Source: Deltaproteobacteria bacterium (GTDB lineage Bacteria; Desulfobacterota; DSM-4660; Desulfatiglandales; Desulfatiglandaceae). From it: a stretch of DNA of 64,000 bases. A program made the position numbers and the translations under genes. Below, piece by piece: positions 1 through 64,000 of the stretch (positions within the stretch are counted from its first letter, which is position 1; each line of letters opens with the position of its first letter). The stretch is from assembly GCA_021737785.1 (NCBI GenBank), contig JAIPDI010000005.1:1-64000 (forward strand), in the 5' to 3' direction. The notes under the pieces are model-generated. The model was not told the origin of the DNA. It ran no database searches and saw only the letters and a list, made by a program, of their open reading frames with translations.

Positions 1-2
1 GC

Positions 3-248
3 TCCGGAACATCGGTGGGGGCTAACTACAGGGAAGCCTGCAGGTCAAGATCCAAGGCTGAATTCATTGCCAAACTGGGGGATTGTCTGAAGGAGCTGGA
101 CGAAACCGACTACTGGCTGGGCTTACTGGTGAAAGCCAAAATCATGACCCAATCGCGAATGGAGGCCCTCGTCGGTGAAACAAACCAGTTGATCGCTGTC
201 TTTGTGACAATCATCAAGAACACCAAGGACGGCATGAAGAAATTATGA
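3..248 (+). CDS. four-helix-bundle protein (23S rRNA intervening-sequence family), 3' part
   Basis: The gene enters from the left edge, so its start is not visible; 81 codons remain in the open frame. The visible protein keeps the family pattern of an SGTSVGANYREA-like helix followed by an EADESxYWL-like segment, here as LDETDYWLGLL, and ends with a helix rich in Lys. This family was first seen inside 23S rRNA intervening sequences but is common as a free-standing gene of unknown biochemical role. It may be a short nucleic-acid-associated helical bundle. No partner gene is visible. A hairpin follows directly and separates it from livH. Confidence 0.75.
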   Translation, partial: SGTSVGANYREACRSRSKAEFIAKLGDCLKELDETDYWLGLLVKAKIMTQSRMEALVGETNQLIAVFVTIIKNTKDGMKKL

Positions 249-254
249 ATTAAG

Positions 255-328
255 AATTAAGAATTATGAAATGAATTCTCAATACCCTATTCCGCAAATT
301 CATAATTCTACATTCATAATTCTTAATT
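255..328. repeat. inverted repeat between the four-helix gene and livH
   Basis: Arms AATTAAGAATTATGAA (255-270) and TTCATAATTCTTAATT (313-328) are exact reverse complements separated by 42 bases. The AT-rich unit AATTAAG also occurs in tandem at 54188-54222. It could end upstream transcription, but there is no T-run, so the role is open. Confidence 0.5.
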
Positions 329-341
329 TGGAAAACACCCC

Positions 342-1214
342 ATGTCCTATTATGCGCAGCTGCTTCTCAACGGCATTGTGGCGGGATCCGTGTATGCGCT
401 TTTTGCGGTCGGGCTCACGTTGGTGTACGGGGTCTTCCGGTTCATCAATTTTGCCCACGGGGAGCTGATTGCCTGCGGCGCCTACTTTGTTCTTTTCTTC
501 ATGGCTGCGCCCTTGTCGCTTCCGCTGGCCGGGGCTGTCCTCCCCGCCCTGGTCCTGACCGTTTTCGTCGGCCTGGCCCAGGACCGATATGTGTATAAGC
601 CCCTCAGACACCAGAGCCATATCACCCTTCTCATCGCCTCCATCGGTCTTTCGTTCTTTCTGAGAAACGCCATCCAACTGGTGTGGGGCTCGGACCTTCA
701 AACCTACGGCATCGGATTGACCCGGGGGGTCTCTTTTTTCGGGTTGAGCCTGACCTGGATTCAGATGGTCATGGGAGGGACGGCCCTTTTCTTCTTGAGC
801 TTCCTCTATATTCTCCTCACACGGACCCTGCTGGGCAAGTCCCTCCGGGCCGTCTCCGATAACATGGCCCTGGCCGACATCATGGGGATCGACATGAAAA
901 GGGTGGGGAGGGCCGTATGGCTTATCGCCTCGGCGTTTGCGGGAACCGGGGGTATCCTCATGGCGGTGGATACCAATCTGGAGCCTATGATGGGACTGAC
1001 CAACCTTATCAAGGCATTCGCCGCCCTCCTTCTGGGGGGCGCGGGGAATGTCTGGGGGGCGCTTATCGGCGGACTGATCATCGGCGTGGCGGAAAACCTC
1101 GGGGTGGCGTTCTTCTCCCCGGGTTACAAGGACTTCGTTTCTTTTTCCATCATTATCCTCATGCTCCTTTTCAGGCCAAGGGGTATTTTCAGTATTGCGG
1201 GAGGTGTCCGTTAA
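342..1214 (+). CDS. livH: branched-chain amino acid ABC transporter permease LivH
   Basis: Inner-membrane permease of the high-affinity Leu/Ile/Val uptake system (or a related amide/urea importer of the same family). The 290-residue length is normal for LivH. The N-terminus contains the family motif YALFAVGLTLVYGVFRFINFAHGE (first part near residues 19-30), followed by about eight hydrophobic segments. Near the C-terminal half, LLGGAGNVWGALIGG matches the EAA-like loop that contacts the ATPases. It is the first gene of a tight livH-livM-livG-livF run. No periplasmic binding protein (livK) lies downstream, so it is probably to the left of the window or elsewhere. Confidence 0.93.
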   Translation: MSYYAQLLLNGIVAGSVYALFAVGLTLVYGVFRFINFAHGELIACGAYFVLFFMAAPLSLPLAGAVLPALVLTVFVGLAQDRYVYKPLRHQSHITLLIASIGLSFFLRNAIQLVWGSDLQTYGIGLTRGVSFFGLSLTWIQMVMGGTALFFLSFLYILLTRTLLGKSLRAVSDNMALADIMGIDMKRVGRAVWLIASAFAGTGGILMAVDTNLEPMMGLTNLIKAFAALLLGGAGNVWGALIGGLIIGVAENLGVAFFSPGYKDFVSFSIIILMLLFRPRGIFSIAGGVR

Positions 1215-1217
1215 CCG

Positions 1218-2090
1218 ATGGATTATGCCCTTCACATACTGATCCTCATGTCGATCTATTCAATTTTTGCCATCTCCCTGAACCTGGAACTGGGTTACAC
1301 CGGGCTGTATAATTTCGGGCATGTGGCCTTTTTCGGAATCGGCGCCTATACCTCGGCCCTTCTCAGTATCTCCGGGTATCCCGTCATGATGAGCATGGCC
1401 TTCGCAATGACCGCGGCCGGGGCCGCCGGGGCCCTCCTCGCGGTTCCGGCCCTGCGGCTGACGGGCGACTATTTCGGCGTGGCGACCCTGGTGTTTGCGG
1501 AGATGGTCCGGCTCTTTTTTCTCAATGAACGATGGCTGACCAAGGGGCCGATGGGATTGCCTGGAATTCCCCGCCCCTCCTGGATGAACGAAGGGGTCGC
1601 CGGGATGCCAATCTACCTCTTGTTCTGCCTGGTGTTGACCTCAGCTGTGTTTCTTCTCGTCCGCCGCTTGACAACAAGTCCTTTTGGACGGGCCTTGAAG
1701 GTCGTCAGAGAGGATGAATACGTGGCGCAGGCCCTGGGAAAATCCGTTTTTATTCTGAAAATCAAGTCCGTGGCCGTAGGATCGGTCCTGGCCGGGCTTG
1801 CGGGGGCCCTATGGGCACACTACATCAGTTATATCAGCCCCGGTGATTTTACGCTGAATGAAACCATCCTCGTGCTTCTCTGTGTTGTTCTGGGGGGGAG
1901 GGGCACCAACTGGGGACCGGTCCTGGGCGTATGCATGGTGGTATTTTTCGGCGAGGCCGTGCGCTTTCTCCCCATTCCGGCCGGTTTCGGCCGGTTTATC
2001 GCGCCTCTCCAGGGAATGGCATACGGCATGGTCCTGGTTCTCATGATGCTCAAACGGCCCGAGGGTCTCGTGCCGGAATATCGGAGGTAG
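1218..2090 (+). CDS. livM: branched-chain amino acid ABC transporter permease LivM
   Basis: Second membrane subunit of the same importer, starting 3 bases after the livH stop. The 290 residues form a multi-pass membrane protein. The N-terminal region has SLNLELGYTGLYNFGHVAFFGIGAY-type sequence typical of LivM. A conserved cytoplasmic loop near residues 165-180 reads FGRALKVVREDEYVAQALG, and the EAA-like segment is LGGRGTNWGPVLG. The tight spacing indicates translation from the livH message. LivH and LivM are expected to pair as a heterodimer, with LivG and LivF bound on the cytoplasmic side. Confidence 0.93.
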   Translation: MDYALHILILMSIYSIFAISLNLELGYTGLYNFGHVAFFGIGAYTSALLSISGYPVMMSMAFAMTAAGAAGALLAVPALRLTGDYFGVATLVFAEMVRLFFLNERWLTKGPMGLPGIPRPSWMNEGVAGMPIYLLFCLVLTSAVFLLVRRLTTSPFGRALKVVREDEYVAQALGKSVFILKIKSVAVGSVLAGLAGALWAHYISYISPGDFTLNETILVLLCVVLGGRGTNWGPVLGVCMVVFFGEAVRFLPIPAGFGRFIAPLQGMAYGMVLVLMMLKRPEGLVPEYRR

Positions 2091-2092
2091 TC

Positions 2093-2854
2093 ATGCTGCG
2101 TGTGGAGCAGGTGACAAAGCGTTTCGGCGGCCTCATGGCGGTGAACGATGTCAGTTTCGAGATCGATGACGAGGGCATCACCGGGCTTATCGGTCCGAAC
2201 GGAAGCGGGAAGAGTACGCTCTTTCATCTTATTACGGGGTTTTATCAACTGGATAAGGGGAAAATCGTCTTCAACGGGAGGGAGGTGGGCGGCCTGGCCC
2301 CTCACTGCATCAGCAGGGCCGGATTGATCCGTACGTTTCAGCAGACCCGGGTCCTTCCTTCCATGACGACACTGGATAATCTCCTGGCTGCAGTTCCGGA
2401 TCAGGCGGGGGAGCAGGTGACATCCCTGTTCCTGCGACCGGGCAGTGTCCGGCGTGAAGAACGGGAAAACAGCCGTCGTGCCGAGGAAATCCTGAAACTT
2501 ATCACCTTGTCTCACATGCAAAACGAGCTGGCGGGCCGTCTCAGCTTCGGCCAGCAGAAACTGGTGGAACTGGGACGGGTCCTCATGGCAAGGCCCCGGA
2601 TGATCCTTCTGGACGAGCCCACGGCGGGCATCAATCCAACCCTGGTCAGTGCCTTGTCCCATATCATCAAAGACCTCGCCAGCCGGGGGATTCAGGTCTT
2701 CTTGATCGAGCACAATATGCCCTTCGTGACCCGCCTGTGCCGGCGGATTTACGTCATGGATTCAGGGAGCCTTATTTTTTCGGGAACCCCCGGACAAGTC
2801 CGGAAAAACGAGCAGGTCATCGAGGCCTATCTCGGAAGGACGGTCCATGCTTGA
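2093..2854 (+). CDS. livG: branched-chain amino acid ABC transporter ATP-binding protein LivG
   Basis: Cytoplasmic ATPase subunit of 253 residues. The ATG at 2093 follows the livM stop by 2 bases; the open frame runs further upstream, but that part overlaps livM in another frame and is unlikely to be used. Walker A is GPNGSGKST with Lys40. The ABC signature is LSFGQQKLVELGR, Walker B is MILLDEPTAGI, and the H-loop His lies in IEHNMPFV. The degenerate signature LSFGQ is usual for LivG. Its end overlaps the start of livF by 8 bases, implying coupled translation. Confidence 0.95.
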   Translation: MLRVEQVTKRFGGLMAVNDVSFEIDDEGITGLIGPNGSGKSTLFHLITGFYQLDKGKIVFNGREVGGLAPHCISRAGLIRTFQQTRVLPSMTTLDNLLAAVPDQAGEQVTSLFLRPGSVRREERENSRRAEEILKLITLSHMQNELAGRLSFGQQKLVELGRVLMARPRMILLDEPTAGINPTLVSALSHIIKDLASRGIQVFLIEHNMPFVTRLCRRIYVMDSGSLIFSGTPGQVRKNEQVIEAYLGRTVHA

Positions 2855-3551
2855 GGTGCGGGAATTAACAGCGGGGTACGGGCCGGTTCTCGTCCTCCAC
2901 GATGTGGACGCAACGGTGGAGAAAGATGAAATCGTCTGCATCATCGGGCCGAACGGTGCGGGGAAATCGACGGTGCTCCGGGCCGTGGCAGGACAGATCA
3001 TTCCTCAGAAGGGGAGGGTGCGCTTCAAGGGTCATGACATAACCCGATGGCCCATCGCCGAAAGAGGAAGGGAAGGTCTGATCTTTATTCCCCAGGGGGA
3101 GAATGTCTTTCCGAACCTGACGGTCTATGAAAATCTGGAGATCGCCGGCGCCCTGGTCAAGGATCGCCAACGCCTCCACCGGGCCATTGAATCCGCCTGC
3201 GAGACGTTTCCAGTTCTTGCCGGGAACCGGAACCGTCCGGCCCGGGTCCTCTCCGGAGGAGAACGCCAGATGCTTGCCCTGAGCAGGGTGCTTATGGTTC
3301 AGCCGCGCCTGGTTCTTCTCGACGAACCCTCGCTGGGGTTGTCGCCGCTTGTGGTGGACCTCATTTTTGACAAGATCGTCGAAATGAACCGCCGGGGCGT
3401 TTCCTTTCTCCTGGTGGAACAGAATGCCCGCAAAGGACTTTCCGTCTCGCACCGCGGCTATGTACTTGAACTGGGAAGGAACCGCATCACCGGTCCGGGC
3501 AGAGAACTTCTCGACAACCCGGAGCTTCAAAAGCTCTACCTGGGAGGCTAG
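2847..3551 (+). CDS. livF: branched-chain amino acid ABC transporter ATP-binding protein LivF
   Basis: Second ATPase subunit, 234 residues. Walker A is GPNGAGKST with Lys40, the Q-loop is IPQGENVFPNLTV, the signature is LSGGERQMLALSR, and Walker B is LVLLDEPSLGLSP. The C-terminal VLELGRNRITGPG is typical of LivF. It is the last gene of the liv run; 39 bases later the next gene ends on the opposite strand. No strong intrinsic terminator is visible in that short gap. Confidence 0.95.
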   Translation: MLEVRELTAGYGPVLVLHDVDATVEKDEIVCIIGPNGAGKSTVLRAVAGQIIPQKGRVRFKGHDITRWPIAERGREGLIFIPQGENVFPNLTVYENLEIAGALVKDRQRLHRAIESACETFPVLAGNRNRPARVLSGGERQMLALSRVLMVQPRLVLLDEPSLGLSPLVVDLIFDKIVEMNRRGVSFLLVEQNARKGLSVSHRGYVLELGRNRITGPGRELLDNPELQKLYLGG

Positions 3552-3590
3552 CCGCCGGCATTCCGCGCAGGCCATTCCAAGGCAGTCATC

Positions 3591-4271
3591 TCACTCCTGA
3601 CCCATTTTTTTCATCATGTCTTTCATCATCTTCTGCATTTCTTCCTGGGAGGGGGCCTGACCCTTGCCGCCGTCGCCGAACGACGGCATGCCCATGGCTT
3701 CCTGGACGTCCTTGGCCTGGGAGTATCCGGCAGGGATCTCGAACAAGGATCCGGCCTGGCTTTCCAGCTGGATATTTTTCAGGTGAGACGAAATCTTTCC
3801 CACCGGCTGGGGGAGCGTGCTTTCCTGACGGATCGGATATCCCAATTCGGGCGTATGCCAGATTTTCATGTGCACAGGAGGCTGGTCATCGTCGAGCTTT
3901 ACATCCCCCTCGAAGATATCGCACTTATACCCCTCAAGCGTATCGGTCCCTGTCTTTTTCAAGTTGTTGTTTTCGATCCACTCCTTGAAGTTGGCGGCGT
4001 CCGCAGCAGGGTTGTTTTTACTGATCTCGTCGATGTTCGTGACCACGTATTTCTTTGTGTCGGGAAACAGTTGATACGTCATCGGGCGTTTGGAGATTGA
4101 AATGATTCCCATCATTTCTATGCGATTGAGGTCCTCGTTCTTAAAATAGAGTTTCCCTGAGTGAGTTCCGCCGACGGACTGCATCAGCAGGTCAGCGGAA
4201 AACTCGGCGGAAATCGCTCCGGTCGCCATACATAAGCTCAGGATGAATGCCGTAATCAATGGTCGAATCAT
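3591..4271 (-). CDS. exported DUF4412-type protein
   Basis: A 226-residue protein with a clear signal peptide (MIRPLITAFILSLCMATGAISA, cleaved after about residue 21). The mature part resembles the DUF4412 family: an outer-membrane-lipoprotein-carrier-like beta fold with YQLFPDTKKYVV near residue 70 and a DxxEGYKCDIF-like segment. Its C-terminus is Met/Lys-rich (EEMQKMMKDMMKKMGQE). I chose the ATG at 4271 because AAGGAGAAAG lies just upstream and the signal peptide starts there; an in-frame start 15 codons earlier adds a basic leader. The biochemical role is unknown; a role in binding a hydrophobic envelope ligand is plausible from the fold only. Confidence 0.7.
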   Translation of the reverse strand: MIRPLITAFILSLCMATGAISAEFSADLLMQSVGGTHSGKLYFKNEDLNRIEMMGIISISKRPMTYQLFPDTKKYVVTNIDEISKNNPAADAANFKEWIENNNLKKTGTDTLEGYKCDIFEGDVKLDDDQPPVHMKIWHTPELGYPIRQESTLPQPVGKISSHLKNIQLESQAGSLFEIPAGYSQAKDVQEAMGMPSFGDGGKGQAPSQEEMQKMMKDMMKKMGQE

Positions 4272-4479
4272 GTTTTTCTTTCTCCTTCGGGTTGGTATTC
4301 CGGTTCTTGAGGGCATCGGCGTGCATCACCTCTCTGATTCTGAAATGCCGTCGGCTGCATCAGCTTTGCTCTGGCATCCCGAATATCCTCATGCCAATTT
4401 CTTTTACCCGTTTTAATATCACAGCCGGGTAATGGAATCCATCATTTTTCTCCTGGTCGCAGTGAAGCGAAGATCGTTT

Positions 4480-4582
4480 GGCTGACAGCCGATGGCTGAT
4501 AGCCGATGGCTGATAGCCGATGGCTGATAGCCGATGGCTGATAGCTGATGGCTGATAGCTGATGGCTGATAGCTGATGGCTG
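4480..4582. repeat. 14-base tandem repeat, about seven units
   Basis: The unit GGCTGATAGCCGAT, changing to GGCTGATAGCTGAT in the later copies, is repeated head to tail. The same core in reverse complement (ATCAGCCATCAGC) recurs at about 29405-29463. Units are adjacent without spacers, so this is not a CRISPR array. Confidence 0.85.
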
Positions 4583-4603
4583 GAGGGTGAGGGTTTTCTG
4601 ATC

Positions 4604-4712
4604 ACTGCCCTCCGCCCCCTGCCCCCTGCCCCCTGCTCCCTCCTCCCTGCCCTTTGCCCTCCGCCCTCCGCCCTCCGACTTCCGACTTCCGACTTCCGAC
4701 TTCAGATCTCCG
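4604..4712. repeat. C-rich and CTTCCGA short-period repeats
   Basis: Runs of GCCCCCT/GCCCTCC units followed by four to five CTTCCGA units. These are degenerate 7-base tandem repeats without coding potential. Confidence 0.7.
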
Positions 4713-4806
4713 ATCCCATATATGGTTTTATTCTTGCAAAGATTCTACCATATGTTGACATATTATATGGAGTGATCATGAATTATATTAAAAGAACATT
4801 AAATTA

Positions 4807-4835
4807 TTGACAAATGCGCATATTTATGCTCTACA
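4807..4835 (+). promoter_or_regulatory. candidate sigma-70 promoter of the HTH-pilMNO operon
   Basis: TTGACA (4807-4812) is a perfect -35 box; 17 bases downstream TCTACA (4830-4835) is a weak -10. A second TTGACA is at 4755-4760 in the same AT-rich patch, but with no well-spaced -10. Either could serve the genes starting at 4961. Confidence 0.4.
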
Positions 4836-4960
4836 TCTGATGCAATAGACGCCGTCAATGAATTGGCGGAACAGCCGCTTGCCCGGCGCCTCAAGAGAAA
4901 AGATGACGGGCATTTCTCTGGTAAGGCTTTCGGATCCATTGCCATCAGGGGGAGAATAAA

Positions 4961-5161
4961 TTGAATCATAACGCGTTAAAGAGGATCAGGGAGGGGTTGC
5001 TGCTCAGCAAGGCGGAACTGGCCAGAACGGCAGGCGTTTCGCCGATAACCATCGATCGGGTCGAAAAGGGAATGGATTGCCGCATGGAGACCAAGCGAAA
5101 GATTATCCTCGGGCTTGGACTCGACCTTTCTGAGAAAGAAAAGGTGTTTCCCGGAAATTGA
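4961..5161 (+). CDS. small XRE-type helix-turn-helix protein before pilM
   Basis: A 66-residue protein that is almost entirely one HTH_3 domain: LKRIREGLLLSKAELARTAG, then VSPITIDRVEKGM as the recognition helix region. The start is TTG at 4961, supported by the purine-rich AGGGGGAG 6-12 bases upstream; no ATG fits. Small HTH genes of this kind occur directly upstream of pilM in other Deltaproteobacteria. It is likely a DNA-binding regulator of the pil operon or of itself, though nothing in the sequence identifies its operator. Confidence 0.75.
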   Translation: MNHNALKRIREGLLLSKAELARTAGVSPITIDRVEKGMDCRMETKRKIILGLGLDLSEKEKVFPGN

Positions 5162-5244
5162 TGTTGTTGTCGGTTGCCCATACTGCTGTGTTTGCTTCGC
5201 CCCGAGCGGCATCATGACGATGAGAGGGTCTTCGGAATAGACAT

Positions 5245-6339
5245 ATGGCCATCAGCAAGAAAAAAACCCTGGTAGGACTGGACATCGGCTCCCATTGCAT
5301 CAAGCTTGTGGAAATCGTGCATTCGAAACGTGGAAGGGTTCTGCAGAATTTCGGGGTCATCCATACGCCCCCGGGCGCTGTTGTGGAAGGGTCCATAAAA
5401 GATCAGGAAGGGGTGGCGTCCGCCATAAAGACCCTTTACAGGAATTTGCGGGTCAGAAACAGCAATGTGGCCGTTTCATTGCCAGGGTATTCGGTGATTT
5501 CAAAAAAGATCTCCCTGGTAAAGATGGAAGAAGCGAAGGTTGAATCGGCCATCCAGGAGGAAGCCGAGAAGTATATCCCTTACGACATCAACGAGGTGAA
5601 CCTGGATTTTGCCGTCCTCGATACCGGGGGCACGTCCGATGCGACCGGAGAGGAGAATGAGACGTCAAAGGACTCCAGGCAGATGGAAGTGCTATTGGTG
5701 GCTGCCAAGAGAGAAGTCATTGACGAATATGTGCAGCTGATTCAGGCGGCCGACCTCAACCCGGGCGTGCTGGATGCCGATCTCTTCGCCCTTCAGAATG
5801 CCGCTGAAATCAGCCTGCTGAATCCCGAGCCGTGCTACGCCATCATCAACCTGGGGGCCGCTGAACTGGAAATAAATGTGGTTACCAGGGGCATATCCAC
5901 CTTTTCGAGAGATTCCTCCTATGGCGGGGCCCAGGTCACCGATGCGATCAAGGCGGAATTCAACATTGACCTGCTCGAGGCCGAAAAGATGAAGCTGGGC
6001 GGAGCCGAATTGGACGACCAAAAAGAAGAAGGTCTCGCAAAAATTGTAAACCATGAAGTTTCAGGATGGATCAAAGAAATCAAACGGGCGCTCGATTTTG
6101 TTTCCGGCACCCGTGCCGGCGATCCCATTAAAAAAATCATCGTCAGCGGCGGGTCGTGTAAAACGCCCGGCCTTCAGAAGTATTTGGAGCTGGAAACCGG
6201 TATCCCTGTGGAACCGCTGAACCCTTTCCGGAATTTGGTTGTCGACTATAATCGATTTGACGTTGACTACCTGGATTACATGGCGCTTCAGGCCGGTGTG
6301 GCAGTGGGTCTTTCTCTGAGAAGCATAGACGACAAATGA
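5245..6339 (+). CDS. pilM: type IV pilus assembly protein PilM
   Basis: Actin-like cytoplasmic ATPase (364 residues) that binds the N-terminus of PilN and anchors the inner-membrane alignment complex. The N-terminal LVGLDIGSHCIKLVEI is the phosphate-1 motif, EEAEKYIPYDINEV (about residues 109-122) is characteristic of PilM, and IIVSGGSCKTPGL near residue 300 is the adenosine motif. An acidic linker (residues 127-147) lies between subdomains. Its stop overlaps the pilN ATG by 4 bases (ATGA), so the two are translationally coupled. Confidence 0.95.
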   Translation: MAISKKKTLVGLDIGSHCIKLVEIVHSKRGRVLQNFGVIHTPPGAVVEGSIKDQEGVASAIKTLYRNLRVRNSNVAVSLPGYSVISKKISLVKMEEAKVESAIQEEAEKYIPYDINEVNLDFAVLDTGGTSDATGEENETSKDSRQMEVLLVAAKREVIDEYVQLIQAADLNPGVLDADLFALQNAAEISLLNPEPCYAIINLGAAELEINVVTRGISTFSRDSSYGGAQVTDAIKAEFNIDLLEAEKMKLGGAELDDQKEEGLAKIVNHEVSGWIKEIKRALDFVSGTRAGDPIKKIIVSGGSCKTPGLQKYLELETGIPVEPLNPFRNLVVDYNRFDVDYLDYMALQAGVAVGLSLRSIDDK

Positions 6340-6938
6340 TACGAATCAACCTTTTGCCCTTCAGGGCGGCCAGAAAGAAAGAGAACATACGGCAGGAAAT
6401 CAGCATCTATTTTCTGACGCTGGTGTTTCTCATCCTGCTGATGGGGTACCTCCATACCAGTTCGAGCAGCCGCTTGAACGTATTGACGGCCGAGGAGGGG
6501 AAGGCCCGGAAAGAGCTGGCCTTATATGAGAAGAACAACCGGCTGGCCGCCCAGATAACGGCGAAGATAAAGGAGATCAAGAATAGGCTGGTGGTGATTC
6601 GGGATCTTGAGCTGAAAAAGGGCGGTCCCCTCAAGCTTCTCACAGAGGTGGCCCTGGCGGTTCCGGAGGACAGGTTGTGGCTCCAATCCCTTGTTGAAAA
6701 CAGGGGCGTGCTGACCATCAACGGCACTGCCATGGACAACGACACCGTGGCCCTCTTTATGACAAATCTTGAAAAGGCGGAATCCATCACATCGGTCGAT
6801 CTCAAGAGCACGCAACTCCAGGATTTTCCCAATTACAACCTGAAGGCCTCCGGCTTTCTGCTCACATGCACCACTGTCCTGCAGCAGGCACCTCCGAAGC
6901 CAGAACAGAAAACAACGCAAGCCAAAGGGAAGCGTTAG
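6336..6938 (+). CDS. pilN: type IV pilus assembly protein PilN
   Basis: A 200-residue bitopic inner-membrane protein. The cytoplasmic N-terminus MIRINLLPFRAARKKE carries the INLLP motif that docks into PilM. One membrane span covers about residues 24-42. A coiled-coil (residues 50-95) and a ferredoxin-like periplasmic domain follow. It pairs with PilO to align the pilus machine between the inner-membrane platform and the PilQ secretin. The C-terminal tail is Lys/Gln-rich. pilO begins at the next base after the stop. Confidence 0.95.
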   Translation: MIRINLLPFRAARKKENIRQEISIYFLTLVFLILLMGYLHTSSSSRLNVLTAEEGKARKELALYEKNNRLAAQITAKIKEIKNRLVVIRDLELKKGGPLKLLTEVALAVPEDRLWLQSLVENRGVLTINGTAMDNDTVALFMTNLEKAESITSVDLKSTQLQDFPNYNLKASGFLLTCTTVLQQAPPKPEQKTTQAKGKR

Positions 6939-7577
6939 ATGGCTCTCAAGCGTATCGATTGGCGGTCCGCCGCGGATTCTTTTTTTGAGCGGGCTCAAAA
7001 AGTCAAAAAGGCCCACAGGCTCTTGATCATCTTCGGCCTCGTGCTCTTGTTGGGAGGTGGTTTTGCCTGGTTTGTCTATATGCCCAGGATGCAGGAGATT
7101 GATCGCACGGAGAAGGAGATTGCCGATCTCCACCGAAGAATAAATATGGGCAAGATGTGGGGAAAAAAGCTGGTAGCTCTCCAGGAAGAGAAGGCCCAGG
7201 TGGAAGAAGAGTTCCGGAAAGCCCTCAAAATTCTACCCAATGAAAGAGAGATCCCGAGCCTGCTTGCCGGCATCAGTCAGCTGGGAGTCGATTCCAACCT
7301 GCAATTCAGGCTTTTCAGCCCGGGGAACGAAGCGTTGAGGAATTTTTATGTGGAAATACCTGTCTCAATGGAGGTGGGAGGCCGGTTCAGGGAGGTGATC
7401 CTGTTTCTCGATAAGATCAGCCGCATGGAGCGGATTGTAAATATCGTGGACATTTCATTGCGGCCGAGTGCACCGCTTTCCGAAGACCTGATCACCTCGT
7501 GCAAGGCCGTCACCTACCGTTTCAAGAGCAAGGAAGACGAAGCAAAAGAGAAGGCGCAGCAGCAGAAAAAGAAATAA
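6939..7577 (+). CDS. pilO: type IV pilus assembly protein PilO
   Basis: A 212-residue partner of PilN. It has a basic cytoplasmic N-terminus, a membrane span at about residues 28-48, a coiled-coil (about 55-95) and a periplasmic domain with the family sequence LPNEREIPSLLAGISQLG. It ends in a charged tail (KEKAQQQKKK). It starts directly after pilN. In most genomes pilP follows at once; here 383 bases of repeat DNA intervene. Confidence 0.94.
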   Translation: MALKRIDWRSAADSFFERAQKVKKAHRLLIIFGLVLLLGGGFAWFVYMPRMQEIDRTEKEIADLHRRINMGKMWGKKLVALQEEKAQVEEEFRKALKILPNEREIPSLLAGISQLGVDSNLQFRLFSPGNEALRNFYVEIPVSMEVGGRFREVILFLDKISRMERIVNIVDISLRPSAPLSEDLITSCKAVTYRFKSKEDEAKEKAQQQKKK

Positions 7578-7960
7578 AGTATGGCTCACACGGAGAATAC
7601 AAAAACAGGACTCACACGGAGGCACAGAGACACAAAGAAAACTGAAAAACAGGACAGGTTAAACCCAAAAGAATAAGCCTTTGCGGCTTTGTGGCTTTGT
7701 GTGAGAATAAAAAAGCAGGTCTCACACGGAGGCACAGAGACACGGAGAAAAGCAAAAACAGAATATATTAAACCCAAAAAGAAAAACCCTTTGCGGCTTT
7801 GTGGCTTTGTGTGAGAATAAAAAAGCAGGTCTCACACGGAGGCACAGAGACACGGAGAAAAGCAAAAACAGAATATATTAAACCCAAAAAGAAAAACCCT
7901 TTGCGGCTTTGTGGCTTTGTGTGAGATTTTTTTGATTGGGGCTGTACTGCTTCAGGAATC
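7578..7960. repeat. three tandem copies of the CTCACAC palindromic repeat, between pilO and pilP
   Basis: Units lie at 7611-7705, 7721-7815 and 7831-7925. Each begins CTCACACGGAGGCACAGAGA and ends GGCTTTGTGGCTTTGTGTGAG (last 20 bases or so), forming an imperfect stem. The second and third units and their spacers are a 110-base tandem duplication with no difference that I can see. A fragment of a left arm (CTCACACGGAG) is at 7585. No gene is present here. The repeats interrupt what is otherwise one pil operon. Confidence 0.9.
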
Positions 7961-8560
7961 ATGGGGTTGGGAAGATCAATGATGGGAAAGCGTACAATAA
8001 TAGGGATAACAGGGATCATCTCCGCACTATTCTTGTTTTTTCTTGTGAGTCCGGGGGATGCTGATCCCGCCAAAGAGATTCCCTCGCCGGTATATAAGGA
8101 TTTCCGGCCTCAGAAAAAGCCGTTTGACCCTGACATGATTCCCGACCCATTCCTCTCCTATCTGGTCAAGCGGGGGCAACAGGCGACTGCGAAGGCGGAG
8201 GCTGACAAGGAAAGGCGACTGGCCGAAGAGGAGAAACTGAAAAAACAGAAGCAGGCGGCCGCGGATAAGATGAAGGAACTCCTGATTGCCAGGACCGAAT
8301 TGCAGAAATTGTCGCTCTCTCAATTGACCTTGACCGCCATTGTTCAGGCCGAAGGTATGGCATGGGCAATGGTCAGGGATCCCAAGGGGAGGGGATTTGT
8401 CCTGAAAAAGGGGACCCGGATCGGAACCAACGGGGGCGTGGTGGACAGGGTGGCAAGAAACGAGAAGAAAGTCATCATAAAAGAGCCCTATCTGGAGAAG
8501 GAACTCTATATAAAGTATAAAAATGTGGAGATGAAATTGCCCGACCAGGTGTATGAATGA
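7961..8560 (+). CDS. pilP: type IV pilus assembly protein PilP
   Basis: A 199-residue periplasmic protein linking PilN/PilO to the PilQ N0 domain. After an N-terminal hydrophobic segment (about residues 12-30) comes a flexible charged coil, then the PilP beta domain with AMVRDPKGRGFVLKKGTRIG and VIIKEPYLE-like strands. Most PilP proteins are lipoproteins; no lipobox Cys is present here, so it may stay anchored or be cleaved by signal peptidase I. The start is uncertain: ATG at 7961, 7979 or 7982 are all in frame, and the last two give a more standard signal peptide. Confidence 0.9.
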   Translation: MGLGRSMMGKRTIIGITGIISALFLFFLVSPGDADPAKEIPSPVYKDFRPQKKPFDPDMIPDPFLSYLVKRGQQATAKAEADKERRLAEEEKLKKQKQAAADKMKELLIARTELQKLSLSQLTLTAIVQAEGMAWAMVRDPKGRGFVLKKGTRIGTNGGVVDRVARNEKKVIIKEPYLEKELYIKYKNVEMKLPDQVYE

Positions 8561-8700
8561 GGGATTGAGGAATTGAGGGATTTGTGTGAGAATTTCTGGT
8601 TGCGAGATGCGGGCGGTGACAGGGGGTAGTCTGTTTGCGTCATTTTCCGAGCCTTGCGCCTGGCGCCTAACGCCTTGCGCCTAACTTAGAGGGATGGGTG

Positions 8701-10032
8701 ATGATTCGACTTATTGTATTTTTGTTTTTCATGGTCTGCGGGCCGGGATTCGCGGCAGCCGAACAAGCACATATGTCCCCTTCCCTCCATGGGGGAATTG
8801 ACAGCCTTTCCGCGTCTCTCATGAAGGAGATCGCCACCAGATACTTTGATTCTGAAAGCCGGCCGGTGATAAAGGTCGCTGTTTTTGACTTCACAGACCA
8901 GACGGGAAACATCACGGTCGGATCCCGGTACGTATCCAACCGGATCAGGATCGCCTTCGGGAACAGCCCCCAGTTTGATCTTTTACTCCCCCGGGAGCTT
9001 ACAGAGGGGGACCAGCTGTTCACTGCCGAGAACTTTGAAAAGGATGACCCCTTGAGAGAACGGGTAGTGGGTGAAATGAAGGCGGATGTCTATGTCTTCG
9101 GCCGGATCGATACATCCGCCGTGACAACCGTCGCCTGCCGGGTGGCGCTGTGGGGCATCACCCCCCCCTTTGATGATTTCAGCAAGATCGGCAGTCTTGG
9201 GGAATTGGAAGAGAAAGAAAGGGCAATACAGGAAGATGTCCTGGCTCCCCTGCCGTGGCGGGTGACCTTTTCCGCTTCGGGGCATGACTTCTTCAACCGG
9301 GTCCTGGTCAAGGCGGCCGGTGAAGAGGCGGGCATTGAGCGCAGGAACCTGGGTGAGGTGATTTTTCTGTCGCAGCCCATATGTGACGATCTCAATCTTT
9401 CCTGGCAGGTGAAGGCCGACGGCATGGTATATGACGTGCGCAAGGAGAGCGAGGCCGGAACCCTGCGCAGCCGCACCGGGCAGATGATGCAGAGCCGCGT
9501 AAAGAGCCTCGAAGCCCTGAAGGAACTCAGTTATATCATTAAAAATGTTGGATTCGTGGTAAAGGAAACCGGCGGCCCTGCATATCCTCTGGAATTCTAT
9601 ATTCTTCCCAAGAAGAGCGATTTCTACTTTGTTCCGTACCAGGAGGGAGAAACCGGACTCCGGTTCATGTACCTCTGGGGCAGGAGAGAGCTGAGCAAAA
9701 AGCCGTCCACCCATGAAAGCGGCAAGGGCTGGAAATTGCATGAAGCGGAACAGGATTACCGGAATGTTCTGCCGTTAGGCACCCATATGGCCACGGCCAC
9801 CCTGGATCCCATCGCCGAAAGCGAATACGGGTCCAAGAAACCCCGTTCAGAATATGTGTCGAGATTCAAATTCGATGTCCTGCCCGGGTTGAACATCTAT
9901 GTCATCAACTATGTGTTCCGCAGGGACCGGCCGGAGATCTTTGTGCGTCGTCTCGAGATCGACGGCTCCAGGGATGAACCGGTGCGGGCGGTAAAGCGGA
10001 TCACGGAGGTCTACCGGGTCTACGGGGAATAG
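8701..10032 (+). CDS. exported protein of unknown function between pilP and pilQ, CsgG/FlgO-like N-terminus
   Basis: 443 residues with a signal peptide (IRLIVFLFFMVCGPGFAAA, cleaved before EQAH). I do not recognise the whole protein. Residues about 55-140 read VIKVAVFDFTDQTGN, then SNRIRIAF and ADVYVFGRID, which resembles the start of CsgG/FlgO/TolB-N-like folds (IAVxDFxDxSGN, then a GADxxVxG strand). The rest has no recognisable motif and carries many aromatic residues. The ATG at 8701 is preferred to the GTG just before it, with GAGGG upstream. Its place inside the pilMNOPQ series suggests an envelope role with the secretin; this is inference. Confidence 0.6.
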   Translation: MIRLIVFLFFMVCGPGFAAAEQAHMSPSLHGGIDSLSASLMKEIATRYFDSESRPVIKVAVFDFTDQTGNITVGSRYVSNRIRIAFGNSPQFDLLLPRELTEGDQLFTAENFEKDDPLRERVVGEMKADVYVFGRIDTSAVTTVACRVALWGITPPFDDFSKIGSLGELEEKERAIQEDVLAPLPWRVTFSASGHDFFNRVLVKAAGEEAGIERRNLGEVIFLSQPICDDLNLSWQVKADGMVYDVRKESEAGTLRSRTGQMMQSRVKSLEALKELSYIIKNVGFVVKETGGPAYPLEFYILPKKSDFYFVPYQEGETGLRFMYLWGRRELSKKPSTHESGKGWKLHEAEQDYRNVLPLGTHMATATLDPIAESEYGSKKPRSEYVSRFKFDVLPGLNIYVINYVFRRDRPEIFVRRLEIDGSRDEPVRAVKRITEVYRVYGE

Positions 10033-10087
10033 CCGGGAAAAGTGACCGGAGCGAATTCATGCGGTACTACCACAACCAAAAAAATAT

Positions 10088-10225
10088 CTCACACAAAGAC
10101 ACGAAGCCACAGAGAAATTCTTTTTGGGTATTTATCATTGACCCATTTTTGGTTTTTTCTTTGCCTGCCCCGTGAAACCTTTTTTTCTTTTGTTTCACCG
10201 GGGTGTCTCTGTGCCTCCGTGTGAG
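10088..10225. repeat. CTCACAC-family palindromic repeat, reversed copy
   Basis: Starts CTCACACAAAGACACGAAGC and ends GTGCCTCCGTGTGAG, which is the reverse complement of the usual unit. It includes the inner hairpin CCCCGTGAAAC...GTTTCACCGGGG. It lies immediately before pilQ. Confidence 0.8.
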
Positions 10226-10253
10226 TCATTGGTTTTAAAGGAGGATATCATTG

Positions 10254-12644
10254 ATGAACCTGGATGTTGGTAGGATGTTCCGGAGCGGGCTCAGCCTGCT
10301 GGTCGTTGTTTCAGGGGTGTTCATGGGCGCCTGTTCCACGCCTCCCGATACGACGACGGACGTGGCGGATAAGACCCCTGGGTTGGCGGTGATCGAGTCT
10401 GCGCGCACAGAGGCAACGCAGCACCAGGCCGTGATCACCTTCGTCTGTTCCGAAGCGACCGCCTATGGAAAACCCCACGCGCTGACCGATCCCGCCCGCC
10501 TCTATTTCGAGATTCAAGGGAGACCGGCGCCTGACCTCCCCCTCCGCCAGGTGCTCAAGGCAGGCCCTGTAAAAGAGATCCGCATCCAGGAGAAGACCCC
10601 GGGAAAAACCTCGGTGGTGGTCTATGCCAGGCACGAGATGACCCAGACCCGGCTGACGAGGAAGGACAAGGACATCGTCCTCGAGGTTATCCCGGCCTCG
10701 CCGGAAGCCAAGAGAGCGGAGGTCGGGTCGCCTCCCCCTGCGCCGCCGGCCCCGGCCCTGCCGCAGATCATGGATGTGGCAGTGACCCAGCGCCCCGGAA
10801 ACCGGACCCGGCTCAGCATCACCACAGACAAACGGGTCGACTATGATGTGAAATTGGACGGCACAACTCTGATCGTGGACCTCAAGAACGGCACCATCCA
10901 GCCGGAGCTGATGAAAAGAATCGATTCCGAACATGCCGAAGGAGCGGTCCAGCGGGTCCAGGCCTTTTATTCCGCACTGGACCGTCACGTATCCTTGAGG
11001 GTGGGGTTAAGACAACTGATCCCCTATCACATCACCCGTGAGGGCACGGAATTGAATATCGACTTTGATTCGGTTCAGGTGGAGACCGCCCGGGAAAGAA
11101 GGCCGGAACCCCTCGCATCGGAACAGCGGGTGCAGACTCCTGAGACAACTCCCGTGCGTCCGCCCCATACCCAGGCGGAAACACCGGAGACAGGGTCCCC
11201 CGAAGGAATCGAGATGCGGGCCGGGCTCTTTGAGGCCACATCCAAACAATATGCGGGCCAGAGGATGAGCTTTGATTTTGTGGATACGGATATCCGGAAC
11301 ATCCTCCAGCTGGTATCCGAGGTGGCCGGGATCAATATCGTCTGGGGCAGCGACGTGGAGGGAAAGATTTCCATGAAGCTGGACAACATCCCCTGGGACC
11401 AGGCCCTTGAAATGATCCTCAGGCCCAACGGCCTGACTTACCAGATCGAAGACGATGTTCTCTGGGTGGTGCCCAAGGAAAAACTGCGGGACCTGGAGAT
11501 CAAGGAAGGAAAGCGGAAAGGGGCCCTCCTGGCATCCAAGAGACTCCAGGGAGTCTTTGAGGCCAAGATCGTCGAGTTCATCCTCATCCGGCACCGAAAG
11601 GCCTCGGATATCTTCAGGATGCTGGTGGGCGACAAGGATGCCGACCCGCCCATACCGCCTGCCCTGGATATCGAGGCCGCGGAATCCGAGGAAGAGGAGG
11701 AGGGGGAGGAGGAAAAGGGGAAGAAGGTAAAGATCGCCACCCTGGATCTCTACCTCTCCTACGATTCGGAAACCAATATGATCATCGCCAATGGGGTGCG
11801 GGCCAAGGTGGACAAGGTCAAGGAACTGATTGCCAAGCTCGACGTTGCGATGAAGCAGGTCCTGATCGAGGCCCGCATCGTGGAGGCCACTACCGGTTTT
11901 ACACGCGACCTCGGGGTACAGTGGCAGTCCCTGGATGGGAACCGGCCCGGCTTCAGGAACGACTGGATCAACACAGGGTCCAATTTCAGCGGGGCAACGC
12001 AATTCTCCACCAACGCACCTGCCAACTGGACGCCCAACATCGGCCTTGCCTTCGGCTGGCTCACCGGCGGGGGCCTGGGCGCCATATCCATTGACGCATC
12101 CCTGGCCCTGGGGGAGAGCGATAACAAGGCGCACATCATCTCGGCCCCCAAGGTCCTGACCGTGAACGGCGGAGAGGCGTATATCGAACGAGGAACCATC
12201 CAGTATTTCCCGGTCAGCACCCTGGATACCATCGATTTTAAAGAGATCCCCGCGGTGCTCTCTCTCAAGGTCAATCCCACTGTGAGCGCCGATAATTCCC
12301 ATGTCACCATGGTGGTAGAGGTTACGGATGACCAGCCGAGTCCGGAAACGACAACCGTCCAGTCATCCAGTACAGCCGACGACAGGCAGGAGGTTTCGTC
12401 CCCTGCCGGAAGGACCACTAAGAAGATCACCAGTACGCTGATGGTCAGGACCGGGGATACCATTGTCATCGGCGGGATTTATCAGAAGGCGGACAGGGTT
12501 GTAGATTCAGGGGTTCCGTTCCTCAAGGATGTCCCTTTACTGGGCTGGCTCTTCAAGGCGCAATACGATACCCGGGAGCGGACTGAACTCCTCATATTCC
12601 TGACGCCCACGGTGGTGGATCCCCTGAGAACGACGGGCGGCTGA
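10254..12644 (+). CDS. pilQ: type IV pilus secretin PilQ
   Basis: Outer-membrane secretin (796 residues), the pore through which the pilus passes. The N-terminus is a lipoprotein signal with lipobox VFMGAC. Two AMIN-like domains (about 45-130 and 165-280) bind peptidoglycan in this family. The STN/N0 domain is MSFDFVDTDIRNILQLVSEVAG (residues about 335-400), followed by the N1 domain with an acidic insertion rich in Glu (about 475-495). The secretin domain carries PKVLTVNGGEAYIERG, VRTGDTIVIGGIY and FLKDVPLLGWLF. AAAGGAGG lies 10 bases before the ATG at 10254; a TTG 3 bases earlier is an alternative start. Confidence 0.95.
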   Translation: MNLDVGRMFRSGLSLLVVVSGVFMGACSTPPDTTTDVADKTPGLAVIESARTEATQHQAVITFVCSEATAYGKPHALTDPARLYFEIQGRPAPDLPLRQVLKAGPVKEIRIQEKTPGKTSVVVYARHEMTQTRLTRKDKDIVLEVIPASPEAKRAEVGSPPPAPPAPALPQIMDVAVTQRPGNRTRLSITTDKRVDYDVKLDGTTLIVDLKNGTIQPELMKRIDSEHAEGAVQRVQAFYSALDRHVSLRVGLRQLIPYHITREGTELNIDFDSVQVETARERRPEPLASEQRVQTPETTPVRPPHTQAETPETGSPEGIEMRAGLFEATSKQYAGQRMSFDFVDTDIRNILQLVSEVAGINIVWGSDVEGKISMKLDNIPWDQALEMILRPNGLTYQIEDDVLWVVPKEKLRDLEIKEGKRKGALLASKRLQGVFEAKIVEFILIRHRKASDIFRMLVGDKDADPPIPPALDIEAAESEEEEEGEEEKGKKVKIATLDLYLSYDSETNMIIANGVRAKVDKVKELIAKLDVAMKQVLIEARIVEATTGFTRDLGVQWQSLDGNRPGFRNDWINTGSNFSGATQFSTNAPANWTPNIGLAFGWLTGGGLGAISIDASLALGESDNKAHIISAPKVLTVNGGEAYIERGTIQYFPVSTLDTIDFKEIPAVLSLKVNPTVSADNSHVTMVVEVTDDQPSPETTTVQSSSTADDRQEVSSPAGRTTKKITSTLMVRTGDTIVIGGIYQKADRVVDSGVPFLKDVPLLGWLFKAQYDTRERTELLIFLTPTVVDPLRTTGG

Positions 12645-12670
12645 TACAGCGTACCCGCAAACAAAAGTAT

Positions 12671-12768
12671 CTCACACAGAGACACAGAGACACAGAGACA
12701 CGTAGAAAGAAAAATATTGTTAATTATAACCCCAAAAGAAATCTCTGTGGCTTTTCGGCTTTGTGTGG
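12671..12768. repeat. CTCACAC-family palindromic repeat
   Basis: Left arm CTCACACAGAGACACAGAGA, right arm GGCTTTTCGGCTTTGTGTGG. It fills the space between pilQ and the TPR gene. Confidence 0.8.
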
Positions 12769-12780
12769 AAATAGAAAACC

Positions 12781-13545
12781 ATGAACGCTTTTAGGAAACA
12801 ACATCTTCTCATGATTCTTGCCCTTGGCCTCCTCCTTGCCTGCGGGATTGGGTGTGCGACCAATCGGGTGGACACAAAGAAACGGGCCAAGGCCCTTCAG
12901 GATATGGGCAATGCCATGGCCGTGCAGGGCGACTTGCGCGGGGCACTTGGAAAGCTATTGGAGGCGGTCAAATTGGACCCCGACAACGTGGACCTGAATC
13001 ATCAGATCGCCATTGTCCTGCGGAATCTGGGGCAATATGATCTTTCTCTCAAATATTTCCAGCGCACCCTGGCCCTCAATCCCAAATTTTCAGAGGCCCG
13101 GAACAACCTGGGTACCCTCTATCTCCTGATGGAAAGGTGGGACCCGGCCATTGCCTGTTTTAAAGAGGCTGTCAGCGACATCCTTTACAACACGCCCCAG
13201 TATGCCTACAACAACATGGGGTATGCCTATTATCGGAAAGGCGACTACGACAGGGCTGTCGAGTACTACACCCAGGCATTGAGTGCGTCCCGTTGCTACA
13301 TTGTGGCCTATTCCAATCTGGCCCGGGCTTATGAGGCAAAAGGGGATCTGGATCAGGCGGTCGCCGCCTACCATCAGGCTGTTTTTTGCGCACCAAAGGA
13401 TGCAGCGACGCATCTGGAACTGGCCAAGGTCCTGTTGAAACAGGGAAAGAAAAAAGAGGCCAAAGAGGAACTGGACCTGACCATCTGGGCGGATCCCACG
13501 GGCCGGGAGGCCAATGAGGCACGGAACTTGCTGAAAGATTTGTGA
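12781..13545 (+). CDS. TPR lipoprotein, PilW/PilF-like pilotin candidate
   Basis: 254 residues with a hydrophobic signal ending in LLLACGIGC; either Cys could be the lipidated residue. The mature protein is about six tetratricopeptide repeats, e.g. AVKLDPDNVDLNHQIAIVLR and ALNPKFSEARNNLGTLY. Lipid-anchored TPR proteins (PilF/PilW) carry secretin monomers to the outer membrane, and its place behind pilQ fits that job. TPR architecture alone does not prove it. One CTCACAC-type repeat separates it from pilQ, and another begins at its stop codon. Confidence 0.75.
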   Translation: MNAFRKQHLLMILALGLLLACGIGCATNRVDTKKRAKALQDMGNAMAVQGDLRGALGKLLEAVKLDPDNVDLNHQIAIVLRNLGQYDLSLKYFQRTLALNPKFSEARNNLGTLYLLMERWDPAIACFKEAVSDILYNTPQYAYNNMGYAYYRKGDYDRAVEYYTQALSASRCYIVAYSNLARAYEAKGDLDQAVAAYHQAVFCAPKDAATHLELAKVLLKQGKKKEAKEELDLTIWADPTGREANEARNLLKDL

Positions 13546-13683
13546 CTCACACCCCGGTGAAACAACAGAAAAGGATGGTTTCACGGGGCAGGCAGAGGCA
13601 CAGAGACACAAAGAAAACCAAAAAACAGAACATGTTAAGACCATAAAAGCAAAACCCTTTGTGGCTTCGTGGCTTTGTGTGAG
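13546..13683. repeat. CTCACAC-family repeat with inner hairpin
   Basis: Begins directly at the stop of the TPR gene (CTCACACCCCGGTGAAAC), includes GGTTTCACGGGGCAGGC, and ends GTGGCTTTGTGTGAG. Its right end abuts the truncated DUF4258 reading frame, so it may have replaced the 5' part of that gene. Confidence 0.8.
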
Positions 13684-13691
13684 AATAAAAC

Positions 13692-13877
13692 ATTGAACAT
13701 TATCCAACTGATAAACCATATCCAAGTTGTCTGATTTACGGGCAGACCTTTGGGGGAGATCCTGTCCACTCTGTGTGGGCTTTCAACGATGACAATCAGT
13801 GGGCTGTACTCATCACCGTATATCGTCCGGACTGTCAACGGTGGATCGATTTTCGAAAGAGGAGATTAGAAACGTGA
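13692..13877 (+). pseudogene. 5'-truncated DUF4258 (putative toxin) gene
   Basis: An open frame of about 62 codons without ATG, GTG or TTG at its head. It reads EHYPTDKPYPSCLIYG, then DPVHSVWAFNDDNQWAVLIT and VYRPDCQRWIDFRKRRLE. This is the C-terminal half of DUF4258 proteins, which pair with YgiT-type zinc-finger genes. The N-terminal half is missing exactly where the CTCACAC repeat ends. Its TGA overlaps the ATG of the next gene (TGATG), the usual coupling in such pairs. The only possible starts are non-standard (ATT at 13692, CTG at 13731), so I call it a remnant. It was deduced by direct translation. Confidence 0.75.
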
Positions 13878-14152
13878 TGCCTTTTGATAAATGCCCGATT
13901 TGCGGCGGGGAACTGGAAGAAAGAGAAGTGGAAAAGCTTTTGCGCGGCGGCGATCACACTGCCGTTGTGAAGGTACAGGCAGAGGTCTGCCTCCACTGTG
14001 GCGAGCGACTATATCCTGTTGAAACTGTAAGATTATTTGAGAATATCAGGAACCGATTAAAAAGAGAACAACTCTCAGGGTTTCTCCCTTTGGGACAGCT
14101 ATTCATGGTGGATAAAAGTCGTCTTGACATGATAACGCCACCCGATTGTTAG
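13877..14152 (+). CDS. YgiT-type zinc-finger protein (MqsA-like antitoxin N-terminal domain)
   Basis: A 91-residue protein with two CxxC pairs, CPICGG (residues 6-11) and CLHCGE, matching the YgiT/MqsA zinc-binding N-terminal domain. The helix after it (VETVRLFENIRNRLKREQ) is typical of the YgiT subgroup. The ATG at 13877 overlaps the stop of the truncated DUF4258 frame, and GAGGAGA lies upstream. A longer open frame begins at 13799, but that part overlaps the toxin in another frame. As the presumed toxin is broken, this is an orphan antitoxin-like gene. Confidence 0.82.
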   Translation: MPFDKCPICGGELEEREVEKLLRGGDHTAVVKVQAEVCLHCGERLYPVETVRLFENIRNRLKREQLSGFLPLGQLFMVDKSRLDMITPPDC

Positions 14153-14184
14153 GGAAATCGGTGTGAAAATAAAAACAACGATGA

Positions 14185-14278
14185 CTCACACGGAGGCACA
14201 GAGACACAAAGAAAACCAAAAACAGAATATGTTAAACCCAAAAGAAAAACCCTTTGTGGCTTCGTGGTTTTGTGTGAG
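14185..14278. repeat. CTCACAC-family palindromic repeat
   Basis: Left arm CTCACACGGAGGCACAGAGA, right arm TTCGTGGTTTTGTGTGAG. It sits directly before the GxxExxY gene; a partner copy sits directly after that gene. Confidence 0.85.
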
Positions 14279-14286
14279 AATAGAAA

Positions 14287-14670
14287 ATGAAGGAAAATGA
14301 GATCGGGGCGATTGTCGTAGATTGTGCCGTGATGCTCCACAGGGAGCTTGGCCCCGGACTGCTCGAGATCGTATACGAGGTTTTGCTTGCCCACCTGATC
14401 CAGGAGAGGGGATTACATGTGGAACGGCAGGTTCCGATCCCCATAGAGTTTCACGGAATTCGGTTTGATGAAGGTTTTCGTGCGGACATGCTTGTAGAGA
14501 GAAAGGTAATCCTGGAATTGAAGTCAGTGGAAAACATCAATAAGGCGCATAAGAAACAGGTCCTCACCTATCTGAGGCTGACGGGCCTGAAGCTGGGTTA
14601 CCTGCTCAATTTTGGACAAGCGTTGATGAAGGACGGCATCTTTCGGATCGTGAACGGCACTCTTGAATAA
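14287..14670 (+). CDS. GxxExxY protein (PD-(D/E)XK-like fold)
   Basis: A 127-residue protein with the naming motif GLLEIVYE (residues 20-27) and a nuclease-like core in which Asp of FRADMLV is followed by ELKSVE (E-x-K), as in the PD-(D/E)XK superfamily. The family is widespread in environmental bacteria and has no established function. The gene is enclosed on both sides by copies of the CTCACAC repeat, and its ATG lies 8 bases after the left copy, with no clear ribosome site except GAATAGAAA. This placement suggests that it travelled or was duplicated with the repeats. Confidence 0.85.
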   Translation: MKENEIGAIVVDCAVMLHRELGPGLLEIVYEVLLAHLIQERGLHVERQVPIPIEFHGIRFDEGFRADMLVERKVILELKSVENINKAHKKQVLTYLRLTGLKLGYLLNFGQALMKDGIFRIVNGTLE

Positions 14671-14690
14671 AAACCCATAACTCACACAGA

Positions 14691-14848
14691 GGCACAAAGA
14701 CACCCCGGTGAAACAAAAGAAAAAAAGGTTTCACGGGGCAGGCAAAGAAAAACCAAAAATAGGTCTATGACAAACCCAAAAAGAATTTCTCTGCGGCTTT
14801 GTGGCTTTGTTTACCCCGTAGCTTCGGAAAATGGTACTGGGGTGTGAG
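14691..14848. repeat. CTCACAC-family repeat with extra segment
   Basis: Left arm CTCACACAGAGGCACAAAGA, inner hairpin CCCCGGTGAAAC...GGTTTCACGGGG, and right arm GGCTTTGTGGCTTTGT. An extra 30 or so bases (TTACCCCGTAGCTTCGG...) precede the final GTGTGAG. Confidence 0.75.
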
Positions 14849-14874
14849 AATAAAAAAAATGCTGGGGAGGGGTT

Positions 14875-17800
14875 ATGCATAAAAATGGAATGTTTCGGAC
14901 GACGTTGGCGGGTGTTGCACTGTTCAGCCTTCTTTTACTTCTGGCCTCGTGCGGCGGCGGCGGGGACGATTCCGGAGGCGCGGCCGGCACTACCGGGACG
15001 ATCACACTTGTGGCCGATGTCACCAGCATCCCGGCGGATGGGGTTAGTTCGGCCAACATCAGAGCGACAGTAAGAGACAGCGCCGGCAACCCGGTCCGTC
15101 ACTACACCGACGTTACGTTTACCACCACCCTGGGCCGCTTCGAAAACGGCAGCACCAGCTACACCATGCAGACCCAGCCCCCCCTTGATGAAAAAGGGTG
15201 GCCGGACAAGTCAGCCCCCCCCACCGGCATTGCGGATGCCGCCTTGATCGCAAGCACCACGGCAGGGACTGCGAAGGTCACGGTAAGTTCAAGCGGTGTG
15301 ACCCAGTCCATAAACATCCAGATAGTCGGTGGATTGGTGGCTGAGATATCCCTCAGCGCATCCTCAGGGACTGTAAGATCGGATAATTCCGATACCACAA
15401 CCATTACGGCCAAGGTCCTGGATGTAAACAACGCGGCCCTCAAAGACACTACCGTATCATTCAGGGCATCGGACGGGACATTAAGCGCCCCGAGTGCTGT
15501 TACGGATGAAAACGGAGAGGCCACCGTCATATTTTCAGCCGGCAATATGGACAAGGGCAACAGGATAAGCACCATCACCGCAACTTCCGGAACGGTTTCC
15601 AGGCAGATACTTATCACGGTCGCCGGAACCACTCTCGGCCTCCAGACAGATTATACGAATCTGGAAATTGAAGCACCTGTCGGCAGTTTCGGAGCAGCCA
15701 ACGATACGGCCACCCTCACCATTACTGCCACGGATGCCGGAAAGAATCCCATTTACAATGCCCATCTTACCGTAAGCGTGGACCCATCTTCCACAGGCAA
15801 TGTCTTGCTTTCAATCACCGGCGGCTACACCGACTCCAAAGGGGAACTGGTGGTTAAAGTAACAGGCAAGGCAAAAGGGAATGTGATCGTCAGGGTGGAA
15901 GGGTTGGGGACCACTGCTACCCAAGCCTACACCGTCGGCATAACCGGAGAAATATTCAGTATTACGAGTCCGGACCAGGACCCCTATGACCTCCAAAAAG
16001 GCGAGAACCTCACGGTTGTGGTAACGGCGCCCACCCAGACCCAGGTAATTTTTGCAACGACCTGCGGCGCCTGGGACGGGGGGATCTCGGCAGTGGTTAC
16101 AAAGGCCGTTGCAAACAAAGAGGCCTCGGCCGTGCTCAATTCAAGCGACGCGTGCGTTGCTACTGTTCAGGTCTATGACGCAGATAATCCCAATACATCG
16201 GATTCGATAAAGGTTAATATATTCCTCCCGGCGGATGCAGCATCCCGGATATATCTGCAGGCGGGCGCCTATGTGGTGGCCAAGTCCACCGGGGGCGTAA
16301 GCAATACGGTCGCCCTGGAGGCACTGGTCAGAGACGACTCTTTTCAGATTGTGCCCAATGTGCCGGTCTCGTTCAGCATCGCCGATTCCACAGGCGGGGG
16401 AGAATTTGTTTCGCCGCCCCTGGCGTACACCCTGGAGGGAACCGGCAAGGCCGAGGCCACATTTACCTCCGGCTCGATGAGTTCAGGTGCACAAGGGGTA
16501 ACGGTAAACGCTGCGGTGGTCGGGAAACCGGAGGTCGCCGACAGTATACGCATCGTCATCGGAGGCACTGCCGCCTCGGTCGTCATCGGACAGAGCACTT
16601 CCATTGAATCCATAAACAGCGATACCTCCTATAGACTGCCGATGACTGCGCAGGTGGTGGATTCGAACGGCAACCCGGTGCCGGACGCAAGGATTTCTCT
16701 GCAGCTCTGGCCGAAATATTACAGAACAGGGGTATGGATACCGGAAACCATCGGTAATACCAATTGTTTTCCAGAGGTTACCAATGAATATCCCAACGAG
16801 GACGATACATTTCCCGGCACCGCCTTTTACCGAAATCTTATTCTGGATACTGGAGAAGACAGAAACGGAGACGGTCAGCTTACTCCTTCCAGCTCTGCCG
16901 CGGGATCCCTCCCCGCCGAGGTGGTGGCAGACAGCACCGGCGTGGCCTCCTTTGACCTGATCTACCCCAAATCATCCGCGGTGTGGATCCTGGCTGAACT
17001 CACCGCGAGCACCCTGGTGGTGGGGTCCGAGACCCGGTCCAAGACTGAATTCGTTCTCCCCTATTTGCAGTCGGACGCACAGTCATGTTCCCTCCCCGAC
17101 TCCCCGTACAATACTTCAGTGCCAACCATGGAGATCGTGGTTACCGCCACGCCGGATGAAGTCTATCCGGATGAAGGGTTAAGCACCAGTTCGATCAGGG
17201 CATTGGTGACCCAGCTGGACCAGCCTGCTCCGGACGGCACCCGCGTCAGCTTTGCCATCGTATCGGGTACCGGTGGATTCAACTCCACGTTGACGTTAAC
17301 CGAGATTTTCGCCACTACCATCGCCGGTCAGGCGGGCGTTACCTATTATTCCGGCGGTAGACCGGGGGATGTGACGATCAGGGCTACCCTGGCTGACGGG
17401 ACCACCGCCACTGTGGATCTCAAGTTGACCAGAGGGGCCGGTGAACCGTTTAATATCGATCTGCAATTCTTCCCTCCGGAACTCTCCGCAGACGGCGGGG
17501 ACAGCCAAAGTTATGTCAGGGCGGACGTTACGGACGACGAGGGGTTTCCCGTACTTGACAATACCCTCATCACCTTTGCCATCATAGAGGGTTCCGGGGC
17601 ATTTGGAAGTCCCTTCCCTACGGGTTTAAACGAAGTCACCACGCTTACCACGGCAGGCATCGCCAGTGTGATTTATTATTCCGGCTCCACCCCCGGCGAT
17701 GTGCTGATCAGGGCCCAGGCGGATAACGGCAGCTTTGCTGAGGAAGTGCTGGCTCTGGTCGAGGTCATCGGATCTATGACCCTTACGGCCAGCCCGGCCA

Positions 17801-18369
17801 GCATTCCCGCAGACGGGACAAGCTCTTCAGCGATTACCGCGACCATAAGGGACAACTCAGGCAATCCGGTCCCGAGAGGAACTTCCGTTATATTTGACAC
17901 CAGTCTCGGAACCATTTCCACCCCCTCTGTGACCACCCCAAATGATTCAGGCGTGGTAACGGTTTCACTGATCGCCGGGAACACAGCAGGGATAGCGGTG
18001 GTAACGGCAACGGCGACAGTCGGCACGACTCCCCTTACCCAGTCAACAACGGTGACTATCGGTACTCCGATCATCTTACTGACCGCGGTCCCAAATAGCA
18101 TTGACGACGGGGGAACAACAACCCTCACAGCCACTGTTAGATTTGATGATGGGACACCGGTTCCAGGTGTCTTAGTGGAGTTTAGAAAAGCAGATGCCGG
18201 CGCCACGACATCGCTGGACCCAACAGTCAAGATGACTGACGCAGATGGGAAAGCAACAGTTACACTTACAGGCACTCTGACAGACCCAACAGCTGCTGGA
18301 TCAACGACAGTAACGGCTACCTACGGAACCGAAACGGCCAACGTTACCATTCCCATTACTGTGCCTTAA
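14875..18369 (+). CDS. large Ig-like (invasin/Big_1-type) surface lipoprotein
   Basis: 1164 residues. The signal peptide ends in LLLLASCGGGG, a standard lipobox, so it is lipid-anchored. The rest is about ten beta-sandwich repeats of the bacterial Ig-like Big_1/invasin kind, recognised by recurring units such as SIPADGVSSANIRATVRD (residues about 50-67), SIPADGTSSSAITATIRD (about 980-997) and SGVVTVSLIAGNTAG. Gly/Thr/Ser content is high and no catalytic motif is seen. A structural or adhesive role at the cell surface is likely. The ATG at 14875 has GGGAGGGG upstream. Repeat DNA before it and a possible cassette after it mark it as an accessory gene. Confidence 0.85.
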   Translation: MHKNGMFRTTLAGVALFSLLLLLASCGGGGDDSGGAAGTTGTITLVADVTSIPADGVSSANIRATVRDSAGNPVRHYTDVTFTTTLGRFENGSTSYTMQTQPPLDEKGWPDKSAPPTGIADAALIASTTAGTAKVTVSSSGVTQSINIQIVGGLVAEISLSASSGTVRSDNSDTTTITAKVLDVNNAALKDTTVSFRASDGTLSAPSAVTDENGEATVIFSAGNMDKGNRISTITATSGTVSRQILITVAGTTLGLQTDYTNLEIEAPVGSFGAANDTATLTITATDAGKNPIYNAHLTVSVDPSSTGNVLLSITGGYTDSKGELVVKVTGKAKGNVIVRVEGLGTTATQAYTVGITGEIFSITSPDQDPYDLQKGENLTVVVTAPTQTQVIFATTCGAWDGGISAVVTKAVANKEASAVLNSSDACVATVQVYDADNPNTSDSIKVNIFLPADAASRIYLQAGAYVVAKSTGGVSNTVALEALVRDDSFQIVPNVPVSFSIADSTGGGEFVSPPLAYTLEGTGKAEATFTSGSMSSGAQGVTVNAAVVGKPEVADSIRIVIGGTAASVVIGQSTSIESINSDTSYRLPMTAQVVDSNGNPVPDARISLQLWPKYYRTGVWIPETIGNTNCFPEVTNEYPNEDDTFPGTAFYRNLILDTGEDRNGDGQLTPSSSAAGSLPAEVVADSTGVASFDLIYPKSSAVWILAELTASTLVVGSETRSKTEFVLPYLQSDAQSCSLPDSPYNTSVPTMEIVVTATPDEVYPDEGLSTSSIRALVTQLDQPAPDGTRVSFAIVSGTGGFNSTLTLTEIFATTIAGQAGVTYYSGGRPGDVTIRATLADGTTATVDLKLTRGAGEPFNIDLQFFPPELSADGGDSQSYVRADVTDDEGFPVLDNTLITFAIIEGSGAFGSPFPTGLNEVTTLTTAGIASVIYYSGSTPGDVLIRAQADNGSFAEEVLALVEVIGSMTLTASPASIPADGTSSSAITATIRDNSGNPVPRGTSVIFDTSLGTISTPSVTTPNDSGVVTVSLIAGNTAGIAVVTATATVGTTPLTQSTTVTIGTPIILLTAVPNSIDDGGTTTLTATVRFDDGTPVPGVLVEFRKADAGATTSLDPTVKMTDADGKATVTLTGTLTDPTAAGSTTVTATYGTETANVTIPITVP

Positions 18370-18380
18370 GATACATTTGG

Positions 18381-18417
18381 GGGCATGGGGACGCTGTTCG
18401 GTTTTTGGGTTTTTCGC
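18381..18417. repeat. direct repeat, left copy, before the CopG-HicB pair
   Basis: GGGCATGGGGACGCTGTTCG followed by GTTTTTGGGTTTTTCGC. A similar copy (about 80% by eye) is at 18916-18951, on the other side of two antitoxin-like genes. Confidence 0.6.
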
Positions 18418-18461
18418 AGGTCAACGGTTGAAATAGGTGGCGCTAATGGAGAGATGCATAA

Positions 18462-18626
18462 ATGGAAAAGGTACTTCCACAAATAGATTCCATACAGGAA
18501 CTGGCCAGATTCTGGGATACCCATGACCTGGCTGATTTCGAGGATCAATTGGAAGAGGTCCGTGAGAGCGTTTTCAAACGTAGCACGAGGAACGTGTCAC
18601 GCGATCTTGAAATCTGCCGGAATTAA
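18462..18626 (+). CDS. small CopG/BrnA-like antitoxin-type protein
   Basis: A 54-residue open frame found by reading the sequence: ATG at 18462, GGAGAG 8-13 bases upstream. It contains IQELARFWDTHDLADFEDQL, the segment typical of short CopG-type antitoxins of the ELAxFWDTHDxTDF kind, and ends ESVFKRSTRNVSRDLEICRN. The usual RHH-forming C-terminal part is short or missing, so it may be shortened. No toxin gene of BrnT or RelE type is next to it; the following gene is a HicB-like protein. Confidence 0.65.
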   Translation: MEKVLPQIDSIQELARFWDTHDLADFEDQLEEVRESVFKRSTRNVSRDLEICRN

Positions 18627-18647
18627 GGCACAGGGGAGAAAACAATC

Positions 18648-18911
18648 ATGATTGAATTGCCATATTCCCTAATAATTGAAGCCACGGAAGAGCCTGATTA
18701 CTTTGGATTCTATTCCCCTGATCTTGAGGGGTTCACGGGTATAGGCCATTCTGTTGAGGACTGCATTTACAAAGCCAAGTGGGGGATGAAAGAACATGTA
18801 GAACTCTTGTCTCAGCAAAAGCTGCCGGTTCCCATGAAGAACCCCAATCCGAAAATTCTTGTTCAAAATGAAAAAGACCCTGAGCAATGGGGAAGGCTGG
18901 CGAGTGGCTAA
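18648..18911 (+). CDS. HicB-like antitoxin-family protein
   Basis: 87 residues. The fold is the partial RNase-H-like HicB domain: YSLIIEATEEPDYFGFYSPD and LEGFTGIGHSVEDCIYKAKW. In HicAB systems a small HicA RNA-cleaving toxin sits upstream; none is visible here, and the neighbour is a CopG-like protein. The C-terminus lacks an obvious DNA-binding domain. Either an orphan antitoxin or a stand-alone HicB-fold protein. The gene follows the CopG-like gene by 21 bases with GGGAGAAAACA upstream. Confidence 0.8.
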   Translation: MIELPYSLIIEATEEPDYFGFYSPDLEGFTGIGHSVEDCIYKAKWGMKEHVELLSQQKLPVPMKNPNPKILVQNEKDPEQWGRLASG

Positions 18912-18915
18912 ATGG

Positions 18916-18951
18916 GCGCATGGGCACGGTGTTCGGTTTTTAGGGTTGTCG
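18916..18951. repeat. direct repeat, right copy, after the CopG-HicB pair
   Basis: GCGCATGGGCACGGTGTTCG then GTTTTTAGGGTTGTCG. Pairs with 18381-18417 in the same orientation; together they bracket the two antitoxin-like genes. Confidence 0.6.
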
Positions 18952-19037
18952 GCGTTCCGAGTCGGAATTCGTGGTTTGGACGCCACTCAGACAGGGGAGC
19001 GGAGCAGGTTGGCGGTTTTGATGAGAAGGACGATTCG

Positions 19038-21149
19038 ATGTTGAGCAACGCCCATAGGAAGCATATCCGCTTTTGTTTTACGGCCTGGCTGTTCCTCCTG
19101 GTCTTGGTCTTCATTGTGCCGGCGATCCCCCTGGCTGAGGAAAAGACGCCTCCCTATTATCCGGAAGGATACCGGGGCAAGAGCGGATCCGATGTCGATA
19201 TTCCAATAAAGGATTTCCCCTCCCTTTTCAAAAAAGCCCCGGCCACATCCGGGACCGATAAGAAGCCATCCCCTCAATATCGGGAAGCGCGGCCCGAGAG
19301 TCCCGTACTGTCAGCGAAGCCGGATATCGAAGACTCGGGGCTCCGGCCGCCGGGAATCGATGAGGGGACCTTTCAAACGCAGGAATATGTGGTGCAGGAA
19401 GGGGATTGGCTGGTCAAGATCCTTCGGGAAAAAGGGCTGATCAAGGATCAGAATCTGCCTGAACTCCTCTCCCTGCTGAGAAAGCTCAATTCCTCCCTCC
19501 GCAGTCTGGATATGATCCAGCCGGGTGAAAAGATCGTTATCCTGGTAAAAGTAGTCCCGGGCAGTGAATCAGAGGAGGAGACCCCGCGGGATCTAAAATA
19601 TGAGACATACCGGGTCAAGCGGGGCGATATCCTGAGCCGGGTGGCCATGCGCCGGTACAATATTTCAAAGGAACAGTTCAGCCGCGAGTACCTGAAACTT
19701 TTTATGGAGAGCAACCCCTCCATCAAGGACCCGGACAAGCTGTTGGTCGGACAGGTGATCAGGCTCCCCCTCTACCCGGCAACCCCCATTGATATTGCGA
19801 AGAAGCCGCCTGTGATGCGGGACCTGGAAAAATCCCCCCACGGACGAGTGGCCCTGAAGGCGCCGGCCATGCCCGAACGCGTCCAGCCCCCCCGACCCAG
19901 GCCGCCGTTACCGCCCAAGACGCCGCCTCCCCCGCCTGCGCCGGTCAAGGTCAGGCCGGCGCCGGACGTGAAGGACACGCCCCCGCCTCCCCAATCCTGG
20001 CCCGCCTCTTTGAAACCGGTGACACCGGCACGGATAGACGACAGTGTCCGTCCAGGGAGAGGCGGTCAGGCCACCATCATCATCACGGACGGTCTGGGTA
20101 CGGTGATTTCGAGGATGGGGGAGGAGTGGGTCAATTCAGGGGAGCATTTTATCCCCATGGCCTCGGGCGGGCACATTAACCTGGATGCACAATCGTATCC
20201 GATTGTCCGCCTTCAGCAGGGGATCACGGTGATTGTGGATGTTCACAGCGCGCTTCCGCAGAAAATGTCCAGGGTGCTGGAATCGACCTGGGCGAATTAC
20301 CGGGTGGTGCGGCTCTCCCCCAGTGATGACCTGCGTTCGGCGCTGGATAAGATATTGAATGCCTTCAGCTACCCCAAGGCCTTTAAAAAGGGCGATCCCC
20401 TGACACTGGGGGGGGCCGTCCCGGTCAGCATTACCGGAGATTGGATCATTACGCCGCCTCAAACCCGTTCAGGGAAAGGTCCGAAGTATGTGGTTATAAA
20501 CCTCATGGAGGGGCAAAGCCGGGGTCTCCCCCGAACCATCAAGAACTACCTGAAGCTGCTGGGGGTGGAGGTCATTGAATATCCCCAGCCCGAGGAAGGG
20601 CCTTCAGACGGAGGGGCGCCGGCCTCAACCGCCCGGACCGCGGAAGATCCTGCGGCATTGATCGCGGCGGTGTTGAACCTGATGGCCCAGCCGTTTACCA
20701 GCCAGAAGAATATCCCGGCCTATGCGACCCGCAATGAGGATTTCAAATTCACGGTCAAGGCGGATTTTTATCTGGAAATCAGGGGACGCCGGCACATCAT
20801 CGATCTGGGAGGGCTGGGTCCGGATGTGGTTTCCCTTTTGAAGGACAACGGCGTCTCGGTCCTCTCCCTGGCGCAAAATAAGGACCCGGCCGACATGGTG
20901 TCAAAGGTTCTCGAATTCCTGAATGTGCACTTCGATCGCGGTCCCCATGTGTTCATGGCCAAAAAGGAAGACATGTCCAGAAACGTCAAGCTGACCCTTT
21001 CAGGAATCACCTTTCATGACCACAAGGGCAATTCCGTGCTCGTGACGTCGGTGGATCTCCCGCCTGAGATTGTCTCATTCCTGTCACAGAGAGGGTACAA
21101 TATCCTGGTCCTTTCGCCCTTAGCGCCTTCGGGTGCAGGGAGCGCCTGA
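19038..21149 (+). CDS. exported LysM-domain protein
   Basis: 703 residues from the ATG at 19038, where AAGGA lies upstream and a signal peptide begins (AWLFLLVLVFIVPAIPLAEE). Two LysM-type peptidoglycan-binding domains are visible: EYVVQEGDWLVKILREKG (about residues 115-170) and TYRVKRGDILSRVAMRRYNI (about 195-255). A Pro-rich linker (about 270-345, with runs such as PPKTPPPPPAP) follows. The C-terminal half (about 355-700) has no family I recognise; it has alternating beta-like segments. The open frame extends 42 codons upstream, but that part covers the direct repeat. A periplasmic cell-wall-bound protein is likely. Confidence 0.75.
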   Translation: MLSNAHRKHIRFCFTAWLFLLVLVFIVPAIPLAEEKTPPYYPEGYRGKSGSDVDIPIKDFPSLFKKAPATSGTDKKPSPQYREARPESPVLSAKPDIEDSGLRPPGIDEGTFQTQEYVVQEGDWLVKILREKGLIKDQNLPELLSLLRKLNSSLRSLDMIQPGEKIVILVKVVPGSESEEETPRDLKYETYRVKRGDILSRVAMRRYNISKEQFSREYLKLFMESNPSIKDPDKLLVGQVIRLPLYPATPIDIAKKPPVMRDLEKSPHGRVALKAPAMPERVQPPRPRPPLPPKTPPPPPAPVKVRPAPDVKDTPPPPQSWPASLKPVTPARIDDSVRPGRGGQATIIITDGLGTVISRMGEEWVNSGEHFIPMASGGHINLDAQSYPIVRLQQGITVIVDVHSALPQKMSRVLESTWANYRVVRLSPSDDLRSALDKILNAFSYPKAFKKGDPLTLGGAVPVSITGDWIITPPQTRSGKGPKYVVINLMEGQSRGLPRTIKNYLKLLGVEVIEYPQPEEGPSDGGAPASTARTAEDPAALIAAVLNLMAQPFTSQKNIPAYATRNEDFKFTVKADFYLEIRGRRHIIDLGGLGPDVVSLLKDNGVSVLSLAQNKDPADMVSKVLEFLNVHFDRGPHVFMAKKEDMSRNVKLTLSGITFHDHKGNSVLVTSVDLPPEIVSFLSQRGYNILVLSPLAPSGAGSA

Positions 21150-21171
21150 AAACCGTTGGGAAATGAATATT

Positions 21172-21316
21172 GATGGTCTCGTAAAAAGTCAGGAAATGCC
21201 ATTTTTCGTCATTCCGGCGAATGCCGGAATCCAGTCCCGCAACAGCGGGATTCAATCAGTTACAAAACCTCTGGACCCCGTTTTTCAACGGGGTGACGAC
21301 TTTTTACGAGACCATC
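21172..21316. mobile_element. MITE-like palindromic element, copy 1
   Basis: The 19-base ends GATGGTCTCGTAAAAAGTC (21172-21190) and GACTTTTTACGAGACCATC (21298-21316) are exact reverse complements. The inside contains ATTCCGGCGAATGCCGGAAT and CCCCGTTTTTCAACGGGG hairpins. There is no open frame. A second copy is at 25651-25783. It is probably a non-autonomous element. Confidence 0.75.
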
Positions 21317-21331
21317 AACAATGAAGAATGA

Positions 21332-22162
21332 ATGGTGAAAAACATCGGCAACATGAAACGGCATGTCATCGCCTTGATCGCGCTCCTGGGGCTTTTCTCC
21401 CTGATTGCAGGGGACGGATGGGCCAAAAAGGTCTACATCTGGCGGGACAGTGACGGACAAGCCCATTTTTCCGACACCCCTCCGGGCCCTGAGGAGAGCG
21501 GCGGTGAGGTGGAGGAAAGAAGATTCAAGGAGGCGCCCCCCACGGAAGAAACCGCCCCGGTGGTTGCCAGGAGCCCGATTGAACACGCGGTCCAGTGCAC
21601 CTTCAGGATCAAAAACAAGAAAGGCGGGGCATCGGGGTTTTTCATCGACGACAAGGGTCTGGCCGTGACGGCAAGACATGTGGTCCAGTCCGCCACGTAC
21701 AGTATGGAGGCTGAAGTCCCAGGCCATAGCCGGAAATACAGGGTTCGGATTCTGAAAAAGAGCCGCCATCACGACCTTGCGCTTCTCCGGGTCGCGATAG
21801 ACCGGCCGACCCCCTATCTTGAGATCAGAGATCCCCATACACTTAAGCCCGGCGAGGAACTCTGGGCAATCGGCAACCCCCTGCTGGCGTTTAAGGAAAC
21901 CGTTACCAAGGGAAATTTCAGCCGGATGTTTCCGGAGGAGGACTGGAAGAAAGAAGCAAAGATGAAACTCCCTCCTCATAAATTCAGGGGGGATCAGGTG
22001 CAGTTTTCCACGCCGGTGATTCCGGGCAACAGCGGGGGGCCGGTGGTGGACCGGGACGGCAAAGTCGTAGGGGTGGTAAGCTTCGGGTTTCCCAATACGC
22101 CCATCAATTTTGCAGCGCCGAGTTCATATATTCAAACGGAATTCGAGTCCTACCTGAAATAA
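21332..22162 (+). CDS. exported trypsin-like serine protease with DUF4124 domain
   Basis: 276 residues. After a signal peptide (HVIALIALLGLFSLIAGDGWA) comes a short DUF4124-type domain (VYIWRDSDGQAHFSDTPP). A chymotrypsin-fold domain follows with a complete triad: His116 (TARHVV), Asp148 (HHDLALLRV) and Ser234 (GNSGGPVVD). There is no PDZ domain, so it is shorter than DegP/DegS. It acts in the periplasm, likely in protein quality control or processing; the substrate is unknown. Two in-frame ATGs exist (21332 and 21353); the second starts right at the signal peptide but lacks a ribosome site. Confidence 0.85.
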   Translation: MVKNIGNMKRHVIALIALLGLFSLIAGDGWAKKVYIWRDSDGQAHFSDTPPGPEESGGEVEERRFKEAPPTEETAPVVARSPIEHAVQCTFRIKNKKGGASGFFIDDKGLAVTARHVVQSATYSMEAEVPGHSRKYRVRILKKSRHHDLALLRVAIDRPTPYLEIRDPHTLKPGEELWAIGNPLLAFKETVTKGNFSRMFPEEDWKKEAKMKLPPHKFRGDQVQFSTPVIPGNSGGPVVDRDGKVVGVVSFGFPNTPINFAAPSSYIQTEFESYLK

Positions 22163-22172
22163 GTTACAGCTG

Positions 22173-22224
22173 AAAGCTGAAAGCAAGAAGCTGAAAGCAG
22201 GTGTGCCTCCTTGCTTTGAGCTTT
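22173..22224. terminator. possible bidirectional terminator between convergent genes
   Basis: AAAGCTGAAAGCAAG (22173-22187) pairs with CTTGCTTTGAGCTTT (22210-22224), 14 of 15 positions, between the convergent protease and HAD genes. There is no clean T-run, and the sequence is also part of a short-period repeat. Confidence 0.35.
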
Positions 22225-22242
22225 AAACTTTGAGCTTTTAAG

Positions 22243-22881
22243 CTATTGCTGCTCGATTTCTGCCAGGACCTTTTCCACTTCGGCCATGTTTCCGGCGCTT
22301 AAGGCTGCTTCCAGATTTCCGTTCCCATAGGCGATAAAATGGACCCCGGCGGCCCTGGCGGTTTCAAGATCGATGGGTGAATCGCCGATGTAGACCGCCT
22401 GATCCGGGCCCAGGTCAAAAAAATCGAGGATTTTGTGAATCGATTCCGGGTGAGGCTTGGGATTCTCCACATCCAGGGACGATACCACCATATCAAAAAA
22501 CCCGCTCAGGCTGTTTTGATCCAACACATCCATGATGGTGTTGCTGCGGTTGGTGGCCACGGCCAGCCGTACCCTGGGCCTGAGATGGATGAGGAGCTCT
22601 TTCAGGCCGGGTTCCATGACCATATCCTTGATAAAGGGCGAATAGTCCATCTGCAACCGGTAGGCCTGGGCCTCCTCAGTGAACGGCGTCCCCTGGAAAA
22701 TATGGCGGACCGACTTCTCCGCCGTGTTCATATGCACGTAATCCGTCTGGTCTTCCGCCATGAGCGGGAGGCCGTAGCGCTCCAGGAGGTGGTTATAAAA
22801 ATTGATATTGGCCTGACGTGAGTCGAACATGACCCCGTCGCAGTCAAAGATCACCGCAGATATTTTTTTTATGTTGGTCAT
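22243..22881 (-). CDS. HAD-superfamily hydrolase (phosphoglycolate-phosphatase-like)
   Basis: A 212-residue cytoplasmic phosphatase with all four HAD motifs: I, FDCDGVMFDS (the first Asp forms the phospho-intermediate); II, AVATNRS; III, Lys of NPKPHPE; IV, IGDSPIDLETA. The alpha-helical cap between motifs I and II is of the Gph/PpaX type. The substrate cannot be told from sequence. The ATG at 22881 is preferred to a TTG three codons upstream; neither has a strong ribosome site. Confidence 0.87.
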   Translation of the reverse strand: MTNIKKISAVIFDCDGVMFDSRQANINFYNHLLERYGLPLMAEDQTDYVHMNTAEKSVRHIFQGTPFTEEAQAYRLQMDYSPFIKDMVMEPGLKELLIHLRPRVRLAVATNRSNTIMDVLDQNSLSGFFDMVVSSLDVENPKPHPESIHKILDFFDLGPDQAVYIGDSPIDLETARAAGVHFIAYGNGNLEAALSAGNMAEVEKVLAEIEQQ

Positions 22882-22954
22882 GGAAGTCAAGAAAACCTCG
22901 TGCCGGGGCCATACCGCATCCTTCCATATCCTGTGGTTGTGGAGGGGAGATATA

Positions 22955-23227
22955 TCAACCCGTGCTGTTAAAAAATCCTATGATGGCAAGGATTATGATG
23001 ACTAAACCGAATCCGAGATAACTGAGGGTGAAGGGATTCATCTGGAATACATTGGTCGCGAAGACCTCTTCCCGATTGAGAAAATACACCCAATAGAAGA
23101 TGAAGAGGTAATTGACGAGCAGTGCCAGTTTTGCTTTGCCGATGAAAAATATCAGCGAGCACAAGACCAGCAGCAAGCTCATCTGAAAGAGGGGTATCGA
23201 TAATTCGATCGCATACAGGGTGTCCAT
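22955..23227 (-). CDS. small three-span membrane protein of unknown function
   Basis: 90 residues with three hydrophobic helices (about 10-28, 32-50 and 65-87). The sequence is rich in Leu/Ile/Phe, with NREEVFATNVFQMNPF in the loop before the last span. A strong ribosome site (AGGAGGGTC) precedes the ATG at 23227. I do not recognise a family. It follows the PagL-like gene on the same strand by 39 bases, so they may be co-transcribed and both act in the envelope. Confidence 0.7.
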   Translation of the reverse strand: MDTLYAIELSIPLFQMSLLLVLCSLIFFIGKAKLALLVNYLFIFYWVYFLNREEVFATNVFQMNPFTLSYLGFGLVIIILAIIGFFNSTG

Positions 23228-23266
23228 GACCCTCCTTTCATATGCGCTTGGCTGATGACGCCGGGA

Positions 23267-23965
23267 CTATTCCGAGGGGACTTGCCACTGCCAAAGTCCA
23301 TCAAAAAAATAGGTGATCCCCACAAATCCACCCACGGCATTGATGCCGGAATTGCGTTCCGCCATGTCCGCATTGGAAATGTGTTGAATCATCCCCTCCA
23401 CGTCAAGTGCCCATTTGTCGGAAATCATATAGTGCAATCCCACGCTGGCCTGGGGGGTGAATTCGATGGCCTGGCCGATGGCATTCTGGGATTGGTCCTT
23501 ATATGCGTCATTGTATATGATCCCGGCGCCCGCCTGGAGATAGGGAATCACTTTCCAATCCGGCTGGACGAAGTTGTACCGGACCAGGGCGGTTACCCCG
23601 CCCATATAATTTCCAAAACCCTTGAAGATAATGGAATTGGTGACTTCAAAAATGCCTTCCCAGTTTCCTCTCAGGAAGCAATCCTGCGGCCCGGGATCGG
23701 TAAACATAACCCCCAGCCGCAGGTTGGTCTGGGCATAGTTGAAGACAGGGGTGCCATCCGGGACGTTCGTCAGAGAAAACAGGGCCCCGGAAACGAGTTG
23801 AAGCGAAAGGCGCCCCTTGGCATAAACGTCGTTTTCCGAATGCGCCGCTGTCTCCGGGACCGGTTCGGCCCATGCAGAAGAAGACCATCCAAGCAGTATT
23901 GCGAAACAGAAGAAGAGAGGGGTGAATTTCAGTCCGGACAGTACGCGAATCATTGGATTATGCAT
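23267..23965 (-). CDS. acyloxyacyl hydrolase / lipid A 3-O-deacylase (PagL-like)
   Basis: 232 residues with a signal peptide ending SSSAWA. It is an eight-stranded outer-membrane beta-barrel of the PagL family, with alternating amphipathic strands and a C-terminal aromatic strand (VGITYFF). The catalytic His-x-Ser pair is in HISNADMAERNSGIN (His195, Ser197). The position of the third PagL residue (Glu, 14 after His) is Asn here, a change I also expect in other members of the broader acyloxyacyl hydrolase family. It would trim ester-linked acyl chains from lipid A in the outer membrane. GAGGT lies upstream of the ATG. Confidence 0.8.
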   Translation of the reverse strand: MHNPMIRVLSGLKFTPLFFCFAILLGWSSSAWAEPVPETAAHSENDVYAKGRLSLQLVSGALFSLTNVPDGTPVFNYAQTNLRLGVMFTDPGPQDCFLRGNWEGIFEVTNSIIFKGFGNYMGGVTALVRYNFVQPDWKVIPYLQAGAGIIYNDAYKDQSQNAIGQAIEFTPQASVGLHYMISDKWALDVEGMIQHISNADMAERNSGINAVGGFVGITYFFDGLWQWQVPSE

Positions 23966-24194
23966 GTTCGATACCTCGTCAGGTGTCGGTACAGCAAGTG
24001 AACGTGAGCAGCGGTCAGGATTTAACGGTGAGTATAAGCAGCTGCCGCTTGTGTGTCAAACACAAAAGGGTGTGAGGCGTATCGGGCGATTATTCATTTG
24101 TGCTTGAGAGCGATTGAATTTAATGATAATACCCCAGGAGTTGGACGGCCCGGCGTCCGGTTCAGGATTGGATACTTCAGGCAAAGGAGACAAT

Positions 24195-24251
24195 ATGATA
24201 ACGAATATAGATACAAATGTCATTGTCTCCGCAATCCAGCGAACCCAATAA
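24195..24251 (+). pseudogene. remnant of a PIN-domain (VapC-type) toxin gene, first 18 codons
   Basis: After an excellent ribosome site (AAAGGAGACAAT), ATG at 24195 opens MITNIDTNVIVSAIQRTQ and then a stop. The IDTNVIVSAI segment is the classic N-terminus of PIN ribonucleases, with the first catalytic Asp. Everything after codon 18 is gone; the 3' end of the CPBP protease gene begins 2 bases later on the other strand. No antitoxin gene is visible upstream. Confidence 0.6.
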
Positions 24252-24253
24252 AC

Positions 24254-24937
24254 TCAGGGAGCCCAGCCCTGCTGGCTTATAAGTGAGAGGCCGAAAATAG
24301 CCGTGTTGCCCAGGGAGTGGAGGGTGATGGGGACCATGAGGTTTTTTTCAACCTCGTAGGCCAGGGCAAAGAGGAGGCCCCCCACCACCTGGGTGATCGG
24401 AATGGCCGGGAAGACCGGGTGTGCCAGGACAAATGCGAGGGTGCTCAACAGGATGGCCGCCACGGCCCCCCACCGCCTGAAATACCCGTAGAGGACGCCT
24501 CGGAAAAAGAGTTCTTCCGTGACCGGAGCGATGAGTCCTCCCACAATAAAAAAGAGGAGGATATGGCCGGGACGGGCCGGGAGGGGGGTATGTATCAAGG
24601 AGAGAGGGTGGATGCCCGCGACATAGAGGAGGGCCCCTGCCAGTAAAACAAGAAGCCCGAAACCCCCAGTCCAGAGGAGTCCCCTTCTGAGTCCCGGAAC
24701 CAATTCTTTCAGAGACAATCCAATGGGCCTCAGTCTTTTATGCCGGACAAAAACAATCAGGGTGATGAGACCGGCCTGCAACAGGCGCACCCCTCCGAGA
24801 ACCACCATGGGTGGGACGGTCTTTCCCTGTAATTCCAGCCTCGTACCGGCTTCCACGGCAATGACCGCCCCGAGACAGAGGGCCAGGGTCTTCATCTGGA
24901 TTCCGGCTGATTCCCCTCGGTCGTTCTTCGATGTCAT
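24254..24937 (-). CDS. CPBP-family intramembrane metalloprotease (CAAX/Abi type)
   Basis: A 227-residue inner-membrane protein with about six to seven spans. The active-site signature is EELFFRGVLYGYFRR (Glu-Glu with Arg), followed by a conserved His in VLAHPVFP and a further polar motif near HSLGNTAIFG. In bacteria this family is linked to bacteriocin self-immunity and protein processing; in yeast the relative Rce1 cleaves prenylated CAAX ends. The substrate is unknown. Its ATG overlaps the mazF stop by 4 bases (ATGA), so it is translated as part of a mazE-mazF-CPBP operon, an unusual pairing. Confidence 0.85.
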   Translation of the reverse strand: MTSKNDRGESAGIQMKTLALCLGAVIAVEAGTRLELQGKTVPPMVVLGGVRLLQAGLITLIVFVRHKRLRPIGLSLKELVPGLRRGLLWTGGFGLLVLLAGALLYVAGIHPLSLIHTPLPARPGHILLFFIVGGLIAPVTEELFFRGVLYGYFRRWGAVAAILLSTLAFVLAHPVFPAIPITQVVGGLLFALAYEVEKNLMVPITLHSLGNTAIFGLSLISQQGWAP

Positions 24938-25290
24938 CCTTCGACCAAGCTAATGACGTCCCTGCAGCCCCGGATAATCTCCTCAGCATCCTGCCGGTTC
25001 AAGGTACCGATCTTTTCAAGGAGTCGCCCCTTATCCACCGTGGCCATTTGACTCACCACGGCAACGCTTGCCCTGGGGAGATTCCCGGCCCCCTTGTTGA
25101 GGCGCACGTTTCCGGGGACCTCAGCCAGTTTCAGTTTGGACGTCAGGAGGGCAACCACGGTCGTCCGGATATGACTTCGGTTCAGCAGATCATTTTGAAT
25201 CACCACCGCGGGCCGTTTCCCGGCCGGCCCGGAATCGGATGCAGGACCGAATCGGACCCAGTAGACGTCTCCCTGATTCGGCGTTACCAC
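24934..25290 (-). CDS. mazF: MazF/PemK-type mRNA interferase toxin
   Basis: 118 residues of the PemK/MazF SH3-like fold: QGDVYWVRFGPASDSGPAGK at the N-terminus, RPAVVIQNDLLNRS, then TTVVALLTS, and VVSQMATVDKGRLLEKIG near the C-terminus. The conserved Arg of KRPAVV and the Thr/Ser of the S-Q-(x)n-D loop, used for RNA cleavage, are present. It cuts mRNA at short specific sites when free of its antitoxin. The start is a GTG overlapping the last codons of the antitoxin by 7 bases, the typical coupled arrangement. Confidence 0.92.
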   Translation of the reverse strand: MVTPNQGDVYWVRFGPASDSGPAGKRPAVVIQNDLLNRSHIRTTVVALLTSKLKLAEVPGNVRLNKGAGNLPRASVAVVSQMATVDKGRLLEKIGTLNRQDAEEIIRGCRDVISLVEG

Positions 25291-25538
25291 GGCAGCTCCT
25301 CCACATCGGTGCTGTCTGCAATGGATTCCGCCATTCTGTGCTGTTCTTCCGATACCTCCGGGTCGTCATAGACCTTGTTGATCTGATCGATCAGGTCCTG
25401 TTCCTTTATTTTTCTAAGTTTATCCGAAAGGGCCTCGGTCACGACATGGCTGAGCTTGACATCATACCTCACGGAAAGCTCCCTGATCTCTTTGTAGATC
25501 TCCCTTGGAATCGTCACGCTTACCTTTGCGTACCCCAT
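25284..25538 (-). CDS. ribbon-helix-helix antitoxin partner of MazF
   Basis: 84 residues from the ATG at 25538, which has a perfect AGGAGG 8 bases upstream (a longer frame adds nine residues without support). The N-terminal YAKVSVTIPREIYKEIREL is a ribbon-helix-helix DNA-binding domain; the acidic C-terminus (YDDPEVSEEQHRMAESIA) would wrap around and block MazF. It likely represses its own operon. The antitoxin is of the CopG/RHH kind rather than the AbrB-like MazE of E. coli, a common mix-and-match. Confidence 0.88.
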   Translation of the reverse strand: MGYAKVSVTIPREIYKEIRELSVRYDVKLSHVVTEALSDKLRKIKEQDLIDQINKVYDDPEVSEEQHRMAESIADSTDVEELPW

Positions 25539-25590
25539 GTGTGATCCTCCTTGTAATCCTACCATTAACCCTGTTCAGTGCCTGAACGAA

Positions 25591-25610
25591 AATCACGCCT
25601 TGGCGTGATT
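25591..25610 (-). terminator. intrinsic terminator-like hairpin (minus strand)
   Basis: On the minus strand AATCACGCC-AA-GGCGTGATT is a perfect 9-base stem followed by TTCGTT. It lies between the HEAT membrane gene and mazE and would isolate the two. The same hairpin recurs at 38894-38913. Confidence 0.5.
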
Positions 25611-25650
25611 CAGGCACAATTGAATATTCAAGAATTGAAAATTGAAAATT

Positions 25651-25783
25651 GATGGCCTCGTAAAAAGTCAGGAAATGCCATTTTTCGTCATTCCGGCGAA
25701 AGCCGGAATCCAGTAAACTCAATCGCTTATAAGAACCCTGGACCCCGTTTTTCAACGGGGTGACGACTTTTTACGAATCCATC
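25651..25783. mobile_element. MITE-like palindromic element, copy 2
   Basis: Ends GATGGCCTCGTAAAAAGTC (25651-25669) and GACTTTTTACGAATCCATC (25765-25783) are inverted with two mismatches. The inside matches 21172-21316 over most of its length. AAAATT directly flanks both ends (25645-25650 and 25784-25789), a possible target duplication. It is inserted in the dispersed repeat that is uninterrupted at 38885-39018. Confidence 0.78.
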
Positions 25784-25867
25784 AAAATTGATGGAACAAC
25801 ATTTACATTAACAGAACCTCTTCTCATATTTCACTCTTTCTTGATTTTCGGGGTTTCCGTTTGGGTA

Positions 25868-27478
25868 CTATTTATATGCTTCCATGAGAGGATTGTCAAT
25901 CCGATTATTTGCCTGCTTCAATCCTCCCTGACGCCATCCCAATTCCTTCAATGCCCGGTAGGCATACCACTGGGGGTACCAGTGGTCCGAGGTTTGGATC
26001 CGATTCAGGATTTCTGGTATGGCACGTGGATCTCCTCTCCGGCCCAGGGACTGAAAGGCCATGCATACCACCGAAGGAGAGGGGTCATCGAGGAGACGCA
26101 ACAGGTCCTCATGGGTTTCGGGGCCCCGGTTGACGCTCAGGGCCTTTGCCAGCCAGTAGCGCTCCGGGATGTGAGGGCTTGCCAACATCCTCTGATAGGA
26201 AGGAAAACCGGAAACGTCCATCCGTTTCTGTCGGATCGTCTTCAGGCCGGCAACCCTCTCCTGCCAGCGGCCGGATGTGAGCAACCTGTCCGGATGACCC
26301 TTTTCAGTGTCTCCCCCGCTGCCGGACCAAAGAGGCATCAGCAGCAAAATGCCGGATAAGACACACAGGACAACGGCCGTCCCGACGGCGGTTCCGGGAC
26401 CGACGCACCGGGTTAACGGGAAAAGGAGAATGCTGTACAGGAAGAGATAGAGGGTCACAGGAAATCCCATCAGGAGGCTGTAATAGGTGAATTGACGGAA
26501 AAAGGGGTATCTGTCTGTTTCCAGGGAAAACCGCCTCAAACCCTTTGCCGGGGCCGCCAGGAAATCCCGGGGAGTGGTCCGGAGGATTGCCTCCCCTTTG
26601 TTCTCGAATATCAGGTCCCCCCCCGATTCGCTGATCTTGAGGTCAACCTCCTCCTTTCCTTCCATCGGGAGGTAGTCGTGGCGGAGCAGTTTTGCTTGCA
26701 ACAAGGCTTTCAATGGTTTTTTTTCGATGGAATCCAGGGAGGCGGTCTTGAGTAATTTCTGGTCCAGCGATTTGAAGACCTCCGCAGGATAGAGGGTATA
26801 TCGGTAATAGAAGTCGTTTATCTTTGCGCCGAAGGCATTGGAGAGGAGGAGCCTGTCCCTGAAATCCAGAAAAATGTCATTGTTCAGCTGGGGCGCCCAA
26901 AGAGAGGCCAACAGGATAATGGCCGTGAGATGAACCAGGGCGGAAGGCCAGCCAGTTCCCGGTCCCTGCAGGGGCATTTGTCTCAGTGTGATCCAGAAGA
27001 CCACGGCCGGTATTACGGCAAAGTAGGCGGTTGCCATGGGGGAAATGCCTTTCCAATTCACCGCGACAATGGCTCCGGCCCACACCAGAAGGAGGGGAAC
27101 CAGGGAAAGGGGGTTGCGGGAAAAGCCCCGGTCCCAGACCCAGGCCGCGGCAAAGGAGAGGAGGGAGATACCGGCGCCTGTGCTCAGGGTAAAGAAGAGC
27201 CCGCCGTAAACCGCCGGGATCGGTTCCCGTAGATGCTCCATGGTCTGTTGGTTGGGGATGGGGAGATAGCCGGCCTGAGCAATGGCCGAAAGGGAATTGT
27301 AGAGGGAGATGTTGGAGAGATAGACCTGGAGGGCGGCGATGATCTGTGCCGTCAGGAGACCGGCCAGAAGGGCCGCGGCAGGATAACAGGTTGTCTGCCA
27401 TGGGTAAGGTCGAAGCAAGTTGTCCCGGCTCCTGTGGATGATGGCCTCGCGAAAGGACGAAAAGGACCCAAATGACAT
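25868..27478 (-). CDS. multi-span membrane protein with C-terminal HEAT repeats
   Basis: 536 residues. About six hydrophobic segments lie in residues 30-210, a soluble stretch follows (about 215-335, FRDRLLLSNAFGAKIND and a beta-rich part), then two more spans near 345-400. The C-terminal about 130 residues are HEAT-like helical repeats, e.g. PERYWLAKALSVNRGPETHE and PSVVCMAFQSLGRRGDPRAI. I do not recognise a family. It is the last gene of the gspA-like to gspE run on this strand, 156 bases after gspE, in the place where gspF might be expected. Its link to secretion is only by position. Confidence 0.6.
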   Translation of the reverse strand: MSFGSFSSFREAIIHRSRDNLLRPYPWQTTCYPAAALLAGLLTAQIIAALQVYLSNISLYNSLSAIAQAGYLPIPNQQTMEHLREPIPAVYGGLFFTLSTGAGISLLSFAAAWVWDRGFSRNPLSLVPLLLVWAGAIVAVNWKGISPMATAYFAVIPAVVFWITLRQMPLQGPGTGWPSALVHLTAIILLASLWAPQLNNDIFLDFRDRLLLSNAFGAKINDFYYRYTLYPAEVFKSLDQKLLKTASLDSIEKKPLKALLQAKLLRHDYLPMEGKEEVDLKISESGGDLIFENKGEAILRTTPRDFLAAPAKGLRRFSLETDRYPFFRQFTYYSLLMGFPVTLYLFLYSILLFPLTRCVGPGTAVGTAVVLCVLSGILLLMPLWSGSGGDTEKGHPDRLLTSGRWQERVAGLKTIRQKRMDVSGFPSYQRMLASPHIPERYWLAKALSVNRGPETHEDLLRLLDDPSPSVVCMAFQSLGRRGDPRAIPEILNRIQTSDHWYPQWYAYRALKELGWRQGGLKQANNRIDNPLMEAYK

Positions 27479-27511
27479 AAGCCCCGTAATCCCTCAATTC
27501 CTGAATCCGAG

Positions 27512-27634
27512 CCAAGGCGCGGGGGGCAGGGCGCAGGGAGCAGGGAGCAGGGAGCAGGGGGCAGGGTGCCATCCAGTATCCAGTATCGAGTATCAAGTAT
27601 CGAGTATCCAGTATCCAGTATGCAGCATCCAGCA
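27512..27634. repeat. GGGAGCA and CCAGTAT short-period repeats
   Basis: Repeats of GCAGGGA/GCAGGGG followed by tandem ATCCAGT/ATCGAGT units. No coding potential; same class as 4604-4712 and 53606-53720. Confidence 0.7.
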
Positions 27635-29329
27635 TCACTGATACGTCACCCTGAACACCTCTTCGATGGTGGTGATCCCGTTCAATACCTTCTGGGCCCC
27701 GTCCTGACGCAGGGTCAACATCCCCTGTTCCACCGCCTTCTGCTTGATGGCATTGGAATCGGATGTTTTCAATATGAGGTTCCTGACCGGTTCGTCCAGG
27801 ATCATGAGTTCAAATATGCCGGTCCTCCCCTTGAATCCGGTGTCCAGACAGGACGGGCAGCCGCGTCCCCGGCAGATTTCTCTCCCTTGGGCCATCTCAG
27901 GGGGGATGCCGATGCTCTGAAGGGACTCTTGGTCGGGCGTATATGCCTCTTTGCAGTCCTTGCAGATGACCCGGACCAGCCGCTGAGCGAGGATGGCGGT
28001 CACCGAGGAGGTCACCAGGAAAGGCTCAATCCCCATGTCAACGAGCCGGGTCGTGGCGCTGGCCGAATCATTGGTGTGCAGCGTCGAAAAGACCAGGTGC
28101 CCGGTCAGGGCGGATTGTGTGGCGATTTCGGCGGTTTCCAGATCCCGTATCTCGCCCACCAGGATGACGTCCGGATCCTGCCGGACAATGGACCGGAGTC
28201 CTTTGGCAAAGGTGAGGTCGATCTTGGGGTTGACCTGGATCTGGCCGATGCCGTCAAGCTGGTATTCGATGGGGTCTTCGATGGTGATGATGTTGATATC
28301 CGTCGTATTGATGGTGGAGAGGGCCGCATAAAGGGTGGTGGTCTTGCCGCTGCCGGTGGGTCCGGTGACCAGAAGGATCCCGTGGGGCGACCGGATGAGC
28401 CGGTTGAACTGGTCCAGCCGGTCCGCCGGCATGCCGAGATCCGAGACGTTCAAGAGGATACTGGTCTTGTCGAGCAGTCGCAGGACCACCCGTTCGCCAA
28501 AGGCCACCGGGATGGTGGACACCCGGATGTCGATGCTCTTGTCGGCAATCCGGATCTCGATCCGGCCGTCCTGGGGGAGTCGCTTCTCGGCGATATTCAT
28601 CTTGGCCATGATCTTGATGCGGGAGATCAATGCCGATTGAATACGCTTGGGCGGGGAGAGCATGTCATAGAGGATCCCGTCCACCCGGTAGCGGATCTTG
28701 AGGGCGTGCTGGGAGTGCTCGATGTGAATATCGCTGGCCCTGGCCTTCACCGCCTGGGAGAGCATCAGGTTGACCAGCTTGACCACCGGGGCGTCGCTGG
28801 TGTCCTCCAGGAGGTCGCCGGTCTCCTGGATCTCGGAGAGGATCTGGCTGGTGTCCTCCCCGTGCATGTCCTCGATCACCTGTTCGGCGGAATCTCGGCT
28901 CATGTCATAGGCATAATTGATCACGGAGAGGATGTTCCCATAGGGGGAGAGGACGACCTCCGCTTCCTTCAGGGCCGGCAGACGCCTCAGGTCATCCAGG
29001 GGTTGAAAGAGAAGCGGGTCGCAGATGGCGATAACCGCGGCCCTGGGCGTAATAACAGGGGTCATTTTATGTTTTCTGAGAAACTGGATCGGGATGTCCT
29101 GGGTAAAGGACGTGTCGAGATCGGGCGACATGAGGGTCGGCAGGACCTGGATGTGGAACTGGGCCCCCAGGGCCTCCAGGAGTTCCATTTCGGTGACGGC
29201 GCCCTGCCGGATGAGGATCTCCCCGATCCGTCCCCCCTTTTCCGACTGGATCCGAAGGGCCTCCTCGAGGACCTGGCGGGTGAGGCCGGTGGTCTCCATC
29301 AATATTTCGCCGATTCGTCTGTGGTGCAT
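27635..29329 (-). CDS. gspE: type II secretion system ATPase GspE
   Basis: A hexameric cytoplasmic motor of 564 residues that drives pseudopilus assembly. The N-terminal MshEN domain is visible as RIGEILIRQGAVTEMELLEALG (residues about 34-55). Walker A is GPTGSGKTTTL with Lys329. The Asp box is IEDPIEYQLDG, Walker B is VILVGEIRDLETA, and the His box is LVFSTLHTND. Two CxxC pairs (CKDC and CPSC, about residues 453-488) form the zinc site that separates GspE/PilB from PilT. PilB of type IV pili is similar; co-location with gspD favours GspE. Confidence 0.9.
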   Translation of the reverse strand: MHHRRIGEILMETTGLTRQVLEEALRIQSEKGGRIGEILIRQGAVTEMELLEALGAQFHIQVLPTLMSPDLDTSFTQDIPIQFLRKHKMTPVITPRAAVIAICDPLLFQPLDDLRRLPALKEAEVVLSPYGNILSVINYAYDMSRDSAEQVIEDMHGEDTSQILSEIQETGDLLEDTSDAPVVKLVNLMLSQAVKARASDIHIEHSQHALKIRYRVDGILYDMLSPPKRIQSALISRIKIMAKMNIAEKRLPQDGRIEIRIADKSIDIRVSTIPVAFGERVVLRLLDKTSILLNVSDLGMPADRLDQFNRLIRSPHGILLVTGPTGSGKTTTLYAALSTINTTDINIITIEDPIEYQLDGIGQIQVNPKIDLTFAKGLRSIVRQDPDVILVGEIRDLETAEIATQSALTGHLVFSTLHTNDSASATTRLVDMGIEPFLVTSSVTAILAQRLVRVICKDCKEAYTPDQESLQSIGIPPEMAQGREICRGRGCPSCLDTGFKGRTGIFELMILDEPVRNLILKTSDSNAIKQKAVEQGMLTLRQDGAQKVLNGITTIEEVFRVTYQ

Positions 29330-29344
29330 GAAAATAGATTCCAG

Positions 29345-29464
29345 GGTTCAGAGGTCAGAGATCAGAGATCAGAAAAACCATAACCCATAACCCATAACCC
29401 ATAACCCATCAGCCATCAGCCATCAGCTATCAGCCATCAGCCATCAGCCATCAGCCATCAGCTA
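29345..29464. repeat. AACCCAT and CAGCCAT short-period tandem repeats
   Basis: CATAACC units (five) and then CATCAGC units (about eight) in tandem, between gspD and gspE. The CATCAGC part is the reverse complement of the 4480-4582 repeat core. Confidence 0.8.
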
Positions 29465-31612
29465 TTATTCCTTGTCCCCCATCGGAGCAGGCCTGGGGTC
29501 GGACCGTTTGTATAACTTGATGACCCCCTCCTTGATGGTTTCGATCTGGTCCTTTTTTTCCTGATAGACCTTTTTCGCTTCTTCGGGTTTCTGGATGATA
29601 TGGGGCGTCAGAAAAACAAAGAGGTTGGTCTTTTCAATCCTCTTGGAAGTGGATTTAAAGAGCCAACTGATGAGGGGCATATTTCCGAGACAGGGGACCT
29701 TATAGTCGATGTGGGTCGTTTCGTCGCCGATCAGACCCCCGATGACCACGGTGTTGGCGTCCTTTACCACAACCGTGGTCTGGGCCAGGCGTTTGTAGGT
29801 GGAGGGCCTGTCGCTGGTTTCCACGGTCTGGATCAATCTTGAGACTTCCTGGAAGATCTTGAGGCGGACAAAGCGCTCCTGGCTGATCTGAGGCGTTACC
29901 TTCATGGTCACGCCGACATCCTTGTATTCGTAATTGGTATAGTCCACTTCTGCCGCGGTTGTGTCTCTACTGGTGATATAGGGGATGTTTCTTCCCACCA
30001 TGATTTCGGCCTCTTCATTGTCGGTGGTGAGCAACTGGGGCGTGGAGAGGATGTTCACGTCCGTATCCTGCTGGTACGCGTGCGCCACAGCGGCCAGGTT
30101 CGGGAATTTGATGCCTGCGATTTCAATGGCTTCACCGATCACCCCCAATGAAAATCCTCTGGTCAGGGCGCCCTTGAGCACGCTGTTGGTGGTTTTGAAG
30201 CCGTCGCTGCTGGATCCGGCGAACACCCCTCCATCTTTTCCATCGTATGAAAAGGTCTTGATCCCCTCCCATTCCACGCCGAGGCTGAAGTCCTTCTCCA
30301 CGTTCACCTCCATGATGAGGGCCTCGATAAAGACCATCGACCTGGGGATGTCGAGTTTTTGAATCACCTCTTCCAGTACGAGGTAGTCATCCTTGTCGGC
30401 CATTATCACCAGGGAGTTGGTGGCCTTGTCGGCGACGATCCGGGCCTCCTTGGAAATCACCGGAGTCTTCCCCTTTTCCGTCTCGGCCGCCTGTTTGGAG
30501 GGGAGGGTGGTCAGCACCTTGGTCAGCTCCTCGGCATTGGCATGCTGCAGATAATAGACGCGGATGCTCCCTTCTCCCCGGGGCGTTTCCCTGTCCAGCA
30601 ACTTGACCAGCTCCCTGATCTTGAGGGTATCGTCTTCGGATGCCAAGAGGATAAGGGCGTTGGTCCTCTCGTCCGGGACGATCCGCACCTCGGATTCCAC
30701 CTGCTGGGGCGTCTTGGGCCTCCGCATGTCTCTCTGAAAGATGGTCTCGATGGATTTGGCCAGGGTGGCCGCCATGGCGTGGCGAAGGGGGATCACCGAT
30801 ATTTCCTCACCCACCCCCTCCACATCAATGGCCTTTGTAATGCGGAGGAGTCGTTCGATATTGGAGAGGACATCGGTCACGATCAGGGTTCGCGTGGCCG
30901 GGTAGGAGACAATCACACTGCTCTTGGATATCAGGGGGGTGAAGAGCTTTTTCAACTCTTCCGGGTCCGCATACCTGAGGGGGATCAACTGGGTGATCAC
31001 CTTATCTTCCGAACTCACGGCCTCGGCCCGCAGCCGGGTCTCCACACTCATGGATTTGGCGGTTACGGCCGGAACGATCTTAATAATGCTTCCCGCGGGC
31101 ACGGTGGCAAAGCCGTGCACCTCCAGTACCGATTCAAACACCCGATACGCCTCGTCGACCGATATTTTGGTGGGAGAGACGATGGTGACCTTTCCCTTTA
31201 CCGCGTTATCGATCACAAAGTTCTTCCCGGTCAGCTCGCTCATGAATTTGATGAAGACCGCCAGGTCCACATTGTCAAAATCGATGGTGACGTAAGGGTC
31301 GTCGAGCGGGTCACCGGCGGCCCCTCGGCTGTCAGGAATCGGGGCTGCCTCGGGCATACTGGCCTGCAAGGGCTGAGAACCGGCAGGAATGGGTTTTTCC
31401 GGCACAGGGGATTTCGGGGCCGGGTGCACGGAACCGGGTTTCTGAACCTGTTCCCCTCCTGTCCGGACACCTTCTCCGGCTGGAGATCGGTCAGAAGGCG
31501 CCACAGGCGTTATCCCCGCCTCCCCTGCAATCCGGGCGGCCCCGGCCGGTACGGCAGCCGTAACCAGCCATATGGCCGCCCACAGGATATATTTAAGATA
31601 GGTTGCGTTCAT
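29465..31612 (-). CDS. gspD: type II secretion system secretin GspD
   Basis: The outer-membrane secretin of the type II system (715 residues). Signal peptide YILWAAIWLVTAAVPAGAA; a Pro-rich linker (about 35-95) is unusual before N0. The N0 domain starts VTIDFDNVDLAVFIKFMSEL (about 108-127). N1-N3 follow, with repeats such as ADPEELKKLFTPLISKSS and ANAEELTKVLTTLPS. The secretin C-domain has VGRNIPYIT, VTPQISQERFVRLKIFQEVS, VIGGLIGDE and PLISWLFK. It sits between the TPR/GspB-like gene and gspE on the same strand. No gspC is in the window. Confidence 0.93.
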   Translation of the reverse strand: MNATYLKYILWAAIWLVTAAVPAGAARIAGEAGITPVAPSDRSPAGEGVRTGGEQVQKPGSVHPAPKSPVPEKPIPAGSQPLQASMPEAAPIPDSRGAAGDPLDDPYVTIDFDNVDLAVFIKFMSELTGKNFVIDNAVKGKVTIVSPTKISVDEAYRVFESVLEVHGFATVPAGSIIKIVPAVTAKSMSVETRLRAEAVSSEDKVITQLIPLRYADPEELKKLFTPLISKSSVIVSYPATRTLIVTDVLSNIERLLRITKAIDVEGVGEEISVIPLRHAMAATLAKSIETIFQRDMRRPKTPQQVESEVRIVPDERTNALILLASEDDTLKIRELVKLLDRETPRGEGSIRVYYLQHANAEELTKVLTTLPSKQAAETEKGKTPVISKEARIVADKATNSLVIMADKDDYLVLEEVIQKLDIPRSMVFIEALIMEVNVEKDFSLGVEWEGIKTFSYDGKDGGVFAGSSSDGFKTTNSVLKGALTRGFSLGVIGEAIEIAGIKFPNLAAVAHAYQQDTDVNILSTPQLLTTDNEEAEIMVGRNIPYITSRDTTAAEVDYTNYEYKDVGVTMKVTPQISQERFVRLKIFQEVSRLIQTVETSDRPSTYKRLAQTTVVVKDANTVVIGGLIGDETTHIDYKVPCLGNMPLISWLFKSTSKRIEKTNLFVFLTPHIIQKPEEAKKVYQEKKDQIETIKEGVIKLYKRSDPRPAPMGDKE

Positions 31613-31671
31613 GGTCGCGTATCGTGTTCCGGAGCAATGCCCCTTCCTCTATTTCCATGGTTACAGCTTAC

Positions 31672-31768
31672 CGGTTGCCCGTTGCTCATTGCTGGTTGCT
31701 GGTTGAGCGCTCACTTTCTCACCTTCTCACCTTCTCACCTTCTTGCCCTCTCACCCTCTCACCCTCGA
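31672..31768. repeat. TTGCTGG and CACCTTCT short-period repeats
   Basis: TTGCTCA/TTGCTGG units followed by CTCACCTT units, between gspD and the TPR gene. No open frame. Confidence 0.65.
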
Positions 31769-31769
31769 T

Positions 31770-32426
31770 CTAATCCACAATCTCCGCAAACCCCGGTGCA
31801 TTGCGCAGGTTTTCCAGATCCGCATCTTCCAGGGCCCATGCCTTGACCTGAGGATTCAGGGAGACCGCTCGTTTCAGGTATCTGATCCCTTGTTCCGCCT
31901 GATCCGTGAGGGCGAAGAGACACGCCAGATTGTAGCAGGGATCTACGTATCCCGGTTTCAGACGGAGGGCCTTTTCTAATCTGCTTCGGGCCTCCGGATA
32001 GTTTTTCTCGGTCATCAGGATAACGCCGAGGTTGTTCAATGCCGCCACATCGCCGGGATCCGCCTTGAGGGCCTTCATATAAAAAATCTTGGCCTCACTC
32101 AGCCGTCCGTCCCTGTGGTGCGCTTTTCCGGCTTGATAGAACGCATCAACATCTGCGGATTTACCCGGCACGGGGTCCGGGGCCCCACCTGCACGCGTCG
32201 GTTTCAAAGGGGCCTCTGGGGTTGCCCGGGGACCGCTTGAATCCAACCATGAATAGGCGATAAAAGCAAGAAAAAGGATGCCGAGCACCGCCGCAGCAAT
32301 CAACGCGGGTTTTGCAACAAGGCCCGACCCTTTTGAACGGGATGAGAGGGGGATCTCCTCATGCTTTTCGCTACGGTCGTCCCTTTCGGTCTGGGCCTTT
32401 TTCAATGCTTGATGGATGTAGCTCAT
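31770..32426 (-). CDS. TPR protein with GspB-like N-terminus
   Basis: 218 residues. The first residues, MSYIHQALKKAQTERDD, match the start of GspB/ExeB proteins (MSYILDALKKAE-like), followed by a single membrane span (about 37-57). The periplasmic part is three or so tetratricopeptide repeats instead of the usual GspB C-domain: FYMKALKADPGDVAALNNLG and SRLEKALRLKPGYVDPCYNL. With the ExeA-like ATPase encoded just upstream it could form a GspAB-like pair that helps seat the secretin in peptidoglycan. The fusion of a GspB-type anchor to TPRs is as read; the role is inference. Confidence 0.75.
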   Translation of the reverse strand: MSYIHQALKKAQTERDDRSEKHEEIPLSSRSKGSGLVAKPALIAAAVLGILFLAFIAYSWLDSSGPRATPEAPLKPTRAGGAPDPVPGKSADVDAFYQAGKAHHRDGRLSEAKIFYMKALKADPGDVAALNNLGVILMTEKNYPEARSRLEKALRLKPGYVDPCYNLACLFALTDQAEQGIRYLKRAVSLNPQVKAWALEDADLENLRNAPGFAEIVD

Positions 32427-32454
32427 AATGACACCAAGAATTGGGGGATTTCGT

Positions 32455-34035
32455 TCATTCCGTCATCTGAAACAGAAGGGCCATGGTCCTGGGGCCGACG
32501 ATCCCATCCGCATTCAGACCGAAGTCCTTCTGATACCTGACGACTTCCCTGTAGGTCTGCTCATTGAACACCCCGTCCTCCTCTATTGCATATCCGATCC
32601 GGTTCAGGAGCCGCTGGACCTTAAGGACCTCAGGGGAGATCATCCCTTTGTTCAGGTGCCGGTCACCCTCTTCATAGGGGTAGAGGAAGGAGACCTTTCC
32701 GCCCCAGTGCTTCAGGATAAATTCTCTGGAAACCGTCCGGGGGTTCCCTTCCCGGTCCAGGGCTACAGCGCCCCGGTCGGTTGTCCTGCTGAACAGGAGA
32801 TAGCGGGGTTGCGGCAGGGCAGGGGGGAAGGGACCGGCCACGGTCACCCGAAATGACTTCTTCAAAAGCGTAAAATATTCCGGCGCCAGGCTCAAGGAGA
32901 TCAGCCCCAGGTTGAGATCGCCCGTATCCGGAGTGATGTTTCCGTCCGGGCCATAGACCTTTCCCGGCCGGAGGCGGCTGTGGGCTCGAAACAGATCGAA
33001 CAGGCCGGTGAAGCTTGAACGTTCATCCAGGAACAGGGCGTCCGTTGTCTGTTCCACGGGCCTGGTCAAAGGGGGGGCCGTCACCGTTTCAGGAGGGAAA
33101 GCGGCATCCCGCCAGAGGCGCCAGCCGGCAAAGGCCGCAGTGATTACAAGCAACAGGAGGAGGACGATGGTCAGCCATCGGAGGCCGTATCCGGCTCGCG
33201 GTTCCGGCATCCGCCCGGCCCCTGAACCCCCGGACAGATCTTTGATGGCCTCTTTGATCATCCGGCGGGTAATGGTCTGCTTTTCATTGGCGTATGCAAT
33301 CAGGAGGGCCCGGTCGCAGACGGCGTTGATCCTTCTGGGGTTCCCCCGGCTGTACGCATAGATCGTGGTGAGGGCCCCTTTGGTAAACTTCAGATTTTCG
33401 CCCCCTCCCGCCACTGACAGTCGATGGCGGACATACCCCTTCAGGTCGGCCGCGTCCACGGGCTTGAGGTCGTATCGGACGGTAATCCGCTCATTCAACT
33501 GTCTCAGGGACGGCGCAGACAGGATGCCCTTCAACTCCGACTGACCCACCAGCACCACCTGGATCAGCTTGTCCTTCTCCGTCTCCAGGTTGGAAAGCAT
33601 CCGTATCTGTTCCAGGACCGGAGGGGAAAGATTCTGGGCCTCGTCCACCAAAAGGAGTGCATTACCGCCCTTTCCGAAGTTGTCCAGGAGGAACCGGTTG
33701 AGGGCATCAATGTAATCCTTCTTACTCTTTGCTTCAGGCCCCATCGGAATGCCGAACTCCTGGTTAATGGTCTCCAGGACCTCCATGTCGGAGATAAAGG
33801 AGCTGAAGATCAGGGCGCTCTTTGTATTCGGATCCAGATGGTCCAGGAGGGCCCGGCAGAGGGTGGTCTTTCCGGTGCCGATGCCTCCGGTAATGGCGAT
33901 AAACCCCCTCCTCTCATTGATTCCGTAGAGGAGATGGTCGAGGGCCTCCCTGTGATACCGGCTCAGATAGAGATATCTCGGGTCCGGCGTCAGATTGAAT
34001 GGATTTTCCTTAAAACCAAAAAAGGCGGTGTACAT
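32455..34035 (-). CDS. ExeA/GspA-like AAA+ ATPase with peptidoglycan-binding domain
   Basis: 526 residues. The N-terminal FFGFKENPFNLTPDPRYLYL (residues 5-24) is diagnostic for ExeA-type ATPases. Walker A is GGIGTGKTTL (Lys56) and Walker B is ALLLVDEAQNL. A membrane span lies near 285-305. The C-terminal about 70 residues form a PG_binding_1 domain (LLNRIGYAIEEDGVFNEQTY and FGLNADGIVGPRTM). ExeA uses ATP to help the secretin pass or assemble in peptidoglycan. I use the ATG at 34035; a TTG five codons earlier is possible. It heads the minus-strand secretion gene run. Confidence 0.88.
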   Translation of the reverse strand: MYTAFFGFKENPFNLTPDPRYLYLSRYHREALDHLLYGINERRGFIAITGGIGTGKTTLCRALLDHLDPNTKSALIFSSFISDMEVLETINQEFGIPMGPEAKSKKDYIDALNRFLLDNFGKGGNALLLVDEAQNLSPPVLEQIRMLSNLETEKDKLIQVVLVGQSELKGILSAPSLRQLNERITVRYDLKPVDAADLKGYVRHRLSVAGGGENLKFTKGALTTIYAYSRGNPRRINAVCDRALLIAYANEKQTITRRMIKEAIKDLSGGSGAGRMPEPRAGYGLRWLTIVLLLLLVITAAFAGWRLWRDAAFPPETVTAPPLTRPVEQTTDALFLDERSSFTGLFDLFRAHSRLRPGKVYGPDGNITPDTGDLNLGLISLSLAPEYFTLLKKSFRVTVAGPFPPALPQPRYLLFSRTTDRGAVALDREGNPRTVSREFILKHWGGKVSFLYPYEEGDRHLNKGMISPEVLKVQRLLNRIGYAIEEDGVFNEQTYREVVRYQKDFGLNADGIVGPRTMALLFQMTE

Positions 34036-34282
34036 GGGTGCAAGACGCAAGGGTCAACTTAAAGGATTTGCGCGAAACAGCTTCTCCCTTTTCAGGGAGC
34101 AATACATCCCGTGATGCCGGGCATCCGGGCAGTCGATTCTCAAGGGCCGCGACACGATGAGAGCATACGCGAAGTCACCGGAAACATCAATCGTAGATTT
34201 GACCCGGACCGGGGGCTCAAGGCCGTGGTTTCAGGACAGGCGTTTTATGACACAGGGATATTGACAGGTATGGCGGCGCGGC

Positions 34283-35506
34283 CTAAACATCTTTCATGGG
34301 CGAAAACAGGGCGATCAAGAGGCCTAAAAAGGTGAAGAAGCCTGAAGAAATAAAAAGCATGTCCATTCCCACCTGATGGGCGACCCACCCCGAAACCACG
34401 GCCCCGGTGATGAATCCGCTGTCATAGATCCCGGTGAAGAGAGACATGATGGCCGGCTTTTCCCGGAATGATCCGTGGGAGGCGGCCATGGCGTTGTGTG
34501 TGGCAAAAAGAAGCCCCATTCCGGCGCCGAACATTACGGCGGTGATGAGGAAAAGCGGAGACGCTAGGGTCCCCGGTACCAGGAGGATGCCCAGACAAAG
34601 AAAGGGATAGGAGAGATAGGTCAAAAACAGGTTGCCGTACCGGTCCAGGAGCCTTCCCAGGGTGAGGAGGACGATGATGGCCGAAAGATATGAGAAAAAA
34701 AAGAACGGGCCGGCTGCGGCGTCATGTTTCGCGGCGATCAAGGCCAGAAAATTGGTGAGCGTGGCCTGAGAATGGGCGAAGATGAAGGTGGAGCAAAGCA
34801 GAAAGAAGAACGGCCGGTCCCGTAAGAGGGGCAGATAACCGACAGTGCCTTTTTCATCCTTGTCAACGGATGTATGCACGCGGCCGATGCCGAGCATCAC
34901 GGAAACCCATCCTAAGATGACCGCGCCTGCGGCCGCCATGTAGAGGGCGGCGAAACCATATCGCCCGATCAACACCTCCCCCACCGAGGGGGCAAGGGCA
35001 ATGGCGGCCATGAGCGACGCTCCGACCATGCTGAAGGCCGCACCCCGGCGGAGGGGGGAGGCCCCTTTCGCCACCATTGAGAAACTGCCTGCAATAACCG
35101 CGGAAAAACCGAGCCCATGGGTTACCCGTATCAGCAGCATCAAGGGGCCGAATGCGGTGATGAAAAGGTAACTCAGGGATGAGACCAGGCTCAGGGCCAT
35201 GCCCGCGGAGATTACCCACGATTCTCCTTTAAGGACCGCCAGTTTGCCCATGAGCGGTCTGGACAGGACAGCGGATATGGAAAAGGCGCCCATCACCCAC
35301 CCGATGGTGTGAGGACCCCCCCCCATGGCCTTCAGGGCAAGGGGATACAGGTAGAGCAATCCGATGTTGGCAAACATGAGAAAAAGGGAGAGGTCGAGAA
35401 ACAGGAAGTGCCTGTTCCAGAGGGTATCGAAAGGGGCGGGACTGTTTTTGTTGAGAAGGATCACCGGAAATTCCCTGTTCACAACGGGTTGCCGCAGGAT
35501 GGACAA
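34283..35506 (-). CDS. major facilitator superfamily transporter
   Basis: 407 residues with 12 predicted spans, the MFS length. The loop between spans 2 and 3 reads GAFSISAVLSRPLMGKLAVL, the MFS signature A-like region (G-x-LSRPxxG), and a corresponding one is in the second half (LTLGRLLDRYGN). It resembles the arabinose/drug efflux type, but the substrate is unknown. The start overlaps the end of the zinc-ribbon gene by 28 bases; a later start would cut into the N-terminal tail before span 1, so overlap is plausible. Confidence 0.83.
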   Translation of the reverse strand: MSILRQPVVNREFPVILLNKNSPAPFDTLWNRHFLFLDLSLFLMFANIGLLYLYPLALKAMGGGPHTIGWVMGAFSISAVLSRPLMGKLAVLKGESWVISAGMALSLVSSLSYLFITAFGPLMLLIRVTHGLGFSAVIAGSFSMVAKGASPLRRGAAFSMVGASLMAAIALAPSVGEVLIGRYGFAALYMAAAGAVILGWVSVMLGIGRVHTSVDKDEKGTVGYLPLLRDRPFFFLLCSTFIFAHSQATLTNFLALIAAKHDAAAGPFFFFSYLSAIIVLLTLGRLLDRYGNLFLTYLSYPFLCLGILLVPGTLASPLFLITAVMFGAGMGLLFATHNAMAASHGSFREKPAIMSLFTGIYDSGFITGAVVSGWVAHQVGMDMLFISSGFFTFLGLLIALFSPMKDV

Positions 35507-35793
35507 AAACGGAAGCCCGGCGCGATGGGGCGGCCGCAGGAGGGACAGGTCAGGGTATGGGCGCCGGGATCCCGGGTCAAGACATTTCCGGAGTCATCGG
35601 AGATGCTCCCGCAGCTCCGGCATTGCAGAAAGGGGGTTCCCTTTTTCACCCGGAACAACGGGATAAAAAAGAGCGCGATATAGTGATCCACCCGCTTGAG
35701 GCGCGCCTGATACAGGCCGCACGCGCGGCACATCCTGGGGGTATCCTCCAGGGTTACAGTCTTGGGCTGTATGCCGCCGATAAAGAAAAACAT
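35479..35793 (-). CDS. zinc-ribbon protein
   Basis: 104 residues with three pairs of cysteines: CRAC (residues 22-25), CRSC (58-61), and a C-terminal double pair CPSCGRPIAPGFRFCPSCG of the zinc_ribbon_2 type. A hydrophobic stretch HYIALFFIPLFRV lies between, perhaps membrane-associated, as in the zinc-ribbon proteins of the YIALFFIPLF kind found in many bacteria. The function is unknown. It overlaps the MFS gene and is likely transcribed with it. Confidence 0.75.
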   Translation of the reverse strand: MFFFIGGIQPKTVTLEDTPRMCRACGLYQARLKRVDHYIALFFIPLFRVKKGTPFLQCRSCGSISDDSGNVLTRDPGAHTLTCPSCGRPIAPGFRFCPSCGNPL

Positions 35794-36032
35794 GGGGTCT
35801 TTCCTTCATAAAGCAGGGAGTGGGGAGCACGGAGCAGGGGGCACCGAGCAGGGAGCGCTTTGAGCTTTCAGCTTTGAGCTCTGAGCTTCTATCTCTAATA
35901 GTGTATCGCCGAAAGCGGTTGAAATCAAGGAGGATCTCTGAGCGGCCTGTGGCGGATGGATGAAGAGAGATGCAAGCGTCCTTGAATATAAAGGGAGAAT
36001 CGGTTATGGTGGTGGGCAGAAAGGAGAACACC

Positions 36033-36758
36033 ATGAAACAGATAAAAGCAGCGCTTTACTTCATTCCGGGCCAGGACGACATGATCCCCGATGCCCACGT
36101 ATATCTCATCGGGAACCCCGACTCAAAGGATCTGACCGTTGTGGACGCCGGGTTGATGGGCAAGGGACAGTACAAGATTGAGTCGATCCGGCAGGCCGGA
36201 ATCCAGCTCACGGATATCAAACGGGTCATCATGACCCATATCCATCTGGACCATATCGGCTGCCTGGGAGAAATCCTTCAGGCGATCCCCGATGCCGAAC
36301 TCTGGGTTCATAGTACAGAGGCCCTTCTTCTCGAACAGGGGGATGAGCGGGCGGTCTATGGAATGGATATGTTTCAGAGTATGTGTCAGGCCCAGTACGG
36401 AATCCGGCCGGGGGCCTTCACGTTTCAGGTCCATCGCAGGCTCCAGGGGGGCGAAACCCTGGATCTGGGGGGAACCACGTGGGAGGTGATCCATATTCCG
36501 GGCCACTCCGCGGGGAGTATCGGCCTGTATAACCGCCGGGAAAAGATCCTGATCCCCGGAGACACGGTCTATGCGGACTATGCCATCGGTCGTTTCGATC
36601 TGTACGGCGCCGACGGCGCACAGCTCAAGGACTCTCTCATGAAATTGGCGAATCTGGAGGTGGACATCCTCCTGCCGGGGCACAACCGGATTGTGGAGTC
36701 CGTACCCCCGGGCTATATCCTCGAGACCGCCAAACAGTGGGAGCCGTATCTGTCCTGA
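36033..36758 (+). CDS. metallo-beta-lactamase-fold hydrolase
   Basis: 241 residues from the ATG at 36033, which has AAAGGAGAACACC upstream (an earlier in-frame ATG lacks one). The metal-binding motif is THIHLDHIG (HxHxDH), with further ligands in HIPGHSAGS, IPGDTVY and LPGHN. It belongs to the broad glyoxalase-II-like MBL group. It is a two-metal hydrolase in the cytoplasm, substrate not identifiable. It stands alone; a 9-base-stem hairpin follows its stop. Confidence 0.88.
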   Translation: MKQIKAALYFIPGQDDMIPDAHVYLIGNPDSKDLTVVDAGLMGKGQYKIESIRQAGIQLTDIKRVIMTHIHLDHIGCLGEILQAIPDAELWVHSTEALLLEQGDERAVYGMDMFQSMCQAQYGIRPGAFTFQVHRRLQGGETLDLGGTTWEVIHIPGHSAGSIGLYNRREKILIPGDTVYADYAIGRFDLYGADGAQLKDSLMKLANLEVDILLPGHNRIVESVPPGYILETAKQWEPYLS

Positions 36759-36792
36759 AGTTCAGAGATCGAGGGATTAGACGCTTTATCTG

Positions 36793-36821
36793 CAACTTCT
36801 CTGCACCATGCGGAGAAGTTG
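36793..36821 (+). terminator. hairpin after the MBL gene
   Basis: CAACTTCTC (36793-36801) and GAGAAGTTG (36813-36821) form a perfect 9-base stem, 35 bases after the stop. No T-run follows, so termination is uncertain. Confidence 0.35.
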
Positions 36822-36839
36822 GTACCTTATCAGCTAGCG

Positions 36840-37053
36840 CGTGGGGGTCTCTGCCCAAGAGGTGCAAAAACCGAATACAGCCCCTGGGGACGGCAGCAGG
36901 GCTTTACAATACAGTCTGTTCCAGCCCCAAGTACAGCCTTTCATGGGACGGTATGTCCTTGCTGCCTTTCCGTAAACATTATCCAGAGCCCGGGGGCGGC
37001 CGCCGAATCATACGACCGCATTTTATTGCAGCTCTTGGGCAGAGACCCCCACG
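36840..37053. mobile_element. MITE-like segment with 26-base terminal inverted repeats
   Basis: CGTGGGGGTCTCTGCCCAAG+AGGTGC (36840-36865) and its inverted partner GCAGCTCTTGGGCAGAGACC+CCCACG (37028-37053) differ at one base. About 160 bases lie between without a gene. Most of the 375-base gap before the DnaJ gene is this segment. Confidence 0.6.
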
Positions 37054-37058
37054 GGCCT

Positions 37059-37112
37059 CCGGAACGCTTCCGGGACTTGGGTGAAACCTGTTTGGTAGCG
37101 GCCGTCAGGCCG
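37059..37112. repeat. REP-like structured repeat, copy 1
   Basis: Begins CCGGAACGCTTCCGGGACTT and ends GCGGCCGTCAGGCCGC. Two hairpin-forming blocks joined by GAAACCTGTTTGGT. A matching copy in the same orientation is at 38208-38262, on the other side of the DnaJ gene. Confidence 0.7.
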
Positions 37113-37133
37113 CCTTGGGAAAAGAACCTGCGG

Positions 37134-37955
37134 TCATCTGCGCCCGGTTGAGCCTGTGAAAGACCCGATGGCGGCGATGAGGTCTTTCGCTTTCTGGAGC
37201 AGGGGGTTTCGGATGTGGACCGTTATATAAAGATCTCCGGCCTCCCCGCCGCCGCGGCCGGGCGCCCCCATCCCCTTCAGGCGCAGTGATCGATGGGACG
37301 CCATGTGAGGCGGGATGGTCACCAGCAGTTCCTTGCCCGTTTTCCTGCACGAATAGTGGACTTTTCCGCCCAGCCGGGCCAGGCCCGGAGAAATCACAAT
37401 GCGATCCTGTAAATCCGCCCCCCTTTCAGGGAGTTCAATGCCCCATTTCTTTTTGAGCCCGTAACGGATCAGCTTCCCCAGATAGCCGCCAAGCGGGGCA
37501 CTTCCGGGCGTACCCTGCCCCCCTCCGAAGCCGCCCACAAAGACCCGGCCGAAGGCCCCCGGCCTTCTGAATTCAAAGGTGCGATATCCGGCGCCATAGG
37601 ACTCCCTGAACACATCGTCAAATCCCCTGAACCCGAAGGCCCGGCTCAATTCCTCGAAAATCTGCTGAATATCCGAACCCCTGAAGATATCCTGGTCGGA
37701 ATAGGTCTGTCTGAACTGGCCGTAGGCCGATGCGCCGTAGGTTTGTCTGAGCGAATCATACGCCTTTCTCTTTTGAGGATCCGAGAGTACGGCGTAGGAC
37801 TCGTTGATCTCTTTCATGCGGGCCGCGGCTTCCGGGCGGTCTTTGTTCCTGTCCGGATGGTGCAACAGGGCCAACCGGCGGTATGCGTCCCGGACCTGTT
37901 TCTGGCCGGCATCCTTCTCTAATCCCAATATGTCATAGTAATCTTTCTGTTCCAT
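37134..37955 (-). CDS. DnaJ-family co-chaperone (CbpA-like, no zinc domain)
   Basis: 273 residues from the ATG at 37955. The J-domain is at residues 4-68 (DYYDILGLEKDAGQKQVRDA), with the HPD motif in LLHHPDRNKD. A Gly/Phe-rich stretch follows (FGFRGFDDVFRESYGAGYRT to FVGGFGGGQG, about 100-155). The C-terminal substrate-binding beta domain is short: one DnaJ_C repeat with IPPHMASHRSLRLKGMG and GDLYITVHI. No CxxCxGxG zinc repeats are present, so it is CbpA/DjlA-like rather than DnaJ. It would stimulate DnaK. The frame is open 20 codons further upstream without support. Confidence 0.85.
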   Translation of the reverse strand: MEQKDYYDILGLEKDAGQKQVRDAYRRLALLHHPDRNKDRPEAAARMKEINESYAVLSDPQKRKAYDSLRQTYGASAYGQFRQTYSDQDIFRGSDIQQIFEELSRAFGFRGFDDVFRESYGAGYRTFEFRRPGAFGRVFVGGFGGGQGTPGSAPLGGYLGKLIRYGLKKKWGIELPERGADLQDRIVISPGLARLGGKVHYSCRKTGKELLVTIPPHMASHRSLRLKGMGAPGRGGGEAGDLYITVHIRNPLLQKAKDLIAAIGSFTGSTGRR

Positions 37956-38030
37956 AATCTTAGCAGTACCTGGTCTTCTGTCATGAAAAGCAAGAAAATA
38001 TGGCCATGCTTCCACTGCACGCTTAGCCTT

Positions 38031-38110
38031 CCGTCATTCCGGCACGATTCTGGCCGGAATCCAGAAAACCGGGGTACTGGATTCCGGCTGAGGGCATGCC
38101 GGAATGACGG
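38031..38110. repeat. palindromic repeat with ATTCCGG cores
   Basis: CCGTCATTCCGGCA (38031-38044) pairs exactly with TGCCGGAATGACGG (38097-38110); an inner pair TGGCCGGAATCCAG / CTGGATTCCGGCT nests inside. The same ATTCCGG...CCGGAATCCAG core lies inside the elements at 21172, 25651 and 54232. Confidence 0.7.
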
Positions 38111-38207
38111 GACAGCACACAGCCGTTTTGGTTGCGCTTATCCGCTTTAGAAGCTTTGCCGGTAACTACTGCTCAGCGATGTGCCAAGAAGTTCGCCCGC
38201 GGTGGAG

Positions 38208-38262
38208 CCGGAACGCTTCCGGGACTCGGATGAAACCTGTTTGGTGGCGGCTGCCAGGCCGC
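38208..38262. repeat. REP-like structured repeat, copy 2
   Basis: CCGGAACGCTTCCGGGACTC ... GCGGCTGCCAGGCCGC, differing from 37059-37112 at about six positions. It lies between the DnaJ gene and trmL; the gap between these genes (about 360 bases) holds only repeats. Confidence 0.7.
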
Positions 38263-38318
38263 ATCCGGTTTGCCGGAGGATCACCCGATCCGCCTGCGCA
38301 TTTCAGTCGGTTTCTTTT

Positions 38319-38816
38319 TCAGAACCTTCCCATCTGGTGGAGATAGTGATAGACAACAATGCCGACGGTGGTGGAGAGGTTCAAACTCCGCACCCTCCCC
38401 CAGATGGGTATGGCGTAACAGGGATATGATTCCCGAATCGCCAAGGGCAGCCCCCTGGTCTCCTGCCCGAATAAAAGGTAGTCCCCGGGATTGGCCCTGG
38501 CATCGGTATAGGGGGTGGATGCATGCCGGGTGAATGCCAGGAGCTTCCGGCCCATATCCCTCCCTGCCAGGAATTTTTCAAAGCTGGCGTGGTATTGGAC
38601 GTCCACCTCGGGCCAGTAATCCAGGCCGGCCCGCTTGAGATGCCGGTCGTCCACCCGGAAGCCCAAAGGAAAGATCAGATGCAGCCGGATTTCTGCGGCC
38701 CCGCACAATCTGGCGATGTTTCCCGTATTGGCGGGAATCTCGGGCTGGTACAAAACCACATTCAGTTGGGGATCTTCAAGTTCTCTGTGCCTGATGGCGG
38801 CAATATCACACGTCAT
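38319..38816 (-). CDS. trmL: tRNA (cytidine/uridine-34 2'-O)-methyltransferase TrmL
   Basis: A SPOUT methyltransferase of 165 residues that 2'-O-methylates the wobble base of tRNA-Leu isoacceptors. Family motifs are all present: VVLYQPEIPANTGNIARLCG (residues 20-39), LHLIFPLGFRVDDRHLKRAGLDYW-like motif, LLFGQETRGLP (motif 2) and IPIWGRVRSLNLSTTVGIVV (the knot region that binds S-adenosylmethionine). The N-terminus is about 18 residues longer than usual, so the true start may lie downstream. It acts as a dimer in the cytoplasm. Confidence 0.92.
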   Translation of the reverse strand: MTCDIAAIRHRELEDPQLNVVLYQPEIPANTGNIARLCGAAEIRLHLIFPLGFRVDDRHLKRAGLDYWPEVDVQYHASFEKFLAGRDMGRKLLAFTRHASTPYTDARANPGDYLLFGQETRGLPLAIRESYPCYAIPIWGRVRSLNLSTTVGIVVYHYLHQMGRF

Positions 38817-38884
38817 GAAAAGAAGCCATCAGATGGAGATGTACTCCCAAAGATTTAACGTTCAAGGCCGCACCTAATTAGTGT

Positions 38885-39018
38885 CTGAACGAAAATCACG
38901 CCTTGGCGTGATTCAGGCATAATTGAATATTCAAGAATCGAAAATTGAAAATTGATTAACAGAACCTCTTCTCATATTTCACTGTTTCTTGATTTTCCGG
39001 GTTTCCGTTCGGGTACTA
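38885..39018. repeat. two-part dispersed repeat, copy B, uninterrupted
   Basis: Matches 25583-25653 joined directly to 25809-25870, i.e. the same repeat without the MITE-like element. It ends 2 bases before the stop codon of the YkuD-like gene. Confidence 0.8.
38894..38913 (-). terminator. intrinsic terminator-like hairpin after the ushA-YkuD operon
   Basis: On the minus strand AATCACGCC-AA-GGCGTGATT then TTCGTT. It lies about 105 bases past the stop of the minus-strand YkuD-like gene and ahead of trmL. Confidence 0.55.
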
Positions 39019-39019
39019 A

Positions 39020-40651
39020 TTATTCCAAAAACAGCTTCTTCCGATCGATCGTGTACCCGGTACCGACCCTTCTGAGTTCGCGGTTGAAGTCCATGCCCTC
39101 CCTGGAGAGGCTGTTGACCCCATTGATCGTATAAAACTGGAGGACTTCAGGTTCGCAGGGGGCCTCATAGAGCCTGATTCCCTCATATTTCTTCCCCTGC
39201 AACGCCTTCCGCTTGATGAACTTATAGTCGTACGCCTCTTTAAAGGTCACGCCGCCGATGGGGCCGAAGGTGATGTCATCCCCATAAAGCCAGGCGTAGA
39301 AATCCTCGCGGTTGTTCTGCACCCAGATCTGTTCAGCCACCCGCGACTTGGTATGACGAAAGGCAATATAGTACTGAACCCCCATGACCTGATTGTCGCC
39401 GTCACCTTTCAGATCAAACACATCATAGCAGTGCGACAGGCTCCGGTAGTGGACAATCCCCTCCATTCCCTCTGAGGTGGAAGGGAGCATCTCCCTGAAT
39501 TCGGTGAGATGTCCGGAGTTGAGACGGGTGCAGCCATGGGATACCGGCCCCCGGCTCGTGATGGCCACCCGGTTGAAGGGCTTGTTGTTGCGGCTCCCCT
39601 GGGTCATTTTGGACCATTCCTTGGGGAGGAGATGGTGTCCGCCGATCCAGCAGCTGATGCCGGTATTGTGAATCGCGTTATATGCGATGCCGCCCCCGTA
39701 CTCGTAGGGAAGCATGGGCATCAGACCATAATAGCCTGCCGAGGAGATGTAGTCCACCATGCCCAAAAAGCCCTTCCCGTGTTTTCTGGGGATCAGGGTC
39801 CAGATGCCGGTGGTGGTGTACATGGGCATGACCTTTCCGTCATGGGTGGTGGTCTTGTCGTAGGTCCCTGCCGGATAAATGGATGTCAGCTCGTAATAAT
39901 CGAGCATGCCGTCTTTCACTGGATAGATGTCATGGGTAATGGCGTGGAAGAACGCCTCGGCCGCGGTCCTGAACTCGGCGGGGTTATCCCCTTGGGCCAG
40001 TTCCATGAGTCTGGCGAAAGCCCCTTCCTGTTGTGGCGTCAAATTATCCAGGAAGATGCGATGGGGGAAGAATTCATTGACCAGGTCCAGTTTGGCCTGA
40101 AGGGTTTCAGGTGGCGGCGATGTCTTGAGCAGCCGGGCAAAGTCATCGCACATCTTGTTGAAATTATTTTGGATATGAAACAGGCGGTGGGGTACGAGGT
40201 TGTCCATGGACGTCAGGTTCAGGGTTCGCCATTCTTCAGGACCCAGGTCTGCGCGTTTCTTGGCCAGATCATGCAATCCTTCCTGCGTCACCTTTTCGTG
40301 ATACGCCTCCCAGGCCATATTGGATGTCAGGGTGATGGTTTTTTTGTCGATCAGTTCCTGGTAGAGATCGTGCCGGGCCACTTGGTCCGGAAGGTAATTG
40401 ACAATGGTATCCTCGGGCAGTACCAGTCTCAGCCGGACCTGGTTGCCGCGTCCCAGATGGATGGTTATCCGCTTTCTGTCCTGGACCCGTGGGACAAATC
40501 CGGTATAGAAGTTGGGGTCGTAATCGTTGAAAAACACCCCGTAGGGCTCAGGGTTGGTCCACCGGTCTCGACTCAGGGCATGGGCGGATACAGGCATCAT
40601 TCCCATCATCAGAAAAAAGACACACATCCGCAAACCCCATCTGTTGATCAT
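39020..40651 (-). CDS. exported YkuD-like (SHGC motif) protein, paralogue 1
   Basis: 543 residues with a signal peptide (CVFFLMMGMMPVSAHA, cut before LSRD) and a strong ribosome site (AAAGGAGAT). The motif ITSRGPVSHGCTRLNSGH (Cys374, His372) is the catalytic box of L,D-transpeptidases of the YkuD fold. The rest, however, is not a normal L,D-transpeptidase: a long N-terminal domain with FYTGFVPRVQDRKRITIHLG, and a C-terminal domain after the box with KGDGDNQVMGVQYYIAF. A paralogue at 47813-49474 shares all these parts. It probably acts on peptidoglycan or another envelope polymer; the reaction is unknown. It follows ushA by 30 bases. Confidence 0.75.
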   Translation of the reverse strand: MINRWGLRMCVFFLMMGMMPVSAHALSRDRWTNPEPYGVFFNDYDPNFYTGFVPRVQDRKRITIHLGRGNQVRLRLVLPEDTIVNYLPDQVARHDLYQELIDKKTITLTSNMAWEAYHEKVTQEGLHDLAKKRADLGPEEWRTLNLTSMDNLVPHRLFHIQNNFNKMCDDFARLLKTSPPPETLQAKLDLVNEFFPHRIFLDNLTPQQEGAFARLMELAQGDNPAEFRTAAEAFFHAITHDIYPVKDGMLDYYELTSIYPAGTYDKTTTHDGKVMPMYTTTGIWTLIPRKHGKGFLGMVDYISSAGYYGLMPMLPYEYGGGIAYNAIHNTGISCWIGGHHLLPKEWSKMTQGSRNNKPFNRVAITSRGPVSHGCTRLNSGHLTEFREMLPSTSEGMEGIVHYRSLSHCYDVFDLKGDGDNQVMGVQYYIAFRHTKSRVAEQIWVQNNREDFYAWLYGDDITFGPIGGVTFKEAYDYKFIKRKALQGKKYEGIRLYEAPCEPEVLQFYTINGVNSLSREGMDFNRELRRVGTGYTIDRKKLFLE

Positions 40652-40681
40652 AATCCATCTCCTTTCCCATGGTGTAACGGT

Positions 40682-42397
40682 TCAGCGGGTTTCTGCCGGG
40701 GCCCCGGCAAGAGCATGAAACAAAATTCGGTTATGGCTGTACCCTTCAATCTCATCCACGGATTCCGGCCCGGAGATTACCTGTATCCTTCCATGGATCT
40801 TCGGCCTTATGCGACCCCCCAGGTGTTTAATGTACTTTACAAGGATATCCCGCTGAGGGGTGGATGAATTAACCTGGTCAAATCCCTTTAAAAAAACCTT
40901 ATACCCGTCGCCGCCGTCGGCCAAATAGGAATTGGTCACCACCGTGTATGTCCGGTCCGGATCAATCGCTTGGCCGCGAATGCGGATGTCTTCACATTTG
41001 CCGGTCAACCGGTTCAATGTGAAGCGCACCCCATCGGATACCTGCGGAAAGGCGCCTTCTCCAGCCCTTATGGTGGACACATAATCAAACAGGGAGGCGA
41101 CATCTGTCCCCTTGAGGCGCAAGACAACGGCCGTACTGTCAAAGGGGAGGATATCGAAGGCCCCCTTTTTTTTGATGGGACCCACAGCGAGATCGGCCCT
41201 GATGGCCCCTGCGTTGGTAAATGCAAAATCGGGATTGAATTTTCCCATGTACCAGAGCATGGAATCCGCCACCAGATCGCCCAGGGCCGTCTCCCTTTTC
41301 CTCTGATGCCGGTTCCAAAACGTTGCCTCGGCAAAACCGATCTCTTCTGACAAAATGCCCTCCACCTTATCCATGTAAGGCTGCAATATTTTCAGGAGTT
41401 CGGGGTCCTCCTCGATCTCCTTCCCGATATATTCATAGGTCCGGCCGCCGTCCGGCCTTGTCACCGCCTTCTTAAGATTGATCGGGATCAGTTCCATCGT
41501 GTAATCGATGATCCGCCGCTCGCGGATCCAGAGATCGATCCTCCCCAGAACCAGCCCGTACTGCCAGGCCTGGACAATTATGGCGTCGCCGCCGGAGTCG
41601 GGATGTCGGACCACGACCGGCGCAGTCAGCTTGGTATGGGTATTGCCGTCAACGATGAGATCGATCCCCCCGACCTGGGCGGCGAGTCTTCGGGAACCCC
41701 TGGAATTGTCTTCATAGACCCCCAGATGGGTGAGGGCAATAACGATATCCCCCTCTCTTCGCAGCATCGGCACCAGTGCCCGGGCCGCGTCCACTTCATC
41801 TTGAAACACCATTTCCCTGATGTGCTGAGGGTTGCCGGTAATCCGCGTCTCTTTGGCGGTAAGGCCGATGATGGCCACCTTGAACCCGTCGAATGCCTTG
41901 ATGATATACGGCGTTCCCACACGATCCCCTTCCCGGGTCCTCACATTGGCAGACAGAAAGGGAAAAGCGGCCCTGGCCATCTGCCCATTCAAGACATCCA
42001 GGGGGTTGTCAAACTCATGATTCCCCAAGGCCATGGCGTCATAACCGATGTAATTGTAGCCCACGATATCCGGCTCTGCCTTGAATAAGTCCGATTCCGC
42101 ACTCCCGGTATTCAGATCCCCGGCATCCAGGACCAGAACATTCGGGTGCTGGTCTCTTATCTCTTTGACAAGCGTGGCCCTGGCGGGCAGGCCCCCGACG
42201 TCGGGGATCTGACCATACTGGAATTTTACCGGGTGCCCATGGGTGTCGTTGGTAAAAAGAACCACCAGATGGTGGGTAGAAGAATGGCTGTCCGGTTTGG
42301 ACGCGGCAGGGGTGCAGGCCCAAAGGCACAGGAGGAGGACCAGGACCAAAAAGCGGAGGCATCGCTTATAATTTTCGTTTGACTGAAGACCGTTCAT
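40682..42397 (-). CDS. 5'-nucleotidase / UshA-like lipoprotein
   Basis: 571 residues. The signal ends in the lipobox LWAC, so it is a lipid-anchored envelope enzyme. The N-terminal metallophosphoesterase domain has the two-metal motifs FTNDTHGH, DAGDLNTGS, GNHEFDNP, IALTHLG and DGNTHT. The C-terminal 5_nucleotid_C domain carries FTNAGAIRADL and YVVTNSYLADGGDGY-like TVVTNSYLADGGDGYKVF. It hydrolyses nucleoside 5'-phosphates such as AMP (some relatives also UDP-sugars). The ATG at 42397 follows AAGGA; a GTG five codons earlier is also open. It heads a two-gene operon with the YkuD-like gene, divergent from the dikinase. Confidence 0.9.
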   Translation of the reverse strand: MNGLQSNENYKRCLRFLVLVLLLCLWACTPAASKPDSHSSTHHLVVLFTNDTHGHPVKFQYGQIPDVGGLPARATLVKEIRDQHPNVLVLDAGDLNTGSAESDLFKAEPDIVGYNYIGYDAMALGNHEFDNPLDVLNGQMARAAFPFLSANVRTREGDRVGTPYIIKAFDGFKVAIIGLTAKETRITGNPQHIREMVFQDEVDAARALVPMLRREGDIVIALTHLGVYEDNSRGSRRLAAQVGGIDLIVDGNTHTKLTAPVVVRHPDSGGDAIIVQAWQYGLVLGRIDLWIRERRIIDYTMELIPINLKKAVTRPDGGRTYEYIGKEIEEDPELLKILQPYMDKVEGILSEEIGFAEATFWNRHQRKRETALGDLVADSMLWYMGKFNPDFAFTNAGAIRADLAVGPIKKKGAFDILPFDSTAVVLRLKGTDVASLFDYVSTIRAGEGAFPQVSDGVRFTLNRLTGKCEDIRIRGQAIDPDRTYTVVTNSYLADGGDGYKVFLKGFDQVNSSTPQRDILVKYIKHLGGRIRPKIHGRIQVISGPESVDEIEGYSHNRILFHALAGAPAETR

Positions 42398-42474
42398 TCC
42401 ATTCCTTAGCACCTTATTCCGAGGTTTTCTGCAACAAAAAACAATCAGATGATTGTGGGAGAGTGACGTCTTTA

Positions 42475-42593
42475 ATTTGGAATAATGGAAGTTTGGAATA
42501 ATGGAATAATGGGTTTAAGGAAAAAAACCTTTCCTGGGTGATCCAGGTTCCTTTCCCAATCTTCCATTATTCCAGTATTCCAACATTCCAAAT
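42475..42593. repeat. long imperfect hairpin of GGAATAATGG units
   Basis: The left arm (ATTTGGAATAATGGAAGTTT, continuing to GGG) pairs with the right arm (CCCAATCTTCCATTATTCCA, continuing to CCAAAT) over about 38 bases; CCTGG-GTGAT-CCAGG is at the tip. Similar TTCCAGTATTCC units occur at 53660-53690. Confidence 0.6.
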
Positions 42594-42852
42594 GTCTGGC
42601 GACATCGAACCCCCTTGATAATAAAAAGTCACTCGAGAGCCACTTTGGTTGCGGTTACCCGCTTTAGTTTCATTCGAATCTTCGTTTATAATCTACCGGG
42701 TTTATAGGGCCGCAAGGATTCACCACATGCACGAAAAACAGGCACTCCTTCAGGGCATCCATTGGTTCTGACCTCCGCCCGTGGCGTGAAGAAAGGCCAC
42801 GCTGATCATCCAGAGGCTTCGGAATGAAACGGCCGAAGGGCGTTTGTTGATG

Positions 42853-42881
42853 TTGCAATGCACCATTGCCAATGGTATAGT
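42853..42881 (+). promoter_or_regulatory. candidate promoter and operator of the dikinase gene
   Basis: TTGCAA (42853-42858), a 17-base spacer and TATAGT (42876-42881) form a good sigma-70-type promoter. The spacer contains the palindrome ACCATTG-C-CAATGGT (42862-42876), well placed for repressor binding. Confidence 0.5.
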
Positions 42882-42939
42882 AACCCCGTTTTTTTCTATA
42901 ACAATGGGTTGATTGTAGGTTTTTTGGAAGGGGTCTTCA

Positions 42940-45900
42940 ATGAAAAAGTTCGCCTGGGTGCTGATCCTGCTGTTGATCTGTTTGTGTGCCGGTCCGGTCA
43001 TGGCCGGGTTGACTCCAGAGGAGAAAAAGGATCTGCGCCGCACTTACAAGGCCATCGAGGCCAAGCTCAAGGGTCCCTTTGACATTAACACATGCACCTG
43101 CACCAACGGCAGGCTGGCGCCGGTGGCCGACAAGGACATGCGGGTCCGGCCCAATCCCTGTATGGAACTGGAAGGGGTGGGCCAGCTCTTCTGCTCGGCC
43201 TATCGGAACGATTTGGCCAAGAAACTGGCCCGGCACGGGGTATACGTGGGCAATATCTTCTCTAATGAGGTGTTTCTGTGGGATGAAACCCCTGACCATC
43301 ATCGCGTGGCCCGGGGATTTATCCTTGAGAAATACTACATGGAGACCCATCCGGATTCCAAACTCACCATGGCCCGGGCCTATGGCGGCATATCCGGCAG
43401 CGAGTTCGAGGTCAGGTACGCCCCCATATTTTTTGCCAAATATTATGCCCTCCAAGACTGGAAGGATTTTCACAACTACCTGCTGCAATACGAATTGCAG
43501 AGACGGTTCTTCTGTAAGTGCAACCTGTCCTTGATCAATGACGTCCGGAACCTCTCGCTGGTCATGTATCGTAACTACAAACCGTTCAAACCAGTGAAAG
43601 ACCTGGTCCACAACCGCCTCTCTTCCGGGTCCATTCAACTTATCGAGGAGTTTCGGGAGAAGCACCCCCAAGACAAGGCAAATGCGGGTAATTACAGTAA
43701 GTTAATTGAGTTGGTCCGAAAGATGACCCATGTGGATCAAGGCCAGCTGAAAGAGTACCTGCCCGGGATTTCCGACAAGGGCATTCTGGACCTGCTCCAA
43801 ACGGTTCTTGACATTCCCGGGAATGCACCCCTCAGGCTTCTCCACATGCTGGGGAACCTGGTGGCGGCATCCAGGGAAACCGTAGCGGCCAGGCAGATAC
43901 CGCCTGAAGAGGCCGTCACATTGATCAACCTGAATGTCTCTGCCAACCTGCTCATGCTCATGACCACGAATCGACTCATGGAAGCGGACCGGGACTGGAC
44001 TGTGAGGGAACTTGTCGGCATCCTCAAGGATACATTGGCCGGCAGCTACGGGGCCGGTCTGATGAGTCGCCGGGAGTACGAATCCGGGACCTCATCCTTG
44101 AACAGGCTCCTCGATAAGAGGGATCTCACCATCGGCGAGGCCTACCGTACCCTCAATCGGGCCAACCTGGTGGTGGAATGGGCCCAGGCCTCCATACGGA
44201 CGGCATTTTCAGACGTGTGGGACCCATGGGTGTATCTTTTCCCCGAGGTTCAGCGCATCAATGACGACATTATCCGTTCCTCGCCCCTCATGGCATATGC
44301 CGACATCATCACGTCCCTGCGGGGACATTTGCTGACCAAACTGGATTTGAAGCACCACATCATCGGGGAAACCCGCGTTCAGGGGGTTCGGGCGTTGAAT
44401 CCAGGGCTTGCCCTGGGGCCGCTGGCCTTTTTCAGAGAATCAGGCACCTATACCCGCGACAATATCCTTGCCCTTGAGACCACCAATGCAGAGCTGGAGC
44501 CGGTGGCAGGCATCATCACCAAGGACGAAGGAAACGTGGTCTCCCATGTGCAGCTGCTGGCCCGGGCCCTTGGCGTTCCCAATGCCGTCTTCCTGAACGC
44601 CCTTTACGGCAGGCTGGCTGCCGTGCAGGGGAAATCCCTCTTTTATGCCGTGACGCCCATGGGCCGAATCATTCTCAAGGAAGCCGACAAGATGGACCCG
44701 GTGGACGAAAAGATCCTGGCAGAATACCAGAAGAACATCAAACGGACGCAAGACGCGGATGTGCGGGGGCAGTCCGGGAAATTGATGATAGACGCGGGAC
44801 GCCTGAACCTCAAGGAAACACGGGTGCTGTGCCTCCAGGATGTCAGGCGGAAGGATTCAGGGGTTATCTGCGGGCCCAAGGCGGCCTTTTTAGGAGAGCT
44901 GACATATTACTTCCCCCATAATGTGGCACGCGGGGTCGTCATCCCCTTTGGCATTTATGCAGCACACTTCGAAAAGGCGAGTGTGGTTTTGCCTGAGGGC
45001 CTCAAGGTCAAGGGAATTGCAGTGGCCGGCCAACCCCTGACGGCATTTGTGCGCGGCACATACGATACGTTTTTCAATAATTTGCTCCAGGACCCCGCCA
45101 TGTCATCGGCGCAACTGGCTGAATGGATACAGCCGAGACTGAATGTTATTCGGCATTCCATCGAAAAGATCGACCTTGACCCGGCCTTTGTGCAGGCCCT
45201 GAGAGAGCAACTCGCCGCCCAGGGCCTTTTCGCCGACAGCAAGGCCGACCGCCTGCGGGGCGTCTTTGTCCGTTCGGACACCAATGTGGAGGACATGCCC
45301 AACTTCAACGGCGCGGGACTTAACCTCACCATTTTCAACCTCATGACCTTTTCCGACGTACTGGAAGGGATCAAAGCGGTGTGGGCCTCTCCGTTTACCT
45401 ATCGTTCCTTTTCCTGGCGTCAGACGGTCATCAGCGATCCGAACCTGGTCTTCCCTTCCATCGTGGTCCTGGAATCGGTGCCGTCGGAAAAATCCGGTGT
45501 GCTGATCACCGCGGATGTGGATACAGGCGACCCCACGCGCATGACCATTGCCACGGCCGAGGGGGTGGGGGGCACGGTGGACGGGTCCCCTGCCGAGACA
45601 TTGCTTTACAGCAAAAACGAAACCGTACTGTTGAACCAGTTCAAGTCGCCCACCCGGCGAATGCTGATCCTGGAGGGAAAAGGCGGCTCGCAAATGGTTC
45701 CCTCCACAGGGTCCGAGCGGGTCCTCACAGACGATGAACTGAGGGCCCTTGTGGCGGCTGCTGAAAAGATAGAACAGGAGTTCACCCCTGAAGCGGGTGT
45801 TGACGGCAGTCCCCTGCCCTGGGATATCGAGTACGGATTTGTGAATGGAAAGCTCTTTCTCTTCCAAACCCGCCCGTTTGTCGGCAACAGTGATTTGAGA

Positions 45901-45993
45901 AATCTGCCGGCCCTTACTGCCCTGGACAAGGGGATGAAGGAAAAGGAACAACAGCCTTTTTCGCTAGAGGAAAAGGTCACGTGGCAGCCCTGA
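42940..45993 (+). CDS. exported dikinase: phosphohistidine domain followed by C-terminal ATP-grasp domain
   Basis: 1017 residues with a type I signal peptide (VLILLLICLCAGPVMA, cut before GLTP), so it is a periplasmic or secreted enzyme. Residues about 24-490 are helical, not a family I know, with six Cys (52, 54, 74, 85, 192, 194). The mobile phosphohistidine domain (about 500-580) has VVSHVQLLARALGVPNAV with His536. The PPDK/PEP-synthase ATP-grasp domain (about 630-990) has GPKAAFLGEL (Lys647), FVRSDTNVEDMPNFNGAG (Arg778), DIEYGFVNGKLFLFQTRP (Glu964, Gln976, Arg978). This order, His before ATP-grasp, is that of glucan water dikinases; PEP synthase has the reverse. No PEP-binding barrel is seen. 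The acceptor is unknown. Confidence 0.8.
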   Translation: MKKFAWVLILLLICLCAGPVMAGLTPEEKKDLRRTYKAIEAKLKGPFDINTCTCTNGRLAPVADKDMRVRPNPCMELEGVGQLFCSAYRNDLAKKLARHGVYVGNIFSNEVFLWDETPDHHRVARGFILEKYYMETHPDSKLTMARAYGGISGSEFEVRYAPIFFAKYYALQDWKDFHNYLLQYELQRRFFCKCNLSLINDVRNLSLVMYRNYKPFKPVKDLVHNRLSSGSIQLIEEFREKHPQDKANAGNYSKLIELVRKMTHVDQGQLKEYLPGISDKGILDLLQTVLDIPGNAPLRLLHMLGNLVAASRETVAARQIPPEEAVTLINLNVSANLLMLMTTNRLMEADRDWTVRELVGILKDTLAGSYGAGLMSRREYESGTSSLNRLLDKRDLTIGEAYRTLNRANLVVEWAQASIRTAFSDVWDPWVYLFPEVQRINDDIIRSSPLMAYADIITSLRGHLLTKLDLKHHIIGETRVQGVRALNPGLALGPLAFFRESGTYTRDNILALETTNAELEPVAGIITKDEGNVVSHVQLLARALGVPNAVFLNALYGRLAAVQGKSLFYAVTPMGRIILKEADKMDPVDEKILAEYQKNIKRTQDADVRGQSGKLMIDAGRLNLKETRVLCLQDVRRKDSGVICGPKAAFLGELTYYFPHNVARGVVIPFGIYAAHFEKASVVLPEGLKVKGIAVAGQPLTAFVRGTYDTFFNNLLQDPAMSSAQLAEWIQPRLNVIRHSIEKIDLDPAFVQALREQLAAQGLFADSKADRLRGVFVRSDTNVEDMPNFNGAGLNLTIFNLMTFSDVLEGIKAVWASPFTYRSFSWRQTVISDPNLVFPSIVVLESVPSEKSGVLITADVDTGDPTRMTIATAEGVGGTVDGSPAETLLYSKNETVLLNQFKSPTRRMLILEGKGGSQMVPSTGSERVLTDDELRALVAAAEKIEQEFTPEAGVDGSPLPWDIEYGFVNGKLFLFQTRPFVGNSDLRNLPALTALDKGMKEKEQQPFSLEEKVTWQP

Positions 45994-46200
45994 TACGCCG
46001 CATTTCGCGACATGCCGGCCGATGGCAGTCCCTCTCCCCGCGAGGCGGGAGAAGACAGACCCTGTTCGCATCCGCCGGCATTTTCCCGCCTGAACGTGGC
46101 ATACACATGCAGAATTCAAACAATGGGCTCCGCAGGCCGTCATGCTCTTGGGGCCACAGATATATGACTAACGGGGATACCCGCAACCAATCCCGCGGGA

Positions 46201-46371
46201 CTCACACAGAGACACAGAGCACACAAAGGTTTTTTTGAAAATAAACGGGAACATGCCCTTTTCTCTGTGTTCTTTGCCTGCCCCGTGAAACCTTTTCTGT
46301 GTTGTTTCACTCGGGGTGGCTCCGCCTGCCCTGTGAAACCATTTTTTGCTCTTGTTTCACCGGGGTCTGAG
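46201..46371. repeat. CTCACAC-family repeat with two inner hairpins
   Basis: Starts CTCACACAGAGACACAGAGC. It contains CCCCGTGAAACC...GTTTCACTCGGGG and CCCTGTGAAACC...GTTTCACCGGGG, and ends GTCTGAG. The only copies outside this one lie in 7.6-14.8 kb around the pil operon. Confidence 0.75.
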
Positions 46372-46379
46372 TCTATAAA
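46352..46379 (+). promoter_or_regulatory. candidate promoter at the repeat end
   Basis: TTGTTT (46352-46357), a 16-base spacer and TATAAA (46374-46379), 85 bases before the ATG of the nucleotide-transporter gene. The -35 is within the repeat, so the repeat may have brought the promoter. Confidence 0.35.
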
Positions 46380-46464
46380 ATAAGGCGTACTGAGATACAA
46401 ACAGATTTTCTTGTTTTTTGTTACAGGGGTATTGGAAATAAGGTACTCACTGCGAGGTCAAAAA

Positions 46465-47799
46465 ATGAATCGGCGCAAGCGATGGGATGCGGGCTTCTTC
46501 TCCGCAGTCGAGGAGAAAAAGGGTGTCTTTCTGCCGCTTTTCGGGTGCTTTTTTCTGATCTTGTTCAGCTACAGCTTCATCCGGCCGGTCTGCGAGTCTC
46601 TCTTTCTCTGCTCCTGGGGGGCGTCCAAAATGCCCCATGTATGGATCATCTCGGCCGCGGCCACGGCTGCGGTGGTCTGGGTCTACAACAAATTTGTCGG
46701 CGCTAACCGACCTTACCGGCTCTATGCAGCGAGCAATTTTATCGCAATCGCCTTTTTCCTCCTGTTTTACGTCTATTTCTCTGCGAAAAACAGAGGATTT
46801 GCCCTTACGGCCTTTATTGTAAAAGACATCTATGTGGTCATTCTTATCGAACAATTGTGGAGCTTTTGCGATGCCACGTTTTCTGAAAACGAGGGCAAGA
46901 CGCTGTATGGTTTTCTGGCCGGGGCATGTTCCATCGGCGGGATTGCGGCGAGCGTTTTGACAGTCAATCTGGCGTCTGTCTTGGGCTCCAATAACCTCTT
47001 GTTTGTGGGCTGCGGCGCCTTGCTGGCAGGCGTCTCGCTGTTCGGATACGCCAATAAAAAGAGTTCTGAGACCTTGAACAGGGCGCGGATTGATGACGGC
47101 GGTAATCGTTCGAAAGACCGTCCGTTGGAAAAAGGGGCCGAAGGACACCGGAAAAAGGAGAAAAAGACCGCCATCTGGGGCGGTTTGGATGTGGTGTTCA
47201 AGTCAAAATACCTGATCCTGATATGCATCATGCTGATGTTAAGCCAGTTTGTGACGGCGCTGATCGGTCTTCAGTTCAACCAGGTCCTGGAGGTCCAGAT
47301 CACGGAACTGGACCTGAGGACCGCCTACCTGGCCAAGTTCTACGGCGCAACCAATGTGATATCGTTGATCCTTCAGTTTGTGGTCAGTGCACCCATTCTC
47401 CATTTCCTGGGGCTGCTGCTGTCGCTGTTGCTGGTGCCGGCCATCATGGGCGCCGGATCTTTCGCCTTTTTCTTCCTCCCTACCATGACCGTTTTGTTCG
47501 GGACGCGAGTGGCCAACAAGAGCCTGACCTATTCACTCTTTCGCGCTGCCAAGGAGATCCTCTACATCCCTCTGACCTATATTGAGAAATACAAGGGCAA
47601 GGCGGTCATTGACATGTTTATATACCGCTTTGCCAAGGGGGGCATCGGTGTCGTTATTATCGGCCTTCAGGCCTTGATGCCCGTGACCCCCTTCACCATC
47701 AACTATATGATCATCGCGCTGATCCTCGTATGGATGCTGATGGTGCCTCTTTTGATCGCTGAATACAGGGGCCGGAAACTTGCAGGTTCACCAGGATAA
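46465..47799 (+). CDS. NTT/Npt1-Npt2-family nucleotide transporter
   Basis: A 444-residue inner-membrane protein with about 11-12 spans. The C-terminal half has the family segment YSLFRAAKEILYIPLTYIEK and YKGKAVIDMFIYRFAKGG, very close to that of ATP/ADP translocases of Rickettsia and Chlamydia and their free-living relatives; the N-terminal RPVCESLFL is also family-like. Proven members swap ATP for ADP or import nucleotides; for relatives in free-living bacteria the substrate is unproven. The ATG at 46465 has GAGGT 7 bases upstream; an open TTG start at 46411 is less likely. It leads a run of three genes. Confidence 0.82.
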   Translation: MNRRKRWDAGFFSAVEEKKGVFLPLFGCFFLILFSYSFIRPVCESLFLCSWGASKMPHVWIISAAATAAVVWVYNKFVGANRPYRLYAASNFIAIAFFLLFYVYFSAKNRGFALTAFIVKDIYVVILIEQLWSFCDATFSENEGKTLYGFLAGACSIGGIAASVLTVNLASVLGSNNLLFVGCGALLAGVSLFGYANKKSSETLNRARIDDGGNRSKDRPLEKGAEGHRKKEKKTAIWGGLDVVFKSKYLILICIMLMLSQFVTALIGLQFNQVLEVQITELDLRTAYLAKFYGATNVISLILQFVVSAPILHFLGLLLSLLLVPAIMGAGSFAFFFLPTMTVLFGTRVANKSLTYSLFRAAKEILYIPLTYIEKYKGKAVIDMFIYRFAKGGIGVVIIGLQALMPVTPFTINYMIIALILVWMLMVPLLIAEYRGRKLAGSPG

Positions 47800-47812
47800 T
47801 ATCGGAATTAAA

Positions 47813-49474
47813 ATGACAACATCGCTTCTACGCTTCTGCATGGGGAGGCAACTAATTGCCTTCATCATCCTTTTATTCATAACAGGCTGGGTCGTTCAGG
47901 CCGCCGGAGCTTCAACAGATGAGACCCCGGATCAAAAGAAGACGGAGGCACAGCCTCCCGGCGTTTATTTCTACCGTCTGGAGCCTTCCTTTTATACGGG
48001 CTTTGCTCCCCGATGCCAGGACCCGGAGAGGATTCACATCCATGTGGGCCGCGGCAATCAGCTTCGCGTGACCGTTGTCTTGTCAGATCGGACCGTGGAT
48101 AACTACCTGCCCGATCTGGCGCTCCGGTACCGCACTTATAATCAGCTTATCAAAGACGGGACCCTCACGCTGACCCAGAATAGGGGCTTTGAAAAGTTTT
48201 GTTCCGTCATCATGGAACAAGACATCCTGGGGCTGGCCGGTCTTCAAAAGGAGATGGATGCGGCGGGGTTCCGTAAACTTGGTCTTGAGATGCTTGAAAA
48301 ACTGAATCCGGGGCGGGTCTTTCACATCCGGATCGATTTTGACCGGAGAATGCATGACTGGTCATCCCTTCTGAACCCATATCTGGGAAAAAAGCCCTCC
48401 ATGGCCCAATGCCTCGACCTGATCAATCAGATGCTTCCCACACGGATGTGGCTTTCCGAGTTATTTACGGGATTAAGGGCCAAGCTGAACCGGGCCATCA
48501 CCCTGTATGCGGTGTATGAAGAAGGTCAAAGAGGGAAGATCTTCTGGGATAAATTCTATGCGGCGGCAGTCGATCTGTTTGAAACCGCGACAGGAGGTAT
48601 ATATCCCCTGAAAGGGACTGATCTCGATTTCTATGAGTTTACAGCCATCTACCCTGTGGGGACCGCCAATGCATTCACTCAGTACGAAGGACAACGCATC
48701 CCGCAGTATCCATACCCGGGCAAGCGTGCCCTCACCCATCACCAGCGGACCAGGGTGGTAGACCACATCCCCGACATCCCCTGTTACGGGTATTTGCCCT
48801 GGATTCCGTATATGCACGTGGGCGAGAAGCTTCACAACTCCTTCCACACCCTCTGGTTCAATATCGACACCCGCACGAACGGGTTTATTCCAAAGGAATG
48901 GAAGAACAATACCCAGGACAGCCGGACCGGCCGACCCTATCCCCACCTGTGGCTCCTCAGCCGGGGGCCCATGAGCCACGGCTGCACCCACGTGAACGCC
49001 GGCCATATTTCAGAACTTCGGCAGATGCTCCCTTCCAGTGAAGCGTTGCTGGGGAAGGTGGAGACCTTTCGAAACAGATCCGATCAGTTCGATGTGTTTG
49101 ATATCGACGGGGATGGACGGTTAGAGGTCATGGGTGTGAAATATTTTTACGCCTACTCGCTCAAGGGGAAAAAGCCGCACCAGATGAGGGCCCCCTCGGA
49201 CCGGAAATCCTTCTACAAGTGGCTCTACAAAAATGGCTACCATTACGCGCCTGACGGAAGGGTGGTCTTTGAAAAGGCCCCGACCTCTAAATTCATTGGA
49301 AAAAGGGCTGTCAGGGGGAAAGTATATAAAAATATATCATTGTATGAGGCTGCTTATGAACCGGAGGCCATTCAATTTTACAAACCGACCAGCATACCCT
49401 TTGTGAGGGAGTTGAGACGCGTCAGTGCTGCCTGTCCTCTCAACCGCAACATCTTGAAGTTGGATGAAAATTAA
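47813..49474 (+). CDS. exported YkuD-like (SHGC motif) protein, paralogue 2
   Basis: 553 residues with a signal peptide (LIAFIILLFITGWVVQAAGA). The catalytic-like box is LLSRGPMSHGCTHVNAGH (Cys391, His389). The protein aligns along its length with the one at 39020-40651: FYTGFAPRCQDPERIHIHVG, NYLPDLALRYRTYNQLI, and after the box FDVFDIDGDGRLEVMGVKYF. The last segment, DIDGDGRLEVMG, looks like a Ca-binding loop (DxDGDG); the paralogue has DLKGDGDNQVMG there. It starts 13 bases after the nucleotide transporter, so the two share a transcript. The function is unknown; an envelope polymer substrate is inferred. Confidence 0.75.
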   Translation: MTTSLLRFCMGRQLIAFIILLFITGWVVQAAGASTDETPDQKKTEAQPPGVYFYRLEPSFYTGFAPRCQDPERIHIHVGRGNQLRVTVVLSDRTVDNYLPDLALRYRTYNQLIKDGTLTLTQNRGFEKFCSVIMEQDILGLAGLQKEMDAAGFRKLGLEMLEKLNPGRVFHIRIDFDRRMHDWSSLLNPYLGKKPSMAQCLDLINQMLPTRMWLSELFTGLRAKLNRAITLYAVYEEGQRGKIFWDKFYAAAVDLFETATGGIYPLKGTDLDFYEFTAIYPVGTANAFTQYEGQRIPQYPYPGKRALTHHQRTRVVDHIPDIPCYGYLPWIPYMHVGEKLHNSFHTLWFNIDTRTNGFIPKEWKNNTQDSRTGRPYPHLWLLSRGPMSHGCTHVNAGHISELRQMLPSSEALLGKVETFRNRSDQFDVFDIDGDGRLEVMGVKYFYAYSLKGKKPHQMRAPSDRKSFYKWLYKNGYHYAPDGRVVFEKAPTSKFIGKRAVRGKVYKNISLYEAAYEPEAIQFYKPTSIPFVRELRRVSAACPLNRNILKLDEN

Positions 49475-49524
49475 GAGGAAGGCGGGACCGGGAGCGTCCG
49501 GGTCCCCTGTTGTATCGGGCCGCC

Positions 49525-52500
49525 ATGTCAGATCATACCATTGCCAACCGCCGTCACGTCCAGCTGATTGTTGCGTTATGCCTCTTCGTTTTCTTCAACA
49601 TCACCTGTTTTACCCTTGTCACCTCTTTTACCAAGAGCAACTTTCTGACAGCCATTCAGACATCTCCCGTCTTTAAAGACGTCTACAATCAGAGACCTTA
49701 CTTCTTTCTCTACGGGCTTTCCGGCGTCTGCTTTATCCTCTTCTATCTCATCTATCACATGCTAAGCCCAAGGACCTCCTTCGAATACCGCATCAAGAGA
49801 GAACTCCTCTTTCTCTCCGGCGCATCACTGGTGCTCTATCTGCTCCCTGTACTGTTCCCAGGGTTTGAGCAGCGGTTTCTTCCGGCTGCCTTCTATTTTA
49901 TTATCTATGACATTTTAGACGACCTGATCCTTGTTCAGACCTGGACCCTGATCAATTACGCCATCGATATCCGTCAATCCAAGAAGATCCAGAACCTCTT
50001 TCTCTTTTCAGGGGGGGTGGCCGCGGTCATCTCAGGCCGGGGCATTATCCGGCTTGTCCCGGAAAACAACGAGACCTTCTTTCTCCTTCTGGTGCTCCTT
50101 TTCTCAGGCATCAGCTACCTGATCGTGACCTATATTTTTTTCCGCCACCGCGACCGGATCTTCACCACCTTCTCTACTGAAAAGATGCGGTTTAAGACCC
50201 TTTTTACCTCTCAAAAGAAATATGGCATCATCCGGTCCATCATCTACCTGACGGTCCTTGTGGGGATATTCAATCTTTTCTTCAAGGTCCTCTTCGACAC
50301 CCAGGTCAACGTCCGATATCCGGTTGCGGCCACAGTGGCCACGGCATCGTTCGATCCATTAACGATGCCCGATCCCAAGACCGAATTCATCGGTCAGTAC
50401 AAGGCATTCATCAGCATTTTTCAGGTGGCCCTGCAACTCGTATTTATCTATTTCTTCTCGAGGCTCTGGCTGAACGGACGCATCCTCCTGTCGTACCCGC
50501 TGATCCTGATCCCCATCCTTGGTTTCATCCTGGGGGTGTACCTCGCCCGCCGACCCGGATTCGAAGGCATTTTATTCTGGGGCACGATCGTCGCCTGCGG
50601 CGCCAACGAGCTGATGCGGAGGATTATCTTTGACGCCGCCTACCAGTTGCTCTTGTTTTCCATCCCTGAAAAGCTGTGCAACGCCCTGAGGATGTATGCC
50701 AAACTCCTGATCAAGCCATGGGTCGTCATTGTCATCTGCGCATTTTTTGTGGCGATCCCCCCGCAGACCAGCCCGTTTTTGATTTATTGCATCCTCATCA
50801 TGCTGTTTCTTGGTCTGATGACCGCCGTGGTATTGCGAATTCCCAATGCATATATCTCTTCTCTTAAGCGGTCGGTCCTCCGCAGACTTCCGGTGGAGCG
50901 TTCCATGGACTCGTTAGTGAGACTTGAGACCAACTACATCGTGGAGCAATACCAAAAAGTGGTGGCCGAAAGCGATGATCGGTTCGGATATCTCTATATC
51001 CTCAATATTATCCAAAACAACTACTCCCCTGATCTCAACGCCATCCTAAGCGCTCTCCTTGAAAACAGGGACATCGAGGTGCGTCTGGAGGCGGTTTCAG
51101 TGGTAACCGAACTGGGCATTCAGAAACTGATAGGCCGGATAGAGGCCCTCTTTGCCCGGGAAACAGATCCCGATCTGAAAAAGGCCTGTCTCAAGGCGGT
51201 TGCGGCATGGGGCATCTCCAATGAGGCCCGGGTCCAGGAATGGATGCGTATGGATCTTCCCATAGACCTCCGTAAATATGTGCTCGCGGCGGCATATCGG
51301 ACCGGGTCCGCGGGTCTCATGGAAATTGCGGCCCAGGAAGCGGCAGCCCTTTCCCACGCCACGGACCACGCCGCCATACTGGCCGGGATCTGGCTCATCG
51401 GTGAGTTGAGGCTTTCACACCTGACCGATGGGATACAACGCCATGTTGATATGGAAGACCGGCGGGCATACCGGGTCATTCTTGAGGCCGCGGCCAAGCT
51501 GGAAGATTTTGGGCTGTTTACTTCCTGCATCCAGCATCTGGGCTATGAGCGGATTGTCAACGATGAGGTCTTTCACCGCAGTCTCGCGCGCTTCGGCGCC
51601 CGTGCATTTGAGGTCATCTCGGACATGCTCGAAATGATCATTGAGTCCAAAACCCATTTTGAGCTGAAAAACTGTATTCGGACCCTGCGCCATATCCCTT
51701 CGCAGGATGCGGTGGATTTTCTGACAGATGTTTTTCGGCGCTACAACGTCCCTCTGATTCGGGAGGAGGCCCTCGATTGCGTGGCCAGGATCAAGACAGC
51801 GGAACCGAATCTGGATTACCACCGGATTATGGAAAATCTGCTCGAAGAGATTCACCAATGCAGGAAATACTGCCGTTATTGGAGAGCCGTGTCATCATCT
51901 AAACCTGAAAGCCTCATGTTGATCGAACTGGCGAGAAATATCGAGCATCGGATCTGGTCCATATTCAAGGTGCTGAACATGTTCCATTCCGATCTGGCCA
52001 TATTTGATTCCTATTGCCGGATCACCCAGACCTCCTGTCAACAGGTGGACGCGTCCCATGTCAAGGCCAAGTCCATTGAATATCTGGAGAGCCTGATAAA
52101 GGAAAACTATCCTGAATTGTTAACGTTTCTGGAATCCATTACGTTCGAGGACGGAATCATTGTCGACGTGGCCCCGTTGCCGGGTCCCCGCCTGAATGTC
52201 ATGGATGTGTATGAAGAAATCCTGGGGCAAAGCAATCACTGGCTTGAAATTTCGGCGATATTGGATATGCCGCCCGGCATGAGAGAACGATTGGGGTCCA
52301 GTTCAAAGGAGACGGAAGACATGATACCAGTCATGGAAAAAGTCCACTTTTTGCGGAAGGTCCCGCTTTTCAGAGGGTTTTCCATTGGCGATATGATGGT
52401 GATCGCTCAGATCGCCCAAGAGGTCAGGCTTGAGGCCGGAAACGTGCTGTTCAGAAAAGGGGACAGGGGGAACGCCCTGTATCTGATCCTGGAAGGTGAG

Positions 52501-52773
52501 GTGGACATCGTCAACGAGGAGAGGCGCCTTCTGTCCAAACTGGGCGCCACCCGATGTTTTGGCGAGGTGTCGCTGTTGGACAAAAAGGGCCGTGCGGCCA
52601 CGGCCGTTTGTATGAACGACTGCCGGATGCTGATGATTTCCAGTGACGATTTTGAAGAGATTCTTGAAAAATACCCCGTACTGTATAAAAATATCGTCCA
52701 GGTCCTTACCGGCTGGTTGCGCAACACTCCGCCCACCCAAGAAAGGAATGGGATTAAATGGAGCGGATCGTGA
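49525..52773 (+). CDS. NTT-like transporter fused to HEAT repeats and a cyclic-nucleotide-binding domain
   Basis: 1082 residues in three parts. Residues 1-440 are about 12 membrane spans resembling NTT/Npt nucleotide transporters (LVQTWTLINYAIDIRQSKKI, GANELMRRIIFDAAYQLLLF). Residues about 450-880 are helical HEAT-type repeats (NRDIEVRLEAVSVVTELGIQ). The last about 130 residues are a Crp-like cyclic-nucleotide-binding domain: FRKGDRGNALYLILEGEVDI, then the phosphate cassette FGEVSLLDKKGRAATAV with Glu1014 and Arg1023. It seems to be a transporter whose activity could be gated by a cyclic nucleotide. It follows the YkuD-like gene by 50 bases. Confidence 0.8.
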   Translation: MSDHTIANRRHVQLIVALCLFVFFNITCFTLVTSFTKSNFLTAIQTSPVFKDVYNQRPYFFLYGLSGVCFILFYLIYHMLSPRTSFEYRIKRELLFLSGASLVLYLLPVLFPGFEQRFLPAAFYFIIYDILDDLILVQTWTLINYAIDIRQSKKIQNLFLFSGGVAAVISGRGIIRLVPENNETFFLLLVLLFSGISYLIVTYIFFRHRDRIFTTFSTEKMRFKTLFTSQKKYGIIRSIIYLTVLVGIFNLFFKVLFDTQVNVRYPVAATVATASFDPLTMPDPKTEFIGQYKAFISIFQVALQLVFIYFFSRLWLNGRILLSYPLILIPILGFILGVYLARRPGFEGILFWGTIVACGANELMRRIIFDAAYQLLLFSIPEKLCNALRMYAKLLIKPWVVIVICAFFVAIPPQTSPFLIYCILIMLFLGLMTAVVLRIPNAYISSLKRSVLRRLPVERSMDSLVRLETNYIVEQYQKVVAESDDRFGYLYILNIIQNNYSPDLNAILSALLENRDIEVRLEAVSVVTELGIQKLIGRIEALFARETDPDLKKACLKAVAAWGISNEARVQEWMRMDLPIDLRKYVLAAAYRTGSAGLMEIAAQEAAALSHATDHAAILAGIWLIGELRLSHLTDGIQRHVDMEDRRAYRVILEAAAKLEDFGLFTSCIQHLGYERIVNDEVFHRSLARFGARAFEVISDMLEMIIESKTHFELKNCIRTLRHIPSQDAVDFLTDVFRRYNVPLIREEALDCVARIKTAEPNLDYHRIMENLLEEIHQCRKYCRYWRAVSSSKPESLMLIELARNIEHRIWSIFKVLNMFHSDLAIFDSYCRITQTSCQQVDASHVKAKSIEYLESLIKENYPELLTFLESITFEDGIIVDVAPLPGPRLNVMDVYEEILGQSNHWLEISAILDMPPGMRERLGSSSKETEDMIPVMEKVHFLRKVPLFRGFSIGDMMVIAQIAQEVRLEAGNVLFRKGDRGNALYLILEGEVDIVNEERRLLSKLGATRCFGEVSLLDKKGRAATAVCMNDCRMLMISSDDFEEILEKYPVLYKNIVQVLTGWLRNTPPTQERNGIKWSGS

Positions 52774-52805
52774 TGGGGCGCTGCTGTGCAGGGTCGCCGG
52801 AAACC

Positions 52806-53591
52806 TTACAATTCAATCATCGACCCGGGCACATCCTGGTTCCCGACCCATATGGCGGTCCCCCCGAGGCCGCACGTCCCAAGGACCCGAACCGCTTCCT
52901 CCCGGGCTTTCTCAGGGGCATTGTTGGTTTTACTTAGGTGTGCAAGGACGACGAGCCTCAAATCAGCATGGGAAACAGCCCTTAGAAGTTCTCCGCCCTG
53001 CCGGTTCGAGAGGTGTCCGTCTGAGCCCTTGATCCGTCGTTTGAGATAGAGGGGGTAAGGCCCCACATCCAGCATGTCCGGATCATGGTTGAATTCCAGG
53101 ATCAGGGCCCGGCAGCCTTTTAATCGTTCTTCGGCCAGTCGGGTGCTCCGGCCCAGGTCCGTGGCAAGGCCGATTCGGGTTCCGTTGGATGAAAGGACAA
53201 TGCCCATGGGATCGGCGGCATCATGGCATTTTGTAAAGGTCTCTACGATGAGATCGTTGATGAAGAGAGATTCGCCGGTTTCCATCATTCGAAGTTGGGG
53301 AAGCTTGCCCAGGGTCTTTTGCCCCGTTTCCAAGGTTCCCGAATTGATGTAAACGGGTAGGTTGTAGCGACGGGCCATCGGTCCCGCCCCCCTGATGTGA
53401 TCCAGATGCTCATGGGTCAAAACGATCGCGTCCAGGCGGCTTGGCGAGACCCCCACCGCAGTGAGTCGACGTTCCATTTCACGGCAGCTCAGCCCGGCGT
53501 CAACCAGGATGCGTGCCCTGGGTGTCTCCACAAAACAGGCATTTCCGCCGCTCCCCGAGGCGAGCACTGAAAATCTAAGCACGTTTTTCAT
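52806..53591 (-). CDS. MBL-fold hydrolase of the YycJ/WalJ type
   Basis: 261 residues. VLASGSGGNACFVETPRARI, LVDAGLSCREMERRL and VLTHEHLDHIRG (HxHxDH) identify the YycJ/WalJ branch of metallo-beta-lactamase-fold proteins, thought to be 5'-3' nucleases acting in DNA repair. Further metal ligands lie in CHDAADPMG and HLSKTNN. The C-terminal KGSDGHLSNRQGGELL is typical of the branch. It converges with the HEAT transporter gene, 32 bases away, without an evident terminator. Confidence 0.87.
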   Translation of the reverse strand: MKNVLRFSVLASGSGGNACFVETPRARILVDAGLSCREMERRLTAVGVSPSRLDAIVLTHEHLDHIRGAGPMARRYNLPVYINSGTLETGQKTLGKLPQLRMMETGESLFINDLIVETFTKCHDAADPMGIVLSSNGTRIGLATDLGRSTRLAEERLKGCRALILEFNHDPDMLDVGPYPLYLKRRIKGSDGHLSNRQGGELLRAVSHADLRLVVLAHLSKTNNAPEKAREEAVRVLGTCGLGGTAIWVGNQDVPGSMIEL

Positions 53592-53605
53592 ATGAGCGGG
53601 CCCAA

Positions 53606-53720
53606 AGGTTGGAAGTCGGAAGTCAGAAGTCGGAGGTCAGAAAGACCGGCATTTCCGCATCCCAACATTCCAGTATTCCAGTATTCCAATCAGCCACCCA
53701 TCCAGCATCCAGTATCCAGT
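53606..53720. repeat. GAAGTCG and CCAGTAT short-period repeats
   Basis: GGAAGTC/AGAAGTC units followed by ATTCCAGT and ATCCAGT units. Same class as 4604-4712 and 27512-27634. Confidence 0.65.
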
Positions 53721-53721
53721 T

Positions 53722-54174
53722 TCACTCAATCCCACTGTGACCGAAGCCGCCGGTTCCCCTATGGGTGGCGTCAAGATCGGATGTCACTGAGATCTCGGCC
53801 CTGGTTACCCTGGAGATCACCATCTGGGCGATGCGGTCTCCCCGCCGGACCACAAAGGGATCTTTTCCCCAGTTGATCAGGATGATGCCGACCTCGCCCC
53901 TGTAGTCGGAGTCAATGGTCCCCGGCGAGTTGACCATGCCGATGCCGTGGTTCAGGGCCAGTCCGCTTCTCGGCCGAATCTGGGCCTCGTATCCGGATGG
54001 GATGGAGACGGCCAGACCGGTAGGGATAAGACGGATCTCGCCCGGGTTCAATGTAACAGGGCCTTCCACACAGGCCCGGATGTCCATCCCGGAAGCGCCG
54101 TCCGATGCATAGGCCGGAAGGGGAAGCCCTTGGTGGTGTTTGAGCGGTTGGATATTTACGGAGATACGATCCAA
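53722..54174 (-). CDS. dut: deoxyuridine 5'-triphosphate nucleotidohydrolase (dUTPase)
   Basis: A trimeric dUTPase of 150 residues that turns dUTP into dUMP and pyrophosphate, keeping uracil out of DNA and feeding dTMP synthesis. All five motifs are visible: I, ASDGASGMDIRA; II, RPRSGLALNHG (Ser-Gly-Leu); III, GTIDSDYRGEVGIILIN; IV, RGDRIAQMVI; V, TGGFGHSG. Only a TTG (54174) gives a start of the right length, with weak ribosome site AGGTCG. Confidence 0.95.
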   Translation of the reverse strand: MDRISVNIQPLKHHQGLPLPAYASDGASGMDIRACVEGPVTLNPGEIRLIPTGLAVSIPSGYEAQIRPRSGLALNHGIGMVNSPGTIDSDYRGEVGIILINWGKDPFVVRRGDRIAQMVISRVTRAEISVTSDLDATHRGTGGFGHSGIE

Positions 54175-54231
54175 GGCGACCTGTTCGGAATTAAGAATTA
54201 AGAATTAAGAATTAAGAATTATGAGCTCCAC

Positions 54232-54402
54232 AGTCCAAAGTTCTCGTAATGTATTGCTTTTATTGAATGCATAAATTCCAGGCAGTCATTCCGGCGAAAG
54301 CCGGAATCCAGTGTATTTTTGACAAGTTAAATGTTCTGGATGCCGGTCGAAGATCCCGTACTTGCGGGGATCAAGTCCGGCATGACGTGAGAACTTTGGA
54401 CT
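54232..54402. mobile_element. MITE-like segment with 14-base terminal inverted repeats
   Basis: AGTCCAAAGTTCTC (54232-54245) and GAGAACTTTGGACT (54389-54402) are exact inverted repeats. The inside has ATTCCGGCGAAAGCCGGAAT as in the other palindromic elements. It fills most of the 299-base gap before the M16 gene. Tandem AATTAAG units flank it on the left. Confidence 0.55.
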
Positions 54403-54473
54403 CTCAAGTTATGAGTTATGAGTTAAGAATTGAGGATGGGTATCGGTTCCGGCAGCCATGGAGAAATCGAGGA

Positions 54474-55739
54474 TCATCCCTCGTATATCAGGAGATCCCT
54501 GTCAACCGAGTCTTTCTCCACCGGACCGAGAGCGGCAAAGGAGATCCCGCGCTCCTGGAACGTGCTGCGGGCAACCGCCACCACGTCATCCATACTGACC
54601 TGCTCCAGACCGGAGACCAATTCCTCATAGTCCACGTATCGTCCGAAGGCAAACTCATTTTTTGCCATACGCATCATCCGGTTATCGGCGCTTTCAGAGC
54701 CGAGGTATATGCCGCCGATGAGATGCTCCTTGGCCTCTGCCACTTCCGTACCGCTCAACTCGCCCCTGCACAGCTTCACGATCTCATTCCGGATGGTTTG
54801 GAGCACCAGATTGAGATGCTTCGGTTCCGTGGCCGCGTAAATTCCTAAAAGGCCTGCATCCACATAGGTGGACAGAAAGGAATATACGGAATAGGCCAAC
54901 CCCCTCTTTTCTCTGATCTCCTGAAAAAGACGGGAGCTCATATTCCCGCCCAGGATGGTGTTGAAGATGGCGCACGCGAATCGTTTCTCGTCCAACTGGG
55001 AAGGCGCCTTCCCCCCCAGGCAGATATGAACCTGTTCCAGGACCTTGTGATGCGTGGAAAAGCCCCCTCTGGATACAGGCGCACTGCGACCGGAACGGTT
55101 TTCGCCGGAGCACGATAGGGTCTCGAAAAGCGGTTTGAAAAAGGAGACCATGTCGGAATGGTCCACCTCCCCCGCCGCCACCACGAGGATCTCCTCCGGG
55201 ATATAGGATTTTTGGATATAATTAAGAATGGTTTCCTTGCTGATTGCCGATACGGTCTCCCCGGTTCCCAGGATGGGCCAGCCAATGGGATGACCATCCC
55301 AGAAAAGACCGGTGAAAAGCGTATGAAGATTGTCGTCCGGAGTATCTTCCATCATGCAGATTTCCTGCAGGATGACCTCCCGTTCACGCTCCAGGTCAAC
55401 GGCATTGAAGGTCGAATTCAGGAAGATGTCGGAGAGGATTTCGGCCAGACGGCCGAAATGTCTCCCCAGTACCCTGCCGTGAAAGCAGGTATTCTCTTTC
55501 CCGGTAAAGGCATTTGAAAGTCCTCCAATGATATCCAGTTCCTTGGCAATTTGGAGAACGTCGCGATGACGAGTCCCTTTAAAACTCATGTGTTCGATAA
55601 AGTGGGAAACCCCATTCTCCGAACGGGTCTCGTCGCGCGATCCGGTGTTTACCCATATACCGAGGGAAACCGATCGCAGGTGCTCCACCCGTTCGGAGAT
55701 AATTCTGACGCCGTTGTCGAGTATTGTCTTATGATACAT
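54474..55739 (-). CDS. M16-family zinc peptidase (processing-peptidase-like)
   Basis: 421 residues, two M16 domains. The inverted zinc motif HxxEH is at [11 protein letters not shown], with the downstream Glu in [16 protein letters not shown] (third ligand). The second domain lacks the motif but has the Arg-Tyr type segment [19 protein letters not shown]. It is similar to the YmxG/mitochondrial processing peptidase group that sits beside pnp in many bacteria. The gene's start overlaps the pnp stop by 11 bases, so it is coupled to pnp. Confidence 0.92.
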
Positions 55740-57828
55740 TGTCGAGGCTTTCTCCCAAAGCAGCCTTTCGCGACAGGCGTATCCTCCCGTCGTTCCCTAC
55801 TTCGAGAACCTTGACCAATACCTCATCGCCTTCGTTAAGCACATCCGTCACCTTGTTCACCCGCTCTTCCGCGAGTTGCGATATGTGAATCAGGCCGTCC
55901 GTACCGGGGAAGATCTCTACAAATGCACCGAAATCCATGATCTTGACCACTTTTCCCATATACAGTTTGCCGACCTCCGCCTCCTGGACGATCTGGCGGA
56001 TCATCTTTATGGCCGTGTCGCTGACTTCCTTATCCGGAGAGGAAACCGTGACCGTCCCTTCATCATCCACATCGATTCTTGCGCCGGATGTATTGGAGAT
56101 TTCCCGGATGGTCTTTCCCCCCGGTCCGATCAGGACCCGGACCTTTTCAGGGCTGATCTTGACCGACGCAATGATCGGGGCATACTGTGAGACATCCGTC
56201 CTGGGCCGTGAAATGGCCTTCTCCATCTCATCCAGGATAAACAGCCGGCCCTCTTTTGCCTGTTCGAGGGCCTGTTCCATGACCTCCCGTGTCAGCCGTT
56301 CCACCTTGATGTCCATCTGGAGGGCCGTGATTCCGTCCCGAGTGCCGGTGACCTTGAAGTCCATATCCCCATAATGGTCTTCATCGCCGATGATATCGGT
56401 CAGCACCGCCACCCGCTCACCGTCGCTGACAAGGCCCATGGCCACCCCGGCAACCGGCGCCTTGATCGGAACCCCCGCATCCATGAGTGAGAGGCAGCCG
56501 CCGCACACGCTGGCCATTGAGGAAGAGCCGTTGGATTCCAGGATCTCCGAAACCACCCGGATACAGTATTGAAACTCTTCCTTATCCGGCAGGATGGGCA
56601 GAAGCGCCCGTCTGGCCAGGGCCCCATGTCCGATCTCTCTCCGACCCGGACCTCCCAGCCGCTTGGCCTCACCCACACTGTACGGCGGAAAATTGTAGTG
56701 AAAGATAAATGAACTGAAATAGTCCCCGTAGATCGATTCAATCCGCTGTTCATCCCGTTCGGTTCCCAGTGTGGTCAGGACCATCGCCTGGGTTTCCCCC
56801 CGTGTAAAGAGGGCGGATCCGTGTATGCGGGGCAAGAGCCCTACCACGCAGTCGATCGGTCTCACCTGGTTGAACGGACGTCCGTCAATCCGTTTTCCCT
56901 CGGACAACATCATCTCACGCACCATGGCCTTTTCGAGGGAATGTACACCTTCCTTGATCTCTGATTTTTTCCCTTCAAATTCGGCGGAAAGGAGGTCAAC
57001 GGTTTGATTTTCCGCGTCACTTCGCTTCCGTTGCCGCGCCATCTTTTCTGCCGTGGCAATCACTTCCTTTAACAGAGGACCGGCGGTTTCCCTGATTCTG
57101 GCCTCAAGGGCCGCGTCCGTCTCCACGGGGGGGATTACCCGCTTGGATTTGCCGACCTTGGCCTTGAGTTGCTCCTGCATATCCAGCATCGGCTGAAGGG
57201 CCTCATGACCGTAGAAGATCGCCTCGATCATGTCGGACTCAGAGACAAATTTGGCCCCCGACTCAACCATGACAACGCCGTCCCGATTCCCTGCCACGAT
57301 CAGATTGATATCGCTCTCATCCTGCTGGCTGATGGTGGGATTGGTGATGAACCGGCCATCGATTCTCCCGACTCTGACCCCTGCGATGGGCCCGCAAAAG
57401 GGGATATCCGAGATCTCCAGCGCGGCCGAGGCCCCTAACATGGCCAGCATATCGGACTCATTTTCCTTGTCTGTAGAGAGCACCGTTGCAATGACCTGGG
57501 TCTCGAAATGGTAGTTTTCGGGGAACAGGGGCCTGAGCGGCCTGTCTATCAGTCGCGACGTGAGGGTCTCCCTTTCACTCGGCCTTCCCATGTCCCTTCG
57601 GAAAAAATTGCCCGGGATATTCCCTCCCGCATAGGACATTTCCTGATACTCTACTGTCAGGGGAAGAAAATCGATGCCTTCACGGACCTCGTCCGTGGAT
57701 ACCGCGGTCACCAAAACCACGGTTTCGCCGTAGGTCACCACCACCGAGCCGCTTGCCTGTTTTGCAACACGCCCTGTCTCCACATTCAGCGGCCGACCAT
57801 TTATCTCAATAGAACTGCTCGTTATCAT
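55729..57828 (-). CDS. pnp: polyribonucleotide nucleotidyltransferase (PNPase)
   Basis: 699 residues. A phosphorolytic 3'-5' exoribonuclease and degradosome member. Domains in order: RNase PH 1 (about 10-230, [20 protein letters not shown]), an all-helical linker, RNase PH 2 (about 310-550, [15 protein letters not shown] and the catalytic DxxxxxGD region [15 protein letters not shown]), KH (about 555-615, [11 protein letters not shown]) and S1 (about 620-690, [18 protein letters not shown]). It is encoded 46 bases after rpsO, the standard rpsO-pnp arrangement. Confidence 0.97.
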
Positions 57829-57874
57829 ATATCTATCCTTTCATTAACTTAGACCTTCATTCGTGCAACTTTCG

Positions 57875-58144
57875 CTACTTTCGAATACCGAGTTCCTGAA
57901 TCAGTGTCCGGTATTTTTCCACATTTTTTCTTTTCAGGTAATTGAGGAACCGTCTCCTCTGGCCAACCAGCTTCAATAAGCCCCGTCGTGAATGATGATC
58001 TTTCTTGTGAATCTTGAAATGATCGGTAAGGTATTGAATCCGTTTGGTAAGTAAGGCAATCTGGACCTCGGGTGAACCGGTATCCTTTTCATGGATCTTA
58101 AACTGTTCAATAACTTCCTTTTTTGCTCCCGCTGACAGAACCAC
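57875..58144 (-). CDS. rpsO: 30S ribosomal protein S15
   Basis: 89 residues, the full length of S15. It binds the 16S rRNA three-way junction early in 30S assembly and bridges to 23S rRNA. Signature segments are [20 protein letters not shown] and [20 protein letters not shown]. In E. coli S15 represses its own mRNA; a similar structure is not obvious in the 83-base leader here. It lies between truB and pnp, as in most bacteria. Confidence 0.97.
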
Positions 58145-58227
58145 TTTTCGTACCTCCTGTGTATTATATGAATTGCGACCTCATGTTTTTGGCGCAGCGA
58201 ACTGCCCCCTGCCCCTTGCCGTCTGCG

Positions 58228-59178
58228 CTATAACGAAAACACCCTCTCTATATTGACCCTGCCGCGACCGCCGCCATTCCCGGGCGCGACATGTAGAATC
58301 GCAGCGAGCCTGCCGTCACTGACAAGCTTGATCCATCCGTTACAAAAATCCGATTCGATGCCGTTCGTGCTGTCACACCCCGCCATCAGTTTTTCCCAGA
58401 CCGGTTGGCACCCCTGCCGCACCTTTTCCGCCGTACTTGAACTGACATTAATTTCCCCCATATGAGGAATCGCCTCCCGCATGGGAATGATCCTCTCAGC
58501 CAGGGAGGGACCGGCGGTGCCACGATCCATTTCTGCCGAGGAAAGCGCCGTTTCGACATCAAAGGGCCCGCTCTTGATCCTGCGAAGAGATGAAAGCCGC
58601 CCGCCCGGGCCCAGGGCCTTCCCCAACTCCGAACCGATACTGCGGATATAGGTCCCGCTGGAGCACCGGATATGGAGGCGGATGTACGGGAGATCAATGG
58701 ACAGGACCTGAAGGGAGTGGACCGTAATCTCCCGTGCCATGAGGTCTACGGGCCGGCCCTTTCTCGCCAGCTCATAGGCCCGCTTCCCCTTAACCCTGAT
58801 CGCCGAATAGGCCGGCGGCACCTGATGAAGCTTCCCTACAAACCGCTTTGCTCTTTCCCGGACATATTCCAAACTCATATCCGGCACGGCAGCAGTGGCC
58901 ACCACCCTTCCGGTAAGATCCAGGGTGTCTGTTTCAACACCCAGTTCAAGGATTGCCGAATACACCTTTTCACCCGGCATAATGAACTGGGAGAGTTTGG
59001 TCCCCTGACCCAAAAGGACGATGAGCAATCCGGTGGCAAAGGGATCCAGGGTCCCCGCGTGCCCGACCTTTACCCTGCCTGCATCCTGGAATGCGAACCG
59101 GATCTTCTTGACCACGCCGTGGGAGGTTTCACCCCTGCACTTATCGATCAAGAGTATCCCGTCAGTCGCAGGTCCCAT
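58228..59178 (-). CDS. truB: tRNA pseudouridine-55 synthase TruB
   Basis: 316 residues. It makes pseudouridine 55 in the T-loop of tRNAs. The catalytic Asp is in VGHAGTLDPFATGLL; other motifs are GILLIDKCRGETSHGVVKKI at the N-terminus, PPAYSAIRVKGKRAYELAR, and CSSGTYIRSIGSELG. The C-terminal PUA-like extension is present but divergent. Its start overlaps the end of the DHH phosphoesterase gene by 17 bases, so both are parts of the same operon. Confidence 0.96.
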   Translation of the reverse strand: MGPATDGILLIDKCRGETSHGVVKKIRFAFQDAGRVKVGHAGTLDPFATGLLIVLLGQGTKLSQFIMPGEKVYSAILELGVETDTLDLTGRVVATAAVPDMSLEYVRERAKRFVGKLHQVPPAYSAIRVKGKRAYELARKGRPVDLMAREITVHSLQVLSIDLPYIRLHIRCSSGTYIRSIGSELGKALGPGGRLSSLRRIKSGPFDVETALSSAEMDRGTAGPSLAERIIPMREAIPHMGEINVSSSTAEKVRQGCQPVWEKLMAGCDSTNGIESDFCNGWIKLVSDGRLAAILHVAPGNGGGRGRVNIERVFSL

Positions 59179-60136
59179 TCAAACACCGTTCGGCCTCTTT
59201 CAGAAAATCCGTCAGTGCAGCCGTCGCAGGGCCGGAATAGGTGAATCCGGCAGCCTTGGCATGTCCTCCGCCCCCGAACCTGGAGGCCAGCCGGGCCGCG
59301 TTCAACCGGTTGTTGGAGCGGAGGCTGAACTTGTACGCGTCCGAGGCGGTTTCGCGGATCAGAACCCCCAGCTCAACTCCCCTGACGAAACGGGGATAAT
59401 CCACAAATTGTTCGCTCTCCGCCTCATGCGCCCCCGCCTCTTCCAGCATCTTGCGGGTCAGCATCATGACGCCGACACGCCCCTCATGATGGAGCTGGAT
59501 GGTGCCCAGGGCCATTTTAAGGAGTCGAAGGCGGGACATGCCATAATTGTCCATCACCCTTCGGGATATGTCCCAGGGGTCCGCACCCCGCTCCACCAGA
59601 TCCGCAGCTGCTCTCAAGGCCGAGGCACTGGTATTGGCATATCTGAAAGAACCGGTGTCCCCCTGTATGGCCGCAAAAAGGTTCCCGGCCACATCCGGGT
59701 CGATGGGCAGGCCGGCCGCCTGAATCACCCCGAAAACCAGTTCGCCCGTAGAAGAACCCTCCGGTTCGACGAGGTTTATGGCCCCGAATCGGTCGTTGGT
59801 TTCGTGATGATCGATATTGATCAGGGTCAGACGGGCCTCTAATTGATCGGCAATGTTTCCCAGTCTCTCCTTCTCTGCACAATCCAGAACCACCGCCACA
59901 TCAAAAGTCGTGTCAGGGTCCACTCGGGAGACCACCCGACCCGCTCCCTTCAGGAAACTGAGGGGAGGGCGGAGCGGCGCCTGAGTCAGAAGCGTCGCCT
60001 CTTTTCCCGCATCGGAAAGGCTCTTTCCGAGGGCCAGCATGGAACCGATCCCGTCCACGTCCGGATCCTTGTGGGTCATTATGAGAAGGCGATGCGCGTC
60101 GGTCAATACGGCAGCTATGGAATCGAGGGGGGTCAC
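59162..60136 (-). CDS. DHH/DHHA1 phosphoesterase (NrnA-type oligoribonuclease/pAp phosphatase)
   Basis: 324 residues from a GTG at 60136 that overlaps the rbfA stop by 4 bases (GTGA). A longer frame upstream of it is only the reverse reading of rbfA. Motifs: HKDPDVDGIGSML (motif I, usually DxDxxG), VVLDCAEKERLGN (II), NIDHHETNDRFG (DHH, III) and the DHHA1 GGGGHAKAAGF at the C-terminus. NrnA degrades very short RNAs and dephosphorylates pAp. Position between rbfA and truB is common in this phylum. Confidence 0.93.
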   Translation of the reverse strand: MTPLDSIAAVLTDAHRLLIMTHKDPDVDGIGSMLALGKSLSDAGKEATLLTQAPLRPPLSFLKGAGRVVSRVDPDTTFDVAVVLDCAEKERLGNIADQLEARLTLINIDHHETNDRFGAINLVEPEGSSTGELVFGVIQAAGLPIDPDVAGNLFAAIQGDTGSFRYANTSASALRAAADLVERGADPWDISRRVMDNYGMSRLRLLKMALGTIQLHHEGRVGVMMLTRKMLEEAGAHEAESEQFVDYPRFVRGVELGVLIRETASDAYKFSLRSNNRLNAARLASRFGGGGHAKAAGFTYSGPATAALTDFLKEAERCLNGTCD

Positions 60137-60495
60137 GAAGGGCCTTTTTCGGATGCGCCTATCTCCTCGAACACCCGTTCCATATGGCTTCCCTCTTCCA
60201 GGGAGCGGTCGTAAACGAACAAGATTTCCGGAACGTAACGCAATTCCATTCGGATCCCGATCTGTTTCTTGATAAAGCCCCTGGCGCTGTTGAGGCCTGC
60301 CAGGGCTTTTTCCGCCTTTTCCTCCCCGCCCAGGACACTGTAAAACACCTTTGCCTGTTTGAGGTCGTTGCTGAGCCGGATTCCGGTCAGGGTAACGCCC
60401 TGAACCCGGGGGTCTTTGATCTTTTCCAAGAGGAGAAATGCCATTTCCCTCAGGATCAGGTCTCCCACCCTCACGGCGCGCTTCCCTACTGCCAT
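60133..60495 (-). CDS. rbfA: ribosome-binding factor A
   Basis: 120 residues. A KH-fold protein that binds free 30S subunits and helps 16S rRNA 5'-end maturation. Recognisable parts are RVGDLILREMAFLLLEKIKD near the N-terminus, VTLTGIRLSNDLKQAKVFYS in the middle, and IGIRMELRYVPEILFVYDRS before the C-terminus. It stops 4 bases into the DHH gene and follows the ylxP-like gene by 29 bases. Confidence 0.95.
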   Translation of the reverse strand: MAVGKRAVRVGDLILREMAFLLLEKIKDPRVQGVTLTGIRLSNDLKQAKVFYSVLGGEEKAEKALAGLNSARGFIKKQIGIRMELRYVPEILFVYDRSLEEGSHMERVFEEIGASEKGPS

Positions 60496-60524
60496 TCTCG
60501 CTCCTCAATTCCCAAAATTCGGCA

Positions 60525-60812
60525 TCACAGATTGATAATGTCCATTTCCGTATTCACGATCTGTGCAAGGCAGAGGTCGTCCAGGAAACCGAGTATGTGA
60601 TTCAAAGATGAGTCGATGTGACGCCGGTCATTGCCTACGGCACAGATTCCCAATTCGATTTTCTGCCACTTGTCATTGGCGCCGACCTCTGCGATAGAGA
60701 CATTGAACCTGGCCTTTACCTTGTCCACCATGCTCCTGACCACCTTCCGCTTTCCCTTCAGCGAACGGTTGTCAAAAAGCATGAATTCTATCTTGAGGGT
60801 CCCCACCACCAT
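60525..60812 (-). CDS. DUF503 (YlxP-like) protein
   Basis: 95 residues covering the DUF503 family: a short ferredoxin-like fold with FDNRSLKGKRKVVRSMVDKV (residues 13-32) and FNVSIAEVGANDKWQKIELG. Usually encoded between infB and rbfA, as here; in Bacillus the YlxP protein has been linked to ribosome assembly. Its start is 3 bases after the infB stop, indicating co-translation. The biochemical role is not known from sequence. Confidence 0.93.
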   Translation of the reverse strand: MVVGTLKIEFMLFDNRSLKGKRKVVRSMVDKVKARFNVSIAEVGANDKWQKIELGICAVGNDRRHIDSSLNHILGFLDDLCLAQIVNTEMDIINL

Positions 60813-60815
60813 ATA

Positions 60816-63461
60816 TTAGAGCTCTGCCGCCACCTCTTTGACCTCATAGATCTCAAAAATATCAGCGGGCTTGATATCGCTGAAATTTTCCAGGCCGATG
60901 CCGCATTCATAACCGCTCTGGACCTCTTTCACGTCTTCCTTGAATCGTCTGAGAGACCCCAGCTTGCCGTCGAAAACAACGACGTCGTCACGCAACAGCC
61001 GCACGTTTGCATTTCTGTCCACATGTCCTTCGGTGACCTGACATCCGGCAACGGCGCCGATTTTCGGCACGCGGAATATCTCCCTGACCTCGGCCCGGCC
61101 GATCACGTGCTCCTCCAGGACCGGGGCCAGCAGGCCGGCCATGGCGAGACGGATATCATTAATGGCGTTGTAAATTACGTCGTAATACCGGATATCGACA
61201 TTTTCCCTGTCCGCAAGTTCAACCACGCGAGGATTGCCCCTCACATTGAATCCGATAATAATCGCTCCTGATGCGGAGGCCAGCATTACATCCGATTCCG
61301 TGATGGCGCCTGTCCCTGCATGGATGATATTCAGCTTGACCGCATCGGTGCTCTGTTTGACGAGCGACTCGGAAAGGGCCTCTGCAGATCCCTGGACATC
61401 GGCCTTCAAGATAATATTGAGTTCCTTTATATCTCCCTTATTGATCCTGTCGAAGAGGTCGTCGAGACTGACCGGTCCACGCCTCGCCAGGTCCTGCTTC
61501 TGGGGTTTGGTCTTTCGATGGTCAATGATCTGTTTGGCGGTCTTTTCATCCTTTACCACAATGAATTCATCCCCTGCCATGGGTACGCCCGTAATGCCGT
61601 ACAACTTGACAGGAACGGACGGACCGGCCACTTTCATCTTCCGCCCCCGATGATCCAGCATGGCCCTGACACGACCGAAATAATCCCCGCAGACAAACTG
61701 GTCGCCCTGATTGAGGGACCCGTTTTTGATAAGCACCGTGGCCACAGGGCCGCGACTCTTATCCAATTCCGCCTCTATTACGGTGCCTCTTGCGTCTCTG
61801 TCGGGATTGCCCTTTAATTCGAGCATTTCAGATTGCAGGAGGATCAGGCCCAACAGGTCGTCGATGCCCTGGCCCGTCTTGGCGGAAATATAGGCCCACA
61901 GGGTTTCGCCGCCCCATTCTTCAGGCGCGAGATTCAGGTCGGCCAGTTCCCTCTTCACCTTGTCGGGTTCAGCCTCAGGCTTATCCATCTTGTTGACGGC
62001 CACAACAATCGGAATGCCGGCCGCCCTTGCGTGATTGATCGCTTCCTTGGTCTGCGGCATGGCCCCGTCATCCGCCGCCACCACCAGCACGATAATATCG
62101 GTGACCTTGGCCCCCCTCGCCCGCATGGCCGTAAAGGCCTCATGTCCCGGGGTATCCAGGAAGACGATATCACCCCCATCGGTCTTCACATAATAGGCGC
62201 CGATATGCTGGGTAATGCCCCCGAATTCGCCTCCGATAATATTTGATTTCCGGATATAATCGAGAAGCGAGGTCTTGCCGTGATCCACGTGCCCCATAAT
62301 CGTCACCACAGGGGGTCGTGGCACCAGATCTTCGGGTCGATCCACCGTGTCTTCAAAGAGGGTCTTCTCCTCGAAGGTATCCAGTTCCAGTTCAAAACCG
62401 AGCTCCTCGGCGACCAACGATGCGGTCTCAAAGTCTATCGGCTGATTGACATTGACCATGGCGCCCATTTTGATGAGCCGTTTCATCAGTTCAGTGGCCT
62501 TTGTCCCCATGGCCTTGGCCAGATCGGTAACCGTCACCAGTTCCTGGACTCCGATCTTTCGCTTGATGGCCTTGGGAACCGTAATTTCGGTATGCTTCAG
62601 TTTCCGGACCACCTCTTTTCCCTTTTTGCCGGCCTTTGCCCCCTTGGGCCTTCGGGGCTTGCCGTTGTAGAGATCGGCCCGCTCATAGACTTCCTTCTTT
62701 CGTCGCCGGAATGTGCCCCGATCAGGCACCTCTTCGACCGCCCCCACCTTTTTTTCTTTCTTTTTCTTAAAGGCCTTCCCCTTCTTCGGTTTTTCCTCCT
62801 CTTCCTCGATCGCCGCTGCCGGGACCTTCGGCATCGGTGGTTCAGGACTTACGGCTGCGGCCTTCTCTTCAACCTGCTTGGCGAGCATGTCTTTCAGGGG
62901 TCCTTCTTCCGGCCGCATGATAATCCTGGCCGGCCGTTCAATCTTTTTCTTTTTCCCCTTCTTCGGTTTGGGTTTGACTTCCTCATCAGCCTTGACGACC
63001 GCTTCTTCTTCAGGGACAGCAGGTTCCGCCTCCTCGGGTTCAGGTTCGATCAGGGGGGGTTCTTCGGGAACCGGCATCTCTTTCTCTTCGGCCAACGCCG
63101 CAGGTGCGGGAGCAGGGGCCTCCGGTTCAACTTCCGCCTCGGCCTCCGCCTCAATAGGCCTTTCTTCAATTTCCGGGATCTCTTCCGGCTCAGGGGGCTC
63201 CTCCGGGGTAACTTCGGGGGGCACCTGCTCGACAACGACAACTTTTTTACGCCTGCGGATCACTGTCGGTTTGATCCGCTTTTCTACCACCACTTGTGAC
63301 ACAGCGCCGGAAAGGATCTCTTTTGCCTTCGCAACGGCCGACTCATCAAGAGTACTCATGTAGTTCTTGACGTCCAGCCCTCCGGCAACGAGTTTGTCCA
63401 CCAAACTCTTGCTGTCCATGTCGAGTTCTCTTGCAAATTCATAAACCCTGACTTTAGCCAT
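60816..63461 (-). CDS. infB: translation initiation factor IF-2
   Basis: 881 residues. IF2-N domain at the start ([20 protein letters not shown]), then a long Glu/Pro/Lys-rich spacer (about 75-290), a second IF2-N near 300-350 ([20 protein letters not shown]), and the GTPase domain with G1 [12 protein letters not shown]3 DTPGHEAF and G4 NKMDKP. C-terminal domains C1 and C2 follow. The enzyme places initiator tRNA on the 30S subunit and promotes subunit joining. I chose the ATG at 63461 (GGGGGAATCA upstream) over one four codons earlier. The N-terminus is longer than in compact forms. Confidence 0.97.
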
Positions 63462-63795
63462 TGATTCCCCCAAAGCAATTCATTATGGTCTGCACACCGC
63501 CCTGATTTTCCGATTCACGGCTTCGGGCATTGTTGACGGCGCCAAAAAAATCAGGATCAACTGCAACAACGCCTCCCGTCCTGAATGCTCTCTTCAGCCG
63601 CTTGCTCGTTTTGAGGCGCCTGAGGCAGGAGTCATCGGGACACACGTAGGCGCCGCGGCCCGCGCCTTTCCCGTCCACATCCCGAATAATCATCCCATCT
63701 GCATTCAGAATGAGCCTGACCAGATCTTTCTTGTCCCGCCTGGCATCGCAGGATATGCATGTCCTTATGGGTATGTGCCCTTTTCCTCTACTCAT
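63454..63795 (-). CDS. YlxR (DUF448) RNA-binding protein
   Basis: 113 residues. It contains the YlxR signature IRTCISCDARRDKKDLVRLI (C-x-x-C) and GKGAGRGAYVCPDDSCLRRL, with a positively charged surface implied by KTSKRLKRAFR. A C-terminal extension (about 85-113) is less conserved. YlxR proteins are linked to RNA and to nucleoid-related regulation. It overlaps infB by 8 bases and the upstream gene by 8 bases, so the nusA-ylxR-infB genes are tightly coupled. Confidence 0.93.
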   Translation of the reverse strand: MSRGKGHIPIRTCISCDARRDKKDLVRLILNADGMIIRDVDGKGAGRGAYVCPDDSCLRRLKTSKRLKRAFRTGGVVAVDPDFFGAVNNARSRESENQGGVQTIMNCFGGING

Positions 63796-64000
63796 CTGCA
63801 GTTTTCAATGTTTCGGATTCCCGATCGTCCTCCTCAGGAGCATCCTCCACCTGAGGAGTTTCCGACGATTCGGTTCCTGGTGCCGTTTCTGCTTCTTCGT
63901 GGTCGGCGCTCGCCTGCGGCACGGTCTCCCCATCCGTCTCCGATGGTTCCGATTCCGGGGATTTTTCTGCGTCTTCCGCTAATGATCCCTCCGGTTCCTC
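63788..64000 (-). CDS. acidic C-terminus of the gene upstream of ylxR, probably nusA (partial)
   Basis: The 70 visible residues up to the right edge are highly acidic (EEPEGSLAEDAEKSPESEPS and VEDAPEEDDRESETLKTADE), ending in TAG that overlaps the ylxR start. In this gene order nusA precedes ylxR, and long acidic tails occur on NusA in some Deltaproteobacteria. The conserved NusA domains lie outside the window, so the call rests mostly on position. Confidence 0.55.
   Translation of the reverse strand, partial: EEPEGSLAEDAEKSPESEPSETDGETVPQASADHEEAETAPGTESSETPQVEDAPEEDDRESETLKTADE

Follow-up and report, generated by a model that had tools for sequence, protein, structure and literature searches.

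The window, the whole stretch of 64,000 nucleotides that was analysed, contains a cluster of six genes in two divergent runs. An earlier note had proposed an envelope phosphorylation system from these genes, and an ORF check of the window showed the gene set to be real, with all six ORFs at the coordinates that it had reported. The genes and the features within them are as follows.

39020..40651, minus strand: SHGC1, 543 aa ORF, exported YkuD-like (L,D-transpeptidase-like) protein.
39530..39541, minus strand: SHGC box of SHGC1, S371-C374, with the putative catalytic Cys374; coordinates computed from the ORF.
40682..42412, minus strand: NUC, 576 aa, UshA-type 5'-nucleotidase lipoprotein.
42940..45993, plus strand: DIK, 1017 aa, exported dikinase (PF01326, E 1e-28).
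42940..43005, plus strand: signal peptide of DIK, MKKFAWVLILLLICLCAGPVMA; cleavage site set by eye.
43006..44379, plus strand: N-terminal region of DIK, about 458 aa, outside known families; candidate acceptor-binding region.
44398..44619, plus strand: swivelling phosphohistidine domain of DIK (residues about 487-560), by alignment to the 8a8e swivel.
44545-44547, plus strand: catalytic His536 of DIK, in the swivel motif VVSH.
44866..45885, plus strand: ATP-grasp domain of DIK (residues 643-982; PF01326), with K647, R778, E964, Q976 and R978.
46411..47799, plus strand: NTT1, 462 aa, nucleotide transporter of the ATP/ADP-carrier family (PF03219, E 4e-23).
47780..49474, plus strand: SHGC2, at most 564 aa, exported YkuD-like paralogue of SHGC1.
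48974..48985, plus strand: SHGC box of SHGC2; coordinates computed from the ORF.
49510..52773, plus strand: NTT2, 1087 aa, NTT-HEAT-cNMP fusion transporter.

The start of SHGC2 is probably an internal ATG a few codons downstream of the annotated ORF start. Export was judged with a simple score of our own that combines hydrophobicity, charge and cleavage. DIK, NUC and SHGC2 scored 3.9-4.2 and SHGC1, which has an N-terminal hydrophobic signal, scored 2.9; the clearly cytosolic window proteins used as controls, such as PNPase and PilM, reached at most about 2.3. Promoter-like sites were no more frequent than in shuffled sequence.

The properties of DIK were examined by profile searches and by alignment with its homologues. 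The Pfam family PF01326 matches DIK at residues 730-984, and PF00391 matches at 517-550 below its cut-off; the latter is above the cut-off in one DIK homologue (L033). In a PDB profile search the ATP-grasp domain matched the PEP synthase 8a8e with an E value of 2e-27, and the swivel domain aligns with that of the same structure. The five catalytic residues of the ATP-grasp domain (Lys, Arg, Glu, Gln, Arg) align with PEP synthase. His536 and K647, R778, E964, Q976 and R978 are invariant in an alignment of 29 DIK homologues, as are Cys54 and Cys74 in the N-terminal region, and a signal peptide was scored in all 27 homologues with a readable 5' end. The catalytic machinery supposed by the earlier note is thus intact, and its assignment of the dikinase to the outside of the cytoplasm is supported by both the conserved signal peptides and the invariant cysteine pair. 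These are the features expected of an active, exported enzyme that uses ATP.

The description of DIK as a PPDK-type enzyme held for the superfamily and failed for the domain order. The swivel domain comes first and the ATP-grasp domain lies at the C-terminus, which is the order of the glucan, water dikinases and not that of PPDK or PEP synthase. Since Pfam and NCBIfam scans found no PEP/pyruvate barrel in DIK and the protein ends with the ATP-grasp domain, it is not a PEP synthase. The first 480 residues had no match in Pfam or the PDB, Pfam revealed no CBM45, CBM20 or other CBM in DIK at E values up to 1, and the searches brought up no domain for glycan, phosphate or peptidoglycan binding that would name the acceptor. 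A plasmid search returned, among the matches listed, ordinary PEP synthases only. The AlphaFold model of DIK was built on a shallow alignment and has a pLDDT of 38.

Both transporters belong to the NTT family as had been proposed, NTT1 by PF03219 and by its similarity to solved carriers, and NTT2 by its similarity to NTT1. The NTT1 profile spans the full length of the carriers 9j3n (E 3e-20) and 9j3j (E 2e-17), and in the profile alignment NTT1 has diverged at the N-terminal RDTKD motif of the canonical carriers. Pfam matched HEAT_2 and cNMP_binding in NTT2, whose NTT domain came to light only when profiles of the two transporters were compared (hhalign Prob 99, E 1e-19). NTT2 is laid out with the NTT domain at about residues 12-441, HEAT repeats from about 511 and the cNMP domain at 972-1055. 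A 2017 paper described this NTT-HEAT-cNBD fusion architecture as widespread and not characterised (PMC5381601). Intracellular bacteria use NTT proteins to import ATP (PMC5381601), and one bacterial NTT was inactive in nucleotide transport assays according to a 2011 study as cited there. We also considered anti-phage defence and rejected it because the PADLOC match was limited to the cNMP domain of NTT2.

The two SHGC proteins, SHGC1 and SHGC2, are paralogues with 36% identity. In an alignment of 28 family members, H328 and S371-H372-G373-C374 (SHGC1 numbering) are invariant. An S-H-G-C box with an upstream invariant histidine is the catalytic signature of the YkuD L,D-transpeptidases. YkuD was also the Pfam family matched by the most SHGC members (6 of the 28), with the matches falling on the motif, and all of these were sub-threshold, the best having an E value of 0.027 and 15.5 bits against a cut-off of 23.4. 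SHGC1 by itself had no match in Pfam or NCBIfam, hhalign comparisons of SHGC with three YkuD proteins encoded in the same genome were negative, and PDB searches with the SHGC profiles gave chance matches only. The AlphaFold model of SHGC1, again from a shallow alignment, has a pLDDT of 45. Judged by their motif, the SHGC proteins resemble YkuD (L,D-transpeptidase-like) proteins that have diverged; because of the sub-threshold matches and the negative hhalign comparison, we use the name YkuD-like without assigning them to the family. The pair of paralogous exported proteins with an SHGC box had been recognized correctly before, and the YkuD-type motif within it had been overlooked.

NUC combines a 5'-nucleotidase C-terminal domain (PF02872, E 2e-33) with a metallophosphatase domain (PF00149, E 3e-12), both above cut-off, and has a lipobox, LWAC, at residues 30-33. 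The identity of the nucleotidase lipoprotein was as proposed. Its gene belongs to the cluster in the window's own family only, and the NUC profile found no NUC in the 26 dikinase loci outside that family. Because none was found there, AMP clean-up does not count as a component of the general system. NUC may remove AMP in the window's family.

Outside the window's family, nearly all untruncated loci place another gene, BLA2, next to DIK. BLA2 is an exported serine acyl-enzyme with, by sequence, the beta-lactamase/PBP fold; PF13354 is above cut-off and the motifs SxxK, S[DS]N (SSN) and K[ST]G are present, with scores far under the cut-offs of named beta-lactamases. In the window's genome BLA2 lies on a separate contig (C29), unlinked to the cluster. 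Within the window's family BLA2 turned up in two genera only, g1 and g216, each of them with DIK; none was found in the third DIK-positive genus, g205, whose genomes are in many contigs, one being 58% complete. The unlinked BLA2 of the window's genome and the absence of NUC elsewhere indicate that the gene set is not fixed.

In three genomes BLA2 bears a C-terminal kinase-like domain (KIN). KIN also stands alone in three loci: it has a signal peptide in L073 (8397-9371) and L074 (6278-7264), whereas in L100 it is probably a lipoprotein and adjoins NTT1 and NTT2, distant from DIK. Six KIN sequences share the invariant residues K78/K80, E97, H190-R191-D192, N197 and D213-N214-G215, and this constellation of K, E, HRD..N and DNG matches that of protein/PI-kinases. 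Against the Pfam family PI3_PI4_kinase the best E value was 0.0056, below the cut-off, and a PDB search with the KIN profile gave chance matches only. KIN was not found in the DIK-cluster loci of the window's family, the search covering the loci only. BLA2 and KIN are two exported partners that did not figure in the earlier account. If KIN is a kinase, one NTT-linked gene set includes two unrelated exported ATP-users, and no other indirect argument for a periplasmic ATP supply is as strong.

The distribution of the cluster was analysed within the window's family and beyond. The order NUC-DIK-NTT1-SHGC2-NTT2 is kept in several genomes of the family, including strain NaphS2, with some of these loci, that of NaphS2 among them, partly cut by contig ends; the outer neighbours of the cluster vary among some of the genomes. 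With a changed arrangement, the gene set is found again in other families and classes, which are distant lineages of the phylum. This conservation of order within the family and recurrence in rearranged form outside it places the cluster beyond chance. The repeated clustering that the earlier note had named as its own check was therefore found, in families and classes other than the window's, and the cluster is not specific to one strain.

Outside the window's family, the DIK profile detected relatives in 4 of 395 genomes sampled from the phylum; in one other class it detected them in 19 of 148 genomes, which belong to 10 of 72 genera. A tree of 29 DIK sequences separates class I from class II with full support. 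In class I loci BLA2 is divergent from DIK, one or two SHGC genes follow DIK in most, and NTT1-NTT2 lie before or after in several. In class II loci SHGC is missing, and DIK is accompanied by one or two BLA2 genes and usually by NTT1. SHGC is present in 13 of the 148 genomes, and all 13 have DIK, in each case of class I. The chance of this match counted by genus is about 7e-10 if genera are independent, a figure that overstates the association because they are not. All but one of the 19 DIK-positive genomes have NTT1, and the exception (G502) has a partial NTT2 at a contig end. Among the 148 genomes, NTT1 matches of at least 600 bits were confined to those with DIK. An NTT gene lies no more than 5 kb from DIK in 16 of the 26 loci outside the window's family, compared with a chance expectation of about 1% per locus for up to 4 copies in about 5 Mb. 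That these genes function together is well supported.

Export signals, intact dikinase residues, membership of the NTT family and conserved linkage can all be read from the sequences directly. We propose, with a probability of about 0.48, that the cluster encodes an extracytoplasmic, ATP-dependent and envelope-linked modification system. NTT1 and NTT2 would swap nucleotides across the inner membrane and so place ATP on its periplasmic side, and NTT2 may bring this transport under cyclic-nucleotide control. DIK would autophosphorylate from ATP at His536 with release of AMP and Pi, and would pass the phosphate from His536 to an acceptor held by its N-terminal region. SHGC1 and SHGC2, as YkuD-like cysteine acyl-enzymes, and the unlinked BLA2 may act on one shared polymer associated with the cell wall, for which the peptide part of peptidoglycan is the likeliest candidate. 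In some relatives the exported, kinase-like KIN joins the gene set, and in the window's family the lipoprotein NUC may clear AMP. Both the export of ATP by the NTT proteins and cell-wall material as the acceptor are what we infer from this arrangement. Of the envelope phosphorylation system first proposed, the exported dikinase, the NTT proteins and the clustering were upheld, and the general AMP clean-up was not.

A reading framed around ATP economy is put forward more tentatively. NTT proteins acting as ATP exporters in free-living bacteria would feed an exported enzyme of the water-dikinase type, together with an exported kinase in some lineages, and this enzyme would phosphorylate or activate a peptidoglycan-linked acceptor that would itself be the substrate of the YkuD-like and PBP-like acyl-enzymes. 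The observations suggest that ATP is delivered outside the cytoplasm for envelope modification in several little-studied bacterial groups.

The strongest of the alternatives, which we consider unlikely, is ATP-driven ligation. DIK would then make an acyl phosphate from a carboxylate to join or cross-link cell-wall peptides outside the cytoplasm, SHGC and BLA2 would prepare or attach the ends, and the NTT proteins would again be the source of ATP. For the prodigiosin ligases of the dikinase superfamily, acyl-phosphate activation of a carboxylate has been proposed, and the ATP-grasp domain of DIK also matches the ligases RedH and PigC, albeit more weakly than it matches PEP synthase. The constant partners of DIK are acyl-enzymes of peptide-acting types, which fits bond formation as well as phosphorylation. 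However, the domain order of DIK is that of the water dikinases, which are phosphotransferases, and its sequence shows no sign of a carboxylate acceptor. Phosphorylation and acyl-phosphate ligation by DIK cannot be told apart from these sequence data.

Less probable again is that DIK uses a donor not supplied by the NTT proteins, such as ATP from lysed neighbours, pyrophosphate or polyphosphate. NTT1 and NTT2 would in that case be regulators controlled by cyclic nucleotides or carriers of another substrate, which is consistent with the departure of NTT1 at the RDTKD motif, the cNMP domain on NTT2 and the inactive bacterial NTT of the 2011 study as cited in PMC5381601. Yet DIK has lost none of its ATP-site residues, the NTT1 proteins with the highest scores are confined to genomes with DIK, and a second exported protein, the kinase-like KIN, is found with the NTT genes.

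More doubtful still is nucleotide scavenging, in which the NTT proteins would import nucleotides from outside, DIK, NUC and the others would process nucleotides or debris of other cells, and the enzymes of cell-wall type would be lytic or incidental. The import of ATP by the NTT proteins of intracellular bacteria (PMC5381601) and the nature of NUC, a typical scavenging enzyme, point this way, and the direction of NTT transport is not readable from sequence. Nevertheless, NUC is missing outside the window's family, a dikinase spends ATP and gains nothing from scavenging, and the strict tie of SHGC to class I DIK would be left without explanation. Finally, it is highly improbable that DIK is a plain cytoplasmic enzyme of the PEP synthase kind whose start was misread and whose neighbours are unrelated, because despite an ATP-grasp domain closest to those of PEP synthases DIK lacks the barrel, has its swivel ahead of the ATP-grasp domain, carries signal peptides in 27 of 27 homologues and lies in a repeated cluster.

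The general view is that enzymes of the periplasm do without ATP. A 2020 review states the passage of ATP over the inner membrane into the periplasm as an open question (PMC7432876). A conserved gene set that couples homologues of ATP carriers to an exported ATP-using enzyme is a genetically defined test case for periplasmic ATP. If the proposed modification system is correct, it would give a physiological role to the NTT proteins of free-living bacteria and to the uncharacterised NTT-HEAT-cNBD fusions (PMC5381601), and the known envelope modifications would be extended by phosphorylation or ATP-driven ligation. In a literature search limited to open-access papers, no paper held both YkuD and a dikinase, and none held both a pyruvate-binding domain and a nucleotide transporter. 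Each of the families is known or nearly so, and the combination appears, on genomic evidence and as far as searched, to be new.

DIK resembles the plant enzymes GWD and PWD in having a variable N-terminal acceptor part, a phosphohistidine domain and a C-terminal nucleotide-binding domain without a PEP/pyruvate barrel; the C-terminus of GWD is a PPDK-like nucleotide-binding domain that follows the phosphohistidine domain (PMC5575247). The likeness to GWD is one of domain order, and DIK differs in being bacterial and exported, in lacking CBM45 and CBM20 and in having an N-terminal region outside any family. With PEP synthase, PPDK and rifampin phosphotransferase it shares the ATP-grasp domain and the swivelling histidine with all key residues, whereas its domain order is reversed, it has a signal peptide and it has no third substrate domain. 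The SHGC proteins are exported and have the S-H-G-C box and upstream invariant histidine of the YkuD L,D-transpeptidases, but they are about 540 aa long, and their two catalytic motifs lie about 28 residues further apart. BLA2 agrees with the class A beta-lactamase/PBP fold enzymes in PF13354, the SxxK/SSN/K[ST]G motifs and export; unlike class A beta-lactamases, it is conserved as a partner of DIK and has a kinase-like domain in some copies. Of the ATP/ADP-carrier family, which is known from plastids, Chlamydia and Rickettsia, the solved members are matched by the NTT1 profile over the full length, and NTT2 has the same architecture as the published NTT-HEAT-cNBD fusions (PMC5381601). In contrast to the known carriers, NTT1 and NTT2 are found in free-living bacteria and are tied to an exported dikinase.

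Loci in several relatives encode predicted exported, kinase-like proteins (KIN family) in which a Lys, a Glu and the putative kinase motifs HRD..N and DNG are invariant. No named Pfam or NCBIfam family covers these proteins, which are either joined to a beta-lactamase-fold protein or stand alone next to NTT genes.

L041:7849-9678, -, KIN-family member
L073:8397-9371, +, KIN-family member
L074:6278-7264, -, KIN-family member
L100:10162-11454, -, KIN-family member

Two copies of the exported dikinase (DIK) were found in the relative G487, one near-complete (contig C173) and one without its middle part.

L087:8988-10688, contig G487:C163, incomplete DIK copy

The latter covers profile positions 3-482 and then 930-1011, and the gap may be either an internal deletion or an assembly join.

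In genome G222, a class II DIK is immediately preceded upstream by a cNMP-binding protein.

L018:12642-14855, +, metallo-beta-lactamase-fold protein with cNMP-binding domain

Both this protein and the transporter fusion NTT2 carry a cNMP domain, a possible sign of cyclic-nucleotide control.

Elsewhere in the window are two repeat proteins; HEAT repeats also occur in the HEAT part of NTT2.

14875-18369, +, lipoprotein-like protein (1164 aa) built from bacterial Ig-like (Big_1/invasin D3) repeats
25868-27478, -, protein (536 aa) with N-terminal hydrophobic stretch and HEAT repeats

Pilus and secretion genes are also present.

5245-12644, +, type IV pilus assembly genes, including:
5245-6339, +, PilM
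10251-12644, +, secretin with AMIN and STN domains
29465-31612, -, second secretin, GspD-like
32455-34050, -, ExeA-like ATPase ORF

The proximity of the last two (29465-34050, -) suggests type II secretion genes.
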